From the NCBI RefSeq assembly GCF_000003815.2, contig NC_049983.1:25725003-25789002 (forward strand): a stretch of 64,000 nucleotides of DNA, given 5' to 3'. A program made the translations under genes and the position numbers. The stretch comes from Branchiostoma floridae. Its lineage: Eukaryota > Chordata > Leptocardii > Amphioxiformes > Branchiostomatidae. The first letter of the stretch is position 1. Each line of letters begins with the position of its first letter. Shown in pieces: positions 1 to 64,000 of the stretch. The notes under the pieces were generated by a model, which was given only the letters and a program-made list of their open reading frames with translations, was not told where the DNA came from and made no database searches.

Positions 1-1501
1 GTGTGGGGATTCCTGAAGCTTCACAGACCAAATGGAGAGTCTCCCCCTCTATTACTGTGTTATTGTCACCCCTCCCAAACCTCGCTATTGTTGGCTCTTC
101 ACAGTCTGACATCAAATCTTCAGGACTGATATCTTTGAGCTTTTGCCCATGGAAGTTGCTGGGTCCTTCACATGTGATCTGTTTTTCAAATGAATGAGTC
201 CCAGACATTTTGAAGGGAAGCATCCTACAGTCACACTGCCAGGGGTTGTTGTGAATGCTTACAATCCAGATTGATCTCAGTTCTGCAAAAATCTCTGCTT
301 TTAGGACTGCAAGTCTGTTCTGATCTAGGAACAAAATATTAAGATGTGGTGTTGAATTGAAAGTTGCAGCTTCAATATCACTGATCTGATTACTGCGCAA
401 GAAAAGTAACTGCAAGTTTCCCAGCCCTGTAAACATGTCAGATCTAAGGTTTGTTAACTTGTTATGATTCATGTACAATTTTCTCAGTTCTGGTGTTGAA
501 TTGAAAAATCCAGCCTGAATATCACTGATCTCATTATTGCCCAGCCAAAGCACCTGCAAGTTTCCCAGCCCTGTGAACATGTCGGAGCTAAGGTTTGTCA
601 AGTTGTTCTCTTTTAAGGATAAGCTGGTCAGTTGAGGTGTTGAATTGAAAGTTCCAGCCTGAATATCACTGATCTCATTACTGTCTAAGTCAAGGTCCTC
701 CAAGTTTCCCAGCCCTGTGAACATGTCGGAGCTAAGGTTTGTTAAGTTGTTCTCATTTAACGATAAGCTGGTCAGTTGTGGTGTTGAATTGAAAGTTCCA
801 GCCTGAATATCACTGATCTCATTATTGTGCAGCCAAAGGATCTCCAAGCTTCCCAGCCCTGTAAACATGTCAGATCTGAGGGTTGTTAACTTGTTTGCAT
901 GCAGGGTCAAATTTGTCAGATATGGTGGTGAATTGAAAGCTCCAGCCTGAATATCATTGATCTCATTACTGTGTAAGTCAAGGGTCTTCAAGTTTCCCAG
1001 CCCTGTGAACATGTCAGATCTGAGATACGTCAACTTGTTATTCCACAGGGACAAACCTCTCAGTTGTGGTGTTGAATTGAAAGTTCCAGCCTGAATATCA
1101 CTGATCTCATTATCACTAAGGTTAATCGTCTCCAAGTTCCTCAGCCCTGTAAACATGTCAGATCTGAGTTTGGACAGGATGTTCTCATCAAGATCCAAAT
1201 ATTTCAGATCTGACAAGTTATATAAAGTTTGACTTTTGATTGTTGCAATATGATTGTTCCATATATATAGACGTGTCAAGTTCCCATACCGTGAGAAATC
1301 AGACTGACTTAATGTTGTGATTAGATTGTTCTCCAAATCAAGTTCAGTGATGCCTGTTGGCAGGTTCTGAGGAACACTGGTGAGGCCCCGGTTCCTACAG
1401 TCAGCAGTAGAACCTCTAATGTTGCAGGAAGCTTCTGTTGATCCAAACACCTTCAGGATGATCAGAATGGATAACAGCATCCCTGGCAGCTTTTCACCCA
1501 T
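1..1501 (-). CDS. LRR-Ig transmembrane receptor, copy 1 (partial, cut by window edge)
   Basis: Reading from the ATG at 1501 down to base 1, I find no in-frame stop over 500 codons. The product starts with a signal peptide (MGEKLPGMLLS...). About 14 leucine-rich repeats follow, then the LRR C-terminal cap (NNPWQCDC type), and the gene leaves the window inside the Ig domain. It aligns base for base with copy 2 at a constant offset of 6,283, so there is no net indel. The start is placed at the signal-peptide ATG because a splice-acceptor-like CTGTACCAG lies just upstream, with a 5' leader beyond it. Family knowledge: LRR-Ig proteins are surface receptors or adhesion molecules; the ligand is unknown. 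Differences from copy 2 fall mostly at solvent-exposed x positions of LxxLxLxxN. Confidence 0.85.
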   Translation of the reverse strand, partial: MGEKLPGMLLSILIILKVFGSTEASCNIRGSTADCRNRGLTSVPQNLPTGITELDLENNLITTLSQSDFSRYGNLTRLYIWNNHIATIKSQTLYNLSDLKYLDLDENILSKLRSDMFTGLRNLETINLSDNEISDIQAGTFNSTPQLRGLSLWNNKLTYLRSDMFTGLGNLKTLDLHSNEINDIQAGAFNSPPYLTNLTLHANKLTTLRSDMFTGLGSLEILWLHNNEISDIQAGTFNSTPQLTSLSLNENNLTNLSSDMFTGLGNLEDLDLDSNEISDIQAGTFNSTPQLTSLSLKENNLTNLSSDMFTGLGNLQVLWLGNNEISDIQAGFFNSTPELRKLYMNHNKLTNLRSDMFTGLGNLQLLFLRSNQISDIEAATFNSTPHLNILFLDQNRLAVLKAEIFAELRSIWIVSIHNNPWQCDCRMLPFKMSGTHSFEKQITCEGPSNFHGQKLKDISPEDLMSDCEEPTIARFGRGDNNTVIEGETLHLVCEASGIPT

Positions 1502-1954
1502 GATGGTATCTGTGCCCTGGTACAGGAATATGGGACCCGGTATAAAATCATTACTAACTACAGTCATGTATAATATAAGTCCTCTTTTTAGACACAGAAT
1601 TTCATCTGACAATATATCTGCCGGATGACAAGCATGATGAAATTGATTACAAGAAGAATGCCGTCATTTGCATTATTGCAATAATCTAACAATTTCATAT
1701 AAGTTCTATGATTATAGAATTATTTTGAAGTCACCCTTCTTTAAAACAAAGACTTTTAGAAATCTACCACCCCTTGAACAGTTCTGCAATGGTACAGCCC
1801 ATATTATCAACATTACCCAAGTGGGGAAGAAGGAAGGAAGTTCAACTTTATATAGAACAGGTCACAGTGCACCACAGCCATGAAAAAGAGTTTTAAATAA
1901 AAACAGTATGGTACAAATGTGCATGTGCCTGCTTTTGTATTAATATTTTCATTT

Positions 1955-2325
1955 TAGGCCACACCAATTTAATTTCTTGGTTCACGGATTCGCTCGCTCC
2001 TATTTTTTGGGGAAAAAAATAAAAATAAAAATTACCACTCAGCAAATTTTCACCATTAATGAAACCATTCACCAACTTTCTGGTGTAGCAAACATAAAAA
2101 CTGACACTACTTTTGTAATTTTCAACGAACAGGTGCTGTTACTGTACAGTAATAGTGTTTTTGTACTTTTTTCAAGCTGAAAACTTTTTTTCTTTATGTT
2201 TGGGATTAGCCCTTACCTTTACCCGAACCATTTTACAATTTTTATTTTTATTTTTATTTCGCCCTCTCGCTCCATATTTTTTATGAAAAAATCCATGAAC
2301 CAAGAAATTAAATGGGTGTGGCCTT
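1955..2325. mobile_element. MITE, GGCCACACC family, copy 1
   Basis: The ends form an inverted repeat: AGGCCACACCAATTTAATTT on the left, its complement before 2,325 on the right. Inner arms share 'ttggttcacggatt' and the 'cgctcgctcc' motif. No coding capacity is seen. Confidence 0.75.
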
Positions 2326-2712
2326 ATCAATCCATGAAAATGTATTTCTTCATCATATGACAAAAGAGCCACAACTTGGTTCTGAAAAAAGTGCACATTC
2401 CAAAAGTGGCTGACTAAGTGAATGATGAAGTAATAAAAAAAAGATAAAAGAAGCTTTTCCTTTTGATACAAATGATAATTGCAACATCTTTTGTTCAGGA
2501 GCGGAAATTAAAACCAAGAATTTGATCACACTAATATTTCTAAAATAAATAAAAAATGCTGTTAATTCTTGCACTTTAAAAATAATCTGTGATTTGAACT
2601 CACTCACAGTAGTTAGACTTCTACGCAACATATATTCTGTAGATGTACTGGTACATTTCCATTGTAAAGTTTACAAGGATAAGATAGACCCATGTTTTCT
2701 ATGAGGAAAAGA

Positions 2713-3293
2713 CTTACCTGAGTGTGAAGTTTTAACTTGGCAGAAAATTGCAGTCTTTACTGCGAAGAAGTGATGAAGGACTTTTCTTCTCCTCCTTGTA
2801 AGAACTGCTGTGCCTGTTGTGTAAGACAAGACACAAGTATGGCATTCCTGTTCCTCTATCGTGTGTAGCTTTAAAATGATGGTAAATATAACATTCGTAG
2901 TAAGTTATATACGTTATACTATGATGGTTTTTTCTTGTCTTACAGTAATATGGCTTACTTGGTATCAACTTTTAGCAGTCTTGCCCCCTTTGCTTTTACT
3001 GTCTTGTGTGTATCCCTGACAAGGAAATGACCAGAAAAATTATTAATCTGCTTCATTTTGGTGTATTTTCTGATTATTTTCAGTCTTCAAATGTAATATT
3101 GATCAAAAATATTATTTCCTTTCTTTAGTCAACAAGTCACTTAAATGTGTTGACTTAGGGCAGAAGTGTCACAAAATTTCACAGAAATACACAGTGAAAC
3201 GTCTGTTACTGTACATGTAATAATCACAAATTCACAATTTATCTAGTTGATTGACTAGCAGTACAAGTCCTCAACATAAGACAGAGACTTACC
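2713..3293 (-). other. 5' leader of LRR-Ig copy 1 with two splice donors
   Basis: On the minus strand there are strong donors CAG|GTAAGT (exon end 2,719) and GGG|GTAAGT-like CTGG|GTAAGT (exon end 3,293). Both are conserved in the duplicate (9,009 and 9,598). They most likely end untranslated leader exons spliced to the acceptor just upstream of the receptor ATG. Acceptors of the leader exons were not resolved. Confidence 0.45.
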
Positions 3294-3424
3294 CAGAGAC
3301 TCCGTCCTGATGACACATGTATGTGAACTTGAAGTCGATCCTGCAGGCTGGAATGGCCTTTCGTTGGAAGTGTGCGCCAAAAGACTTACATGTACTGTAT
3401 AAGGGACTGTGCAATAGTTAGCAG

Positions 3425-3570
3425 GAAGGGGGGCTGGTGTGTTGGTGAGGGCCTTGGGAAATTTTGTTGGCTTGGGGGGAGGGCGATGGGAGAAATTTGG
3501 GGATGGGGGAGGGCCACAGAAAATATTTTGAGGTTGGGGAAAGGGCGTGGAAAAATATTTTGGAGTTTAG
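3425..3570 (+). repeat. G-rich degenerate repeat, copy 1
   Basis: Repeats of the type 'gggcgatgggagaaatttgggg' recur here and again at about 9,725-9,870. They are open in several frames but have no recognisable protein. This is a low-complexity region at the fading edge of the duplication. Confidence 0.5.
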
Positions 3571-3870
3571 GAATTTGTTCTACCATCCTACCTGTAGGTA
3601 TGAACAGTTTTCCCCTTTCTTTCCAGCTTTGTGCCAAGTTGGAACTGTTCCAAAAGTATCCCTCCCATTGTTTCTCATCGTTGCATGTGCATGTCACATA
3701 CACATATCTGGAATACGGACATAATTTATTATCATATAGCCAGATGGAGTTGGCCAATCAGAGGCCCCCATTTCCTTTGGGTTATCAGGCCGTAACGTCA
3801 CACTTTTTCAGCTTTAATCGTCAATTCAAACAAAAGAACCACAAGCGCGCAACTGCAGTTGTTTGAATTT

Positions 3871-5340
3871 TCCACAACCGTGCACTACTTAGAATCAAAC
3901 TATGGAATCCCGGGCCGTACCGCAAAATGCCACTTTAAGTGAAACGGGACTGTACGTGAAACAACAACAATGCCTATCAGTTTGGATAGGCCTGATGATA
4001 ATAACGTTAATACCCCGCCTTATCCTCGGTGTATATGGTGAGATAATCGGTTCTACATTCAATTTGTTCTTTGTAAGTTTTCACACAAGTTCACCGTAAT
4101 AGGACCTAATAGTCGCCTCTGTCAGGTCTCATATCAGCTATGCGTTGATTTACATCATTCACCTGGACTTCAGGAAGAATAGTGACCTTTCAGTCACTAG
4201 TGGAGATCCAGATCAAACCAAACCAAAACATAATATCATAATACAGTAACTGTACAATGCATAAGTATGTGCATGTAGCACTTAGTCAATGGGGGTGTGG
4301 GGTGGGGCAAGAATTTTCTGTAATGCAAGGGTCACATTTCCATCAAGTATATGCCTTACGGGAACAAAAAGTATGACGTACGTACAGTGGTGGTATTTGT
4401 TTGCTTTTTTCAAGCTGAAAATGTATTCAGGAATTCTTTTAATTTTGTATTAGCCCTTATCTTTTAATCCCATCTCAGACATTGTGCATTAAAGTACAAA
4501 CTTTTTTCGCCCTGTTGCTCCATATTTATTCTAGAAACATCCAAGCTACATTTTGTTCAACTCTACTTCTGATGCTTCCATCCACTGTAGGTTATACATC
4601 ATCAGCTGAATCAGTATAGCAAATATTAGATATTGTACAGTGAAAAAAAAAAAATTTACCGCAGTACATGTAGATAGGCAAAATCTCTAATAACTAAATG
4701 CAATTCTTCCATCAAATGCTAAGAAACCTCAGCCACTTTAAACTTGATTGTACTAAGATTTTGGTGAAAAATCAAATATGTGATATCTAAATGTGAAAAA
4801 GTAAATGAGTAGGCTAAATGTTTCAAATCTTACATAAAGTTTAGATGTATATTATATTGACTACCACTCTGCATATGTCCAAACTATTAGTACATATTTC
4901 TGTATAATGTTAATCTAAAACCCAATGTTAATGATATATACCATATTTTGCAAACAACTATCAGTTTGTTAAGAGTGTACAAAATATTAGCCCAAACACG
5001 GTATTTCAGTGACACTGCTGACTAAAATAGGTGAAAGTTAACAATAATATTTTTGCTTCTTCCAATCACTTTTCTAGCTCTTGTTAAGCAGGAAACACAC
5101 ATCAAGTATTTTGCTAGGCTGGAGAAACAGGATATAACAAACATCACCGTATGAATCTGTGAGTAGAGTTTTGTTTTAACAAATCACAAATATCTTTCTG
5201 AATAATGATATTCATAATTCTACACCACAACTTTCAAACTTTCTGCCAGATGTCATGCTTGCATTATAAATCACAGCATTTTGAAGTTGATCTGGTTTGT
5301 TTTGGGTCAGATTTGATTGAGGAAAAAGTTCTGATGTTTT
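3871..5340. other. Spacer without recognised gene
   Basis: AT-rich sequence between the two receptor units. I see no exon with protein similarity, no tRNA and no clear terminal inverted repeats. It is presumably the 3' flank of copy 2. Confidence 0.5.
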
Positions 5341-5460
5341 GAGGGAATCACAAATTGTGAGCCAGAAGGGAAGTGTAGGTATGCTGCTGCTCAAGGGTTT
5401 CTTTCCTCAGCTGTTGGTAATGGTTTGTAGTATCAGCACCATGGACAGCTGCTGGATCAT

Positions 5461-5580
5461 TCTGGTTATCAGCCTGTGTCTGGTTATCAGCCTGTGTCTG
5501 GTTATCAGTCTGTGTCTGGTTATCAGCCTGTGTCTGATTATCAGCCTGTGTCTGGTTATCAGCTTTTGTCTTGTTATCAG
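5461..5580. repeat. 18-bp tandem repeat (VNTR), block 1
   Basis: About six units of 'ggttatcagcctgtgtct', with one or two substitutions each. It lies inside a ~240-bp duplication that also contains the YxxL cassette. Confidence 0.9.
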
Positions 5581-5700
5581 CTGACTTATCATCATGAATC
5601 TGAAGGGATGTGTAGGTATGCTCCTGCTCAATGGTTTCTTTCCTCAGCTGTTGGTAATGGTTTGTATTATCAGCACCATGGACAGCTGCTGGATCATTCT

Positions 5701-5828
5701 GGTTATCAGCCTGTGTCTGGTTATCAGCCTGTGTCTGGTTATCAGCCTGTGTCTGGTTATCAGCCTGTGTCTATTTATCAGCCTGGGTCTATTTATCAGC
5801 CTGGGTCTTGCTATCAGCCTGTATCTAC
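5701..5828. repeat. 18-bp tandem repeat (VNTR), block 2
   Basis: About seven units of the same 18-mer. The last three carry 'tatttatcag', which gives TAG stops on the minus strand. The flanks (5,636-5,700) duplicate 5,397-5,460. Confidence 0.9.
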
Positions 5829-5888
5829 TTATTGGCTGACTCGTCATCATTCTCATCCAAGATAATCTGCGGGGAAGCTTCAGCATCT

Positions 5889-7784
5889 TCAGCAGCTGCA
5901 ATCATCTGAATCTGAGCCTGAATGAGGTACTCTAGATCTCTTCTTGTGCCAGATTGTGAGAATGATGGTAGTAAGTAGGGCAGAGCCAACTACTGCACCA
6001 GAGATGGAACCAACACGTACAGTCAAGGAGAAGGTACCAGTAGGATCAGTAACTGAATATGACGTTACTGGTGCCATGGTAACAGTTGTGGGGATTTTGG
6101 GTTGGACAACAACAGACAGTGTGGAAGAGGCAGAGCCAACAAAATTTGCTGCAATACAGATGTACAAACCAGCATCAGCTGCAGTAACATTGGCTATGGT
6201 GATGGTACCGTTCACATCCACAGTCAGCCTCCTCAATTCAACAGTTATACCCTGTCCAGATGGGCGGATGACTGTGATGTCTGGTGTGGGGATTCCTGAA
6301 GCTTCACAGACCAATTGGAGAGTCTCCCCCTCTATTACTGTGTTATTGTGAACCCTCCCAAACCTTGCTATTGTTGGCTCTTCACAGTCTGACATCAAAT
6401 CTTCAGGACTGATATCTTTAAGGATCTGTCCATGGAAGTTGCTGGGTCCTTCACATTTGATTTGGTTTTCAAATGAATGAGACCCAGTCATTTTGAAGGG
6501 AAGCATCCTACAGTCACACTGCCAGGGGTTGTTGTCAATGGTTACAGTGGAGATTGATGACAGTTCTGCAAAAATCTCTGCTTTTAGGACTGCAAGTCTG
6601 TTGTAATCTAGGGACAAATGTGTAAGATGTGGTGTTGAATTGAAAGTTCCAGCCGGAATATCACTGATATCATTATTGGTCAGGAGAAGACGCTGTAAGT
6701 TTCCCAGCCCTGTAAACATGTCAGATCTAAGGTTTGTTAAGTTGTTCTCATTTAAGGATAATCTGATCAGTTGTGGTGTTGAATTGAAAGTTCCAGCCTG
6801 AATATCATTGATTTCATTACTGTGTAAGTCAAGGGTCTTCAAGTTTCCCAGCCCTGTGAACATGTCAGATCTGAGGGTTGTTAACTTGTTTGCACGCAGG
6901 GACAACTGAGTCAGATATTGTGTTGAACTGAAAGTTCCAGCCTGAATATCATTGATCTCATTACTGTGTAAGTCAAGGTCCTCCAAGTTTCCCAGCCCTG
7001 TGAACATGTCGGAGCTAAGGTTTGTTAACTTGTTCTCACTTAAGGATAAGATAGTCAGTTGTGGTGTTGAATTAAAAGTTCCAGCCTGAATGTCACTGAT
7101 CTTAATACTGTTTAAGAGAAGGTACCGCAAGTTTCCCAGCCCTGTGAACATGTCAGAGCTAAGGTTTGTTAACTTGTTCTCCTCTAAGATTAAGCTGGTC
7201 AGTTGTGGTGTTGAATTGAAAGTTCCAGCCTGAATTTCACTGATCTCATTACTATATAAGTTAAGGGTCTCCAAGTTTCCCAGCCCTGTGAACATGTCAG
7301 ATCTGAGATACGTCAACTTGTTATTCCACAGGTACAAAACTCTCAGTTGTGGTGTTGAATTGAAAGTTCCAGCCTGAATATCACTGATCTCATTATCACT
7401 AAGGTTAATCGTCTCCAAGTTCCTCAGCCCTGTAAACATGTCAGATCTGAGTTTGGACAGGAGGTTCTCTTCAAGATCCAAATAGTTCAGATCTGACAAG
7501 TTATATAAAGTTTGACTATTGATTGTTGCAATATGATTGTTCCCTATATATAGACGTGTCAAGCTCCCATACCGTGAGAAATCAGACTGACTTAATGTTG
7601 TGATTAGATTGTTCTCCAAATCAAGTTTAGCGATGCCTGCCGGCAGGTTCTGAGGAGCACTGGTGAGGCCCTGGCTGCTGCAGTCAGCAGTAGAACCTCT
7701 AATGTTGCAGGAAGCTTCTGTTGATCCAAACACCTTCAGGATGATCAGAAGGGATAACAGCATCCCTGGCAGCTTTTCACCCAT
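5889..7784 (-). CDS. LRR-Ig transmembrane receptor, copy 2 (complete coding exon)
   Basis: A 631-residue single-exon reading frame. Residues 1-24 are a signal peptide, and ~40-417 are leucine-rich repeats of two alternating 24-residue types (...RSDMFTGLGNL / AGTFNSTPQL...), giving a 48-residue (144-bp) period. 418-466 are the LRR C-terminal cap starting NNPWQCDC; ~468-560 are an I-set-like Ig domain (LVCEASG ... DAGLYICIA). ~593-612 are a membrane span, followed by a short ~20-residue tail (SGSDSDDCSC). An upstream alternative start adds 37 residues, but the ATG before the signal peptide fits best and sits just after an acceptor-like site. Probable role: surface recognition receptor; ligand unknown. 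The short tail may be secondary, because a longer tail persists out of frame downstream. Confidence 0.92.
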   Translation of the reverse strand: MGEKLPGMLLSLLIILKVFGSTEASCNIRGSTADCSSQGLTSAPQNLPAGIAKLDLENNLITTLSQSDFSRYGSLTRLYIGNNHIATINSQTLYNLSDLNYLDLEENLLSKLRSDMFTGLRNLETINLSDNEISDIQAGTFNSTPQLRVLYLWNNKLTYLRSDMFTGLGNLETLNLYSNEISEIQAGTFNSTPQLTSLILEENKLTNLSSDMFTGLGNLRYLLLNSIKISDIQAGTFNSTPQLTILSLSENKLTNLSSDMFTGLGNLEDLDLHSNEINDIQAGTFSSTQYLTQLSLRANKLTTLRSDMFTGLGNLKTLDLHSNEINDIQAGTFNSTPQLIRLSLNENNLTNLRSDMFTGLGNLQRLLLTNNDISDIPAGTFNSTPHLTHLSLDYNRLAVLKAEIFAELSSISTVTIDNNPWQCDCRMLPFKMTGSHSFENQIKCEGPSNFHGQILKDISPEDLMSDCEEPTIARFGRVHNNTVIEGETLQLVCEASGIPTPDITVIRPSGQGITVELRRLTVDVNGTITIANVTAADAGLYICIAANFVGSASSTLSVVVQPKIPTTVTMAPVTSYSVTDPTGTFSLTVRVGSISGAVVGSALLTTIILTIWHKKRSRVPHSGSDSDDCSC

Positions 7785-8238
7785 GATGGTATCTGTGCCC
7801 TGGTACAGGAATATGGGACCCGGTATAAAATCATTACTAACAACAGTCATGTATAATATAAGTCCTCTTTTTAGACACAGAATTTCATCTGACAATATAT
7901 CTGCCGGATGACAAGCATGATGAAATTGATTACAAGAAGAATGCCGTCATTTGCATTATTGCAATAATCTAACAATTTCATATAAGTTCTATGATTATAG
8001 AATTATTTTGAAGTTACCCTTCTTTAAAACAAAGACTTTTAGAAATCATACCACCCCTTGAACAGTTCTGCAATGGTACAGCCCATATTATCAACATTAC
8101 CCAAGTGGGGAAGAAGGAAGGAAGTTCAACTTTATATAGAACAGGTCACAGTGCACCACAGCCATGAAAAAGAGTTTTAAATAAAAACAGTATGGTACAA
8201 ATGTGCATGTGCCTGCTTTTGTATTAATATTTTCATTT

Positions 8239-8608
8239 TAGGCCACACCAATTTAATTTCTTGGTTCACGGATTCGCTCGCTCCTATTTTTTGGGAAAAA
8301 AAATAAAAATAAAAATTACCACTTTTCAATTTTCACCATTAATGAAACCATTCACCAACTTTCTGGTGTAGCAAACATAAAAACTGACACTTCTTTTGTA
8401 ATTTTCAACGAACAGGTGCTGTTACTGTACAGTAATAGTGTTTTTGTACTTTTTTCAAACTGAAAACTTTTTTTCTTTATGTTTGGGATTAGCCCTTACC
8501 TTTACCCGCACCATTTTACAATTTTTATTTTTATTTTTATTTCGCCCTCTCGCTCCATATTTTTTATGAAAAAATCCGTGAACCAAGAAATTAAATGGGT
8601 GTGGCCTT
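8239..8608. mobile_element. MITE, GGCCACACC family, copy 2
   Basis: Same insertion as 1,955-2,325, carried by the tandem duplication. Inverted ends AGGCCACACCAATTTAATTT and complement. Confidence 0.75.
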
Positions 8609-9002
8609 ATCAATACATGAAAATGTATTTCTTCATCATATGACAAAAGAGCCACAACTTGGTTCTGAAAAAAGTGCACATTCCAAAAGTGGCTGACTAA
8701 GTGAATGATGAAGTAATAAAAAAAAAGATAAAAGAAGCTTTTTCCTTTTGATACAAATGATAAGTGCAACATCTTTTGTTCAGGAGCGGAAATTAAAACC
8801 AAGAATTTGATCACACTAATATTTCTAAAATAAATAAAAAATGCTGTTAATTCTTGCACTTTAAAAAGAATCTGTGATTTGAACTCACTCATTATAATAG
8901 TAGTTAGACTTCTACGCAACATATATTCTGTAGATGTACTGGTACATTTCCATTGTAAAGTTTACACGGATAAGATAGACCCATGTTTTCTATGAGGAAA
9001 AG

Positions 9003-9598
9003 ACTTACCTGTGAAGTTTTAACTTGGCAGAAAATTGCAGTCTTTACTGCGAAGAAGTGATGAAGGACTTTTCTTCTCCTCCTTGTAAGAACTGCTGTGC
9101 CTGTTGTGTAAGACAAGACACAAGTATGGCATTCCTGTTCCTCTATCGTGTGTAGCTTTAAAATGATGGTAAATATAACATTCGTAGTAAGTTATATACG
9201 TTATACTATGATGGTTTTTTCTTGTCTTACAGTAATATGGCTTACTTGGTATCAACTTTTAGCAGTCTTGCCCCCTTTGCTTTTACTGTCTTGTGTGTAT
9301 CCCTGACAAGGAAATGACCAGAAAAATTATTAATCTGCTTCATTTTGGTGTATTTTCTGATTATTTTCAGTCTTCAAATGTAATATTGATCAAGTACATT
9401 AATTTCTTTTCATTAGCAAACACAAAATGTCACTTAAATGTGTTGCTTTAGGATAGAAGTGTCACAAACTTCCACAGTAATACACAATGTATGGTCTGTT
9501 ACAGTAACTGTAAATAATCACATACTTCACAATCCATCTACATGATTGACTAAAGTCCTTATAAGCAGTGTAAGTCCTCAACATAAGACAGACTTACC
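9003..9598 (-). other. 5' leader of LRR-Ig copy 2 with two splice donors
   Basis: Minus-strand GTAAGT donors end putative leader exons at 9,009 and 9,598, matching copy 1. Presumed untranslated. Confidence 0.45.
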
Positions 9599-9869
9599 CA
9601 GAGACTCCGTCCTGATGACACATGTATGTGAACTTGAAGTCGATCCTACAGACTGGATGGCTTTAGTTGGAAGTGTGCGCCTCTGTGGGCCAAAATCTTG
9701 CTTAATTGGGACTGTACAATATTTAGCAGGGGGCGGTGTGTTGGGAAGCGGAGGAGAGCCTTGGAAGTTTTTTGGGGGGGGGGGGATGGAAAAAAGTTTG
9801 GGGTTGGGCTGGGGCCATGGAAAAACATTTGCATTTGGCGAAGGGGCATGGAAAAATAATTCAATCTAT

Positions 9870-10400
9870 GAATCGTTATACCATCATCATACTATTAGGT
9901 TTTTCCCCATTCTTACTTCCAAATCTGGAACATTGCCAGCTAATGGCAACAAGTTGGAAATGATGTGCCAGAATTGCCCCTCTCACTTTTCCTTGTATTC
10001 ACATCAGAGGTCCTGGTATAGTTGGCACACACATAATGTCAGGAAGGTGGGCATAAGGTCACAAAACTAGTAGTACAAAAAATAGTATATTTCTTGACAA
10101 ATACAAATTCATTTTTTTTTTGCAAACAGCGCAGTTATATTAGGTTAGGCCCTGGTTTGGATGTAAATCTAAAGCCCAACTTATTACATTTATTAAATAT
10201 CTATGATTCCACCAATATCATTATGCAGTACCTCAGTTTGTCAAGGCCATAAGACACCAATGGAAATCTGTATAGGTATCGATAATGTAAAAATAGGCAA
10301 GTTCAGGGTATCATAATCTCATCTGTGAACATTCCAAGCCATAATAACTCACGCCACACAGCAGCCCGCTATCTCAAGTGTACAAAAAGTCTGATTTTAA
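9870..10400. other. Spacer, nothing recognised
   Basis: AT-rich, with an oligo-T tract near 10,110. No exon or element boundary could be supported. Confidence 0.4.
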
Positions 10401-10409
10401 AAACTTCTG

Positions 10410-11155
10410 ACACTGTTTATTACATTGCCAGCCGCAACCTTAAAACACCTCAACATCTTCCTCTACTGTGAAATCACATCCTTACAAAAATAGAAGAAAT
10501 TACAGTATCCAGAAGTAATATTTGAAAGCTAACTCAACTTTAGATTAGAATTTCATGATAGGAAATGAGGAATTGGATTGCTTAGGCCCTGCCCATTTAT
10601 TACATTGTCAGCTGTAAACATAAAACACCTCAAAAACTTCCTTTCTACCAGAAATCATGAGTTCCTGCAAAAATACAAGAATTGACAGTATCCAGAAGTA
10701 ACATTAGACAAGGAGGTTGAAAAATGACCTCCTTGCTTTAGAAGTTAAAGGACTTAAATCTCAGGAAACAAAAAACTGAATTGCTCAAGCCGAACCCGTT
10801 TGATACATTGTCAGTCGCAAACATAAAACACCTCAAAAACTTCCTTTCTACCAGAAATCATTGAGTCCCTGCAAAAATACATTCAAAAAAAAGAATTGAC
10901 AGTATCCAGAAGTAACATTAGATTAGATTTTAATCCCAGGAAACAAAGAACTGAATTACTTTAGCCCAACCCATTCATTACATTGCCAGCCTGGATGTAA
11001 AACACCTAAAGTTAAAAACTTCCTTTCACCAGAAATCATTGAGTCCCTGCAAAAATACAAGAATTGACAGTATCCAGAAGTAACATCATATTAGACTTTA
11101 ATCCCAGGAAACGAGAAACTGAATTACTTTAGCCCTGCCCGTTATTACATTGCCA
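10410..11155. repeat. ~180-bp tandem repeat array (about 4.5 units)
   Basis: Each unit contains 'attacattg(c/t)cag', 'aaaacacctca', 'cttcctttctaccagaaatca' and 'gacagtatccagaagtaac'. Units start near 10,415, 10,590, 10,797, 10,970 and a partial one near 11,137. Small indels make the period irregular (175-207 bp). Confidence 0.85.
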
Positions 11156-11177
11156 GCCTGGAGGTATAACTGACATT

Positions 11178-11255
11178 TCCGTTTCTTCCATGGAGAAATT
11201 ACGCGGCGTCCTCTCCTCCGAGGAAACCAGGAGTCACGACTGCTGCGTCGGTTAA
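11178..11255 (+). repeat. ~75-bp dispersed duplicate, copy a
   Basis: Matches 11,846-11,921 ('catttccrtttcttcc...agtgtcctctcc...gcgtcac'). In copy b one frame reads KIRSVLSLRQLGVTTTA after an acceptor-like TTTCTTCCCCAG, so a small exon is possible but unsupported. Confidence 0.5.
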
Positions 11256-11845
11256 CGCAGGGAAATTCTCTCATTGATTCTGCAGGGCTCGAAATACTTA
11301 CAGGATTCATGCATAGGATAATAGGAAGATTCTTGTACACATTACCAGGATGTACTTACTTGCTTACGTTTTGGTGTCTATCAGACACCTTCCTCAGAGC
11401 TTCTGACTGGATTTCTGCTTCTTGCTGCTATATGTAGCCGATGTAGGTGGCGCTTTTGTGGCGAGAACACTATATCCCATATTCTACCAACCTGATGAAA
11501 TTATTTTTGGGACTCATGCATAGTTTCATCCACAGTTTACTTGTACATGTAGTTTGTCAAGTTTTTCAGGTACAGGTACAGGTCCACTGACATATACCTG
11601 TATCTCTGTAAACAATTCCTGCACCTGATTTTGCATTTAGGTACACGACTTACCATATTTTCTCGTGAAATGTACCTTCCAGGTAATAAGTGTCAGACAA
11701 ATCTATGAGACTGAAACATACATTTGTAACATGGGACAACTGAAATAACATATGCTTATACTTCATGGTGTTTTGTTCTCTTTGCCCTGGGTTAATTTGC
11801 AAGACTCGGCAAGGACTTCTTCACACTGTCCCTGGTTCAATTTGG

Positions 11846-11921
11846 CATTTCCATTTCTTCCCCAGAGAAAATACGCAGTGTCCTCTCCCTGAGGCAACTG
11901 GGCGTCACAACTACAGCAGCA
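11846..11921 (+). repeat. ~75-bp dispersed duplicate, copy b
   Basis: Partner of 11,178-11,255. See that entry for the possible exon reading. Confidence 0.5.
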
Positions 11922-12427
11922 GATAGGGAAACTCCCCCTGCAAATTTGAGATCTCTGATCTCTTGTTGAACTTTGAGATTATTGTAAAACAATCCTTGAT
12001 ATCATCTGCTGCACAAAGTAATGCTAATGACTACTTATTCAGGCAATAGTTATAGAGCAGAGATACATGGTGTGGATATGTGTGATGGATTTGATTTGAA
12101 TTTGTCAAAAAGCTATTTCTTGGGTGCTGCAATAGTTCGACTTGGTTCAACTTCGAATTCTACATGGCAAACATTGGCCTGTTAATATACGTTGTGCAGT
12201 AGCTTCTGAAACCTTTCTTAAATGTTTTATTTATTGGGTTGGCTGTTCAGAAACCTTCCATATAGTTTTTACCCACATATCACTGCTAGTTGCCTTAAAC
12301 TTAAAGGCACCACATGCGATACTGCAACATGTATAAATCTTTCCTCAGAAATAAAAGCTTGAGGAGCCAGTTGTGAGATGTTCGCAATGCCATCATTTTT
12401 CCCTTGGCGTCTGTTTTGCTCTCCGAC

Positions 12428-14553
12428 CAGTGCTGTCTCCAGGACCCGTCCCTCCGTCCCTGGACGGAAATTTACTTGTTGGGACGGAACAAAATTTCAC
12501 CCATTCCGTCCCCAAAAATCATAATTTCATCATTTTCATGACATGAAAATGCAGTTTCGTAAGCTTAAAATGGCAGATTCAATAACTAAAATAGCCTTCC
12601 GAATTCAAATTTAATCGACTTTTGCCTTTTTCTTCACCACGCCTCCACCTTCCAAGCCACGAGATGAACATCGCCTCATGCGGCTCCGACATAGGGAGAT
12701 GTGTGGACATCGCAGATCGGCAGTGTGCTATTCGCGTGGCGCAAAAGAAGGCGGGGCTGCGGAGTTATCTCACCTTACCACTGTGCCTTACCACAGTTGT
12801 GGCTCTTTAGGCTAAAGCCCCAATGTCGAGTAGCACCAAAGTCCAAACATAAACTAAGGGTGAGAATGGGACTCTCGAACTGATGATGTGACGAACACGC
12901 GGTGTACACCTGTTCTTTTCATAAACATTTTCCAGACACGCCCTATTGGCGAAAGTTCTGGGTTTGGCAGAAATCAGCTTCTTTTCGTATGCAGGTCGCC
13001 CGAGCTGTGGGCGGAGAACGCATCCCGCCCAATTTGTTTCCATATAGTTAAAGATGTGTGTGTACTGGTGTATGAACAAGCATGACAAGAAAACATCTGT
13101 AATAATCGACATCACTTTTATTCTGTTTTATTTTGCAATGCCGATCGGAATCACCAGGCTCTTGTACGTTTTAAAATCAACATTAACGGAAAACTGCAAT
13201 TCATTATGAACCTGACACGGCAGTTCAGAGATTATCTTTCTTTACTCGGCCGTCGCGTGTTTGTCGGAGGCCTCAGTAAACCGCCACACTGGTGATCTCC
13301 AAAGTTCTATAACCATCAACAAAGGAGGTTTTCCCCCTGGTGCAAACTCTAAACAGATGGCAAAAACCATATTCTCACCGTCTACATCTACGATGTGACG
13401 AAGCCACGGCCGATTCTTGCGCCATTTATCTTCAAAAGTACGTTTTTGCTTGTAGTAGGGACCGAGTTCGCAGCTAATCTCCAAGCAGATTCCTCCGGTG
13501 GCATTAAAACAGTAACATAAGCTGGGGAAGGAATTAGCCGGCAAGGGAGGATTATTGGCCACCGCTGTGGCCAATAACTCCTCTGCCGGCTACACTCTTT
13601 CCCATTTGCCACAGCAACATCTGCTTGGAGATTAGTTCGCAGCGCCGTGTTCGTAAAGTTCCGCGTTTCATCGTGATTGACATGGTGTTACCGCTTTGTC
13701 CGCGCCGCTGCTGCCTGTGATTGGTGGGAAGTTGATTGAATTTGTAGAATTATGACGCACGCCCTGTCACAGGCGCTACTTCAAAAGGCTGCCGCCGATG
13801 CTGCTACCATGGTAACAACACGTCTAGCCGCGTTTTCCAACTCACTGCTGTTATAGCTTACATACATAATTTTCGGGGGAATGTAAATCTGTTTTCACGG
13901 GAAAATATCAGGAATCGATCTTGTATATTTTTTGCCGATCTTCCACTAAAATTATACGGGAGTAGCCCGCGACGGTATTCTTACCCAGCGCTGTGAACAT
14001 GATCGTTGTTGGCAATTTTCCACCGATCTGCAAATCTGTACCCTTTGGACGGTGCTGGACGACGAGCAGAAAGGTGTTCAATTTTATCGAGAAATGCACA
14101 TTCCTTTCAATACGATCTTACGATATCTTACAAGCTGAAATGCGTCAATGGACCTCGGCCAATAATGCAAACACCCGCGGCGTTATCCAGCCCCCGAGCT
14201 ATCCACAAATTATCAACAAATACGTGAAAATGACGACGAAAAAGTATCATGCAAAGTTCAGAGTGTAAACGCAACACGGCTTAACGAACAATATATTTCG
14301 TCAGCGAAATGCCGACCAAGGGGCGGGCAGATCGTGGGGTGTCGGTAGTCCTACTTTACGAAATGAAATTTTGCCTCTGAAAATACGTGAAATAGCGTTT
14401 TAGAGGGTTTGAATTTTCAAATTTTCCCGGGGAGCATGCCCCCGGACCCCCCTAGTTTGGCAAGCGCCTGCGGCGCTCGCGTCGGGCCTTCGGCCCGATC
14501 CCCCCACCCCAATGTTAGGGACGGAAATAAATTTAAAGCTGGAGACAGCACTG
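12428..14553. mobile_element. hAT-like DNA transposon, 2,126 bp, non-autonomous
   Basis: Termini CAGTGCTGTCTCCAG ... CTGGAGACAGCACTG, flanked by a perfect 8-bp target duplication TCTCCGAC at 12,420-12,427 and 14,554-14,561. CAG...CTG ends with 8-bp duplications are typical of hAT. The interior is markedly more GC-rich than the surroundings. The right subterminal part holds a GC-rich module (GGGAGCATGCCCCCGGACCC) shared with the elements at 45,752 and 61,415. Confidence 0.88.
13242..13450 (-). pseudogene. Degenerate hAT-type N-terminal zinc-finger relic
   Basis: The minus frame reads KRTFEDKWRKNRPWLRH, then MVFAICLEF, then a histidine near the end (SDKHA). This resembles the W...RPWL...MVCxxC...H...H module found at the start of KIAA1586/ZMYM-like hAT-derived proteins. 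The first zinc-binding cysteine appears replaced by Phe, and no downstream transposase catalytic region was found. Similarity is judged by eye. Confidence 0.45.
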
Positions 14554-14561
14554 TCTCCGAC

Positions 14562-15337
14562 TGAAGTGAAACATCAGCGATGCTCTCGACCCATCGTCCA
14601 CTTGATTTACATCCTTGCAGTTTATCTGATGTGTCGTTTTCCATAAAGTGCACAAGCCTGCCTGTCTTTGTTTGAGTGCCTTTCAAAATACTGGTCTAAC
14701 TATCTTTGAACTATCCCTTTCTAGCTTTGCCATCAAGTGTATGCTTGTGACTCAATGTCTGCTGTGTCATATCTTTTATAATCAATTACGTGTGTGTACA
14801 TTGTGTGTTTTCTTTTCAGCATATTTTTTGGATGGGCGTGAAACCAATGGTTCATTGCAAGAATTTGGTTATCACAAAAATAATATTTTTGTAGGATAAC
14901 TTGTTAGTAAAATATTCACTTTTCTGAAGGGTAGTATTCACCAAGGACATTATATTGAAGCATTATACAATATTTTATTTTATTTTATTTTACTGATTTT
15001 GCAGCAATGCAATACAGAGGAAATCCAAAGCAGCAATGCTCATGTTGGGTGCCATCAAACATACCTTTAGATAATGCAATAGGACATCAAGTCATTCACA
15101 AAAAGTCTACATAAAGATAAAGTAATGAGTTCAGGTACTCAGTTGGCTTTGACTTTCTGACAGTTCAGTTTATGATACGTCTATGCAATGTCCAAAAAGG
15201 GGTTAAAAAACGAGGATACTTGGGAAAAATACTCCATATTTTTTCTGCAATGTGTGTATTTTGTTACCATTTTGCCTCCCTTGTTTTCAGTATTTTAAGT
15301 GCCTGTTTTGTTGTCTGTCTCTCCCTCCATTCCACAG
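14562..15337 (+). other. Upstream/intron sequence of sugar-transporter terminal exon
   Basis: No exon recognised. It ends in a pyrimidine tract and acceptor (CTCCCTCCATTCCACAG) for the exon at 15,338. A T-rich run sits near 14,970. Confidence 0.4.
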
Positions 15338-15591
15338 GCACTTTCTTCATGTACAGTGGCCTAGCCCTTTTGGGGGTCCTCTTCATTTGGGCCTTCGTGC
15401 CCGAAACGAGGGGCAAGCGTTTGGAGGAGATTCAGGCGATATTTGAGGGGCCGTGCGTGATGGGTTGTGGTGGTAGTGGTTCACACTACACGCACGTCTC
15501 CGGGAAGGTCAGAGGTCAAACTCCTGAGCCGTCGGTGTGTACCCCCATCCTTGAGGAGGAGAGAAGCCCGGAGATGGAGGGGTTCGCTTAA
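15338..15591 (+). CDS. MFS sugar transporter, terminal exon 1 (C-terminus truncated by insertion)
   Basis: After the acceptor TTCCACAG the exon enters in phase 1 and reads G-TFFMYSGLALLGVLFIW, which is the last membrane helix. PETRGKRLEEIQ, the C-terminal signature of the GLUT/sugar porter branch of the major facilitator superfamily, follows. The tail contains CTPILEEERSPEME and then stops four codons later (GFA, TAA) inside an inserted element. Without the insertion the frame continues at 16,654 as SDSSDVEEYSR and a TGA. The upstream helices are not in the recognisable sequence. It could be SLC2A13/HMIT-like or another SLC2 branch; a single exon cannot decide. Confidence 0.75.
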
Positions 15592-15889
15592 AAGGCTGGG
15601 CTGTCTACCAGGCCAGGCTACCTGGCCTGTCTACCTGGCCTGGCTATCACGTCAGGCTACTCAGATCCCCCCATTCATAGCCCCATCATGTGGCACTCAA
15701 CCAAAATAGCTGATTGACAGGCATAGTAATTGCTGATCTTCAACACTGTCAGTGCCCTGAGGTTGGCCTGTCCACTGGCTGGACCCTTTGGGAATGTGTC
15801 TGGTATGCCTTCCTTGCAGCTGTCAGGAACGCATTCAAGTACTATACCAGTACTGTGTTCGGTAAATGCTTTAGGGTGTTAGACCTAGA

Positions 15890-15918
15890 AAACAGAGGTC
15901 CTGGGTTCAAATCCTTTG
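15890..15918 (+). promoter_or_regulatory. Pol III B-box-like sequence inside the foldback element
   Basis: 'gaggtcctgggttcaaatcc' contains GGTTCAAATCC, matching the tRNA B-box consensus GGTTCRANNCC. The preceding 'gggtgttagacc' is a weak A-box. It cannot fold as a complete tRNA. Possibly a captured tRNA-like fragment. Confidence 0.35.
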
Positions 15919-16276
15919 ACATGTCACAAAATCTGTGCTGTTAACAGTACTTTCCCCACTCTTACGTCTTAGAGATTATTGGCAGTGGAAGGAGAGGATT
16001 GGGCTGTCCTGGACACAAAAATTGTACAGTGGATAACAATCCACAGCCTCAAAAATGCTATGTGACTACTAAGATTTTATATGTCAACATGGCATACTAG
16101 CATAGAGAACAAGGAGGAGGTACATGTAATTATACCCCCCTTGGTCAGTACAAGTTTAGCTTTACAGTGAGCAAGTGATTTATGCTCTCCCTTCTTGTTG
16201 CACAAGCTGAGATAGTTTCTGTTCTAGAAGATAGATATTCAATAAAGAAACAAAATTCTGTTGCTGGCAAGCCCAT

Positions 16277-16280
<4 letters not shown>

Positions 16281-16328
<48 letters not shown>

Positions 16329-16345
16329 TTACACACACACAAACA
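16281..16345 (+). repeat. (CA)n microsatellite
   Basis: About 23 uninterrupted AC dinucleotides, then interrupted ones, lying between the arms of the foldback element. Confidence 0.97.
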
Positions 16346-16653
16346 TACACAAACACAGTGCTGATACTTGTGTTCCTGACATGCTGCAAGCAAGGCCTCC
16401 CAGACATATTCCCGAAGGGCCCAGCCAGTGGTGCCACTGTAGTGGACAGGGCAACCTTGGGTCACTGGCACTAGCAGGGTTGGAGATCAGCAATTACTAT
16501 GCCTGTCAATCAGCTATTTTGGCTGAGTGCCGTATGATGGGGCTATGAATGGGGGGATCTGAGTAGCCTGACGTGATAGCCAGGCCAGGTAGACAGGCCA
16601 GGTAGCCTGGCCTGGTAGACACCCCAGCCTTTTAAGCGAACCCGGAGATGGAG

Positions 16654-16689
16654 TCTGACTCGTCTGATGTGGAGGAGTACAGCAGATGA
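16654..16689 (+). pseudogene. Displaced original C-terminus of transporter exon 1
   Basis: In the frame of 15,338-15,579 this encodes SDSSDVEEYSR and a stop. The parallel tail of the second terminal exon ends in DASDVE, supporting that SDSSDVE is the ancestral end cut off by the element. Confidence 0.8.
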
Positions 16690-16789
16690 CGTTTTCTCCG
16701 CCCTTTAGAAACAAGTCAGCATTTTGTTCATTTTTTTTTTTACTCTTCTTTCTTCAGACTGGTAGATTTTTTCTTTGTACAAATGCTAT

Positions 16790-17077
16790 TTCACCTTTAT
16801 CTGTCACAGTGGAGTAATCTATATCCATTGTTTTTAAAAACTGGATATCTAGAGATATTATTAAAGTCAATGGACAGTTGTTTCAAATTCAATTGGTATC
16901 CCAAAAAAGCCCGGTCTGGATAGGGTTAATGGACACTCAGTTGTTTCAAATTGTAATATTTATAAAACATTGTTTTCATTATATTCCACTGTCCATAGAC
17001 TTGATATCCCCAGATGAAACCAATAGATGTAAATGATGCTATATACATGTAGATGCTATCCAACAGATAAAGGTGAA
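16790..17077. mobile_element. MITE, TTCACCTTTATC family
   Basis: Ends TTCACCTTTATCTGT and ACAGATAAAGGTGAA are inverted. The inside contains mirrored 'tatccattg...tccatagactt' segments. It is related to 19,251-19,488 and to a half element near 23,493. Confidence 0.65.
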
Positions 17078-17957
17078 CTTATTCTAACATTTCACCACCA
17101 AGGGGACTTTTACAAATTGATAGGAATTTTTTTTCTTCTCCACCTTTCTATTCAGACTACCTGGTGAGATCTCTCTGAACCCTAACACTTCACTCGCAGC
17201 ACAGATGCTGTGACAATATTTGAAATTAAGGCTCAATACTAACGTTTCCATCTTCTTACTCATCCACACAGCTTCCCTATTGTTTATTTAACCCACTCCC
17301 CGCTGCCTAACCCATAACCACTGCACATTTGGTACCAAATGGCTACCTTAGTATGGTGAAGGTTCAATACTTAAATCCATGCAATACTTTAATCTACTAT
17401 TTACCTCTTATCCACTTGATAGTTACTTGATCCACTACTTGACTCTAATCCACATGATACCGATACTTATCCACTACTTAACTCCACTTAAATCCACTTG
17501 TCACATTATCTTGATCCTAACTTTATTAACCTGTTGCATCCTGCTTTGAAGCACAACTAAATCTTTATAAGCAGTGCCAAATGGCTACCTTAGCATGATG
17601 GTTGTTAAATACTTTAATCCATTCAATACTTAAATCTACAACTCTAATCCACTGTACACTTACTTGAGTGGATAATCCACTACTTATTTCTAATCCACTT
17701 GTCACATTAACCTGATCCTAACTTTATTAACCTGTTGCATGACACTTTCTAGCACAAAGCACAACTAAATCTTTATAAGCTCTGCTCTAGATGCTAAATT
17801 ACTGCTGTATACTGTTTACCATTGTTTGTCTGTCATTTTTTGTCTTCTTTTCATCTTCTTTCTGGTCCCTTTGAACTTTTAACACTTCTAAATACTGCTC
17901 TGTACGATCTTGATTCTCTAATTTTTAATTTCTGTCTTTTCCACCTCCTCCTCCCAG

Positions 17958-18175
17958 GTGCTATCTGGATGTACAGCTCCTTGGCGTTCCTTGGTCTTCT
18001 CTTCATCTTCTTCCTGGTCCCTGAGACTCGCGGGTTACGGCTTGAGGAGACGGAGCTGCTGTTTAACCGGCCCTGGGGTCAGATTACTGCCCCCTTGCAG
18101 CAGGACAGAAAAGTGCAGTACATCCGGGTCAGAGGTCACAACCAGGGCACCTCCGACGCTTCCGATGTTGAATGA
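17958..18175 (+). CDS. MFS sugar transporter, terminal exon 2
   Basis: The pyrimidine-rich acceptor CCTCCTCCTCCCAG leads into phase 1, reading G-AIWMYSSLAFLGLLFIFFL (last helix) and PETRGLRLEETELLF. A soluble tail ends TSDASDVE and TGA. It is a paralogue of 15,338-15,591 with the same entry phase. The two could therefore be alternative last exons of one gene or ends of tandem genes. No other transporter exon lies between them. A polyadenylation signal AATAAA follows at 18,492. Confidence 0.75.
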
Positions 18176-18491
18176 CAGTAGATATGTTAGAGATGTCATC
18201 ATAATTGTAGATATATTCCCATTTTAGTCAAATGTTTAGCTTTTGTTTCTTTTTTGAAATCCTTTTTTCCGAGCAAGCTTCCATGACATTACATGTAATT
18301 AGTTTACAATAGATAGAATATTATTAATTTTAACTGTAGTATGACAGATGGCTAAATGTCTGTATGAATGTGTTGTTTTTGTCTCTAGAAATCTCTATTC
18401 ATTATGCCCCCTATCCAAGGATGGTAACATTAAAAAAAAGTAGAAATTGTAAAAATATTTATGATGTAAAAAAGAGACTTGAGCAAAGATG

Positions 18492-18497
18492 AATAAA
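18492..18497 (+). terminator. Candidate polyadenylation signal AATAAA
   Basis: Lies 320 bp past the stop of terminal exon 2, on the coding strand. Confidence 0.5.
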
Positions 18498-18587
18498 GCA
18501 ATCCAGATGCTCTATAAACATTATATCTCATTTCCAGGCCTTGTTCCCCTCATAATTACTAAACCAGTTGTTGAAGAACAACCATTT

Positions 18588-18910
18588 TAGGCCACACCAA
18601 ATTTATTTGCTGCTTCTCGGATTTTTTTCAGAAAAAAGTTGGACCGACGGATCGAAAAAAAATGAAAATAATTTTTTTTCAAAAGGTCTGGGATGAAGAT
18701 ACAAGAAATAAAAAAACAGCCTGAGGAGTTAAATGGCACATTTTATACAATAAATCCGTTCCTTTGATTTGTTACTGATGTTCTGAATAAAAGGCATGTG
18801 CATGTGGCTCTGATAATATTTACAGGTTTGTGATAGCAAAACCTTGTATTAAAATGAAAAAAAATCGACAGGTGAATCCGAGAAGCAACAAATAGAATTG
18901 GTGTGGCCTT
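18588..18910. mobile_element. MITE, GGCCACACC family
   Basis: Ends 'aggccacaccaaattta' and 'aattggtgtggcctta' are inverted, with inner arms 'gcttctcgga' and 'tccgagaagc'. Confidence 0.7.
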
Positions 18911-19250
18911 ATGTTGTCTTTAAAGAAATGCAGATACCACTCTACAATCCATATAGTGCCCAACTTATGTAAACGATTATATATATGATGTGTGTATTTT
19001 TGATGTTAGAAGTAATTATGATACCAACTGTGTCTTGGAGTGAGTACACAAACTACATATTGTCAGTAGCTGCTAACACTTGCATGTACTTAAAGCCACA
19101 ACTGAAGTTGTTGATTTTCAAAAATTATGGAAAAAATATAAAAGTTTTTGACTCTCAGAGTTTTAAGAGAAACCACTAAATTGGAAGATCAACATTAAAA
19201 TAGAGTGACACCGAGGTCTGTACCTTGCTTTACAGAGTTCTGATGATTGG

Positions 19251-19488
19251 ATAATGCTAGTTCTCCTTTATCCGTGGGGTAACCTACATTGTATATGTGT
19301 TGTTTTAAAAAACATGTTATTGTATATAGGGATATCAAGTCGACAGACGGTGGTTTCAAACTGCAATATTTCATAGTTCATATTGCTGAAACCACCGTCT
19401 CCAAACTTGAGATCTCTAAGTAACCTGTTTTTCCAAACAATGGATATACATGTAGGTTACCCCTCGGACTAAGGTGAACTAGCATTAT
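19251..19488. mobile_element. MITE, TTCACCTTTATC family
   Basis: Outer ends ATAATGCTAGTTCTCCTTTA and the complement (aaggtgaactagcattat), with inner inverted arms 'acggtggtttca' and 'tgaaaccaccgt'. Confidence 0.7.
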
Positions 19489-19650
19489 AGTCGAATGGAG
19501 TTTTCCGCCCGGCTTCCAGTTTTTACTTTTAGAATGTCAAAGAATCAACTGAATTTGTTGTTGGAACTTATTTATATTTGATTTTAAAAACATACTGATA
19601 CCATTAGGTGAAATAGGTCGATGTAGGTTAGACACCCAGGTAATAAGATA

Positions 19651-19732
19651 CACCAAAAAGTAGTTACTCAAGCAACTAGTTTGACAAGTTTCCAAAACCA
19701 TGTCCAGTTGCTTGAGTAACTACTTTTTGGTG
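19651..19732. repeat. Perfect 27-bp hairpin
   Basis: CACCAAAAAGTAGTTACTCA... at 19,651-19,677 is the exact complement of 19,706-19,732, with a 28-nt loop. It is formed by two inverted copies of a dispersed repeat, a single copy of which lies near 33,600-33,690. Confidence 0.9.
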
Positions 19733-20352
19733 CATTAGGTGAAATGTTTAAATACCCAAGAGACTTATAAGATGATAGCTGGTGTATCAAGTTGAGATCA
19801 CCCCTTTATTTATAGTGGAAGCCTATAAATGGTACCAGAGATTTCAGGTCATTTGAAGTTTGATACATTGAACTAGATCAGCCTTGTTTCATCTATAACT
19901 TGTACATTCAATGCAAATCATATAGGAAGTAATAGCGGTATCGATCCATTTGTTTTCGTCAATCAATTGGTTTGATGTTTGAACATGGAAATTTGACAAC
20001 TAAAAAAAATTGAATTACATACTCTACAATGTACTACATGACAAGTATAAAACCACAGGTACAAACAAAAATCTGAATACATGTACCCAAGACTGTCTGA
20101 ATGTTTTCAGTCCTAGAAGTAAAGTGAAGTGCTATAAATTATATGTCCTCTGTCACATGTTTCACAATGTTGATATGCTGAATGGCGAGGACCAAGTAGA
20201 TACTGTATGTGAACCAGTACTATTACATTCCAATGTGCAATATTGATACAATGCAACATAACTACATGAAGTGTGTATGCCAATCTTTGCCAAAAAGATT
20301 TCTGTGACAGTATTTACATTTTTCATGAAGATGTGCATCAGGTAATTCCATA

Positions 20353-20693
20353 AGGCCTCACAAATTTGGTTATTGGTTCTCTGATATTTGCATCAAAATA
20401 ATTGAGCAGATGGGCAAATTACATGTATCCTAGGCCTATTATGAACCCAAATGTCACAAAGTTAACATACAAACACTGAATTTAAACTTCCAGTGCATTA
20501 ATGAGTGTAAAGAAAACTATGATTACAAGGAAGACAAGGAGTTTTCAAACTGTGTAAACATTTTGGATGTGTTTACATCCCAAATTGTACAATGTGATGT
20601 ATGTGCAATTTGGGATACCCATTTTTTTTTCTGGAGTCGGAAAAAAATGAAAGGCAAATCCGAGGACCAAGGAATTAAATTTATGTGGCCTAA
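20353..20693. mobile_element. Degenerate MITE, GGCCACACC family
   Basis: Left end 'aaggcctcacaaattt', right end 'aattaaatttatgtggcct', with 'aaatccgaggaccaagg' as inner arm. More diverged than the other copies. Confidence 0.5.
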
Positions 20694-20699
20694 AGGCTA

Positions 20700-22090
20700 C
20701 AAATTTGCCTCAAGGTGCAGTTAAGTGTTACAATACATGTAATTGCCACAGGAAAAGTTTGGATGACATGTAATATTGATAGATTCTCATTGATATTATA
20801 CAATCATGAAGTTGATGTGTAATCGTGACATTTTGTTGCAAGAGGAGCAAGGAGCTAGGCTTTGGCCTAGGCACTTTCCAATTACATGTATTTACCTTAA
20901 GTTAAGGATTTCTAACAGAATAGCCCTAACAATACATAGTTATGGATACATTAAAACGCTTGGAGAAAGTCTTTCATAATGTATATGAGTACTTTGTGGA
21001 AATTGAAAAAGGCAGCAAATGCCGCACTTGGTTACATGAAAAAATATTCAATATAATATCATTATCTGTTGCGATGGTTACAAAATTAAGGGTGTTTACA
21101 GACTGAAATTATCTTATCACATTGGAATGGAAGAAAGATGTACTAACCAGATACTGCTATGCCTATATTTTGCTCTTCGGCAATGTTATCATTCTACGTA
21201 GTCACAGGTACACGTAACGTTACATGACTGTATACTACATCACATTGTACGTATGTATCATTGAAATCTTCTCACGGTTTTAGTACTTAAACATAGTCTA
21301 CAGTCAGATGTATTCTATATTTGTAAAGAAATATTGTTCAGCTGGTGTCTATATTTCTGTGGTAAAAATGTGCCAGGAAGGGAGGTACAAATGATGTTAT
21401 AAATGTTCAATGTGACATTAGATAAATATCCAACATTGTTCAATAAAAATATGTCTTTCCTGAGAGCTTTCACTTGTCCGACGGTTTTTAACGTGTTGAG
21501 ATTAGCAGAGTAGTTTCGAAGTGTTGTTTTTACCGCCCACCTGTTTGACCCAGCTACCACAGGGGACACACGACAAGGGGTCGATTTCGGCAGGTCAAGC
21601 TTGAGGCGCTGTTGCATCTACTTTTCGGCGGCTCCAGGAATCGTCCAAAAACCTTACGAAAACTAGATATCCAGGATTCGTACTTCCGGTGCCGTCAATC
21701 ATGGTGATTGACAGTACAGAAAACATTATTATGCACGCCCATGTTTCCATATATGGGTCGACCTCGTGAGACCTCGACAGACTCAAGTTGCGAGAGATTA
21801 AAACCCGGAAGTGACCGCTGCCCTCCCCATGATAGGACGTCATCTGAATGCTACTAACACGTAAATAGAATGTGATGCTACACGAAAAACAACTTCAAAC
21901 ACACAACACATAATATAGTCGTGCGACTGTTATTGTCTATCGTTGTGGACAACGATTGTCTTTAGACATGCGTTCAGAGTATTACGGGGCACCCGCAGTG
22001 CAGGATACCATTGCGGTGCGTGCGTGACCCACAGTGACCGCTTGCTCGCAAATCAAAAATGGCGGGAGAATTCCTTATTTTCGTCAGGCG
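20700..22090. other. Spacer without recognised gene
   Basis: AT-rich to 21,150, then more GC- and CpG-rich (21,450-22,030). No protein-like frame. A 60-bp motif 'cgtcatctgaatgctactaacacg' at 21,838 recurs at 22,350. Confidence 0.4.
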
Positions 22091-22330
22091 TTCAGGCCGT
22101 TTTCTGGATATCCAGGAATCGTCCTCCTGTTCAGGCCGTTTTCTGGATATCCAGGAATCATCCTGAGTCTGTTCAAGCCGTTTTCTGGATATCCAGGATT
22201 CGTCCTGAGTCTGTTCAAGCCGTTTTCTGGATATCCAGGATTCGTCCTGAGCCTGTTCAAGCCGTTTTCTGGATATCCAGGAAGCGTCCTCGTGTTCAAG
22301 CCGTTTCCTGGATATCCAGGATGTGGAGCA
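22091..22330. repeat. 39/42-bp minisatellite with GGATATCC core
   Basis: Six units start at 22,091, 22,130, 22,172, 22,214, 22,256 and 22,295 (periods 39, 42, 42, 42, 39). Each holds 'ttctggatatccagga', close to a perfect palindrome. Isolated related units occur at 21,665 and 22,693-22,785. Confidence 0.9.
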
Positions 22331-22799
22331 GGCCTTGTGTGAGAAAGAGACGCCATCTGGATGCTATTAACACGTTACCGTGAATGTGTCGCTATACGGA
22401 AAACAACAGTAACTTTATCCCATCTTGACTGCCATTTGTTAATTCATTACGCAAAAAGCATTTTGGGCCTGATACGTAAGTAACATGTAAACATCAAAGT
22501 ATCCTTATCAACATTCGTTTAAGTTCTGTATCAGCAGGATCAGCAGAATAAACTACACGATCTTCTTGCGGGGAGATACAAAGATGGCGGCTTTCTGACG
22601 AAAACAACATGCCCCCGCCCTCCGCATAGTCTCCTCCCTCGAAAACAGGAAGCTCCACCCCCACGTACACGTTCTGGATAAACACCGTCGTCTATCCAGG
22701 AAACGTCCTGTTTGCGACGATTTCTGGATATCCAGGAATCGTCCTTCTGCTCAGGACGATTCCTGGATATCCAGGATTCGGCATATTACGAAAGTTAGA

Positions 22800-23600
22800 T
22801 ACTGACGAAAGTTGGATACAACAGGCGCCAGTTGCTTCCTGTTTACTTGGTGATAGGGCAAGTTTTCCGCCATATTGAAATATTGGCCTCTCTCTTCTTT
22901 TGAGCCAAACTGACGGACACAGCCAATAGTAGGGATCCCCAAATCTGCTGTCTGATTGACAGTGGCTACAGGTATGTTCTCATCTATGATGTAGAAGCAC
23001 CAAAAGTTCAACTAGGAACGAGGTTTAAGGCCACTTGTAACAGGTCAAAGGAAAATCGGTACAGATACCTACTAGCGTTACTAGTACATGTGTATTGCAA
23101 AGTGACTATTCAATGTTCTGCGGGTATTAGACTAGAGTATGTTTCTTTTCATATAGAAAGAGGAAGGGCAGTTAGGGGTACTTAACACGCCATACATACG
23201 GTAGGTTTACTGCGGCAAATTTGTCGGCTGAGTTGTACAAAATTACACGGACGAAAAAAAAGTTCATGGATCCTTCAGCACGCTCGCTTCTGTCATAGCT
23301 TCGATTGAAGTTCTGCAACAAAATTAGCCCCGACCGGGCCTTCCTGTGGGGTTCCTGATCGTAGAATTGGGCTGAGGTTGATACTCCCCCTCCGGAATTA
23401 AAATCTCTCTATCCAGGACATCATAGTCAGTCTGGTAAAGACTATGATAAAAATCGAAAGTCTGCTGCGTTAGGTGCTCGATAAGTAATGCCAGTTCACC
23501 TTTATGCCCGGGTTAACCCCATGATCCGTCGTTTTTAAAAGCGGTAGTTAAGGATATCAAGTCGACCGACGGTATGGGAACCGCAAATACAGTAATAAAG
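22800..23600. other. Spacer without recognised gene
   Basis: Contains a half MITE end (agttcacctttatgcccgggttaacc, 23,493) but no exon. Confidence 0.4.
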
Positions 23601-23609
23601 GGTCAAAGA

Positions 23610-23975
23610 TAAGGGTGGGTACCGGTACAGAAATTCAGGTCAGGTTCAGAGATTCAATATGTGAATGGACGATACTCAAAACAACCATTTTGCTAGAAAG
23701 AGATCTGTTTTGTGGAGTATTCGACTTCCAGTGCCGTTTTAAAATCCTACAAGGCTTAAACTGCCTATGTACGGTTGATAATAGGAATGACTATAGACTC
23801 TACTCTACTTCGCTCTTGTTATTTTCTTCGACCGATAAGCCACAAAACGTGTGAATTTCTGATCATATACTATGTAATATGTTAATTTTTCAATAGGTCC
23901 AACATTCGGTCTACCAAATTTTTCTAGGACCGGTCCAATAAGTAAAACCGGTTTTGTGTACCGATACCCACCCTA
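23610..23975. mobile_element. hAT-like MITE (TAAGGGTGGGTACC ends), 366 bp
   Basis: Ends TAAGGGTGGGTACCGGTAC and GTACCGATACCCACCCTA. Flanks GTCAAAGA (23,602) and GTCAAAGT (23,976) are a 7/8 match for an 8-bp duplication. The interior resembles parts of introns in genes B and C (46,095-46,400; 61,260-61,410). Confidence 0.75.
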
Positions 23976-24650
23976 GTCAAAGTCCGTTGCAGCTGCATAT
24001 TCTTGTGCCTATTTGTTCTACGATATGGCAATGTTGAGAGATCTTGAGATAGCGTTGCTGTTGTATGTTGCCAAGGACTACCCCTGTACGTGGCTCTTGA
24101 GAATGTCATGTTTCCACATGCTTTTGTTACCTCCATAAAAATGGAGGTATATAGTTTTTGGTGTGTCTGTGTTTAAGGATATTTGTGGTCAGCATAACCC
24201 TAGAACCTCTGGATGTAGTACAATGATATATTATATGTTTTGTTACGTTTTATAACACCTTAGTGGTAAATGATGGTATATTCATACTTGTGACACATGA
24301 AAGTTAGATATAGGTGAATATCATCTGACAGGTAAATTTTGACATTTTCATGATCAATGAGGAAATTCGATACAATAGCTTCACGAAGAAGGTGTGATTC
24401 GTTGATAGAAAGAGATTACGAATTCGTATGGATTATGCTAATCAGATACTTTGGATATCATTTGCACTGCAATTTGACAAAATTACTTGGCGAATGTATA
24501 TTGGTTGTTGAACTCTAGTTCCTGTTGTTGTCTTTGTTCTATGTCTTATACTACGCCTTGTTCTTTTGATCACTTTCTCTTGCTGCTTGCTTGAAATGCA
24601 AACGGAGATAATCCCTCCGACACTCGGCCCCATGTTGCCCCCACACAGCA

Positions 24651-27600
24651 GGTTGTGATAATATCGACCTAGACACGTCAGACTCTAAAGAGGACATGGA
24701 CTCAGCCGGTTCGGAGGCAAAACTGCTCTTTCAGCATAGCCTCGACGTGAACACGAGGGACTCGGTAAGTACAGTAGAAGTCAGTTAATCGCACAACGGA
24801 TAATCGCACACTTCTCTTAATTGCACGAAATCCCAAAATCCCATGATGGTGCGGTCCAGCTTTAATAATAGCTTCGCTTTATTGCATCATTCGGAGAACT
24901 GCACGAAATGCGCTGGCACTGATTGAGCGGCGTCTACTGTATCATTAAGCCCACCCTGATTTCTCCTGACCTGGACCCGGACAATTTCGCTAACGGTACC
25001 CCTGTCACAACACTCTAAGTCTTCTTAACAAACAAATCTCATTCAGAGCCAACCCTTAATGTGACAAATATGTACTTGTGAAAAGCAACGCATTTCGTCT
25101 CAATAAGTTCATGACACGCTTGCTGGAAAATTGTGTTCAAACAAATTAGATCTACAACTCAGATAACTATGTAGTGTTATGAATTTGAGACAGCTTGGGC
25201 CGCAAGGACCCAGAAGTGTACATACAGTAATACTTCCGCTTTCTTTACTTTCCTTTAAAGTGACTGCTACATGTATGACAAGAGTGAAATAGGCGAGGTT
25301 GTTGCTCTGTGACCGGAGGGTAACCTCCGGCGACATAGTATTGTTTTGACGATGTAACGAGCGTTCGCACCTGTATCTGTATGTTCCCTTTGCCGCATTC
25401 ATATGCCACTGCAATGCTGTTTCGTATACCCTTGATGGATCCACAACTACCTACCCTGCCCGTTTTTCCTGTACAGTATTGGTCCACACAACTGCATCAT
25501 GCAGCTTACAAGGGAGACACCGGGACTTGTGAGCTTTTGATTCGCAAAGGTGCCGATGTCAACGCCCAGAATCAGGTAACGCAAACGTGCTTCGTATGGA
25601 TGCAACAAAAAAAATATAACATTTACTGATGTCCTGTTGAGTTCTGCGCTGCATTGACTATGCTTCATTTGATATGAAAGCTAGAGTTCGGCGACCTCAT
25701 ATGTTCATGAAATAGATTTTCTGCAAATTAAATTTGCATGATTAATGCATGCCGATGTTAACCTTCAACTAACACACGTCACAAGTAGAAAGTTCCCATC
25801 ATTTATCATTTTGTTTTGTCATTTTTGGATTTATTATGCAAATGAGTTGCAAATCAGTTCATCATTTGCATGTCAGGTATCTGTTTATGTCCCACCAGTC
25901 ATGAATTACACGTGTTAAGTTTATTGAAGTCCAATTATGGAAAGCAGTGGAATTATACAGTTTGATATATTTGATATATCTCTTTACCTTTGTGACAAAG
26001 CTCATTTCATTGAGCCTGTTATAAAACCAATAGCATTACTTTTTGAAGGACCATATGTTAGTGGGATCCCAATTGCTCTTATATCAATGCTGTATTAGTG
26101 ACCCGTAATGATCACTACTGACCTTCCTCCCTGTGTAGGACCAGTGGACACCCTTGCATAAGGCTGCTTACAAAGGCCACGCTGGGACCTGCAAGGTTTT
26201 GATTCTTTCCGGTGCAGAAATTGACGCCAGAGATCAGGTAATACATGTACATATTACGTGTTTCATATGAAGGAGATCCTCGGACTCTTGCTTGTTTTGT
26301 TCTGCTTTGTTGTTATATTCCAGATTGTTCAACGACATGCATTGCTGCTGTCCAATGACCTCTGGTGAACTGTTTCTTGGACTTTTGAGTTATATTTCGA
26401 CCGTTTTCACATTTTTCTTTACATTTGATGATGTTGTATTCTTTGTGCAGTATGTGTCTTAGTCTGTACAGTGTGATTGAGTAGTAGTAGTAGAAGTATC
26501 AGTAGTAGTTGTAGTACTTGTTGTAGATAAAGCACCCTTTCTGATTCTGACCATTGCTCCCTGCATAGGGCCAGGCCACACCCCTGAACTGGGCTGCTTA
26601 CGGGGACCACTCCACGACATGTGAGCTTCTGATTCGCGCTAAGGCGGACGTGAACGCCAAAAATAAGGTAATGCCTACGTCTTTCACATTGAACCCTGGC
26701 GACCACATGGATGCAAGAAAAGGCAGAATTTACAGATGTTATGCTGAATTAATGTTGAACAATACATAATTACGCTGCATTTAACTACCCTTCCTTTGAT
26801 ATGAAAATTAGTCAATACACACTCATTTTCGTTGGAGGAACATGTGTAGACATTGGTGTCACCTCTCCGAGGATGAAGTGAACAGAACTACTACAGCAAG
26901 TTATGTTAGGAAACGTTGGGAACAAAGTCTGTTAATGGATCTATCAACTGTCGGTTACTCCCTTCCTAGTGAGGAAGGCATTTTAACCTTTTCACCTGAA
27001 AGCAAAAATTACTTTTGCTATGGCCCTTAAAGAGGCACACACTCCAAAACTTTGTTGTTATATGCAGTGTAAAAATACTATATTGACTCCTGGTTTTCTT
27101 TTGTTTGGCTGTTACCAAAACTCACTAGCACTACGTACTGACTTTGACCACCGCCCCCCCCCCCCTCTTCAGGCCCAGTGGACACCCCTTCATCAGTCTG
27201 CTAACAAAGGCAACACCGAGACTTGTGAGCTTCTTATTGATGCTGGTGCAGAAGTGAACGTTAGAAATAAGGTAAATGAAGGACTCAAAATCCGCACGGA
27301 TGCAAAGGTAGACTTTGGACCTTTTTTTCTGAGCATTTGGTATTCTGTTCTTTTGCGATATGTGTCCTGTATAGTGTGACTGGCAGCAGGAGTAATAGAA
27401 GTAGTAGTAGTAGGTGAACGCACCACTACTGACCCTGACCCTGACTGTCCGCCCTGTTCAGGAGCAGGACACACCTTTGCATCGGGCTGCTGGCTGGGAC
27501 AACACCGAGACTTGTGAGCTTCTGATTCAGAAGGGCGCAGATGTGATGGCCAGAGGCAAAGATCAGGTCATACATGCTTGTTTAACATTGACTCCTTAAA

Positions 27601-28573
27601 AGACCACAAGAAAGGATTGACTTCTCTAAACATAAACGAAAAAAAAAACGTTATGTTAAATTATACACACCTATATTGCGTTAACGTCAACTAGTACGCT
27701 TCCTTTGATATGCCAATTATTCACTACACTCTAGATGTACCCATTTTTACTAAATTCCAGATTTGGGCACCTGAATAGAAAAACAATTGTACTGTACATG
27801 GTCTGACTGCTGTTGGCTAATCAAGTCTTTTTTTTTCCTGGATTATGATCATTCATTTTTTTTTAAATGCAGAACAAAATGCGTCCTGGGAAATGTATTT
27901 GTTTGGTTTTGTCACGTTTTGTTTTGCTGTTGTTGCTCACATCAGGACACACCCCTGCACCGGGCTGCCAGGTATGATCGCACCGAGATCTGTTACCTTC
28001 TTGTCCGTTCCGGGGCGGAAGTGACGGCCAAAAATAAGGTCATACATACTTGTTTTATATTGACCACGTGGATGCAAAAAGATAACCTTGATTGATGTTA
28101 TATTAAATAACACAGATCTGTAGCGGTACTGCATTAACCTTAACTAGCACGTTTGTTTTGATTTTACAATTATAACCACACACGTCCATTTTCACTAAAT
28201 ACATCTCTACACATCTGGTCAAGACGCAAGGAAGAACCTCAGTTGGTCTAATTACTTGGTAACTCAACTCTTTGATGAAATCCTTAATTGATTGTGAACA
28301 GGTTCTTTAAAATATTTAGTGAGGTGAAAGCAAGTACAAACTCCTGAGTAATTTCGCAAGAAATAACGGTGGCCTTTGCAATGTAAAATTAGTTTATGTT
28401 GTGACTCCTTATCTTTTTATTTTTACTTGTTTATTGTTGTTATTGTCGCCCACCTGCAGGTTACCGGGTACGTAACGAGCACTGATGCCCCATCTCTTTC
28501 ATATATCTCTTTACAGGAGGGGAGGACTCCGTTAGACCTTGCAGGTGGTTCGGAGACTCGGCATTTCTTGATG
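24651..28573 (+). CDS. Ankyrin-repeat gene A (one exon per repeat)
   Basis: Coding exons in order: 24651-24764, 25477-25575, 26139-26237, 26569-26667, 27173-27271, 27462-27566, 27946-28038, 28517-28573. All have AG/GT borders and all boundaries after the first are phase 0. Exons 2-5 are exactly 99 nt, and exons 6 and 7 are 105 and 93 nt. Each ankyrin unit reads like TPLHxAAxxGxTxTCELLIxxGAxVNAxNx. The last exon (EGRTPLDLAGGSETRHFLM) matches the corresponding 57-nt exon of gene B. The first exon lacks an ankyrin signature and is acidic; its acceptor is a NAGNAG (24,648 or 24,651). Ankyrin repeats bind proteins. The GTPase part found in gene B survives here only as a relic at 28,941. Confidence 0.8.
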
Positions 28574-28877
28574 GTAACTCCAGACTCTGCAATTTTTTCC
28601 CTACTGCCTAACTTCAAATTTTCCTGGCATAAAAACTGTAAAGGTGTGATGACCTGTAGCCAAATATGATAATCATTGGGTCATCATCATATATTGCGCT
28701 GTGGCTAGTAACGTTAACCAGTTCAGACCTTGTCGGTTAGCTGAAAGATTATACGTTATTTTGGATGATGAGATTTGGTCCCCTGTTTACACTCAACGCA
28801 GAATGTGACACATATTGTGATTATGATCACCACATAATTGGTAATTCTCAAAAGAATCTATGGATACTTTGTATGTA

Positions 28878-28901
28878 CAAGGAGGTTATATAACCTCCTT
28901 G
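28878..28901. repeat. Perfect 24-bp palindrome
   Basis: CAAGGAGGTTATATAACCTCCTTG. Partial relatives occur at 10,707 and 24,128. Confidence 0.9.
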
Positions 28902-28940
28902 GTATGTACTTGCTTTGCCCCAAAGTCCAACAATTCTTTG

Positions 28941-29066
28941 TTCTCGATATTCAAACATTTCCCCTCTAAGGAAGCAGAGAAACAGTTGAAGAAGGAAAAG
29001 CCTAGCGACTGAAGGTGAAGGTGTTCGTGGGAGGGAAGGATACGACTGGTAACTCCGCACAGAAGT
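28941..29066 (+). pseudogene. Broken Roc GTPase P-loop exon of gene A
   Basis: The start reads FSIFKHFPSKEAEK, nearly identical to gene B's exon at 41,830-42,018 (FSIFKHFPSKEAER). It then has an internal deletion of roughly 40 nt with a TGA. After a frame change VKVFVGGKDTTGNSAQK matches gene B's FKVFLGGNETNGKSTLKK. The essential Lys of GxxxxGK[ST] is Asn here, and a stop follows. So the GTPase module of gene A is dead, or a different downstream structure is used. Confidence 0.75.
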
Positions 29067-30216
29067 AAAGTCCAGATTCAGGCAGTGGTGTACCTGGTGT
29101 CAGAAATGCAATAAAACAAAAACGCGTTCGCCGCACCTTTGGGGTTTCCTGTCATTTTTGTTTGAAAGACGAGAAATGAAGACACGTTACATCAAGGTTC
29201 ACTTCTCCTCTTGATTGATTTATGATTAACCACATATACAAAAATTAAAACACAAATGATAAATAGATTGAAAAGAAAACATACAGGGTGGACAGAAGCC
29301 TGTGTAGCTTTTTGTGGCTCCCACTCACAAACTAGGTATAAATGAAATGTACATAATCCAAATAATAATGAAACATAAATATACATAAATCAAAGTTAAA
29401 TAATAACAAATGAAATTAATTGAAACTACATCAAGAAAATCACAACGCTGCAAATGATCAAAACTAATCATGATCTACGGATCATAAAGAAATAAGTCGA
29501 GATTATAGAATTATCTGTAAGTAGATACTAAACGAAATACAGAAAATCAAAGCAAGGGATGGAAACAAATCAGGTGAATGTAGCACTATAAGTACAAAGT
29601 ATAATATTTGAATTCCATATCATTATTTAAGTAATGACTAAACATAATTAAGAAACAAGGAAAAAACAAATCAGGAGTAAATAGTTGTCTTCTCTATGAG
29701 ATTGTTTTTCATAAGTTCTTTTAAGAATGGAGAGTGAAGGACAATTTCTTTGGAAATGACTTAGACTGTTCCATATGGATGGGCCCCTAAACATTATAGT
29801 AAATTGTGTTAGGTTAGATTTTGTTTTAATTTTTACTGTATTCCAAAAGTTACAAAAATTGAATCTAATATAAATAATTCAAATCACCTTCAGGAACATT
29901 ACACAATCAAAGATACTAAAGGAACACGTTTTCAATAATCATAATCATAATAGTTATAATTAGACCAGCACCTAAGATATTGAAGACATATTAATAAACA
30001 CTTGCAAGTTTCAAAGACCAGATACACCAGTAATTTTTTATACACCCATTTTTTGTGTGTTGGAAGTTACAGTGTAACTGCGATCTATACTGGCGTTTTC
30101 CATCACAACTTTCAAGTTACTTTTCAGTATATGTTGTTTGTAGATAGTCGCCTTTTAGCCCTACCTCAAGGGACCAATGGAGGCCAGCAGATGTAGCTAC
30201 TTCGCCTTCCCATAGA
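29067..30216. other. Spacer between gene A and LRR-Ig 3
   Basis: AT-rich, A-tract-laden sequence. I see no exon and no terminal repeats. It includes the 3' flank of both converging genes. Confidence 0.4.
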
Positions 30217-32864
30217 TTAACTGAGAAGTGCCGGCTTGCATACACGTACTTCTTGCTCAGTCTTATACAGTAGCTGAACATCAGCAGATGCTTCTCTCTC
30301 GTTCTCAATGTCATAGATGAAATGGGAAGAGGCGTCTTCAATATCACCAGATATTATTTGTTCATCGTTATTGTCATGTATACCAGTCTGTTGTACACCC
30401 ATTGAATCAGGAGAAACTACTTTCTCTCCGTTTTCATACACATCGATGTGTTTCATTGTTTCATAATGACCTGGTACATCTGTATTATCATTTTCATTTT
30501 CACACAAATCAATATGTTGTCTGGATACAGAATTGTCAGGTGCTATTCTGTCATTATCATTCTCAATCATATCAGAGTGTTCCACATATACAGACTGAAG
30601 ATATGCTGCTGTTTCATCATCATTTTCATATAGATTGAGTTGGTCTTCAGTTGCAGGTTCAGTAAAGACTGTTTTCTCATTATTTTCACTCACAGTTACA
30701 GAATGACTCAACACTACTTCCTCATCTCCACTATTATGATACAAATTTATGTCCCGCCCAGATATGAAGTCAGTTGTTATGACTTCGTTGTCGTCTTCAT
30801 ACACGTCTGCGTGACGCCCCAAAATAGAGTCAGCCGTCAAAACTTCGTCCTCATTTTCATACACGTGTGTGTCTGGCTCACATAGGGAATCATCTGGTAC
30901 TTCTTTGTCGTTTTCATACACATTTGTGTGTAGCCCAGATACAGCACCAGAATGTGCTGCTCTTTGGACCACAGACGTACCCAGGCCTCCTAAATGATCG
31001 GCACCCGTTCCAAGAGTACCTCCCTGCCCAGGTGTCCCGGGGTTTAAGGATCCCCCCTGCCCTTCTAAACCATAGGTATTGACGGCTACTGCTATCGCAT
31101 TGTCGATAACGGCAGAGCTTACTGGTACCAAGGAAGGCCTTTTGGCAATGCGCTTATGGATAATTGCAATGACAGCACAACACATCAACAGGATCCCAGA
31201 AACAGCAATGAATACATATACAGAAAAGAGTGTTCGGCCAGTATCGCTCTTTGTGTTGTCACGTGTAACGGATATTGGGGTGTGTGCAGCACGTCACCGG
31301 AACGTACTGCGCCTGCGCGAAAAGTATAGACATGCTAATCTCCCAGTTTACTAAATGGCCATTTATAAGAAATTACGTGCATATATAAGGGTAAAACTCC
31401 GTGTACGTTTTACATAAAGCCATGTCTCTAACATATACTGTGCAACAAGCGGGATTTCAATGCAACGTTAAAAAAATCAACCGGTGTTCGCGCAGGCGCA
31501 GTACGTTCTACCGACGTGCTGGTGTGTGCTGACGTTAGCATCTGAACGTCAACAACCTGTTTAGCTGTCGTGGAGCCAACAGGGTTTGCTGCAATACAGA
31601 TGTACAGACCAGCATCTGCTGCTGCAGTAACATTGGTTATGGCGATGGTACCATTCACATCCACAGTCACCCTCCCACCTGACTCAACAGTTACATTCTG
31701 TCCAGATGGGAGGGTGACTGTGATGTCTGGTGTGGGGATTCCTGAAGCTTCACAGACCAGAACGAGTGTCTCCTCCTTTACCAATGTACTGTTTCCTCCT
31801 ACCACTTCAAACCTCACAATTCTAGCTTCTTCACAGAGCAGATCTTCGGGGTTTATATCTGTAAGCTTTTGTCCCCAAAACCTGCTAGGCTCTCTGCACC
31901 TAATTTGACTGGCAACAGCCCAAATCATCTTTTGTCTGATCGGAACCATCCTACAGTCACACTGCCATGGATTATTCTTAAGGTTTACAGTTGTTATCAA
32001 CATCAGGAAATTATATGGCAGTACCTTAATTTGGTTTTTATCCAGCAATAGTGTATTTAGTTTGGGTAGGTTTAAGAATATGCCGTTCTGAATGTTACTT
32101 ATGTGGTTGGAGTTCAGACCTAAACACTCGAGCTGGGGCAAATTTACAAATGTGCCAGACTGAATATTATCTATCTGGTTCATGGACAGGAGCAACCATC
32201 TCAAACCTGGTAGATTCGTGAATAACCCAGGTTGAAGGCAAGATATCTGGTTAGAGGTCAGGTCCAATCTGCTGAGCCGTGGAAGATTAGAAAATGACCC
32301 AGGTTGAATGTTACATATCTGGTTGTTGGACAGGTCCAACGTGAGAAGCTTTGGTAAGTCAGAAAATACGCCAGGCTGAATGCAAGTTAACTGGTTGTGG
32401 GGCAGATCCAACCTGACAAGCCTTGGTAGGTTCGAAAATGACCCAGGTTGAATGCTAGTTATCTGGTTAAAAGCCAGAATCAACGCCTTAAGCTGGGGTA
32501 GATTTGAAAATGACCCAGCTTGAATGCTATTTATCTGGTTGGAGGTCAGGTCCAGCCGCCAACGCTCGGTCAGATTTGGAAATGTACCAATTGTAATGTT
32601 CGTTATACTATTTCTACGTAAACAAATAAAGATTATGTTTGTATACTTGGAGAAGTCAGACTGCTTCAAGGATACAATAGCGTGGTCATCTAAGCAAAGT
32701 CCGTCGACACTTGCGGGAAGACTTTGCGGAACACTCCCGAGGTCTCTGTCAGGATAGTCACTGGGTGTTGGACACACGCTGTCACACTTTGGGAATGATA
32801 GTCCACTTTCCGTCACGTTCATCAGCAGAAGAAGAATCAGACATGTCCCCAGTCTTATAGCCAT
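30217..32864 (-). CDS. LRR-Ig receptor 3 with multi-tyrosine cytoplasmic tail
   Basis: Two exons. Exon 1 (31,512-32,864): signal peptide (1-22), LRR N-cap cysteines, about nine 24-residue LRRs (53-295; SNQIxxIQPGSFSNLPxL), LRR C-cap from NNPWQCDC (297-345), Ig domain (347-440; LVCEASG ... DAGLYICIA). Exon 2 (30,217-31,248): membrane span (TLFSVYVFIAVSGILLMCC), basic stop-transfer (HKRIAKR), then a ~290-residue acidic tail with repeats such as NVYENDKEV, HVYENEDEV, DVYENGEKV. Exon 1's ATG follows a strong acceptor (TTCTTTTCCCAG). The join at 31,512/31,248 is phase 0 but uses a weak acceptor (CACAAAG), so it is tentative. Total ~794 residues. Five tyrosines are Y-x-N, the Grb2-type SH2 docking form. 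Confidence 0.82.
31287..31521. repeat. 35-bp inverted repeat in the LRR-Ig 3 intron
   Basis: 31,287-31,321 (CAGCACGTC...GCGCCTGCGCGAA) matches the complement of 31,487-31,521 with few mismatches. Spacer is 165 bp. It spans the exon 1 donor region. Confidence 0.85.
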
Positions 32865-32939
32865 GTTCTGTCTGGGAAAAGAACATGTTATTAAAGACCG
32901 AGGTTGTACTATAAAATCATCCAATAAATTCGGCTAACG

Positions 32940-33860
32940 TAAACTACCAGCCCTCAGTCTGGTCCCAACCACCATGGTGTTCACATCAGTGGAGGCAGGC
33001 TAATACAGATAAGGAATTGAATTATGGCTGCACTTATACACAATTCAGGGTAGCTACAGAAGCCAGCTTACAACGATTATAAAGCATAGCTGGCCATGGT
33101 CTGACTAGAAGTGTGTCTCAGACGATTTGACCCAGATACAACTTGTACAATCCTATAAAGGACCAGTCTACACTGGTCTCCTTGACCACCAACTACATAC
33201 CACCATTATAATCCAATTTACTATGTATCAAAGCTGGTTGTGGGGGAAGTTGCAAAATATAAGTAGTTCAAACTAGGGGCTAATCTTTGCTGAAAGTCAG
33301 TTCAAACATGAATTTGAAACTGAAGTCTTCAACAAGAAAGTTCATAACAGGCAGGTGTTTTTAAAAATATATGACGGGTAAACTCCAAGATTCATATTTG
33401 GCATATTTGAGTGATGAATATTTTCATGCAAAGCAAGGGGAGGACTTTGCAAATGACCGATCTGCCAGATCAATCAGATCCCGGACCAATTGAAAATTTC
33501 AGATGTCCACTAGTCTTCATTCATAGTTTAGAGTATAAAAGACCTGTGTCTTCCAGATCACTTCAGTGTCACTGACGAAAACTGGTGGATACCAGTTGAA
33601 ACGTCTGACCGTTTCCAAAACCATATCCAGCAGCTTGACTAACTGCTTTTTGGCATATCTTATTACCTGGATGTCTAACCTTCATCGACGTACTTAGTAC
33701 ATGTACGTACATTGAATAAGAACACAACATACATAGAAATGTAAAGTGGATGATTTAAAGTAATCAATGTGACTATTCCCTGTCTACAGTAATTTAATAT
33801 GTCAAGGTGACTGTTGATTCTAAATTTTGTGGCAGGCTTTACAAATGATTCACAGTATAC
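32940..33860. other. Upstream region of LRR-Ig 3, no gene
   Basis: It must hold the leader exon of LRR-Ig 3 but none was resolved. A dispersed repeat near 33,534-33,690 contains TATAAAA (33,534) and 'tattacctggatgtctaacct', the latter also seen inverted at 19,630 and near 47,720. Confidence 0.4.
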
Positions 33861-34272
33861 ATAAGGCCACAAAAGTTTAATTAACTGGTTGCCAGACGCG
33901 TCGGACGGAACTCAATTGTACAGGACGTCTACCTTGTGCGGTTTGTTTCCGCGAAATGTGTTCCACAATTCCGTTATCTACTATCGGTCGTACAAGCGCC
34001 GTCTACCGGGAGCTCGAACGCGCCTTTTTGGTGGGGTGTGTCCGCGGAGAAGCCGTGTGTCTGGGTGCAGTCGCCCGGGATTTCGTGATGGCTTACATGG
34101 AAGCTACGCCGATATTCTGTGCATTACATTTCATCAGCTGTCTGTAAATTGGCTGACCGTCGTACCCGTGTGCAGAATTCTCGTATGTGTACATAAAATA
34201 TATACTCATATAGTTCATCAAACAACAATAACAAGGAAAGACAGACATTTTTACCATTTACATGTGTCCTAC

Positions 34273-34484
34273 TTACTCTCCAAGCAGAGGTTGGGCTCTG
34301 GCTGTTTTTTTTAGTCGTTCAGTTTATCGGGCTTTCTATTTTGACATTTTTCTTGACGTCGGCCAGGCAAACTGTTAGGTTTTGACAATACAAGATACAA
34401 TACAAAATAGAAAGCCTGATAAAAACGACTAAAAAAGGTTTTAAAAAAACAACAGCCGGAGCCTAACCTCTGCTTGGAGAGTAA
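34273..34484. mobile_element. MITE, CTCTCCAAGCAGAGGTT family, copy a
   Basis: Ends TTACTCTCCAAGCAGAGGTT and the complement, with long inner arms ('ttagtcgtt...cgggctttctatttt' and complement). Confidence 0.8.
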
Positions 34485-34860
34485 GTCTTACTTACTTTTG
34501 CCCCCGGAGGTTAAAATTCTACATGTAAGTAATTGAAAGTTAGACTAACCTCTTCTTCTTGTAAAAAAAAAGGTCTGGCTGCTGCTTGCGGATGGGTGAA
34601 ATGGGCCGGATCGGCTACGTTTGAATATCGGTTTAAATCTGACCCCACCCGAAGTTTGCGTTGGTTTAGTTCGGTGGTAGAATATCTTTAAAAACGTCTC
34701 GCGTTGAAGAGGAACAATCCGAAAACCCACCCGAGTCTGGGATATGATCCACTACTATCTGAAACACTGCCGATTCACGTACGCACAGGTGTACACGACA
34801 CTCCGTCTGTTCACCACGGCACTCTCACCTGCACTGGTGGCGCGGGTGTAGCATATAGCC

Positions 34861-35009
34861 TAGCCTCCATAGCAGGCTCTCTGGGGCCTTTTTCGGCTCA
34901 TAGTACACTTTTGCTGGCCATTTCTTTTTGTACTGGGTCGCTGATTGCCGGCCGTCGCCGCCAGTAATCAGCGACGAAAAAAGTCCCAGAGAGCCTGCTA
35001 TGGAGGCTA
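34861..35009. mobile_element. MITE, GCCTCCATAGCAGGC ends
   Basis: TAGCCTCCATAGCAGGCTCT and its complement at the right; inner arms 'ctttttcg' and 'cgaaaaaag', and 'tcgctgatt' and 'aatcagcga'. Confidence 0.8.
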
Positions 35010-35050
35010 CGTATAACCTGGGTGTGGTCTGTCTAGACCAGTTAACAGTA

Positions 35051-36795
35051 CATGGACCACCTCACGTGTACATCAGTGGAGATGGTCAAATCCGGCTTTA
35101 GACCAGTAAAACCTCCACGTTTCAAGTCTTTCTTTCTGCAAGAGGTTTATGTATAGATTTCAGCTAAGACAAAAATGAAATGAAAGTTTTCTTTAACACC
35201 TCAAACACCACCCCATGTGCACATCAGTGGAGAGGATCAAATCCGGCTTTAGACCAGTAACTCCACATTTCAAGTCTTTCTTTCTTTCTGCAAGAGTTTG
35301 ATGTATAGATTTCAGCTAAGACAAAAACTGAAATGAAAGTTTACTTTCATCCGTACGTTTCCCTCTAGATCAGAAGGTAGACATGATTGGAATACTAGTC
35401 TTCGGATTGCAGATGAGTCCACCCCGGCGCAATGGCTGAAGCCTTTTCACAGAAAGGCGTGCTGTGACTCATGTTAGATACTGAAACAGTAGGAACCACC
35501 GTGTGTGCGTTGTGTTGTTGTATTTAAGTGTCAGTCTGAGACTTTGAACATTTCTCTGATAACGCTACAGAAATACTTGACGAAAGTGACACTTGAATCA
35601 TTTGCCGGGTACCAATAATGATAAAAGTTTATAGTCAAGACTTTCATACCGACTCTTCCTTTCATATAGAAAAGACAGCAAACATCTGTAATGTAATCCG
35701 TCAAAGAGAGAGAGAGACCTCTCAAAGTTCTAATCCCAGCTGGACCAAGGTACTAGTACTGTGGGGATTTCAACAAGGTTTGCCTGTCGGCCATAAACAA
35801 GCAAACCCTAACCAAAGCTCCTTGCCCTAGCAAAATCGAAAGCCCGATAAACCCCCATAAAACACCTCAAAATGCAAGTTTGCTTTTTCTTGAATCAGAA
35901 GAACAATCCGAAAATCCGCCGGAGTTCACTACTATCTCCTTAACAGCGCAACCACCACCCACGTGCACATCAGTGGAGATGATCAAATCCGGCTTGAGAC
36001 CAGTAAAACCTCCACATTTCATGTCTTTCTTTCTTTCTGCAAGATGTTGATGTATAGATTACAGCTAAGACAAAAATGAAATTAAAGTTTTCTTTAACAG
36101 CTCAGGCACCAACCCACGTGCACATCAGTGGAGAGGATGAAATTCGGCTTTACACCAGTAAAAGCTCCCCATTTCATATCTTTCTTTCTCAAGTTCTGCA
36201 AGATGTTGATGTATAGATTTCAGCTAAGACAAAAACTGAAATGAAAGTTTACTTTCATCTGTACGTTTCCCTCTAGATCAGAAGGTAGACATGATTGGAA
36301 TACTAGTCTTCGGATTGCAGGTGAGTCCACCCCCGGCGCAATGGCTGAAGCCTTTTCACAGAAAGGCGTGCTGTGACTCATGTTAGATACTGAAACAGTA
36401 GGAACCACCGTGTGTGCGTTGTGTTGTTGTATTTAAGTGTCAGTCTGAGACTTTGAACATTTCTCTGATAACGCTACAGAAATACTTGACGAAAGTGACA
36501 CTTGAATCATTTGCCGGGTACCAATAATGATAAAAGTTTATAGTCAAGACTTTCATACCGACTCTTCCTTTCATATAGAAAAGACAGCAAACATCTGTAA
36601 GTTAATCCCTCAAAGAGAGAAAGAGACCTTGAAAGGTTCTAATCCCAGCAATGGCTGAAGCTTTTTCACAGAAAGGCGTGCTGTGACTCATGTTAGATCC
36701 TGAAACAGTATAAATCACTGTGTGTAAATTGTGTTGTTGCATAGGAGTCAGTCTGAGACTTTGAACATTTCTCTGACAATGCAACAGAAATACAG
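35051..36795. repeat. ~0.9-kb tandem duplication plus partial third copy
   Basis: Unit A ~35,051-35,739, unit B ~35,945-36,648, partial unit C ~36,648-36,795. Each full unit begins with two ~150-bp sub-repeats ('acgtgyacatcagtggaga...cagctaagacaaaaa'), then ~400 bp that are almost identical. On the minus strand a short frame MSHSTPFCEKASAIA is kept in all three copies, with one synonymous change in the third. No protein family recognised. Confidence 0.88.
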
Positions 36796-36954
36796 TTTTC
36801 AAATGGTGTATTTCCATGACAAAAAAAAACATAATAGTAAGGCACATCTACATCCATGTCTGCATCTGCAAATGGCTTCATTTAAAACAGTCCCTGAATG
36901 CCGAGAAAAAGTGGCTTTAAAACTTTCCACAAACATTTTTTTGTGTGTATTCAT

Positions 36955-36960
36955 TTTATT
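36955..36960 (-). terminator. Candidate polyadenylation signal of gene B
   Basis: AATAAA on the minus strand, ~75 bp past the stop at 37,035. Confidence 0.5.
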
Positions 36961-37034
36961 CTCTATTTATGACTTCAAAATCGAAAATGATTCAGAAGTA
37001 TTGCACTTATCCCAATTACAGCTGAATAAGGTTT

Positions 37035-37241
37035 TCAGCTTTTCAGCAAAAGTTTATAGATTGCAGCATCATTTCCACAACCTCTGGGTTCACCATCTAC
37101 CTTTGCTCCCAAGGTGTGTAGCAATGACCGTGCGCAATCATGGAGTGTACAGACGGCTTTGGCCCTGATGATGTCACACTCCTCCATGCTGCGGCCCTCC
37201 ATTGCATGCAGCTGGTCCAGGAGCGGCTCTAGGTGCCTCAT
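37035..37241 (-). pseudogene. Second CARD of gene B, out of frame
   Basis: The segment HLEPLLDQL ... SMEECDII ... CARSLLHTLGAK parallels the first CARD (VEPILNHL ... TVEECDVI ... CACALLDTMKAK). Its first helix (HPQLVQALI) lies in a different frame just upstream, and the protease frame stops at 37,238. Two single-base shifts within ~60 bp are needed to read through, with no splice sites suited to do so. Real decay and assembly error are both possible. Confidence 0.65.
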
Positions 37242-40200
37242 CGATCAGGGCCTGCACCAGCTGAGGATGATGTCTTGTTCTCTCTGTCATACAGCTCATT
37301 GGTCCGCTGTACTGGCACCATGTCAGGATCAATCTCCCCCAGGACTGACGGGAATGTCTGTTGTGCATCTTCTCCCTCCACCCCGGCTCGGTCTTGTGTG
37401 TACGCCATCCAGTAGGTCCTCTCCTGCTGACCCAGCAGTGATGGGGTCTGCGGCAGCTCCTTCTTAACGTGGTCGTACACGTAGTCGCGAAGTATGTCCA
37501 GACTCACGGCTCCTGTGTCCCTGGCCCGGCGCTGGAATGACTGGCAGTTCGGGCAGTTGTCCTGCTCACAATTGCCTCCCTGCAGGCCACTGATGATGTA
37601 CTTGGTGAAGACACTGTACTTTTCCTTCCTCTTCCAGGACTTCTGTGTGATTCTGCTGGACGCCCAGAGCACGGAACCTTCTGGAAGCTCATCTTTGTCA
37701 GACTTAGCCAGGTTTAACTTGTTGTCCAGTGGAAATTCTTCCTTGCCCTTTTCCTTCTCTGTTTCTCCACTGCTAGAACCATTCTCTTCTATGCCCTTTA
37801 TGGTGTAGACCTCAATGGAAGAAGCGTGACAGGCATCCAAGATGAAGAGTGACTTAGTCGCGCCACTTCCGCTTAAGATGTTTCGAAGTTTCTTGGACCA
37901 CACTGCGTATAATTTGTCTTCACGCCACTTTGAGAAGCAGAGGCACTGCTCTTTTCCATGGCCGCTGTGGTAGTAAATAAAGAACGTCTCCTGGCCTTCT
38001 GGAACTTGCTGAATCTGTGATGCTACTTGGGTAACTGCAGCTTGAACATCTGTGATGTCTGGAAGTAGCAGTAACTTCACGTTGTATTCCCTGGAAAAAT
38101 GAAAGTGATGGTTTAACCTTTAGGACACAACATATACAAGGGATAGTGTTAGTTGGGGAAATATTTAAACTTTAAAATGTGCTTATAACACACCGTTACA
38201 GCAAAGTGTTTTTTTCATTTTGAATCTTTTCCAAAATTGTTTCTTGCAAGCACAGTTCTAGACGTACCTCACACCACAGATGCTGGGATTGGTGATGACT
38301 TCCGTGAAGCCAATGGCATCCTCCACAAAATCCTCCTGGCCAACAGCAATGACGAATGTGTTGTACCCTGCAGCATAAAGTGATGGATCTTGCTCATCAT
38401 TGTCAGTAACGGAACCAAAGAAAATAAAAATTTCTACCTCTGTCATTATCTCTATTCATAGAAAAGTAGCCCAAATATACGTATGCTGTCCTCACCAAAA
38501 TGTTAAACCATAATCCTTCATAAAATTCTACCGGATCCATCTGACAAGCAAAACCTGTACACGTTAAATACAATGGGGTTGGGGTAAGACATTTATGGCG
38601 TGTATATCCTGGTAACATTGTTGTTTTAAGGTTAAAGTGCCATACCCAGGCCTGTTGTGATCACGCAGTGCTTGGGGCAGCGGAACCCCTCAGTCTGACT
38701 CTTCATGCAGGCAGCACACAACAAGAAGGCACATCCACAGGCCAGAGGGATGGGGCCTGCACGGGGAAGACAGAATCACTGTAAAAGTGACTGGACAAGA
38801 CTTAACAAAGTAACACTCCATATTGACAATGACTGCAGCCAATACCATTACAAAGTTGGTCGCAACATGACAAAAATAGGTGCAGGATTCATCATTAATG
38901 TTTCACTATTGGCCTTTTCCATCTGCTGCAAAAATGAATCATAAGACTGGTACTCACATGGCTTGCATTCCAAGCAGTGCATGCATAGGTCAGGGAACAC
39001 CGTGTGAAAAGATGTAAACACCCAACGTTCATCATCCGTCTTTGCCTTCATGGTGTCCAGCAGTGCGCATGCACAATCATGGGGCGTGCTGTGGTCCTTG
39101 ATGACATCACATTCCTCCACAGTCAGGATGTCACGTACCTGCAGATGATTCAGGATTGGCTCCACGTTCTGCAAGGCCTGGACCAGCTCTGGGCGGTACC
39201 TGGTCAGCAGGGTCTCCTCACACATCAGCTCACTGACCTGTTCCGTGAACCCGAGGGTGGGATGGAGGATTGTACCACCCTCTGTTGCTGCCTTACTGAT
39301 CTCCTCCTTTCCATAGGAGTAGAATTCCTCCCTGTGTTCCTTCAGTGCACGACCGCTGAGCACATTCTCCACTGTGCCTGTTCCTGGGCTGCACTCGTAG
39401 AGCACATCAGCGATGATGTTCTCCAGCTGCTGCAGCATCTTGCCACACTGTACCTTGTCACCCTGCGCACTCCGGACACAGATGTTGACTGCATGGCCGT
39501 CCGGAGAGAGTTTGATAAGACCTTCCACATCCCTGTCCGCACACTTGGCGCCATCTCTCCACAGCTGTGGGTGATTCTCCAGCTCCCTCATCAGGCGGGT
39601 CTGCACTCGGGGGAAGAACCCGGAGGAGAACATGTCAGTTGAGTCGGCACACTGGACTTGCTTCCCAAAGTAGATCACCTTTGGCTCTTGTGTGAGTTGC
39701 CACTTGTCAGGAGGCATGGTTTGTGTCAACAGCCCTGGGAAGACGTACTCTCGTCCGTTATAGGAGTGGCAGAGCTGGAACTCTTGCAATAGCTTGATCA
39801 CGAGATTCACGTCATCAGTAATGTCTTGGAACACTGTCTCGATTTCTGACCTGGTGATGTAGTCGTGAGTCCGACGTTTCCTTAACATGCGGGGAAGGGG
39901 GAAGTTGTCCGGTGCCATGACTGGGCCGAATACCTTTGTGCCAAGCCAGTTGGGCTTCAGGACAAGGATACGATCAGAAGTGGCCGGGGTGATGAACAGA
40001 AGCTGGATTTAAAACAGGTGACCAAGGCGTTAGAAAAGTGAACTGTGTGATTGCATGTAAATTAGACTTTGTTCCAGATTGTCATACAGCATGGCATTAA
40101 TCTACTCCACAACTTACCTTATTACACACACGATATCTTAAAAGTTAGTGTCAGCTTTGATGGAAAAAGTAATGCAGTGTTGTTCCGTTCTAGCCCGGCT

Positions 40201-43200
40201 GCCATCCTAGTTAGTTTACTAGGATCCTATGCAATAGAGAGGGAAAGCATGGGAGTACTAGTGAATAGACTAGGATGGCACTCCTGCTAGTTCTGCTGTG
40301 AGAACCATCATGATGGATATTATGGACCATGATAAGTTTTATTCACAGGTGAGGCCTTGATATCATACCTCTGCCAGATGGTGCAAGTATTGTGTGGATT
40401 TCTCGAGAAAGTCTTCAGTTACAAGTTCGTTGATTCGTTTGACCTCCTTGACATAGTTTTTCCACATCATCACGGGGAATTTGGGGGTGGTCCACTTCGT
40501 ACCCCACTCTGGTAGGAGCTCCATGATCTTTGCACACAGCACTGGCATGTCTCGTTGGTTCTGAAAAAGTGTGAATTACAACAAATTGGTACCTGGTTAT
40601 GACAGTGTTTTTCCTTAAAGTTTATATTTCAAAGCAATCAGTGTCTTAAACACTTAAAGTTCATGGACAAAATGCCTTTCGGAAAGACTAACGTCTTGAT
40701 GTCAATTTTTGTCTTTACGAATTGATACATTTTTTATACTCACTGGCAGCAAGGCCTCTCTCATCGTGAGCAGCAGACTCTTGAGTTTGTCCATCTCAGG
40801 TGTCCCAGTCTTCCTACAGTCCATCAGGATCACCTCGTTGGCGATACGGAGGTGATCTTTGAACTCTTCTTTCATCCCCTTAAGCAAACGGGCTGCTAGC
40901 TGTCCTGGTTGGGAAGAAAATGCCATATTTATATATACAATTTTTTTCAATCATACAGATGTTGCATAAACAAGCTCAGGTCGCCTACATGTTCTTCCGT
41001 TCTTTACGTCTATCCTCACCTCTGGCAGGTCTCACTTTGTCGCGATGGCTGGCCACCAAGATGACGTCAGGCTGCCGGTTTGGGTTGCAGGCCTTGATAA
41101 AACACAACCACCAGTGGACCTGTGACATTACATAACCAGCATCAACAAGCATGAGTTATTAGATCATTTATTTCCACTGCAATAAAGCAAAAAATCTGTC
41201 ACATGCAGTCACATATTTGTAAAAATGGAACAGGATATTCTGCTCATCGAAAAATATGACACGGTTTCTGAATAATCACATCAGTCATCTTCAGTTTTTT
41301 TGTGGCTCTCTTTGTGACAGATGCAGTTTACCCCTTGGAATGGATGATGCTATTTACCAAGAAAAGACCTTTCATGCAATGTCATATGAGCAATACGAGC
41401 TCTGGTTACCTGCTTTTCTTGGGTCTCACCATCGTCCATGATATTATACAGCACAATGAAGACGGTGTTCTCTGAGTTCATGAACATATTGTGGGTTACC
41501 GCGTACTCCGCCTGCCCAGCAAAATCCCACAGGCTGACCTCCCCCACCCCTGGAATACTGAACGTTTCTATGTCCACCCCTGGGGTGGGGTCATAAAGCT
41601 CCTCATCAGAAGACGGCACACTCTGTCCCTCAGTTGACGGGTCCTGGTTTGTGAAAGGATTACATTGATCCCAATTGGTTTTAAAAACTCATAATTCAAA
41701 ACATTTGCTAAAGGATTAAGTTCATCAATGACATAAACATTCTAAAAATGACCAATAACTTCGTAATTAAATGATTCTTTGCATTTTTCTTAATCTAAAA
41801 GGGATTAATCATAACTAAAGGTAACCTGCCTTCCTAAGACTCTTCTTCAGAGTAGACTTCCCATTTGTCTCATTTCCTCCCAGGAACACCTTAAACCTGT
41901 TGACCTTCACTCCGCCAGACTTCTGCAGCAACTCCTGGTAGGACTTCTCTTGTTCCGCCTTTCTCTCTGCTTCCTTTGAGGGAAAATGTTTGAAGATTGA
42001 GAACATAGAATCCTTCGACTGTGGGGCACAATTCAGAGTGTTCCGAACTATTCAGCGATTCTGTTGAGATTAACCAATGATATGTATCTTTTCTTTTATT
42101 CCAACCTTTATTTTACCTTGAAAATACATCTCTTTGGCCTGCGTTTTCCAAAAGGTCAACGGCGGAGGAGGTCAGGAGTCTTTCGCTTTGGATAGTAGAA
42201 GATATCTTTTGCTAAAGGTGATCACAGCATTTCAGTTTTTGTGCAAGAAAAATTTTATGGTAGTAGAAAAAACTATTGCAGATGATGGGTTTACCTTCAA
42301 GAAACGCTCTGTCTCCCAATCACGTGCATAGAAAAATGGTATCCTCCCTTGCTGTAGAGAGATATATGAGAGAAATACCACTTCAATAAATAAACGTTAT
42401 GTTGCTGATTACCTGCACCTGAATGACAACAATTAAGCAAGACAGAAATAGTAGTCACAGCAATTTTTTACATGATTGCCACCATTTTTGTTGCATGCTT
42501 AAAGATACAGTTCTTGCTGTTACATCACTGAATAAACACAAAAAGTTTGGAATATCTACTTTGGTAGATCATATTTCTGTTGTTTATGCATCAATTTAGA
42601 TGTATTATATATGAGTTGAAAGCTTGTGTAATTCCCTTTCCTATGGTATCAAAATTATTATGATTGTATACTCATGAAACAAGCACCAGGTCTGCTTACA
42701 TGAGTGGGTCACCAAAAAAAAGTGTATAAATTAACCTGTTCCTGTTAACACTGTATCGTCCTGTTGGTATTGGTGCGTGTGTCAGTGATTATTTCAATCC
42801 TTTTTTTTACGTCATGTTTGGTATGCAGAATATACAAGTTTGCTTTAGCACATTTGAGTAAAGAACGTCGGCCATTTTGGCAGTTGGATGGCCGAATCAA
42901 AGCGTGTATGGGGCAAGAGAACCACAAGCTGACATGGCAAGAGTAACTTTCACTGTTTGGTGGTGGAGGTAGCGTCATGGTGTGGGGAATATGCTGCCAT
43001 AGGAAATAAAAGACTTGCCATCATTCCAGGCGACTTCAATGTGAGGAGACTAACAAATTTCATTCTGCAAGATTACAACACCCGTCCACACAGAGCCAGG
43101 ACCATTGCAGACTATCTCTAGGATGGGATGCTGGGTACAGTCTTAGGATAGAATAGCCTTTCTACAGCTTATGGCTTATAAGCTCATTCCATGAATTTAC

Positions 43201-44120
43201 AGTAATAAAATACTTTACTCTAATGTGTTAAAAAGAAACTTGGATGTTCTGTATACCAGAAGCTATGTGAAAAAAGGATAGATTAAATTATTGTCACCTG
43301 TGGCCATAAAAACCGGACGATACAGTGTTTAACAGAAGTAGGGAAATTTGGGCACTTTCATTTGGTGACCCATTGCATAAGCAGGCCTTGCACTTATTCC
43401 ATGAGTTAACAATGATAATGAGTTTGATACCATTGGAAAGTAAATCACACGAGCTTTCTATTGATATATAATAACTTGAAATTGATGCAGGAACAACTGA
43501 AATATGATCAACTAAAGTTGATATTCCAAACTTTTTGTGCCAAGTTTATTTTGAAGACAATATGTTCATAATCTTGGAAAAAGTAAAGATTTGAATAAGT
43601 TTAACTAACAAACTAAAATTTTTTGTACTGACCAGATATATATAAGGGAATTAAGTGAAAAATTAAAGAACAATTCTGAAATCACAAGATTAATAAAGTC
43701 TTAAGGAGTAAATGTGAAGCATATATGACCTCATCTTTGGCAGTCACTTCTGCACCATTTTTCACTAGGAGGTCACAAGTCCCGGTGTGGCCGTATTTAG
43801 CAGCCCAATGAAGAGGTGTGGTCTGGTTGTGTGCAGAGAGGAGAGTCAGGGTCAGTACTGTAGTGGTGCCTTCATGAGGTGCCTTTACAATTGATCATCA
43901 AGAAAACAACAGGCAGCAAAAACACAAGAAACCCAACAGTTATAGTAGAAAACAAATTTCCCAGCTTTATTAAATATAACCTTTACGTATACACACACAG
44001 CCCTCCCGCGGGTCGGATCACGCTCCGGCCTTAGGGCGATCCTTCTTGCGGTCAGGCTTGTACCCCAAGTGATACAGAATGCACCGTGTTGTATTTTCTC
44101 TCTCTCTATATATATACATG

Positions 44121-44158
<38 letters not shown>

Positions 44159-47100
44159 CATATATATATATTATATACTAGTATAAATCTCAATATATTG
44201 ATTGGATAACCAGATTGGAAAAATGTTAAAAACATCAGGCTGTAAAGTAGTAAATTAAACATTGCTGTAGTCAATCTGTGCAAATGATATTATTTTTCTC
44301 CTTGCATTTTACCTTGCACCCCCTGGATACCATAATCCAGAAAAAGGGTCGTGCTATGTATTTTAATCATTCATACGTTTGTCCTAAACTGAAATACATT
44401 AGATTTTAATTTTCTATTCACATACATTTTGATATAATAGTTTTATAGTAAAGTCAATCAATAATTGTATTGTAAACTCAACCCTCTATACATTACATAT
44501 GTGCAGATACATTATACATTTCTTTAAGCAAAGTCAATCTTTTTGCATCCACCTTATTTGGGGGCGTAAGCTCCGCACCAGAGGAAATCAGAACCTCACA
44601 AGTCCCGGTGTGGCCCCAGCCAGCAGCCCGGTCCAGGGCTGTGTGCCGGTCCTGTATAGGGGGAAGGGTCAGGGTCAGTAGTGGTAGGTTTATTAGGGAT
44701 CATTAAAACAGCATTGATACATAAACAACTAGAAAAGCCAACCTTTTTTTTTATTGAAAAGAACATAATAATACAAATAAAAGTACGAGGACAAAGTGAC
44801 AGCGGACTCAAGTTATAGACTACTTATTTGAGCGCCGTCACTTGTACATAAATTGAAAATAACACCGTATATTACACAGGACTAAGTAAATAATTAGATA
44901 AGAATATACATACATGAAAATACAACAGTGAGAATGAGTCCATCCCCCCTATCGGAAGAAAAATAAAACAGAGAATGATGCCTGAACTTAAAAACGATTT
45001 AAAGATATTAATAAAGAAAGTTTATTTGCAAGTTCTTGCCCGAAGGGCTAATTGCAACATGAAACATACATAATATCATAATAAACAATCATACATAAAA
45101 TGAAATACATTGCTACAGATAACAATGGTGACAAGTGTAAACAAGTGACTATTCTATCAATGACATGGACTGCTGAGAGCTACAATCTACGCATTTGGGG
45201 TTTGACTTCTTTTCTGGAAGCAGTGGAAGACGAAGTGACCCACTTTTTCTATGATGAGTGGCTTATGTGATGTTAGCAGCGTTATAGTTTTGTTTTCGTC
45301 GGTAAGCGTTTGGAAATTTTTGTGGGTTTTGCATGCCTCTTCAAATAACTAATTTCTTTCCTGGTCGTTAGAGGGGCAGTTAGAAATAAAATGTATTTCG
45401 TCTTCCACATGTGTGGCCAATATAATTTCACAATTAACTTTAAAAGAACAAAACGGACTTCTACATAAGATTAGCATTTGTTTGGCATGGTTTGCAAGGG
45501 TACTAATAATATCAACTAAATGTTCCATTATAAAAAGCCAACATTTGAGTTATGTTGTCCACACAGAAATGCACTACTAGAGATAATTACTGACCCTTAT
45601 TGTCCCAACCAATGTAAGGACCTTTTCACAACCATGCATTTCAAAACAAGCGGTAAACTCCCTATCCCAAGACCCATCCACCAGTAAAAAATCATGAACC
45701 TGCTGCTGTCGCTTGCAGAAAATCTAACCTCTAACATTGAAGCTTCTGCAGCAGGGTTGTAGCCAGCACCCGTCCTTCAGTCCTTTGAAGGAATTTTTTA
45801 ACTGGGGACTGAAAAAAAATTGCCCATTCAGTCCTCTGTGAGCAAAATTTAACCCTAAAAATGCAGGAAATAGTATTTCAGAGGGTCTAGATTTCAAATT
45901 TTTCCTTGGGAGCATGCCCCCAGACCCTGTGCTAAATCAAAAGGATTGAAAATGATTTCTGGCTGGCTACAACCCTGTTCTGCAGTATACCTTAACTCGC
46001 CACTAGGAGGCACATTATCAAACTTGACCTTCCTTTTGACAACCCCTACCCATCCATCAAATATCATGCACAACTAGGAGTGGCACAAAACGTTTTTTGT
46101 TGTTGGACCGGTCCAGAAAAAAAGGACCTGAAAAAAATCAGTAGAACCGGATTTTGGAACGATTGGAAAATGAACAGATTATACCAGCAGGCACTCACGT
46201 CTTATTGGGAGTTAATAGTCATTCTTACCAAGATTTTACAGTCAAACTTGGTCTAAGGTAACAGCGGCAATTGGTGTTTACACAAAGATAGGATTTTTAA
46301 ATGCCAGTTGGACACTTTGCTAGATAGATTCCTTTGTAGCAAAATGGGCCATTGTTTTGAGCATCACCCATTCACAAGTCTTCACAGGTCCAGGTTCGGC
46401 TCTGTGTAGATAATAATACTTGCCACATCAGAAGTGGACTAGTGCAAGTCAATGCATGTGTACTAGTACTGTCAAGCATAACATTAATACATGTAAGTCT
46501 ATTCTTTTTACACCCATAGGGTCATTAAAAGTCCACTTGAAACATATATTACCTGATTTCTGGCGTTCACTTCAGCACCGGCACCAACAAGGACCTTGCA
46601 GGTCTCAGTGTGTCCTGGATATGCAGCTTTATGCAGGGATGTCCACAGGTCCTACACAGAGAGAAAGTTCAGTAGCCATGGGTTCTTCATGGGTCACTAA
46701 AATATACATGTACAATGTGGGTGCTAACAACAAAAGGAGAAAAATAGTTAATATTATTATAACGATTGATTACAAGGTGTTCAACCACTTAGCTCGAAAC
46801 GCCTTTGCTTTCCAAAATATCACCCTTGCCAAGGCCGATATCATCAACATCAATAAAAAGAACTGCCTACAAAAAAAGAACGGCCCAAATACATGGTCTA
46901 TGGAGAAACTACTCAAGAAGGGGGTTGCCCGAGATGATGGAGTCTATCGACATGTATGTGGAATGATCAAAATAATAGCAACCCAACTAAAGATGGGAGT
47001 TCTCCCGACTATTGTACTAAGGCCACACCAATTTAATTTGTTGATTCAAGGATGTTTTTCAAGTGAAAATGTAGCAAGCGGACATCATAAATGCAACGGG

Positions 47101-49930
47101 CAGGGAGGAAAACTTGAATATGACCATGTCCACTTCATGTGCACCAAGGCGTACACTTAGTCCTTGGGCTTTGTTTTCATAATGATTTTCAGCTAAGCAT
47201 ATTTTTTTTGTTTCTTGAAAATCCATGAACCAACATATCAAATTAGTTGGCCTTAAGACATTTTCTGACTTGCTAATGGAAGCCACATCTCGGTAGCTTC
47301 CAGGGTCACTCCTCTAACGTCAAGAGAAGAAGAAGAATGATTACAATTATCATATTTATTATTACAATCATTATCATCACATAACGAGACGACATTGATG
47401 GGTTCAAAATGAAATCTGTAATCTCACGTGCCAAAAGGATCCATGTAAATTTTCAAATGCATTTCTCAGAAATTCCACAAGTGAATTTACAAGTACTATG
47501 GAAGGATCTATGCGTCATACATGAATTTTTATGTCTCATACAGGTTAGTTTGGATAAGCTATATATGATCAATTAGTTTTTCTACTTAGCTGTACTTGTA
47601 TTGATTCGTCCTGCCAGTTCATTCTAGTGAAGCTGAAGAAGAGTGTTGGATGTCACTCGAAACGTACAGAAGTTTATCTCCATTTTTATCCAGTTGCAGA
47701 GATTGAATTGTATTTAAATATTGTTTACCTGGATGTCTAACCTTTATAAACACATTAAAAGTAAAGTCTTTTTTTCATCTATGTGGTCTTCAGGAGTCCA
47801 TGTAAAATATGCATTCATTACCTTATTTTTGGCATTCACATTGGCCCCTTTGCCAATCAAAAGCTCACAAGTCTTGGTGTTGCCCTTGTAAGCAGCATGA
47901 TGCAGGGGTGTGGACTGGTGCTGTACAGGGAGGAAGGTCAGGGTCAGTAGTGATGGATCATCAACCCAGATTTGAAACAACATAGCAGTGACATATAAAA
48001 AAATTTGGGTAACATAACTGGACAAATGCGAGGGACAAAGTAACATAGACAGCAGCGCCATGCAGTGTGGACTGGATCTGTACAGACTGGAAGGCCAGTG
48101 TCAGTGCTGGTTGAGTTACAAAGAAAATTTGAACACAGCACTAGCATTGGTATCTTAACAACTCACAAATGAGTCGAAATTCAATAACAAAAGCCACACC
48201 TATGTCACACTTATCATAGCAGTCACTTAACACTAAAGCATGTGGAGGTTTCATATACACTTCTGGCTCTTGCAGTCTCGTCTTCTACAAACTTTAAGTA
48301 ATAATGCAACATAGTTCTGAATTATACTTTCAATTGATTTTGTTTGAACAATTTTGCAATGTGTGTGTCTGCAACTTATCGCCAAAATGCTTTACTATTC
48401 ACAAGTCATGTACAGTCAAACCTATCTACAGCGGCCACTCAAGGGACTGGAGAAATGTGGCCACTATAGACAGGTGGTCACTATAGAGAAAATGTTGATC
48501 AATTGACCACGAACAATAAGTTACACATGATTTCAGAACCCACTAATCCTTCTCACCAAGTAACATTGTCTCGATCGTCTGAAAATTCAACTTACATGTA
48601 CGTGCCAAAGTCAGATCTACTGAAAATGATTGATATAGCCATGCAGAATACGTCGGTAAATTTGCCAACAAAGACTTGCACTCTAACGTTCAAGGCACGC
48701 GTACCTTCCACTATCGCAAAAATGTCCCTGTCTCCAAATCATCGCAAACTACGATTTTAAACCGGGCGCAGGATGACATACGGCCACTGTATGGTCATAA
48801 TAGGCAGCGTTTCTGTATCTACGGGACCGGAAATTGGGTGGCCATGGCCGCATTGAACATGTGACCGCTATAGACTATTTCTTAATGCTCAAGTCATAGG
48901 AAAAATCCAAAGGAACGACAAAAAGTGACCAGGTGGTCGCTATACAAAGGTGGCCGCTAATACAGGTTGACTGTATTGTGATACCTGCTCTGAATGAGAT
49001 CTGTTAGAAAGACATAGGGCATAATGTGACAGGGTTACCGTGACTACATTTGTCCGAGGACAGGTCAGGAGAAATCAGGACAGGGTTATTGCTTAACTTA
49101 CCTGGTCCCAAGCCACCACATCAGCGCCATGTTGGATCAACAGCTCTGCCACCTCAGTCTGTCCGAACGTGCTGGCCACATGCAGGGATGTCTGGTCACA
49201 CTGGATAGAACAACAGTTTGACTGGTTATGACATGACTATGCAGAGAAAGCTAAGGTACTACAGCATTTTTAACAAGTTGTAAATGTCATGTCCGAACGT
49301 TATCAAAATATAATACATCAACACAAGTGGCTTTTATGTCATTTACGCTTTCAGGACCCGGTGACAGCAGTCTCAGATTAAACATGGTAAACTTATTCTT
49401 ATCTTTAGGAAGGGAAATATACAAATGTTAAAATTCCTCTGATGGGGAATCTGTAGCAGTGTACAGGTCTTGTTCAAAATCTTGACTGATCACACAAACC
49501 AAGGATTTGTGTCGTTAACGTCCTTAGCTTGCACATATACAGGCTATTCATATTAGACAGTCCATGTCAGGTTAAACAAAGGCAAGGCAAGGCAGGTTAA
49601 AAATATTAATTTGCTTTCAATAACTTGTTCATAGTTTATTTACTTATCAATAAGCAAAAATACAATATGTAGTGATAGAATGTGCAGATAAAAAAAACGA
49701 GAAAACAAGAAAAATGATGATTGCTACTAATGCTACTGTTAGTTTGTTATCACACAGTAGCTAAGCAGAACTTCTGCTTTCACTTTGATCAAAGATCTGC
49801 CTCCTTACCAATCTTCCCCAGTCTCTCTTGGCTGTGATGTCCACCCCAGCCTTCAGCCCTCTCTCCACAGTCTGCTTGTCACCATACTGCACAGCTGTGT
49901 AGAACGTGTCCAGGTCCATCTTCTCACAAC
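37035..49930 (-). CDS. Gene B: ankyrin-Roc-COR-CARD-RING-like-C14 protease (-CARD) multidomain protein
   Basis: Exons, high to low: 49930-49809, 49200-49102, 47920-47822, 46651-46553, 44651-44553, 43822-43730, 42351-42295, 42018-41830, 41643-41410, 41119-41020, 40904-40744, 40560-40369, 40002-38958, 38756-38646, 38367-38268, 38090-37238 (end of the protease frame). Phases chain correctly throughout, with one non-canonical GC donor at 41,830. About 1,220 residues to the first stop, ~1,280 if the frame-disrupted second CARD counts. Order: ankyrin repeats, Roc GTPase with COR, CARD, Cys-rich RING-like zinc module, caspase-like protease, CARD. Inferred role: a GTP-regulated platform that recruits through CARD and acts through a protease. 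The first exon may start at an ATG at 49,945 (MLPTAG...) or be spliced (acceptor TTGCCCACAG). Confidence 0.85.
37238..38367 (-). CDS. Gene B exons 15-16: caspase-like (peptidase C14) domain
   Basis: Exons 38,367-38,268 and 38,090-37,238. The domain opens with the beta-strand YNTFVIAVG. The catalytic His lies in YYHSGHGKE (His codon 37,960-37,958) and the catalytic Cys in LFILDACHASS (Cys codon 37,831-37,829). The order and spacing fit the metacaspase/caspase-like C14 fold, in which SGHG and DxC form the dyad. An acidic Lys/Glu-rich linker follows the Cys strand, then CEQDNCPNCQSF, possibly metal binding. Both catalytic residues are present, so activity is plausible. Confidence 0.85.
38646..38756 (-). 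CDS. Gene B exon 14: RING-like cysteine module
   Basis: Together with the end of exon 13 (CMHCLECKP) this reads CLECKPC, ACGCAFLLCAAC, FRCPKHC. The pattern is CxxC-x9-CxC-x4-CxxC-x10-CxxHC, similar to a RING or treble-clef zinc site with a CGC in place of the usual CGH. If functional it could give E3-ligase-like or structural zinc binding. Entry phase 1 and exit phase 1. The donor (CTGG|GTATGG) is moderate. Confidence 0.6.
38958..40002 (-). CDS. Gene B exon 13: COR C-terminal half and CARD
   Basis: 1,045 nt. Begins LLFITPATSDRILVLKPNWLG, typical of the COR region that follows Roc. The winged-helix-like part (ITRSEIETVF ... LLQEFQLCH ... YVFPGLL) lies in the first third. Residues from LLTRYRPELVQAL to DERWVFTSFHTVF (39,222-38,974) form a CARD-type death fold with the conserved T-EE motif (TVEECDVI). 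Ends in phase 1. Confidence 0.82.
40190..40290. repeat. ~100-bp imperfect inverted repeat in gene B intron
   Basis: 'ctagcccggctgccatccta' pairs with 'taggatggcactcctgctag'. A probable tiny MITE. Confidence 0.6.
40369..40560 (-). CDS. Gene B exon 12: start of COR domain
   Basis: 64 codons, phase 0 both sides. NQRDMPVLCAKIMELLPEWG leads into VMMWKNYVKEV, the 'P-x-M-x-W' type motif opening COR domains. Confidence 0.75.
40744..41119 (-). CDS. Gene B exons 10-11: Roc G4 region
   Basis: Exons 41,119-41,020 and 40,904-40,744. They read QPDVILVASHRDKV, where SHRD takes the place of the usual NKxD/THxD guanine-specificity motif. The region IANEVILMDCRKT then reaches the G5 position. The Asn/Thr to Ser change at G4 may alter nucleotide preference. 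Confidence 0.7.
41410..42018 (-). CDS. Gene B exons 8-9: Roc GTPase P-loop and switch II
   Basis: Exon 8 (42,018-41,830): MFSIFKHFPSKEAERK linker, then VFLGGNETNGKSTLKKSL, a P-loop of GxxxxGKST form. Exon 9 (41,643-41,410): acidic linker, GVDIETFSI, then VSLWDFAGQAEYAVTHNMFM, the DxxGQ switch II typical of Roc domains in ROCO proteins. A canonical GT donor at 41,825 would be phase 1 and give a stop. AAG|GCAGGT at 41,830 keeps phase 0 and suggests a GC-AG intron. Confidence 0.82.
42295..49930 (-). CDS. Gene B exons 1-7: ankyrin-repeat region
   Basis: Exon 1 encodes a capping repeat (FYTAVQYGDKQTVERGLKAG). Exons 2-5 are 99 nt each, one ankyrin unit per exon (e.g. TSLHVASTFGQTEVAELLI, TPLHHAAYKGNTKTCELLI). 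Exon 6 is 93 nt; its expected acceptor position reads CAC instead of CAG, and AACCAG 6 nt further in is the likely site. Exon 7 (57 nt) is a half repeat. All junctions are phase 0. Introns 2-6 hold MITE, hAT and Tc1-like insertions. Confidence 0.85.
42528..43548. mobile_element. Long-TIR Tc1/mariner-like relic in gene B intron
   Basis: Arms of ~240 bp (42,528-42,775 and 43,313-43,548) are inverted copies, sharing 'aaaaagtttggaatatc' and 'gggtcacc'. Between them the plus strand holds broken transposase: GGGSVMVWG and then YNTRPHRARTIADYL, the Tc1-family motifs around the second Asp. Several stops interrupt it. Confidence 0.78.
42830..43145 (+). pseudogene. Tc1-like transposase fragment
   Basis: Frames read RIKACMGQE, SVMVWG and NTRPHRARTI with stops and frame changes between. 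Clearly non-functional. Confidence 0.7.
44098..44172. repeat. CT, CA and TA microsatellite cluster
   Basis: (tc)n, (ac)n and (ta)n runs follow each other inside a gene B intron. Confidence 0.95.
44660..45740. other. Gene B intron, no further gene
   Basis: AT-rich, with an oligo-T tract at 44,745. 'gttcttgcccgaagggcta' at 45,034 looks like a repeat end but no boundaries were found. Confidence 0.35.
45752..45977. mobile_element. hAT-like MITE, 226 bp
   Basis: CAGGGTTGTAGCCAG ... CTGGCTACAACCCTG, with a perfect 8-bp duplication TTCTGCAG (45,744-45,751; 45,978-45,985). It carries the 'gggagcatgccccc' subterminal module shared with the larger elements. Confidence 0.88.
47019..47255. mobile_element. 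MITE, GGCCACACC family
   Basis: 'aaggccacaccaatttaatttgttgattca' pairs with 'tgaaccaacatatcaaattagttggcctt'. Sits in a gene B intron. Confidence 0.7.
48413..48973. mobile_element. TA-flanked MITE (CAGTCAAACCT ends), 561 bp
   Basis: Ends CAGTCAAACCTATCTACAGC and the complement near 48,973, with TA on each side. The corresponding place in gene C (revcomp of ~57,705-57,725) has no such insertion, so the empty site is visible and a TA duplication is supported. Confidence 0.82.
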
Positions 49931-50156
49931 CTGCTGTGGGCAACATGAAACAAGGGGCAAAGGAATAAAGGCCTGCATGGGGGTGCCCCCCCCCCCCCGG
50001 GTGGGAGTGGTCTGGTTTTACGACTTACGCAAAGTTTTTGCCGCAAATGCACCAATTATGAATTACATCACTACTGAAGCAAAAGATTAAATTTCAAGTG
50101 TGCCCAATTTCTGTAACATCATATGAATTGTCTTCTTTGCAACATTCATTACATGT

Positions 50157-50285
50157 GAAACAACCAGAGGGGCGAGTAGAACAGAAAGAAACAACATCCC
50201 AACTCCCGGGATTAATTCGAACCCCGGCAGTCGGATCACAAATCTAACGTGCAAACCAGTCACAATGCCAAAAGCTCAGAGCTGT
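50157..50285 (-). mobile_element. tRNA-derived SINE, copy 1
   Basis: On the minus strand: 'ggtttgcacgttagatttgtgatc', then 'gccggggttcgaattaatcc' (B-box), then the shared tail 'gtttctttctgttctactcgcccctctgg'. Confidence 0.6.
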
Positions 50286-50446
50286 TGGTGTGGTCAGTTT
50301 GGCAGCGTTTGAACCCCACTGTTACAAGTTACTCCCCCTCTTCTTTTAGCAAAACTACCAAGGTCACGGGTAAATCTCTCATCACTCAGTTTCCAGTGAT
50401 GAAGTCGCATTGTCACTGGCTTACCAGTGGGGAATATCTATAGCAG

Positions 50447-50803
50447 GGCTCGAAATACTGGGTGCATGTGCACCCAGGTGCACCCAAAATTGGAGCTGTG
50501 CACCCAGAATTATCTTCTGCACAGGGTGCACCCAAATACAATGTATTTTCTTAGGTTCATGTATGTAAAGATATCAAAGTATACTAGTATACATCATTTT
50601 CTTGACATCTAAGTGTTAGAAAGATAATAAAACTGTCTGTCATGGTACTTGTTTAAGAATTTGATAGCTTGTAACTAAGTTTTACTATTATGTTATTACT
50701 TAAATTTAACTGGTGCACCCAAACTTTTTTTGGTGCACCCAATTTTTTAAGCTGGGTGCACTAGTGCACCTAATCCCAAAAATGAATTTCGAGCCCTGTA
50801 TAA
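50447..50803. repeat. GGGTGCAC-rich element, gene B side
   Basis: Begins 'agggctcgaaatactgggtgca' and ends 'aatgaatttcgagccct', so the ends GGGCTCGAAAT are inverted. Multiple 'gtgcaccca' motifs. Its partner is on the gene C side at 55,554-56,545. Confidence 0.75.
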
Positions 50804-51059
50804 TAGTCACTAGTTTTCCAGTGATGAGGAAATTTCAGCTGGTAAACCAGTGACAACAAATATTCCGCACTCTGGGAAACCAACTGCTGGGATCCACCGT
50901 GTGTTACGCTGCCGTTATTGTTTACTGAAGGAAAAGGAATCATTGTGTCAGTTGAGGGGATTTGAAAGTTAGCACTTGAAGTTAATATTATCGTCACCTC
51001 TTTTTCCTCGGCAAATCACCACAATCCGGAACAAATCTAACAGTAAACACGGCTATGGC

Positions 51060-51450
51060 AACATGTGAATTAGGCGAACTCAGCACTGGAACGTTCCAGT
51101 GCTATTTATCTAATAGGACGTGGTCACTGGAAGCCCAGTACGGAAATAATTTCATCACTCGGCGTCCAGTGCCGAAGAGTCACCGCTCACTGGAAAACCC
51201 AGTGACGAACCGGTAACCTTGATGGTTCCGCACTCAGCGCCCAGTGACGAATGACGTTCAACAGTAGGTCCCGAGCGGAGTTCATCACTGGGTCCGGAGT
51301 GACGAGCGGAATTCATCACTGGAAACCGAGTGACGAGACAAGGTTCATCACTGGAATTCCAGTAACGTTACCGAGAGAGCTTCATCACTGGAACAAAGCA
51401 ATTCATCACTGGGAAACCGTATGTACATCACTGGAAGCCCAGTGAGGAAC
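51060..51450 (+). repeat. CACTGGA minisatellite
   Basis: Irregular units of 'ttcatcactggaaaccgagtgacgag'. Outliers occur at 50,370-50,430 and 50,800-50,890. Confidence 0.8.
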
Positions 51451-51522
51451 CCGTGACCCGCGTAGCCTTGCCTTCTTTTCAAGATTCGTCCTCGAATCTC
51501 CAAGTTCGATATCCCTGTATGG

Positions 51523-51590
51523 TACTCTCCAAGCAGAGTCGGAAAAATTATATCTGTGCGATTCAACCTCTGCTTGCGCTTGGAGAGTAA
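51523..51590. mobile_element. MITE, CTCTCCAAGCAGAGGTT family, copy b (short)
   Basis: TACTCTCCAAGCAGAG ... CTCTGCTTGCGCTTGGAGAGTA, 68 bp, probably an internally deleted copy. Confidence 0.7.
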
Positions 51591-51767
51591 GGTAAGATAA
51601 CAAAATTATCCGGATCACCGCCGGGAGCTGTAATAGCCTGGATACCATAACCCAACCTCAAAAATATATATTTTGCGTTGCACGATAGATACTTGAGATC
51701 GGGCTGGGGTTTGGTAATAAACCAGGCTAGAGCTGTAACGAAAGGGTAACGTTGTTACTAGTAAGCA

Positions 51768-51983
51768 AGCTCAGAGACAAATTATCCGCCCCCCTCCCCC
51801 TTTCAATTTCACTTTCGAGAGAACCTATAAAAGCACTCTTTCAAACCTTTGAACTGGCAGCTTTATGTTCTTCGGAGCCACGTAGCCGAGTCCGATGAAT
51901 TATTTTTATCCTTATTGATGAACAAAAGTCACTGGGATTGCATGATTATTTGTCTCACAAGCGCAACAAAACACACTGGCGAC
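51768..51983 (+). promoter_or_regulatory. Candidate core promoter arm facing gene C
   Basis: A ~210-bp sequence inverted at 53,755-53,959. It contains a C-rich stretch, TATAAAAG at 51,826-51,833, a likely start 25-35 bp later, and a short conserved frame (MNKSHWDC ... TKHTGD; the other arm reads MNGSHWNC ... TKHTGD). Differences include synonymous changes and a 3-nt indel. Promoter activity is inferred only. Confidence 0.5.
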
Positions 51984-52050
51984 CGTTTTGGCAGTCGAGC
52001 CGCAACAGAGCTCTATGCGCATCCGTTCTGCGCAGCCTAGAACTCTTCAT

Positions 52051-52197
52051 CTACTCTCCAAGTCCAAGCAGAGGTTGGATCGCGGATGATATTGTAGTAG
52101 TCGGGAAATTTTATAGGTCCGCTCTTCTTAAGAGGAGCGCCAGTATAATTTTTCCGACTACTACTATATCAGTACGCGACTCAACCTCTGCTTGGAT
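52051..52197. mobile_element. MITE, CTCTCCAAGCAGAGGTT family, copy c
   Basis: Ends 'ctactctccaag...gcagaggttg' and 'caacctctgcttggat'. A 9-bp duplication ACTCTTCAT lies at 52,042-52,050 and 52,198-52,206. Long inner arms around 'gtagtagtcggaaaa'. Confidence 0.78.
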
Positions 52198-52446
52198 ACT
52201 CTTCATGATGCAGAGTCCAACGGCGCTAGCAAACCGTCTACAACTAACTGCAGGTGGTTGGGTTTGCTAGCGCCATTGAAATCATCAAGCCTCATTAGAG
52301 ACACTGCGCAGGAGGACGGGAGATGCAGACATTCACTTTCTTACGTTATTCAAAATGTTACAAAAACTGAATCTCATATAACGTTAAATATTACTGAAAA
52401 AAGACGAACATACTAAAAAACATAAGGACTGGATACATTGCATCTG

Positions 52447-52492
52447 TTGAAACAACAGAAGGGGCGAGTAGAACAGAAAGAAACAATATATA
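52447..52492 (-). mobile_element. SINE tail fragment
   Basis: 'aacaacagaaggggcgagta' matches the complement of the tail of the SINE at 52,745. Confidence 0.55.
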
Positions 52493-52744
52493 CAGACGTT
52501 TGGCATGGTCATTTAACGCTACTTCCCCCCCCCCCCGTAACACTGTCCATAGCTTCAGCAGGTCTCAATCATGATGGAAGTTATCAAAGTTAATCATCAT
52601 AATTATAGTCATAACAGCACCTAAATATTGCAGATATATAAATAGACACTTTCCAAGCAATAGCAAGTTCCAAGAACAGATACATGTTTTAATTATGCAT
52701 ATAGAAAGCACCATGTTGTTGTTGTAAGTAGTGTTCAAGGACTG

Positions 52745-52890
52745 CTAAACCGAAGACGCCGAACGGCGTAAGCTATTTGGCCGAACGGTTCGCACGTTCG
52801 ATTTGTGATCTGCCGACCCGGGTTCGATTTCGGGTGGTGGCATGTTGTTTCTTTCTGTTCTTACTCGCCCCTCTGGTTATTTTACTGTTC
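52745..52890 (+). mobile_element. tRNA-derived SINE, copy 2
   Basis: A-box-like 'tggccgaacggttcgcacg' and B-box-like 'gggttcgatttc', followed by the tail 'gtttctttctgttcttactcgcccctctgg'. The head could be tRNA-Ser/Leu-like but does not fold as a full tRNA. Confidence 0.65.
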
Positions 52891-52899
52891 TTGTTCTTT

Positions 52900-53750
52900 T
52901 TCCGGGAATTAGAATGTTCCACTTTGATTGCTACATTTTCAAGTTGTTACAATTTCCGTTAAACCAAAAGCTGCATTGGATAATGTTACATACTTGTAAA
53001 TACCAAGGGCATAATTGATGATAACTGACGTAAAATTTATGAACTGACACATCGCTTGGTGAGCTGTTAATACTGAGAGTATCTATAATTAAAAGAATAT
53101 AACTTACAAAAGTAAGTACAGTACTTCAATGGCAACTTGACAATTTACAGAATCGGCAGCCAGATTTAATAAAAGTGACTTCACAGTACATAACATTCTG
53201 TGCTTGTTAATATAGATGAAAATGCCTACAACATTTTAAAATTAAGGACAACATAGTTCCCCCAAGTCATACCTAGAAATAACAACTGGTCTATATCTGT
53301 TACAAAAGTGTCATATGATGATAAATCATAAGAATGTACAATTAAGAAATTCCAGGGACAACTGCATTCTTCAATGACAGAGGGTAAGAAATTACACATG
53401 TACTATCATTCTTATGTTTCTACCATGTACAGCCTCCGGGCATTAACTTGTAAATAAACTTTCAATTATGACGAAAGTGGCATATCACAGTCAATGGATT
53501 GTCGGAAAGATTCTAATTCTCTGCGTTCCGTCCGTGAATATAACTCAAAATCCATTCCTCCCATAGTTTCCACTAGTCCGTCAAAAGAGTTGCTTTTCGG
53601 AGGTTTGAATTTCGCGCCCTAGCAGACGGGTTTAGGCACATCCGGGCACTTAGTGAGGTCAGTGGAAAGTCACGTGACCTACATTTCCCGCGCGAATTTC
53701 AGTGTTGGGGTCACAGGAGTCACAGGCAATATGGACACGCACCAGAACAA
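52900..53750. other. Intergenic, no gene
   Basis: AT-rich, then CpG-richer after 53,500 with a palindromic GTCACGTGAC (about 53,670) holding a CACGTG E-box. Confidence 0.4.
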
Positions 53751-53754
53751 ATTA

Positions 53755-53959
53755 TCGCCGGTGTGTTTTGTTACGTTTGTAGACTTGATCAAGCAATTCC
53801 AGTGACTTCCGTTCATCAACAAGGATACAAATAACCAGTCGGACTCGTCTACGTGGCTTCGCAGGACGTTAGCTGTCAGTTCAAAGGTTTGAAAGAGTGA
53901 TTTTATATGTTCTCTCGAAAGTGAAAGGGGGAGGGGGGCGGATAATTTGTCTCTGAGCT
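53755..53959 (-). promoter_or_regulatory. Candidate core promoter arm facing gene B
   Basis: Inverted copy of 51,768-51,983. TATAAAA on the minus strand at 53,907-53,901 points toward gene B's first ankyrin exon 4 kb away. The shared C-rich block and downstream short frame are conserved. Confidence 0.5.
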
Positions 53960-54189
53960 ACATCGATCTAGAATGTCTAGTATAGGTTTCTAGCGAGGAC
54001 ACCCTCACGATTGACGAAGTTGATTCTTTCTAATGCAAAAATAGCTAAATACCAGTCGTCTGGTTGCTCACGAATCCATTATCTGTCGATTGCTGGGTGT
54101 TGAATACGTACATGCACATTTACAAACTAACAAAGGAAATTTTCGTCAAGCTGCTTCTTCACACAGGCAATTATCACCAGGTTGCAACA

Positions 54190-54405
54190 CAGACAAGTGC
54201 TTGTACATGTGTGCGTGTCACTCGCTCCCTATATCATGTGTGTGTGTGTCATAATTACTTTATGACTTTAAGATTTATGTACATCTGTATATGTATGTGT
54301 GTGTCACTCCCTATATCGTGTGTGTGTGTGTTTATGTACATCTGTATATGCGAATGTCACTCCATAGTATATTGTGTGTGTGTGTGTTTATGTGTGTGTG
54401 TGTGG
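54190..54405 (+). repeat. GT-rich repeat tract
   Basis: Repeats of 'tatatgtatgtgtgtgtcactccctatatcgtgtgtg' type, with period changes; low complexity. Confidence 0.85.
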
Positions 54406-54966
54406 TAAATTTCATGATCTCCATCAACTTATTACCATATGAATATGATGAGTTTTCAATGGATTTTTCTGGCATCTCATTCATGAGGTGCTAAAACAGT
54501 GAAAGGCTGAAAGGGGCTGACTTTATTTATAATATGTGTTCTGTTGCAAACTTAACACATAAGATTCGATTCAATTTCTTGCATATTCAAATCAGACAAG
54601 AAGTGAACAAAAGAGTGTCTTCATTCAGCCCCTTTGAGCCCCCCTATAACAATGAATGAATGGACACCTTAGCTTTATTGTGGGTTAAGTGCAGGTCGCA
54701 ACAAAAGATACATAACAATAGACAACTCTGATTCAGCCCTTTTTGTCTGTTTTAAGCCCTTTCTGAATTGGTGTACGCATGATATTCATGCCTCATGAAA
54801 CCAGTACACTGTATTTAGAAGGAGGTTTTATTCAGAAGCTTCCATGGTCGACAATGGTCGTCATGGCTTCTCATTATTAATATTAGTCATATTCTCATAA
54901 CCATTTAGTGTGGTTATGAAAAGATTCATCACCACCTCCAATCAACATAAAATCAACAGTTTTGAT

Positions 54967-55423
54967 TAGGGATGTGTACCGGTACAGTGTACCGATACAG
55001 TACCGGTACAATCAATTAGGTACAGATACAAAAATACCGAACCCTGGTGTACCGGTACTGGACCTGTATCTAATTAGTGCAAGCCAGGCAGGATAACAGG
55101 TCAGGGGATGGCCACTTTGACAGATAAAATTACTGTGAAATCACCATAGCAGTCTCTGAGCCCCAGTGAGGGAAAAGCAACAAGGGTCAAATTTTTGTTG
55201 CATCATGTGTCTACCATAATAAACACGTTTTTATTGGTTCAAACATGCTTCTACCCTTTTTCATACATTGTTTTGCCATTATAACATAATATAACATAAT
55301 ATTATGATATAATATTCAATGCCATGCATTTAGGTCCGGACTCATTAGGTCCGGACCTGTACCTAAACCTCTGGATTCGAATCCGGACCTGTACCTAAAC
55401 GTGGGTTTAGGTACGCATCCCTA
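54967..55423. mobile_element. hAT-like MITE (TAGGGATG ends), 457 bp
   Basis: TAGGGATGTGTACCGGTAC ... GGTACGCATCCCTA, with a perfect 8-bp duplication GTTTTGAT at 54,959-54,966 and 55,424-55,431. It contains 'accggtac' and 'ggtccggac' repeats. Confidence 0.88.
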
Positions 55424-55553
55424 GTTTTGATGCAGAACAACTACAACATTGTGTGTTGAAGTCTGTTTGGAAGCCTCCTGATAATGTAATCCATAATCAG
55501 CTCTGAGAATTTAATGCAGTTCGTAACCGATGGTAAAAACTTTGCATGATCAG

Positions 55554-56545
55554 GGCTCGAAATAGTGGGTGCATGTTCACCCAGGCCAGCCTTGTCAGAA
55601 ACTTTTAAAGTAGTAGGCTAATATCTGAAAGTAGCAGGCAAGCCGCTTGCAGCGAGCCATGAAGTGGCGAGCGGGAGGTAGGTACGGGAGGGGTGTTGTC
55701 CCCCTCCTGTAGGGGGGGTTTGGGGGGCCTCCCCCAGGAAACATTTGTAAATTTAGACCCCTAAACATGGTTTTTGGTGTATTCTGGGCAACTTTTCTTG
55801 TCAGCTTATATCTTGGAATTAACCTCTACCATTTTGTGAAAGAATCCATCCACAATCAGGCATGTTGTGTTTTTAGTTATAGTCCAGAAAATAGTCACAG
55901 GCACACAGAGCTAGGCCCATGCACTCAAAGGTCCAGATATTAGAACTCCTTGGAGGTGTGGTGGCAGTGTCTGCTGCAAGCTCAGATAATGTAAACAACA
56001 GAGAAAACCTAATACACATGTGGGACATTCATCAAAATGACAGTTTTCAGATCCCCGAAGACCCAGTAAGCTATCAGAAAACTGCCAGAGATTTATCAAG
56101 ACAAATTGCTGGGGGATTTTGTAACAAAAGTAGGCGGCTGAAAAATGTAAAGTTGGCGGGGAAAATAGCCGGCTGCCGGCTGGATTTGACAAGGCTGCAG
56201 GTGACCCAAAATTGGAGCTGTGCACCCAATTTGTTTCTGTGGGTGCACCAGTGCACCCAAATGTTTTCATAGGTTTATGTATGTAAATGATGATGATGAC
56301 GTATGTAAAGATATCGAAGTAACCTAGAAAACACCTTATTCTTGACATCTATGTGTTAAAAAGATAATTAAATAGTACTTGTTTCAGAAGTTTGAATTTG
56401 TGTTCATCAATGTTTTAATTTCAATGATTTTTTTCTGATATTGTACTTTATTTTATGTGGTGCACCCAAAAAGTTTTGGTGTACCCAATTTTCTAGGTTG
56501 GGTGCACCAGTGCACCTAATCCCAGAAATGAATTTCGAGCCCTGA
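55554..56545. repeat. GGGTGCAC-rich element, gene C side, with nested insertion
   Basis: Ends 'agggctcgaaat' and 'atttcgagccctg'. It aligns with 50,447-50,803 apart from 55,587-56,196. Confidence 0.78.
55587..56196. mobile_element. Nested DNA element, ~610 bp
   Basis: Ends CCAGCCTTGTCA and TGACAAGGCTG, flanked by CAGG on both sides. The empty site is seen at 50,470-50,500. It holds a GC-rich 'gggggaggccccccaaacccccc'-type module (reverse) reminiscent of the hAT group. Confidence 0.75.
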
Positions 56546-56611
56546 TGATTCATAAAACCCCACCCCATGCAGGCCCTCCTTATTCCTTTGCCCCTGGTTC
56601 CATGTCAACAG

Positions 56612-59600
56612 GTTGTGAGGAGATGGATCTGCACAAGTTCTACACGGCTGTGGAGTACGGTGACGTGCAGACTGTGAAAAAAGGACTGGAGGATGGAGTG
56701 GACATCAAGGCTAAGAGAGACTGGGGAAAATTGGTAAGGAGGCAGATCTTTGATCAAAGTGAAAGCATCTAAGTTCTGCTACTGTGTGGTAACAAACTAA
56801 CAGTTTCCTGTTGTTTCAGTTTTTTATCTGCACATTCTACATGTACTCCTATGCATTCTATTTTTGCTAAAATATAAAACTATAAACAAGGTAAAGTATT
56901 GTTTTAAACCTGGACTGTCTAATGTAATACTAATAGCTGTGACAGTGTACTGTAAATGCAGAAACTTTCGCAGTGATTTAATGTTCGCGTTTTTTCCCAT
57001 GGCAGTAAGAGACTACAGTGCATGGTGCTACCGCAAACTTAAAACCACCACGAAAAGTCCTTTTTTCTGCTACCGCGAAATTAAATCCCTGCGAACCTAA
57101 ATGCATTTACAGTACATGTATTTGCAAGGTAAGGAGGTTAAAGACACAAATCCTTCGTATGTGCAATATGTCAGATAGTCAAGATTTTGAGCAAGACCTA
57201 GACACTGCTACAGATTTTCCATCTTTTAACATTTTTAAATGTACAGCAGAAATTATTTTCCTTCCCAAAGATAAGAACGTTTAATCTGAGACTGCTGTAA
57301 CTGCGTCTTGAAAGCGTAAATGACTTAAAAGTGAATCATTAAACTTGACAAGGTACATTTGTACAACACCACTTTTGTTGAATTGTTATATTTTGATAAC
57401 GTTCAGACATGACGTTTACAACTTGTTAAAAAGTCTGTAATACCTGTCTGTAGTAATGTCATAACAAGTCAAACCATTGTTCTATCTAGTGTGAGCAGAC
57501 ATCCCTGCATGTGGCCAGCACGTTCGGGCAGACTGAGGTGGCAGAGCTGTTGATCCAACATGGCGCTAATGTGGTGGCTTGGGACCAGGTAAGTTAAGCA
57601 ATAACCCTGTCCTGATTTCTCCTGACCTGTCCTCGGACAAATGTAGTCACGGTACCCATCACAACATGTCCTATGTCTTTGTAACAGATCTCTTTCAGAG
57701 CAGGTATCACAATATATGACTTGTGAGAAGTAAGGTATTTTGTCCATCCTCCTACGCACGGTCCCAACGGCTAGCTGACTGCTCAGCCTATTGGGCCCTG
57801 CTATCCCAGGCCCTACCCCCAGGTATTATGATTGTCGCCACAAACTCGCCGCCCTGCTTATAAATATTAATGAGCTTACCCTTATATGGGCAGTCAGCCG
57901 TTGGGATATTAATGAGCTTACCCTTATATGGGCAGTCAGCCGTTGGGAATCGGGCGTAGGAGGATGGTGCTATGTAAGACGTAACATGATGGNNNNNNNN
58001 NNNNNNNNNNNNNNNNNNNNNNNNNNNNNNNNNNNNNNNNNNNNNNNNNNNNNNNNNNNNNNNNNNNNNNNNNNNNNNNNNNNNNNNNNNNNCGGGCCTG
58101 GGATAGCCGGGCCCAATAGGCTGAGCAGTCAGCTAGCCGTTGGGACCGTGCGTAGGAGGATGATTTTGTCCAGACACGCACATTGCAAAATTGTTCAAAC
58201 AAATTGAAAGTATAATTCAGAACTATGTTGCATTACTATTTTGTAGAAGATTAGACTGCAAGGGTCAAAAGCTTAAGTGTACATGAGACCTGCACTTGCT
58301 TTACATGTACATGTACATTCCTGTGAAGTGACTGCTGTGATTAGAGTCACTCAGTGACATAGGTGCGGCTTTTGATATTGAGTTTCAACTGAGTTTTGAG
58401 TTGTTAAGATACCAGTGATAGTGCTGTGTTCAAAACTTAAACCACTCCTGCCTCTGGCCTTCCAGTCTGTACAGATCCAGTCCACACCGCATGGCGCTGC
58501 TGTCTGTGTTACTTTGTCCCTCACCTTTGTCCAATTTTATTACCCAAATTTTTTCATATGTCACTGCTATGCTGTTTCAAATACTAGTTGATGATCCATC
58601 ACTACTAACCCTGACCTTCCTCCCTGTACAGCACCAGTCCACTCCCCTGCATCATGCTGCTTACAAGGGCAAAACCAAGACTTGTGAGCTTCTGATTCGT
58701 GCTAAGGGTGATGTTAACGCCAAAAATAAGGTAATGCATGCATGTTTTACATGGACTCCTGAAGAACATATGGATGCAAAAAAAGACTTTCCTTGAATAC
58801 ATTTATGAAGCATGAAAGCTCATTTGTGTTGATGTAGTACATATTGAAGATTTTCCACTGTCTTACATTGTTTTGTACAACACCAAAATTAGCTTACCTC
58901 GAATTTTCATTTGCACTTGCGCCGATCTTCTTCAGGAGTGACGATTCAGTTACTCTGATCACGTGACTTAGAGACACGTGATTCTAGTAACGAATCGTAA
59001 ATGCCTGGCAGGCGATATCGGCCCCCGTCTCTGTTGAGTGCCGGCTGATGTGCTCTTACACATGTATGTAGATGGCCTCCTTTACCCCCCTCGCAAAGTA
59101 ATCCGGTGCGGTGTCCAATATTTGTACTAGGTTAGACATCCATGGAGGTAAACAATATCTAAATATGATTCAATCTCTATAACTGTATGAAAAGCAGAGA
59201 TTCACTTCTGGACATTTTAAGTGACATCCATCACTCTTCCTCAGCATCACTAGAATGGACTATTTTTCTTTCTTTTTTGTTGGCACCCAAATTATGTATC
59301 AATGCTGTTTTAGTGACCATTCACTGACCCATGATGAACCTATCACGACTGATCCTGACCTTCCTCCCGATGTTCATGTAGGACTGGTGGACACCCCTGC
59401 ATAAGGCAGCTTTCCCAGGACATACCGAGACCTGCAAGGCCCTGATTGATGCTGGTGCTGAAGTGAACGCCAGAAATCAGGTGATATGTGTTTCACGTGG
59501 ACTTTTAATGACCCTATGGGTGTAAAAAGAATAAACTTATTAATATTAAGCTTCACAATATACATGCATTGTATTGAGTATGTTCTTGCACTTGTCTAGT

Positions 59601-62600
59601 CTGCTTCTGATGTGGCAAGTATTATTTTCTACACAGGTTGTACATACCTGTCCAGACCTGAACCTGAACCTGATTGTATATGAAAACTTGTGAATGGGTG
59701 ATACTCAAAACAATGGTCCATTTTGCTACAAAGGAATCTACTGTAATTCATTTTGTCTTCTCGGCATAAAAGTTTCACGTTCTGAGAAAATTTAACTTGT
59801 TCTTGAACTAAATGTTCACGGTGGCGGAATTTGTGCGTAAAAAAAGGTGGAGATTTATTTGTTATCAGTAATGATAAGTTCACTTAAGGTAGGATTTCAG
59901 GGTGGCTGAGGAGTTTTGGGGGGTGTTTTTGGTCTTCAAAAATTACCATCTTAGATAATGTATGGACCTTGATTTTTTCTAAGGTAGTACCCTAACGCAT
60001 AAAGATAATTTATGCAATTTGGTATGATGTCACAATGACGTCATCAACTACTTTTAGGCCACGCCCATTTTTAGAAAAAAAGCCTAAAAAGCCTAAATTT
60101 TGACTTGTATTTTGTCTGTTATTATTGAAACTTTTCAGAAATGTGCATAATAGTGATTTGAATAGATCTGCGCGTGGATTTTATCATACCTTGTCATGCT
60201 GATTTTTTATTAATTTTTTTCCTGAAATTTTAATTACCCCTTAGCTAACAGCATTTGGGAGCACTAAATAGCATTGTTTTGCGTCAGGAGCGCACGAAGT
60301 TTTTCCTTACAGGGTAAATTTCATAATAAAACTTATTTTACACATTTTCGATGAACAGTTTTTCAAAAATTAGGCTGTAAAAATCAAGTTGTTGTGGTAG
60401 TAGTGACGTAATCCACTTTTACAGGTTGTAAAAAGACCAAAGTGATGTTTTTGAGGTCAAATTTGAATTCAGCATGTGCCAAAACCCCTGTATACTAATT
60501 TTTTTTCTTGTATCTTCAAGGATAGGGAAAATATGGTGATTTTGCATATTTAATTAGTGGACTCTGATTTTATTACCCCTGGAACTCAATTATTCAGGAT
60601 TATTCATCATTTCTGAACTAGATGTATAAATTTCAGGACAATAATTCAAATCAACATATTATAAAACCCCTGTACACCAATTTTTTTCCTTGTATCTTGT
60701 ATGAGTACAGAGATATTGTAATCTTGCATATTTAATTAGCTGATCAAGAGAAATTATGCATAATTTTCAGGCCTTTCAATGGCCATAACTCTCTAACGGT
60801 ATGTCCGATTTTGTTGAAATAAAAACCATTCTATTTGTTTTACTAAGACCTATCCAATGATATCAAGTTTTAAAAGTTATGATGAGTTTGAAATTTTTGC
60901 GTAATTTTAGACAGCTACTTTGACCTTGAATTTTGACAGACAAAAAGGAACATTTGATGGGAAAGTATGTTAGATTATGAAAATAGAGTTACATAGAAAA
61001 TAACATTGATAGTTATTTTTTGGAAAATATCATTTTGAAATTTTGCTCAGCCACCCTGAGATACTACCTTAACAGTCGTCACCGTGAAAACCGTGAACAT
61101 TTGATTCCGTGAAACAGGAATTACAGTATTTGGCGAAGCATCCGACTTCTACTGGCATTTAAAAATCCTATCTTCATGTAAAAAACACCAATTGCTGCAT
61201 GCTGTTACTTTAGACCAAGGTCTATTGTAGAAAAATAGAAACTTGGTAAAACTAGCTATTGTCCTCTAATTTTCTTGTTACTAGTATTTTCTTGTACCGA
61301 TAAGCCCCCAAAGACACGAACGCCTGCTGGTATAATCTGTTGATTATCCAATCGGTCCAAAATGCGGTCCACTGATTTTTTTCAGGACCGATTTTACTGG
61401 ACCGGTCTAACAAGCAGCGTTCCCGCCAGGCATACGTCTTTACGTCTTTGGACGCATTTTTTTCTGGAAAGACGCACTCGGCTCGGCTGAATGCGTCCAT
61501 AAAAAAGTCTGAAAGGAAAGGCTGACCTGTACCACAGTGTACAAAATGTATCTGGAATCTTTAAAAAAGATCTTTCTTTATAAGAAGGAATCCTAGTATC
61601 CTACCTTTACAATTTATACTTCAAATTCTTCACTTTCCGGTCATCCCAGTAGTCTTGGCATAAGGCGGAGCGCGACACGTTTTACAACTAGCGGACCCAT
61701 GTACGACACTCCCAGCCACGCGCTAGAGCCGTCCGTTGCGCAATGTAATATTTTGTAGTCCGTGAAAAACATCTGACAGTCAGCATTCTTTAACACTTAA
61801 AGTATTCTGATATTAACATGATACTAACTTGCCCTCATTTTCACGTATTTGTTAAAGATTTGTGGGCAATGCTAGTATTGAACGAACAAACTGTTCTGCG
61901 CGAGTGCTGCACATCTCAACAAAAGTTCTCACGCTGTGGGCAGTTGATTGGCAGTCGGTATTTTTGACAACAGGCCGCCGACGCCAAGCAGTCTAGATTG
62001 GCCACCAGGTCCAAATCCAATCATCGTAATAACCAATCAGCATTCGATAAATGTAATGTTACACTCTGTCATTGGTCACCGGGAAAAAAGTTACCGAGTA
62101 TTAGCGCACGTGACGTTGGTAGCCGCCGTGTCGTCTGGCAACTTGTGTTTCCTCTCTAGCTGCTAACAATTTACTATTAAAGTTTCCCCATTTATCCAAG
62201 TTAGAAAAACGTGCGCGGTAAATAAGTGAAGAATTCAAAACTATACACTTTATTTCTTATTTCCAAAATTTCTTTTTTTTCAAAAAGACAAAATTTGCGG
62301 CAGAAAAGGGGTCGCAATATTGTTGTCAGGCGTCGATCGAGTCGGTTGTGCACTAACGTTGGCCTCCGTGGCACATGGCGCGGCACGCCCCCCTCCCCAG
62401 ATGGATCGTCGATCGCAGCGCCCAGCACGTTGGGACGTCTTTCTGGCTACTGCTTCAAGGCTACACCGGCACTGATCACTGCCAAAGAGGCAGCAGACCG
62501 TCCTCCTTCGAGTAATGTATAACGTCCTTGGTCTATTTAAAAAGAAATCTAGCCAAAGACTTCACTCCGAAAACGGGGTTACCTGAGGTCGCAGGAAACA

Positions 62601-63802
62601 AACGCACGCTCGTGGAAAATGACGGCGCGGCCTTGTAAAACCCCACCGATTCGAAAAATTTGAGTAAAATCATCGGGCAAAATAGAAAAAAACACAAAGT
62701 GTGATGGTGCCGTTATTTTATCGTCTCGGAAAACTACTTGATGCGGGAGGGCGCAATATCGATCACAGGAGGTAGACACTTTTTTATTCAATGACGGAAA
62801 AAAATTGGCAGAATTTTTCCATGGGTTGACGAACTGGCTAGAGCCCAGTTTCGAAGCATCAAAAATCCCAAATTTTGATTTTGAAAATGGGAGTAAAAGA
62901 GGCAACCGACGTCCAATCTCAAGTGCATGATTTTCCTCTCAAATTGCAGGAAATTGTGTTCTAGAGGGTTTGAAAATCCAAATTTTCCCGGGGGAGCATG
63001 CCCCCGGACCCCCCTAGAATGCGAGCGCCTGCGGCGCTCGTTTCGCGCCTCCGGCGCTCATTACGCCCCTCCCAAATATTTGGGCGCATACTTTCAAGAA
63101 CCTGGCGGGAACGCTGCTAACAAGAAAAAATGTTTTCATACTGGTACACCGTACTGGCACCCACCCCTAGTTGTGCATGATACAGTGTATTTGGTGGATG
63201 GGTAGGGATTGCAAAAAGGAAGGTAAAGTTCACTAATGGGCCACCTAGTGGTGAGTTGCGGTACATCAGCTGAACTTTAAGGTTGGAGTTAAAATGTACA
63301 ATGTAGGGTTTTGGGTGCATGGTTCTGAAAAGGTCCTTGAATGTGTTGGGACAATTTTTCCTTTTTGTCCATTTCCTTTCATGATCTTCCCTTTTCCAAG
63401 AAGGTTATGTTTTCAGTTGTGCCATGGCGCAGTAGCTATGGTGTGGGTCTGTATGTATGTCAACAGCATAACTTGAGAAGGTGTGGACTTGAGAAGTAGC
63501 TGTTGTGGAAAGGAATGTCAAGTTATGAAATGGTTAACCTGCCATTTTCCTACAGTACTTAAGCAGGCTGTGTGTGTACGTTCATTTGTCTGTGGACAAC
63601 ATAACTCAAATGTTGGCTTTTCTAGTTGTTGATATATCAATGCTGTTATAATGACCCCTCGATGAAACCAACAATACTGACCCTGACCCTCTTCCCTGTA
63701 CAGGACAAGCACACAGCACTGGACCGGGCTGCTGGCTGGGGCCACACTGGCACTTGTGAGGTTCTGATTTCCTCTGGTGCTGAGCTAAACCCCCCAAATA
63801 AG
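56612..63802 (+). CDS. Gene C: ankyrin-repeat half of a gene-B paralogue (runs off window)
   Basis: Exons: 56612-56733, 57490-57588, 58632-58730, 59382-59480, 63704-63802, each after the first 99 nt and phase 0. Their order and sequence match gene B exons 1-5 (MDLHKFYTAVEYGDVQTVKKGL; TSLHVASTFGQTEVAELLIQ; TPLHHAAYKGKTKTCELLI; TPLHKAAFPGHTETCKALI; TALDRAAGWGHTGTCEVLI). An in-frame ATG at 56,602 (MSTGCEEMDL) is an alternative start; otherwise ACAG at 56,611 is an acceptor. Introns keep gene-B homology, interrupted by a TTAA-flanked element and a hAT element absent from gene B. A Roc-COR part is expected beyond 64,000 but cannot be seen. Confidence 0.85.
57745..58162. mobile_element. TIR element spanning the assembly gap
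   Basis: CATCCTCCTACGCACGGTCC ... and its complement, with an 8-bp duplication ATTTTGTC at 57,737-57,744 and 58,163-58,170. Inside are two direct ~40-bp repeats ('attaatgagcttacccttat...') at 57,867 and 57,907. The 100-N gap lies within. Gene B lacks it at the matching place. Confidence 0.82.
57993..58092. other. Assembly gap (100 N)
   Basis: Exactly 100 N, the usual placeholder for a gap of unknown length. The palindromic element around it probably caused the break. Confidence 0.99.
59888..61068. mobile_element. TTAA-flanked DNA element, ~1.18 kb
   Basis: GGTAGGATTTCAGGGTGGCT ... and the complement, flanked by TTAA (59,884-59,887 and 61,069-61,072). TTAA duplication is the piggyBac hallmark, but the termini do not start with the common CCC, so the family is uncertain. 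No transposase frame. Absent from the corresponding intron of gene B. Confidence 0.75.
61415..63116. mobile_element. hAT-like DNA transposon, 1,702 bp, non-autonomous
   Basis: CAGCGTTCCCGCCAGG ... CCTGGCGGGAACGCTG, with a perfect 8-bp duplication CTAACAAG (61,407-61,414; 63,117-63,124). The right end holds the GGGAGCATGCCCCCGGACCC module. No intact transposase. It interrupts gene C's intron 4. Confidence 0.9.
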
Positions 63803-64000
63803 GTAGATGCAAAAAGATTGACTTTGCTTTTAAAAATAATGTATAATGTATCTGCACATGTATAATGTATAGAGGGTTAAGATCTAATTGATTCACTTTT
63901 ACTGTTGGCATCCGTCTGTCTCGGAAGACAATGGTAGGTGGACGGGTTAAGGCGACCCGTCTGCCTGGCCTGCACTTGGGTTTTTAAGGTGAAGGAGGGG

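What the first reader, a model, noticed from the sequence alone, without database searches (positions are those of the whole stretch)
37035..49930. Single gene predicted to join ankyrin repeats, Roc-COR GTPase, CARD, RING-like zinc module and a caspase-like protease
Sixteen exons chain in phase on one strand. They carry P-loop GGNETNGKST, switch WDFAGQ, a COR opening, a CARD, a Cys-rich CGC/CxxC module, SGHG and DACHA dyad, and a second CARD relic. ROCO proteins and death-fold proteases are usually separate. Here sensor, GTP switch, adaptor and protease would sit in one chain, like the all-in-one switch-effector proteins of conflict systems. This is the best candidate in the window for an undescribed system.
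Basis: partly seen in the sequence, partly recalled or inferred. Interest (0 to 1): 0.92.

Follow-up and report, generated by a model that had tools for sequence, protein, structure and literature searches.

The report
Lancelet GTPase switch with built-in protease
A gene from what is probably a lancelet appears to encode one protein that joins a sensor, a GTP-driven switch, a death-signalling adaptor and a protein-cutting enzyme of the bacterial or plant kind, a layout that resembles self-destruct switches used by bacteria.

Summary
On the minus strand 16 exons chain in phase into 1198 codons: ankyrin repeats, Roc GTPase, COR, CARD, a Cys-rich RING-like module and a C14 protease. Roc-COR aligns over about 350 residues with LRRK2. 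A neighbouring copy has 16 of 16 exons, a second 15 of 16, a third exons 9-16. The protease shows purifying selection, dN/dS about 0.3.

(1) The protease is not a classical caspase: its dyad is HSGHG/DACH, a bacterial conflict-system model fits it better than Pfam C14, and the classical caspases tested from this genome do not match. (2) Cys-rich module and protease form a cassette found five times: four behind Roc-COR-CARD, once behind Death and kinase exons. (3) ROCO plus C14 is not unique: bacteria have it in print, and one locus read here is LRR-Roc-COR beside classical caspase exons.

The second CARD is a frame-broken relic. Most likely this is an intracellular immune or death switch whose protease is set off by GTP-controlled, CARD-driven assembly. 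Function is inferred; no RNA or structure was available.

The parts
49809..49919 (-). Exon 1: start ATG and first ankyrin-like repeat (MDLDTFYTAVQYG...)
   Evidence: same exon at 75.7% identity in copy 2 and 73.0% in copy 1; an acceptor CCACAG|CAGG just before the ATG is shared with copy 2, so an upstream untranslated exon is likely
43730..49200 (-). Exons 2-6: one ankyrin repeat each (49200-49102, 47920-47822, 46651-46553, 44651-44553, 43822-43730)
   Evidence: Ank 123.1 bits, 5 stretches
42295..42351 (-). Exon 7: short linker
   Evidence: found in copy 1, not found at threshold in copy 2
40744..41973 (-). Exons 8-11: Roc GTPase region, aa 220-432 (41973-41830, 41643-41410, 41119-41020, 40904-40744); P-loop aa 251-260, DFAGQ 307-311, SHRDK 369-373
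   Evidence: (Roc 40.6 bits, aa 247-372)
38958..40560 (-). Exons 12-13 (40560-40369, 40002-38958): COR, then CARD aa 761-819, then the first cysteines of the Cys-rich module
38646..38756 (-). Exon 14: rest of the Cys-rich RING-like module; invariant ligands in the five copies read C-x2-C-x5-C-x5-C-x-C-x4-C-x2-C-x9-C-x2-H
   Evidence: RING identity unproven
37238..38367 (-). Exons 15-16 (38367-38268, 38090-37238): C14 protease, His959 and Cys1002, Asp1000 two before the Cys; tail to the stop
37035..37244 (-). Second CARD relic, out of frame, in the 3' region
   Evidence: (26.4 bits with one stop); also out of frame in both C5 neighbours
36955..36960 (-). AATAAA polyadenylation-like signal, the only A[AT]TAAA found between 37238 and 34001 on this strand
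56623..63802 (+). Exons 1-5 of the divergent neighbouring paralogue (copy 1), which continues past the window end

Best explanation
This is one gene for an intracellular signalling protease. SHOWN from sequence: ankyrin repeats, Roc-COR, CARD, Cys-rich module and a metacaspase-type C14 protease in one in-phase exon chain, with the same order in other copies and purifying selection on most segments. INFERRED: the ankyrin repeats bind a ligand or guard a host protein; GTP loading of Roc-COR changes the oligomeric state; the freed CARD polymerises with CARD proteins, perhaps the many sister ROCO-CARD proteins; crowding activates the C-terminal protease, which should cut after Arg or Lys. Cleavage then triggers death or inflammatory output, probably in defence. 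The Cys-rich-protease pair behaves as a cassette found on two different signalling chassis, most simply moved by exon shuffling.
For: 16 in-phase exons. 16 of 16 exons in copy 1 and 15 of 16 in copy 2 (whose script accepted only hits in rising order; the unfiltered hits show the same order); exons 9-16 in C6a, where the fetched stretch begins at exon 9. Exon 14 opens inside a codon and has no Met before its cysteines, so it is not a natural gene start. In copy 1 the intron between exons 15 and 16 is gone and the frame runs through. C14 dN/dS 0.29, 0.30, 0.28 against the three ROCO-linked copies, upper 95% bounds 0.43, 0.42, 0.41. The protease exon and the Cys-rich exon were searched apart and hit the same five loci. 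NCBIfam bacterial caspase_w_EACC1 52 bits against 44.9 for Pfam C14 on the same 267 residues; 6 of 6 classical caspases of this genome gave no NCBIfam hit. A profile of the five copies scored 41.0, 39.1 and 30.4 bits on 3 bacterial caspases; of 8 classical ones 7 were listed, at 0.0 bits or less, and one was not listed. Fifth copy follows a Death domain (34.3 bits) and kinase pieces that score 95.2 bits when joined. 28 of 55 COR loci have a CARD downstream.
Against: No RNA or protein data. COR-A and COR-B fall below Pfam cut-offs. No structure could be predicted. 52 bits is far below that model's cut-off of 140, and NCBIfam holds prokaryotic families only, so no eukaryotic metacaspase model was compared. 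The bacterial comparators were picked by similarity to the query, and plasmid tblastn hits were weak, E 9e-4 at best. dN/dS of the Cys-rich module is 0.53, 0.16 and 0.47 with upper bounds 1.62, 0.76 and 1.27, so constraint on it is not shown; CARD is less constrained, 0.42-0.49 with upper bounds 0.75-0.93. C6a has a frame break in the protease and reads DACY; C6b reads DSCM. The kinase join was chosen by eye; of its exons only one matched a kinase model alone, below cut-off. The immune role is inference.
Confidence: 0.55

Rival explanations
1. The protease is mainly a self-processing regulator: it cuts the chain to release the CARD or ROCO part, as proposed for constant caspase domains of bacterial EACC1 systems, rather than killing the cell by cutting other proteins.
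For: Best-scoring named model is the EACC1-associated caspase; the published proposal for those systems is autoproteolysis (PMC7159879, passages). A charged linker of about 35 residues (roughly aa 1013-1050) lies inside the C14 domain.
Against: No cleavage site is identified, and the linker differs in length among copies.
Confidence: 0.22
2. Two adjacent genes: an Ank-Roc-COR-CARD gene and a separate Cys-rich-protease gene, wrongly chained.
For: In 8 of 11 sister loci read, the open frame ends after one or two CARDs with no protease in that frame, and the cassette occurs once without ROCO.
Against: Intron phases fit; order is the same in further copies; no start codon before the cysteines of exon 14; none of the five cassettes found stands clearly alone; part of the Cys-rich module lies in the CARD exon itself.
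Confidence: 0.06
3. A decaying duplicate with no function.
For: Broken second CARD in three copies; protease frame break in C6a; unconstrained tail, dN/dS 0.92 on 29 codons.
Against: The window copy has no internal stop, the coding matches in copies 1 and 2 have none, and protease dN/dS is well below 1.
Confidence: 0.05
4. A DAPK1-like housekeeping death or stress regulator rather than a defence protein.
For: Ankyrin repeats, Roc-COR, then a death-fold domain is also the DAPK1 order (ankyrin part recalled).
Against: No kinase and no Death domain in the chain and a large family (55 COR loci). Roc-COR is closest to LRRK2 among solved structures, but that says little, as a solved DAPK1 Roc-COR may not exist.
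Confidence: 0.12

Closest known systems
Bacterial AP-GTPase (Roc)-COR conflict proteins with caspase effectors (PMC8195603, section 15 read)
   Same: Repeat sensor, Roc-COR switch and exchangeable effectors including caspase; several paralogues per genome
   Different: LRR sensor in bacteria, ankyrin here; CARD and Cys-rich module are not mentioned in the section read
Amphioxus LRRs-caspase hybrid genes (PMC2575513, passages) and the LRR-Roc-COR locus with QACRG caspase exons found here (L049)
   Same: ROCO beside C14 in the same genome
   Different: LRR sensor and classical caspase; that the L049 kind is the one in the paper is my inference, and one gene at L049 was not tested
DAPK1 group of ROCO proteins (PMC6337361, passages)
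   Same: Roc-COR then a death-fold domain; no LRR
   Different: No kinase here; CARD instead of Death; protease added
MALT1-type (type 1) paracaspase (PMC5978004, passages)
   Same: C14 enzyme tied to death-fold signalling; non-Asp specificity expected
   Different: MALT1 is Death-Ig-C14; here DxCH and a ROCO chassis
Bacterial EACC1-associated caspase (NF047832; system in PMC7159879, passages)
   Same: Best-scoring named C14 model
   Different: 52 bits against a cut-off of 140
The 45 amphioxus caspases, seven of them of unknown type (PMC3196919, passages)
   Same: This protease may already be counted among the seven
   Different: The passages seen name no ROCO or ankyrin architecture

Membership tests
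ROCO (Roc-COR tandem) | Roc GTPase with intact G motifs followed directly by COR | tested here: met
   Roc 40.6 bits; continuous match to LRRK2 Roc-COR, E 5.2e-10; COR-A/B below Pfam cut-offs
DAPK1 group of ROCO | Kinase before Roc-COR and a Death domain after it | tested here: not met
   No kinase or Death match in the 1198 aa; DNA upstream of the ATG was not scanned with profiles
LRRK group of ROCO | LRRs before and a kinase after Roc-COR | tested here: not met
CARD | Pfam CARD above cut-off | tested here: met
   34.9 bits, cut-off 23.9; 56.6, 38.9 and 55.6 bits in copy 1, copy 2 and C6a
Classical caspase (C14A) | QACxG active site and Asp preference | tested here: not met
   DACHA, not QACxG; 7 of 8 classical caspases listed at 0.0 bits or less on the five-copy profile, one not listed; cleavage preference untested
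Metacaspase/orthocaspase type (C14B) | His-Gly and DxCH motifs | tested here: met
   HSGHG and D-x-C in 5 of 5 copies; DxCH in the window copy and copies 1 and 2, DACY in C6a, DSCM in C6b; meaning of the motif from PMC5756287 passages
Metacaspase/orthocaspase type (C14B) | Cleavage after Arg/Lys | not testable with these tools
   Predicted from the Asp two before the Cys; pocket residues from PMC4357240 passages, the correspondence is my inference
Bacterial EACC1-associated caspase | NF047832 above curated cut-off 140 | tested here: not met
   52 bits; 41.6 and 37.4 bits in exon pieces of copies 1 and 2
Type 1 paracaspase (MALT1) | Death domain and Ig domains before C14 | tested here: not met
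   definition from PMC5978004 passages
RING finger | Cross-brace ligand spacing and profile match | tested here: inconclusive
   RING-like spacing (consensus recalled) in five copies, no Pfam match, TRIM RINGs only at E 4.6-4.8
Bacterial AP-GTPase conflict system | LRR sensor, Roc-COR and effector in one prokaryotic protein | tested here: not met
   Ankyrin sensor in an intron-rich gene of a 513 Mb genome; works like, not a member

The most novel reading that the evidence does not exclude
An animal lineage took up a bacterial conflict-type (DxCH) caspase, paired it with a RING-like module into an exon cassette, and plugged that cassette into two unrelated immune chassis, ROCO-CARD and Death-kinase. 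It thereby rebuilt the bacterial Roc-COR-caspase self-destruct design, while a second ROCO lineage in the same genome acquired a classical caspase.
Probability: 0.3. Interest if true: 0.82.

Novelty: new variant of a known kind. Interest (0 to 1): 0.64.

Why it matters
A C14 protease with metacaspase motifs in a chordate, built into a GTPase switch, would put a basic-residue protease where Asp-cutting caspases are assumed. One cassette on two chassis makes modular rewiring of death signalling testable, and the parallel with bacterial conflict systems bears on how animal cell death was assembled. In eight searches of a held library of open papers no listed title, abstract opening or passage that I read describes this architecture; I read passages or sections of 11 papers, not whole texts, and the library lacks most subscription papers.

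Tried and rejected
A scan of prokaryote genomes with the C14 alignment matched 45 stretches but no confirmed relative. PDB sequence searches with C14 gave nothing significant. The Cys-rich module gave no Pfam hit and only TRIM RINGs at E 4.6-4.8. PADLOC gave a weak generic caspase match, 19.2 bits. Plasmid tblastn gave six places at 23.7-29.3% identity, E 9e-4 to 0.9; five are annotated as caspase family protein and the best-scoring one is not annotated. I fetched four of the six; two of these lie beside EAD1 genes, two do not. Three of the six were used as bacterial comparators. The ankyrin dN/dS for copy 1 paired wrong exons and is replaced. The C6b dS of 2.84 is saturated and not used. A tree of 16 C14 rows split the five copies plus bacteria from classical caspases at 100/100, but the tool warned of long branches and the bacteria were hand-picked; illustration only. 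The Roc family search scored 150 of 370 candidates and did not list the window's own Roc exon, so its positions are a lower bound.

Rejected: two separate genes; plain caspase; unique ROCO-protease fusion.
Full report
WHAT IS THERE. On the minus strand I chained 16 exons, coordinates, into 1198 codons with one terminal stop. Every junction keeps phase; 14 of 15 introns are GT-AG and one is GC-AG. On the joined chain Pfam finds Ank, Roc, CARD and Peptidase_C14 above cut-off, COR-A and COR-B below cut-off in the right order. Roc-COR matches LRRK2 in one piece over about 350 residues, so I take the tandem as real. An AATAAA lies 278 bases past the stop.

IS IT ONE GENE. A search of the genome found five places with this protease, and a separate search with the 37-residue Cys-rich exon hit the same five. 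In copy 1, which starts at window 56623 and runs divergently, 16 of 16 exons occur in order; in copy 2, 15 of 16, the missing one being the 19-residue exon 7; in C6a the fetched 10 kb begins at exon 9 and holds exons 9-16 (the script accepted only rising order, the lists were not so filtered). Exon 14 opens inside a codon and has no Met before its cysteines; the first cysteines of the module sit in the CARD exon. In copy 1 the last intron is gone and exons 15-16 read as one. Against the window gene, protease dN/dS is 0.29, 0.30 and 0.28 for copies 1, 2 and C6a, with upper bounds 0.43, 0.42 and 0.41. Ank, Roc and COR give 0.21-0.40. CARD gives 0.42-0.49 with upper bounds 0.75-0.93. The Cys-rich module gives 0.53, 0.16 and 0.47 on 43 codons with upper bounds 1.62, 0.76 and 1.27, so constraint on it is not shown. 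The tail after the protease gives 0.92 on 29 codons (all). On balance a functional single gene; RNA is lacking.

WHAT THE PROTEASE IS. The dyad is HSGHG/LDACHASS. All five copies keep YYHSGHG and LD-x-C-x2-SS. Classical caspases read QACxG, as the eight fetched here do (QACQG). DxCH is given as the metacaspase motif, and C14 members other than caspases are said to cut after basic residues (PMC5756287, passages and section 8; PMC4357240, passages). The best-scoring named model is bacterial caspase_w_EACC1, 52 bits against 44.9 for Pfam C14 on the same residues, though its cut-off is 140 and the library is prokaryotic; 6 of 6 classical caspases of this genome gave no hit. A profile of the five copies scored 41.0, 39.1 and 30.4 bits on three bacterial caspases; of 8 classical ones 7 were listed at 0.0 bits or less and one was not listed. 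The bacteria were chosen by similarity, so this is support, not a test of origin. PMC5756287 says metacaspases are absent in animals but that early animals have p20-only relatives; PMC5978004 (passages) reports type 2 paracaspases in porifera, placozoa, ctenophora and cnidarians. An old animal origin therefore remains open.

A CASSETTE ON TWO CHASSIS. The fifth copy (L036 and L013) has no Roc-COR match in the roughly 11 kb held upstream. There the cassette follows, on the same strand, a Death domain (34.3 bits), a weak UBA-like stretch (13.0-14.5 bits, below cut-off) and kinase pieces. Scanned singly, one kinase piece matched at 24.6 bits, below cut-off, and others not at all; joined by eye without a full splice check they score 95.2 bits. 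Then comes an exon ending in WCMCCLSRKPC and the Cys-rich exon. Among 87 genome matches to the COR-CARD exon I counted 55 COR-bearing loci, leaving out 32 short, fragmentary or CARD-only rows; 4 of the 55 have the cassette. By position 28 of 55 have a CARD downstream on the same strand, 27 within 1.8 kb of the COR start and one at 5.3 kb, using 45 of the 149 CARD rows, so this is a lower bound. Of 11 sister loci translated, the open frame ends after one CARD in 2, after two in 6, before any CARD in 2, and one was not read; Pfam confirmed the CARDs in the 4 scanned. After the protease, the C5 copies run on into a stretch that in the window copy aligns with the linker and second CARD of a sister gene, 71% over 297 bases in L022, but the second CARD is out of frame in all three. 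C6a and C6b have a stop right after the protease. The simplest history, inferred, is insertion of the cassette into a tandem CARD array followed by loss of the second CARD from the frame.

NOT UNIQUE AS A KIND. I compared 24 of 147 Roc rows with 48 of 94 C14 rows. At six loci a Roc exon lies 2.4-6.1 kb upstream of C14 protease exons on the same strand: contig C14 at 1985811, 2018967, 2034894, 2933357 and 18608512, and C18 at 10463791/10465031. The one read, L049, is an LRR-Roc-COR open frame of 1468 codons followed by caspase exons with QACRG; that they form one gene was not tested, and LRRs were seen only there. PMC2575513 (passages) already reports LRRs-caspase hybrids in amphioxus. Bacterial Roc-COR proteins carry at least 24 effector types including caspase (PMC8195603 section 15). 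PMC3196919 (passages) counts 45 amphioxus caspases, seven of unknown type, which may include this protease. PMC12373286 (passages) lists caspases among gene families prone to presence-absence variation in lancelets. So the kind is known; the variant, which I did not find in print within the searches named, is ankyrin sensor, CARD, Cys-rich module and a DxCH protease.

HOW IT MAY WORK. A bacterial Roco protein cycles between dimer and monomer with GTP (PMC5714945, passages). I propose that ligand binding by the ankyrin array tips this cycle, CARDs then assemble with sister CARD proteins, and the protease is activated by proximity. Only the parts are shown; the order of events is inference. Self-processing is the main rival (PMC7159879, passages).

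VERDICT. The architecture is well supported, the protease is under selection and the unit is copied; function is untested. The Roco review passages (PMC6337361) define three groups by domain order, and this protein fits none of them.

Noticed in passing
L049 (contig C14:2032000-2041999) and five other loci listed: LRR-Roc-COR open frame of 1468 codons followed by caspase exons with QACRG; five more Roc/C14 pairs by position only. ROCO plus caspase may have been put together twice in this genome.
   Followed up: partly
L036 and L013 (C6:18745000-18761999): Death domain, weak UBA-like stretch, kinase pieces, then the same Cys-rich-C14 cassette on one strand: the cassette on a second chassis.
   Followed up: partly
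window 25474-28050, + strand: Six more ankyrin exons like those of the gene (best matches 58-74% identity); no Roc or COR match was found between 1 and 37000: a fragment or another gene.
   Followed up: no
window 30217-32933, - strand: Two long open frames (358 and 501 aa) that read by eye as a leucine-rich-repeat, Ig-like cell-surface protein.
   Followed up: no
window 41828-41829, - strand: Intron 8 uses a GC donor, and copy 1 has the same GC donor.
   Followed up: partly
C6:404513-405133 (L014, L034): The C6a copy of the protease has a frame break, a TGA right after the domain, and reads DACY at the active site.
   Followed up: no
genome-wide: At least 55 COR-bearing ROCO loci, many in clusters on C5, C6, C12, C16, C158 and C333.
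   Followed up: partly
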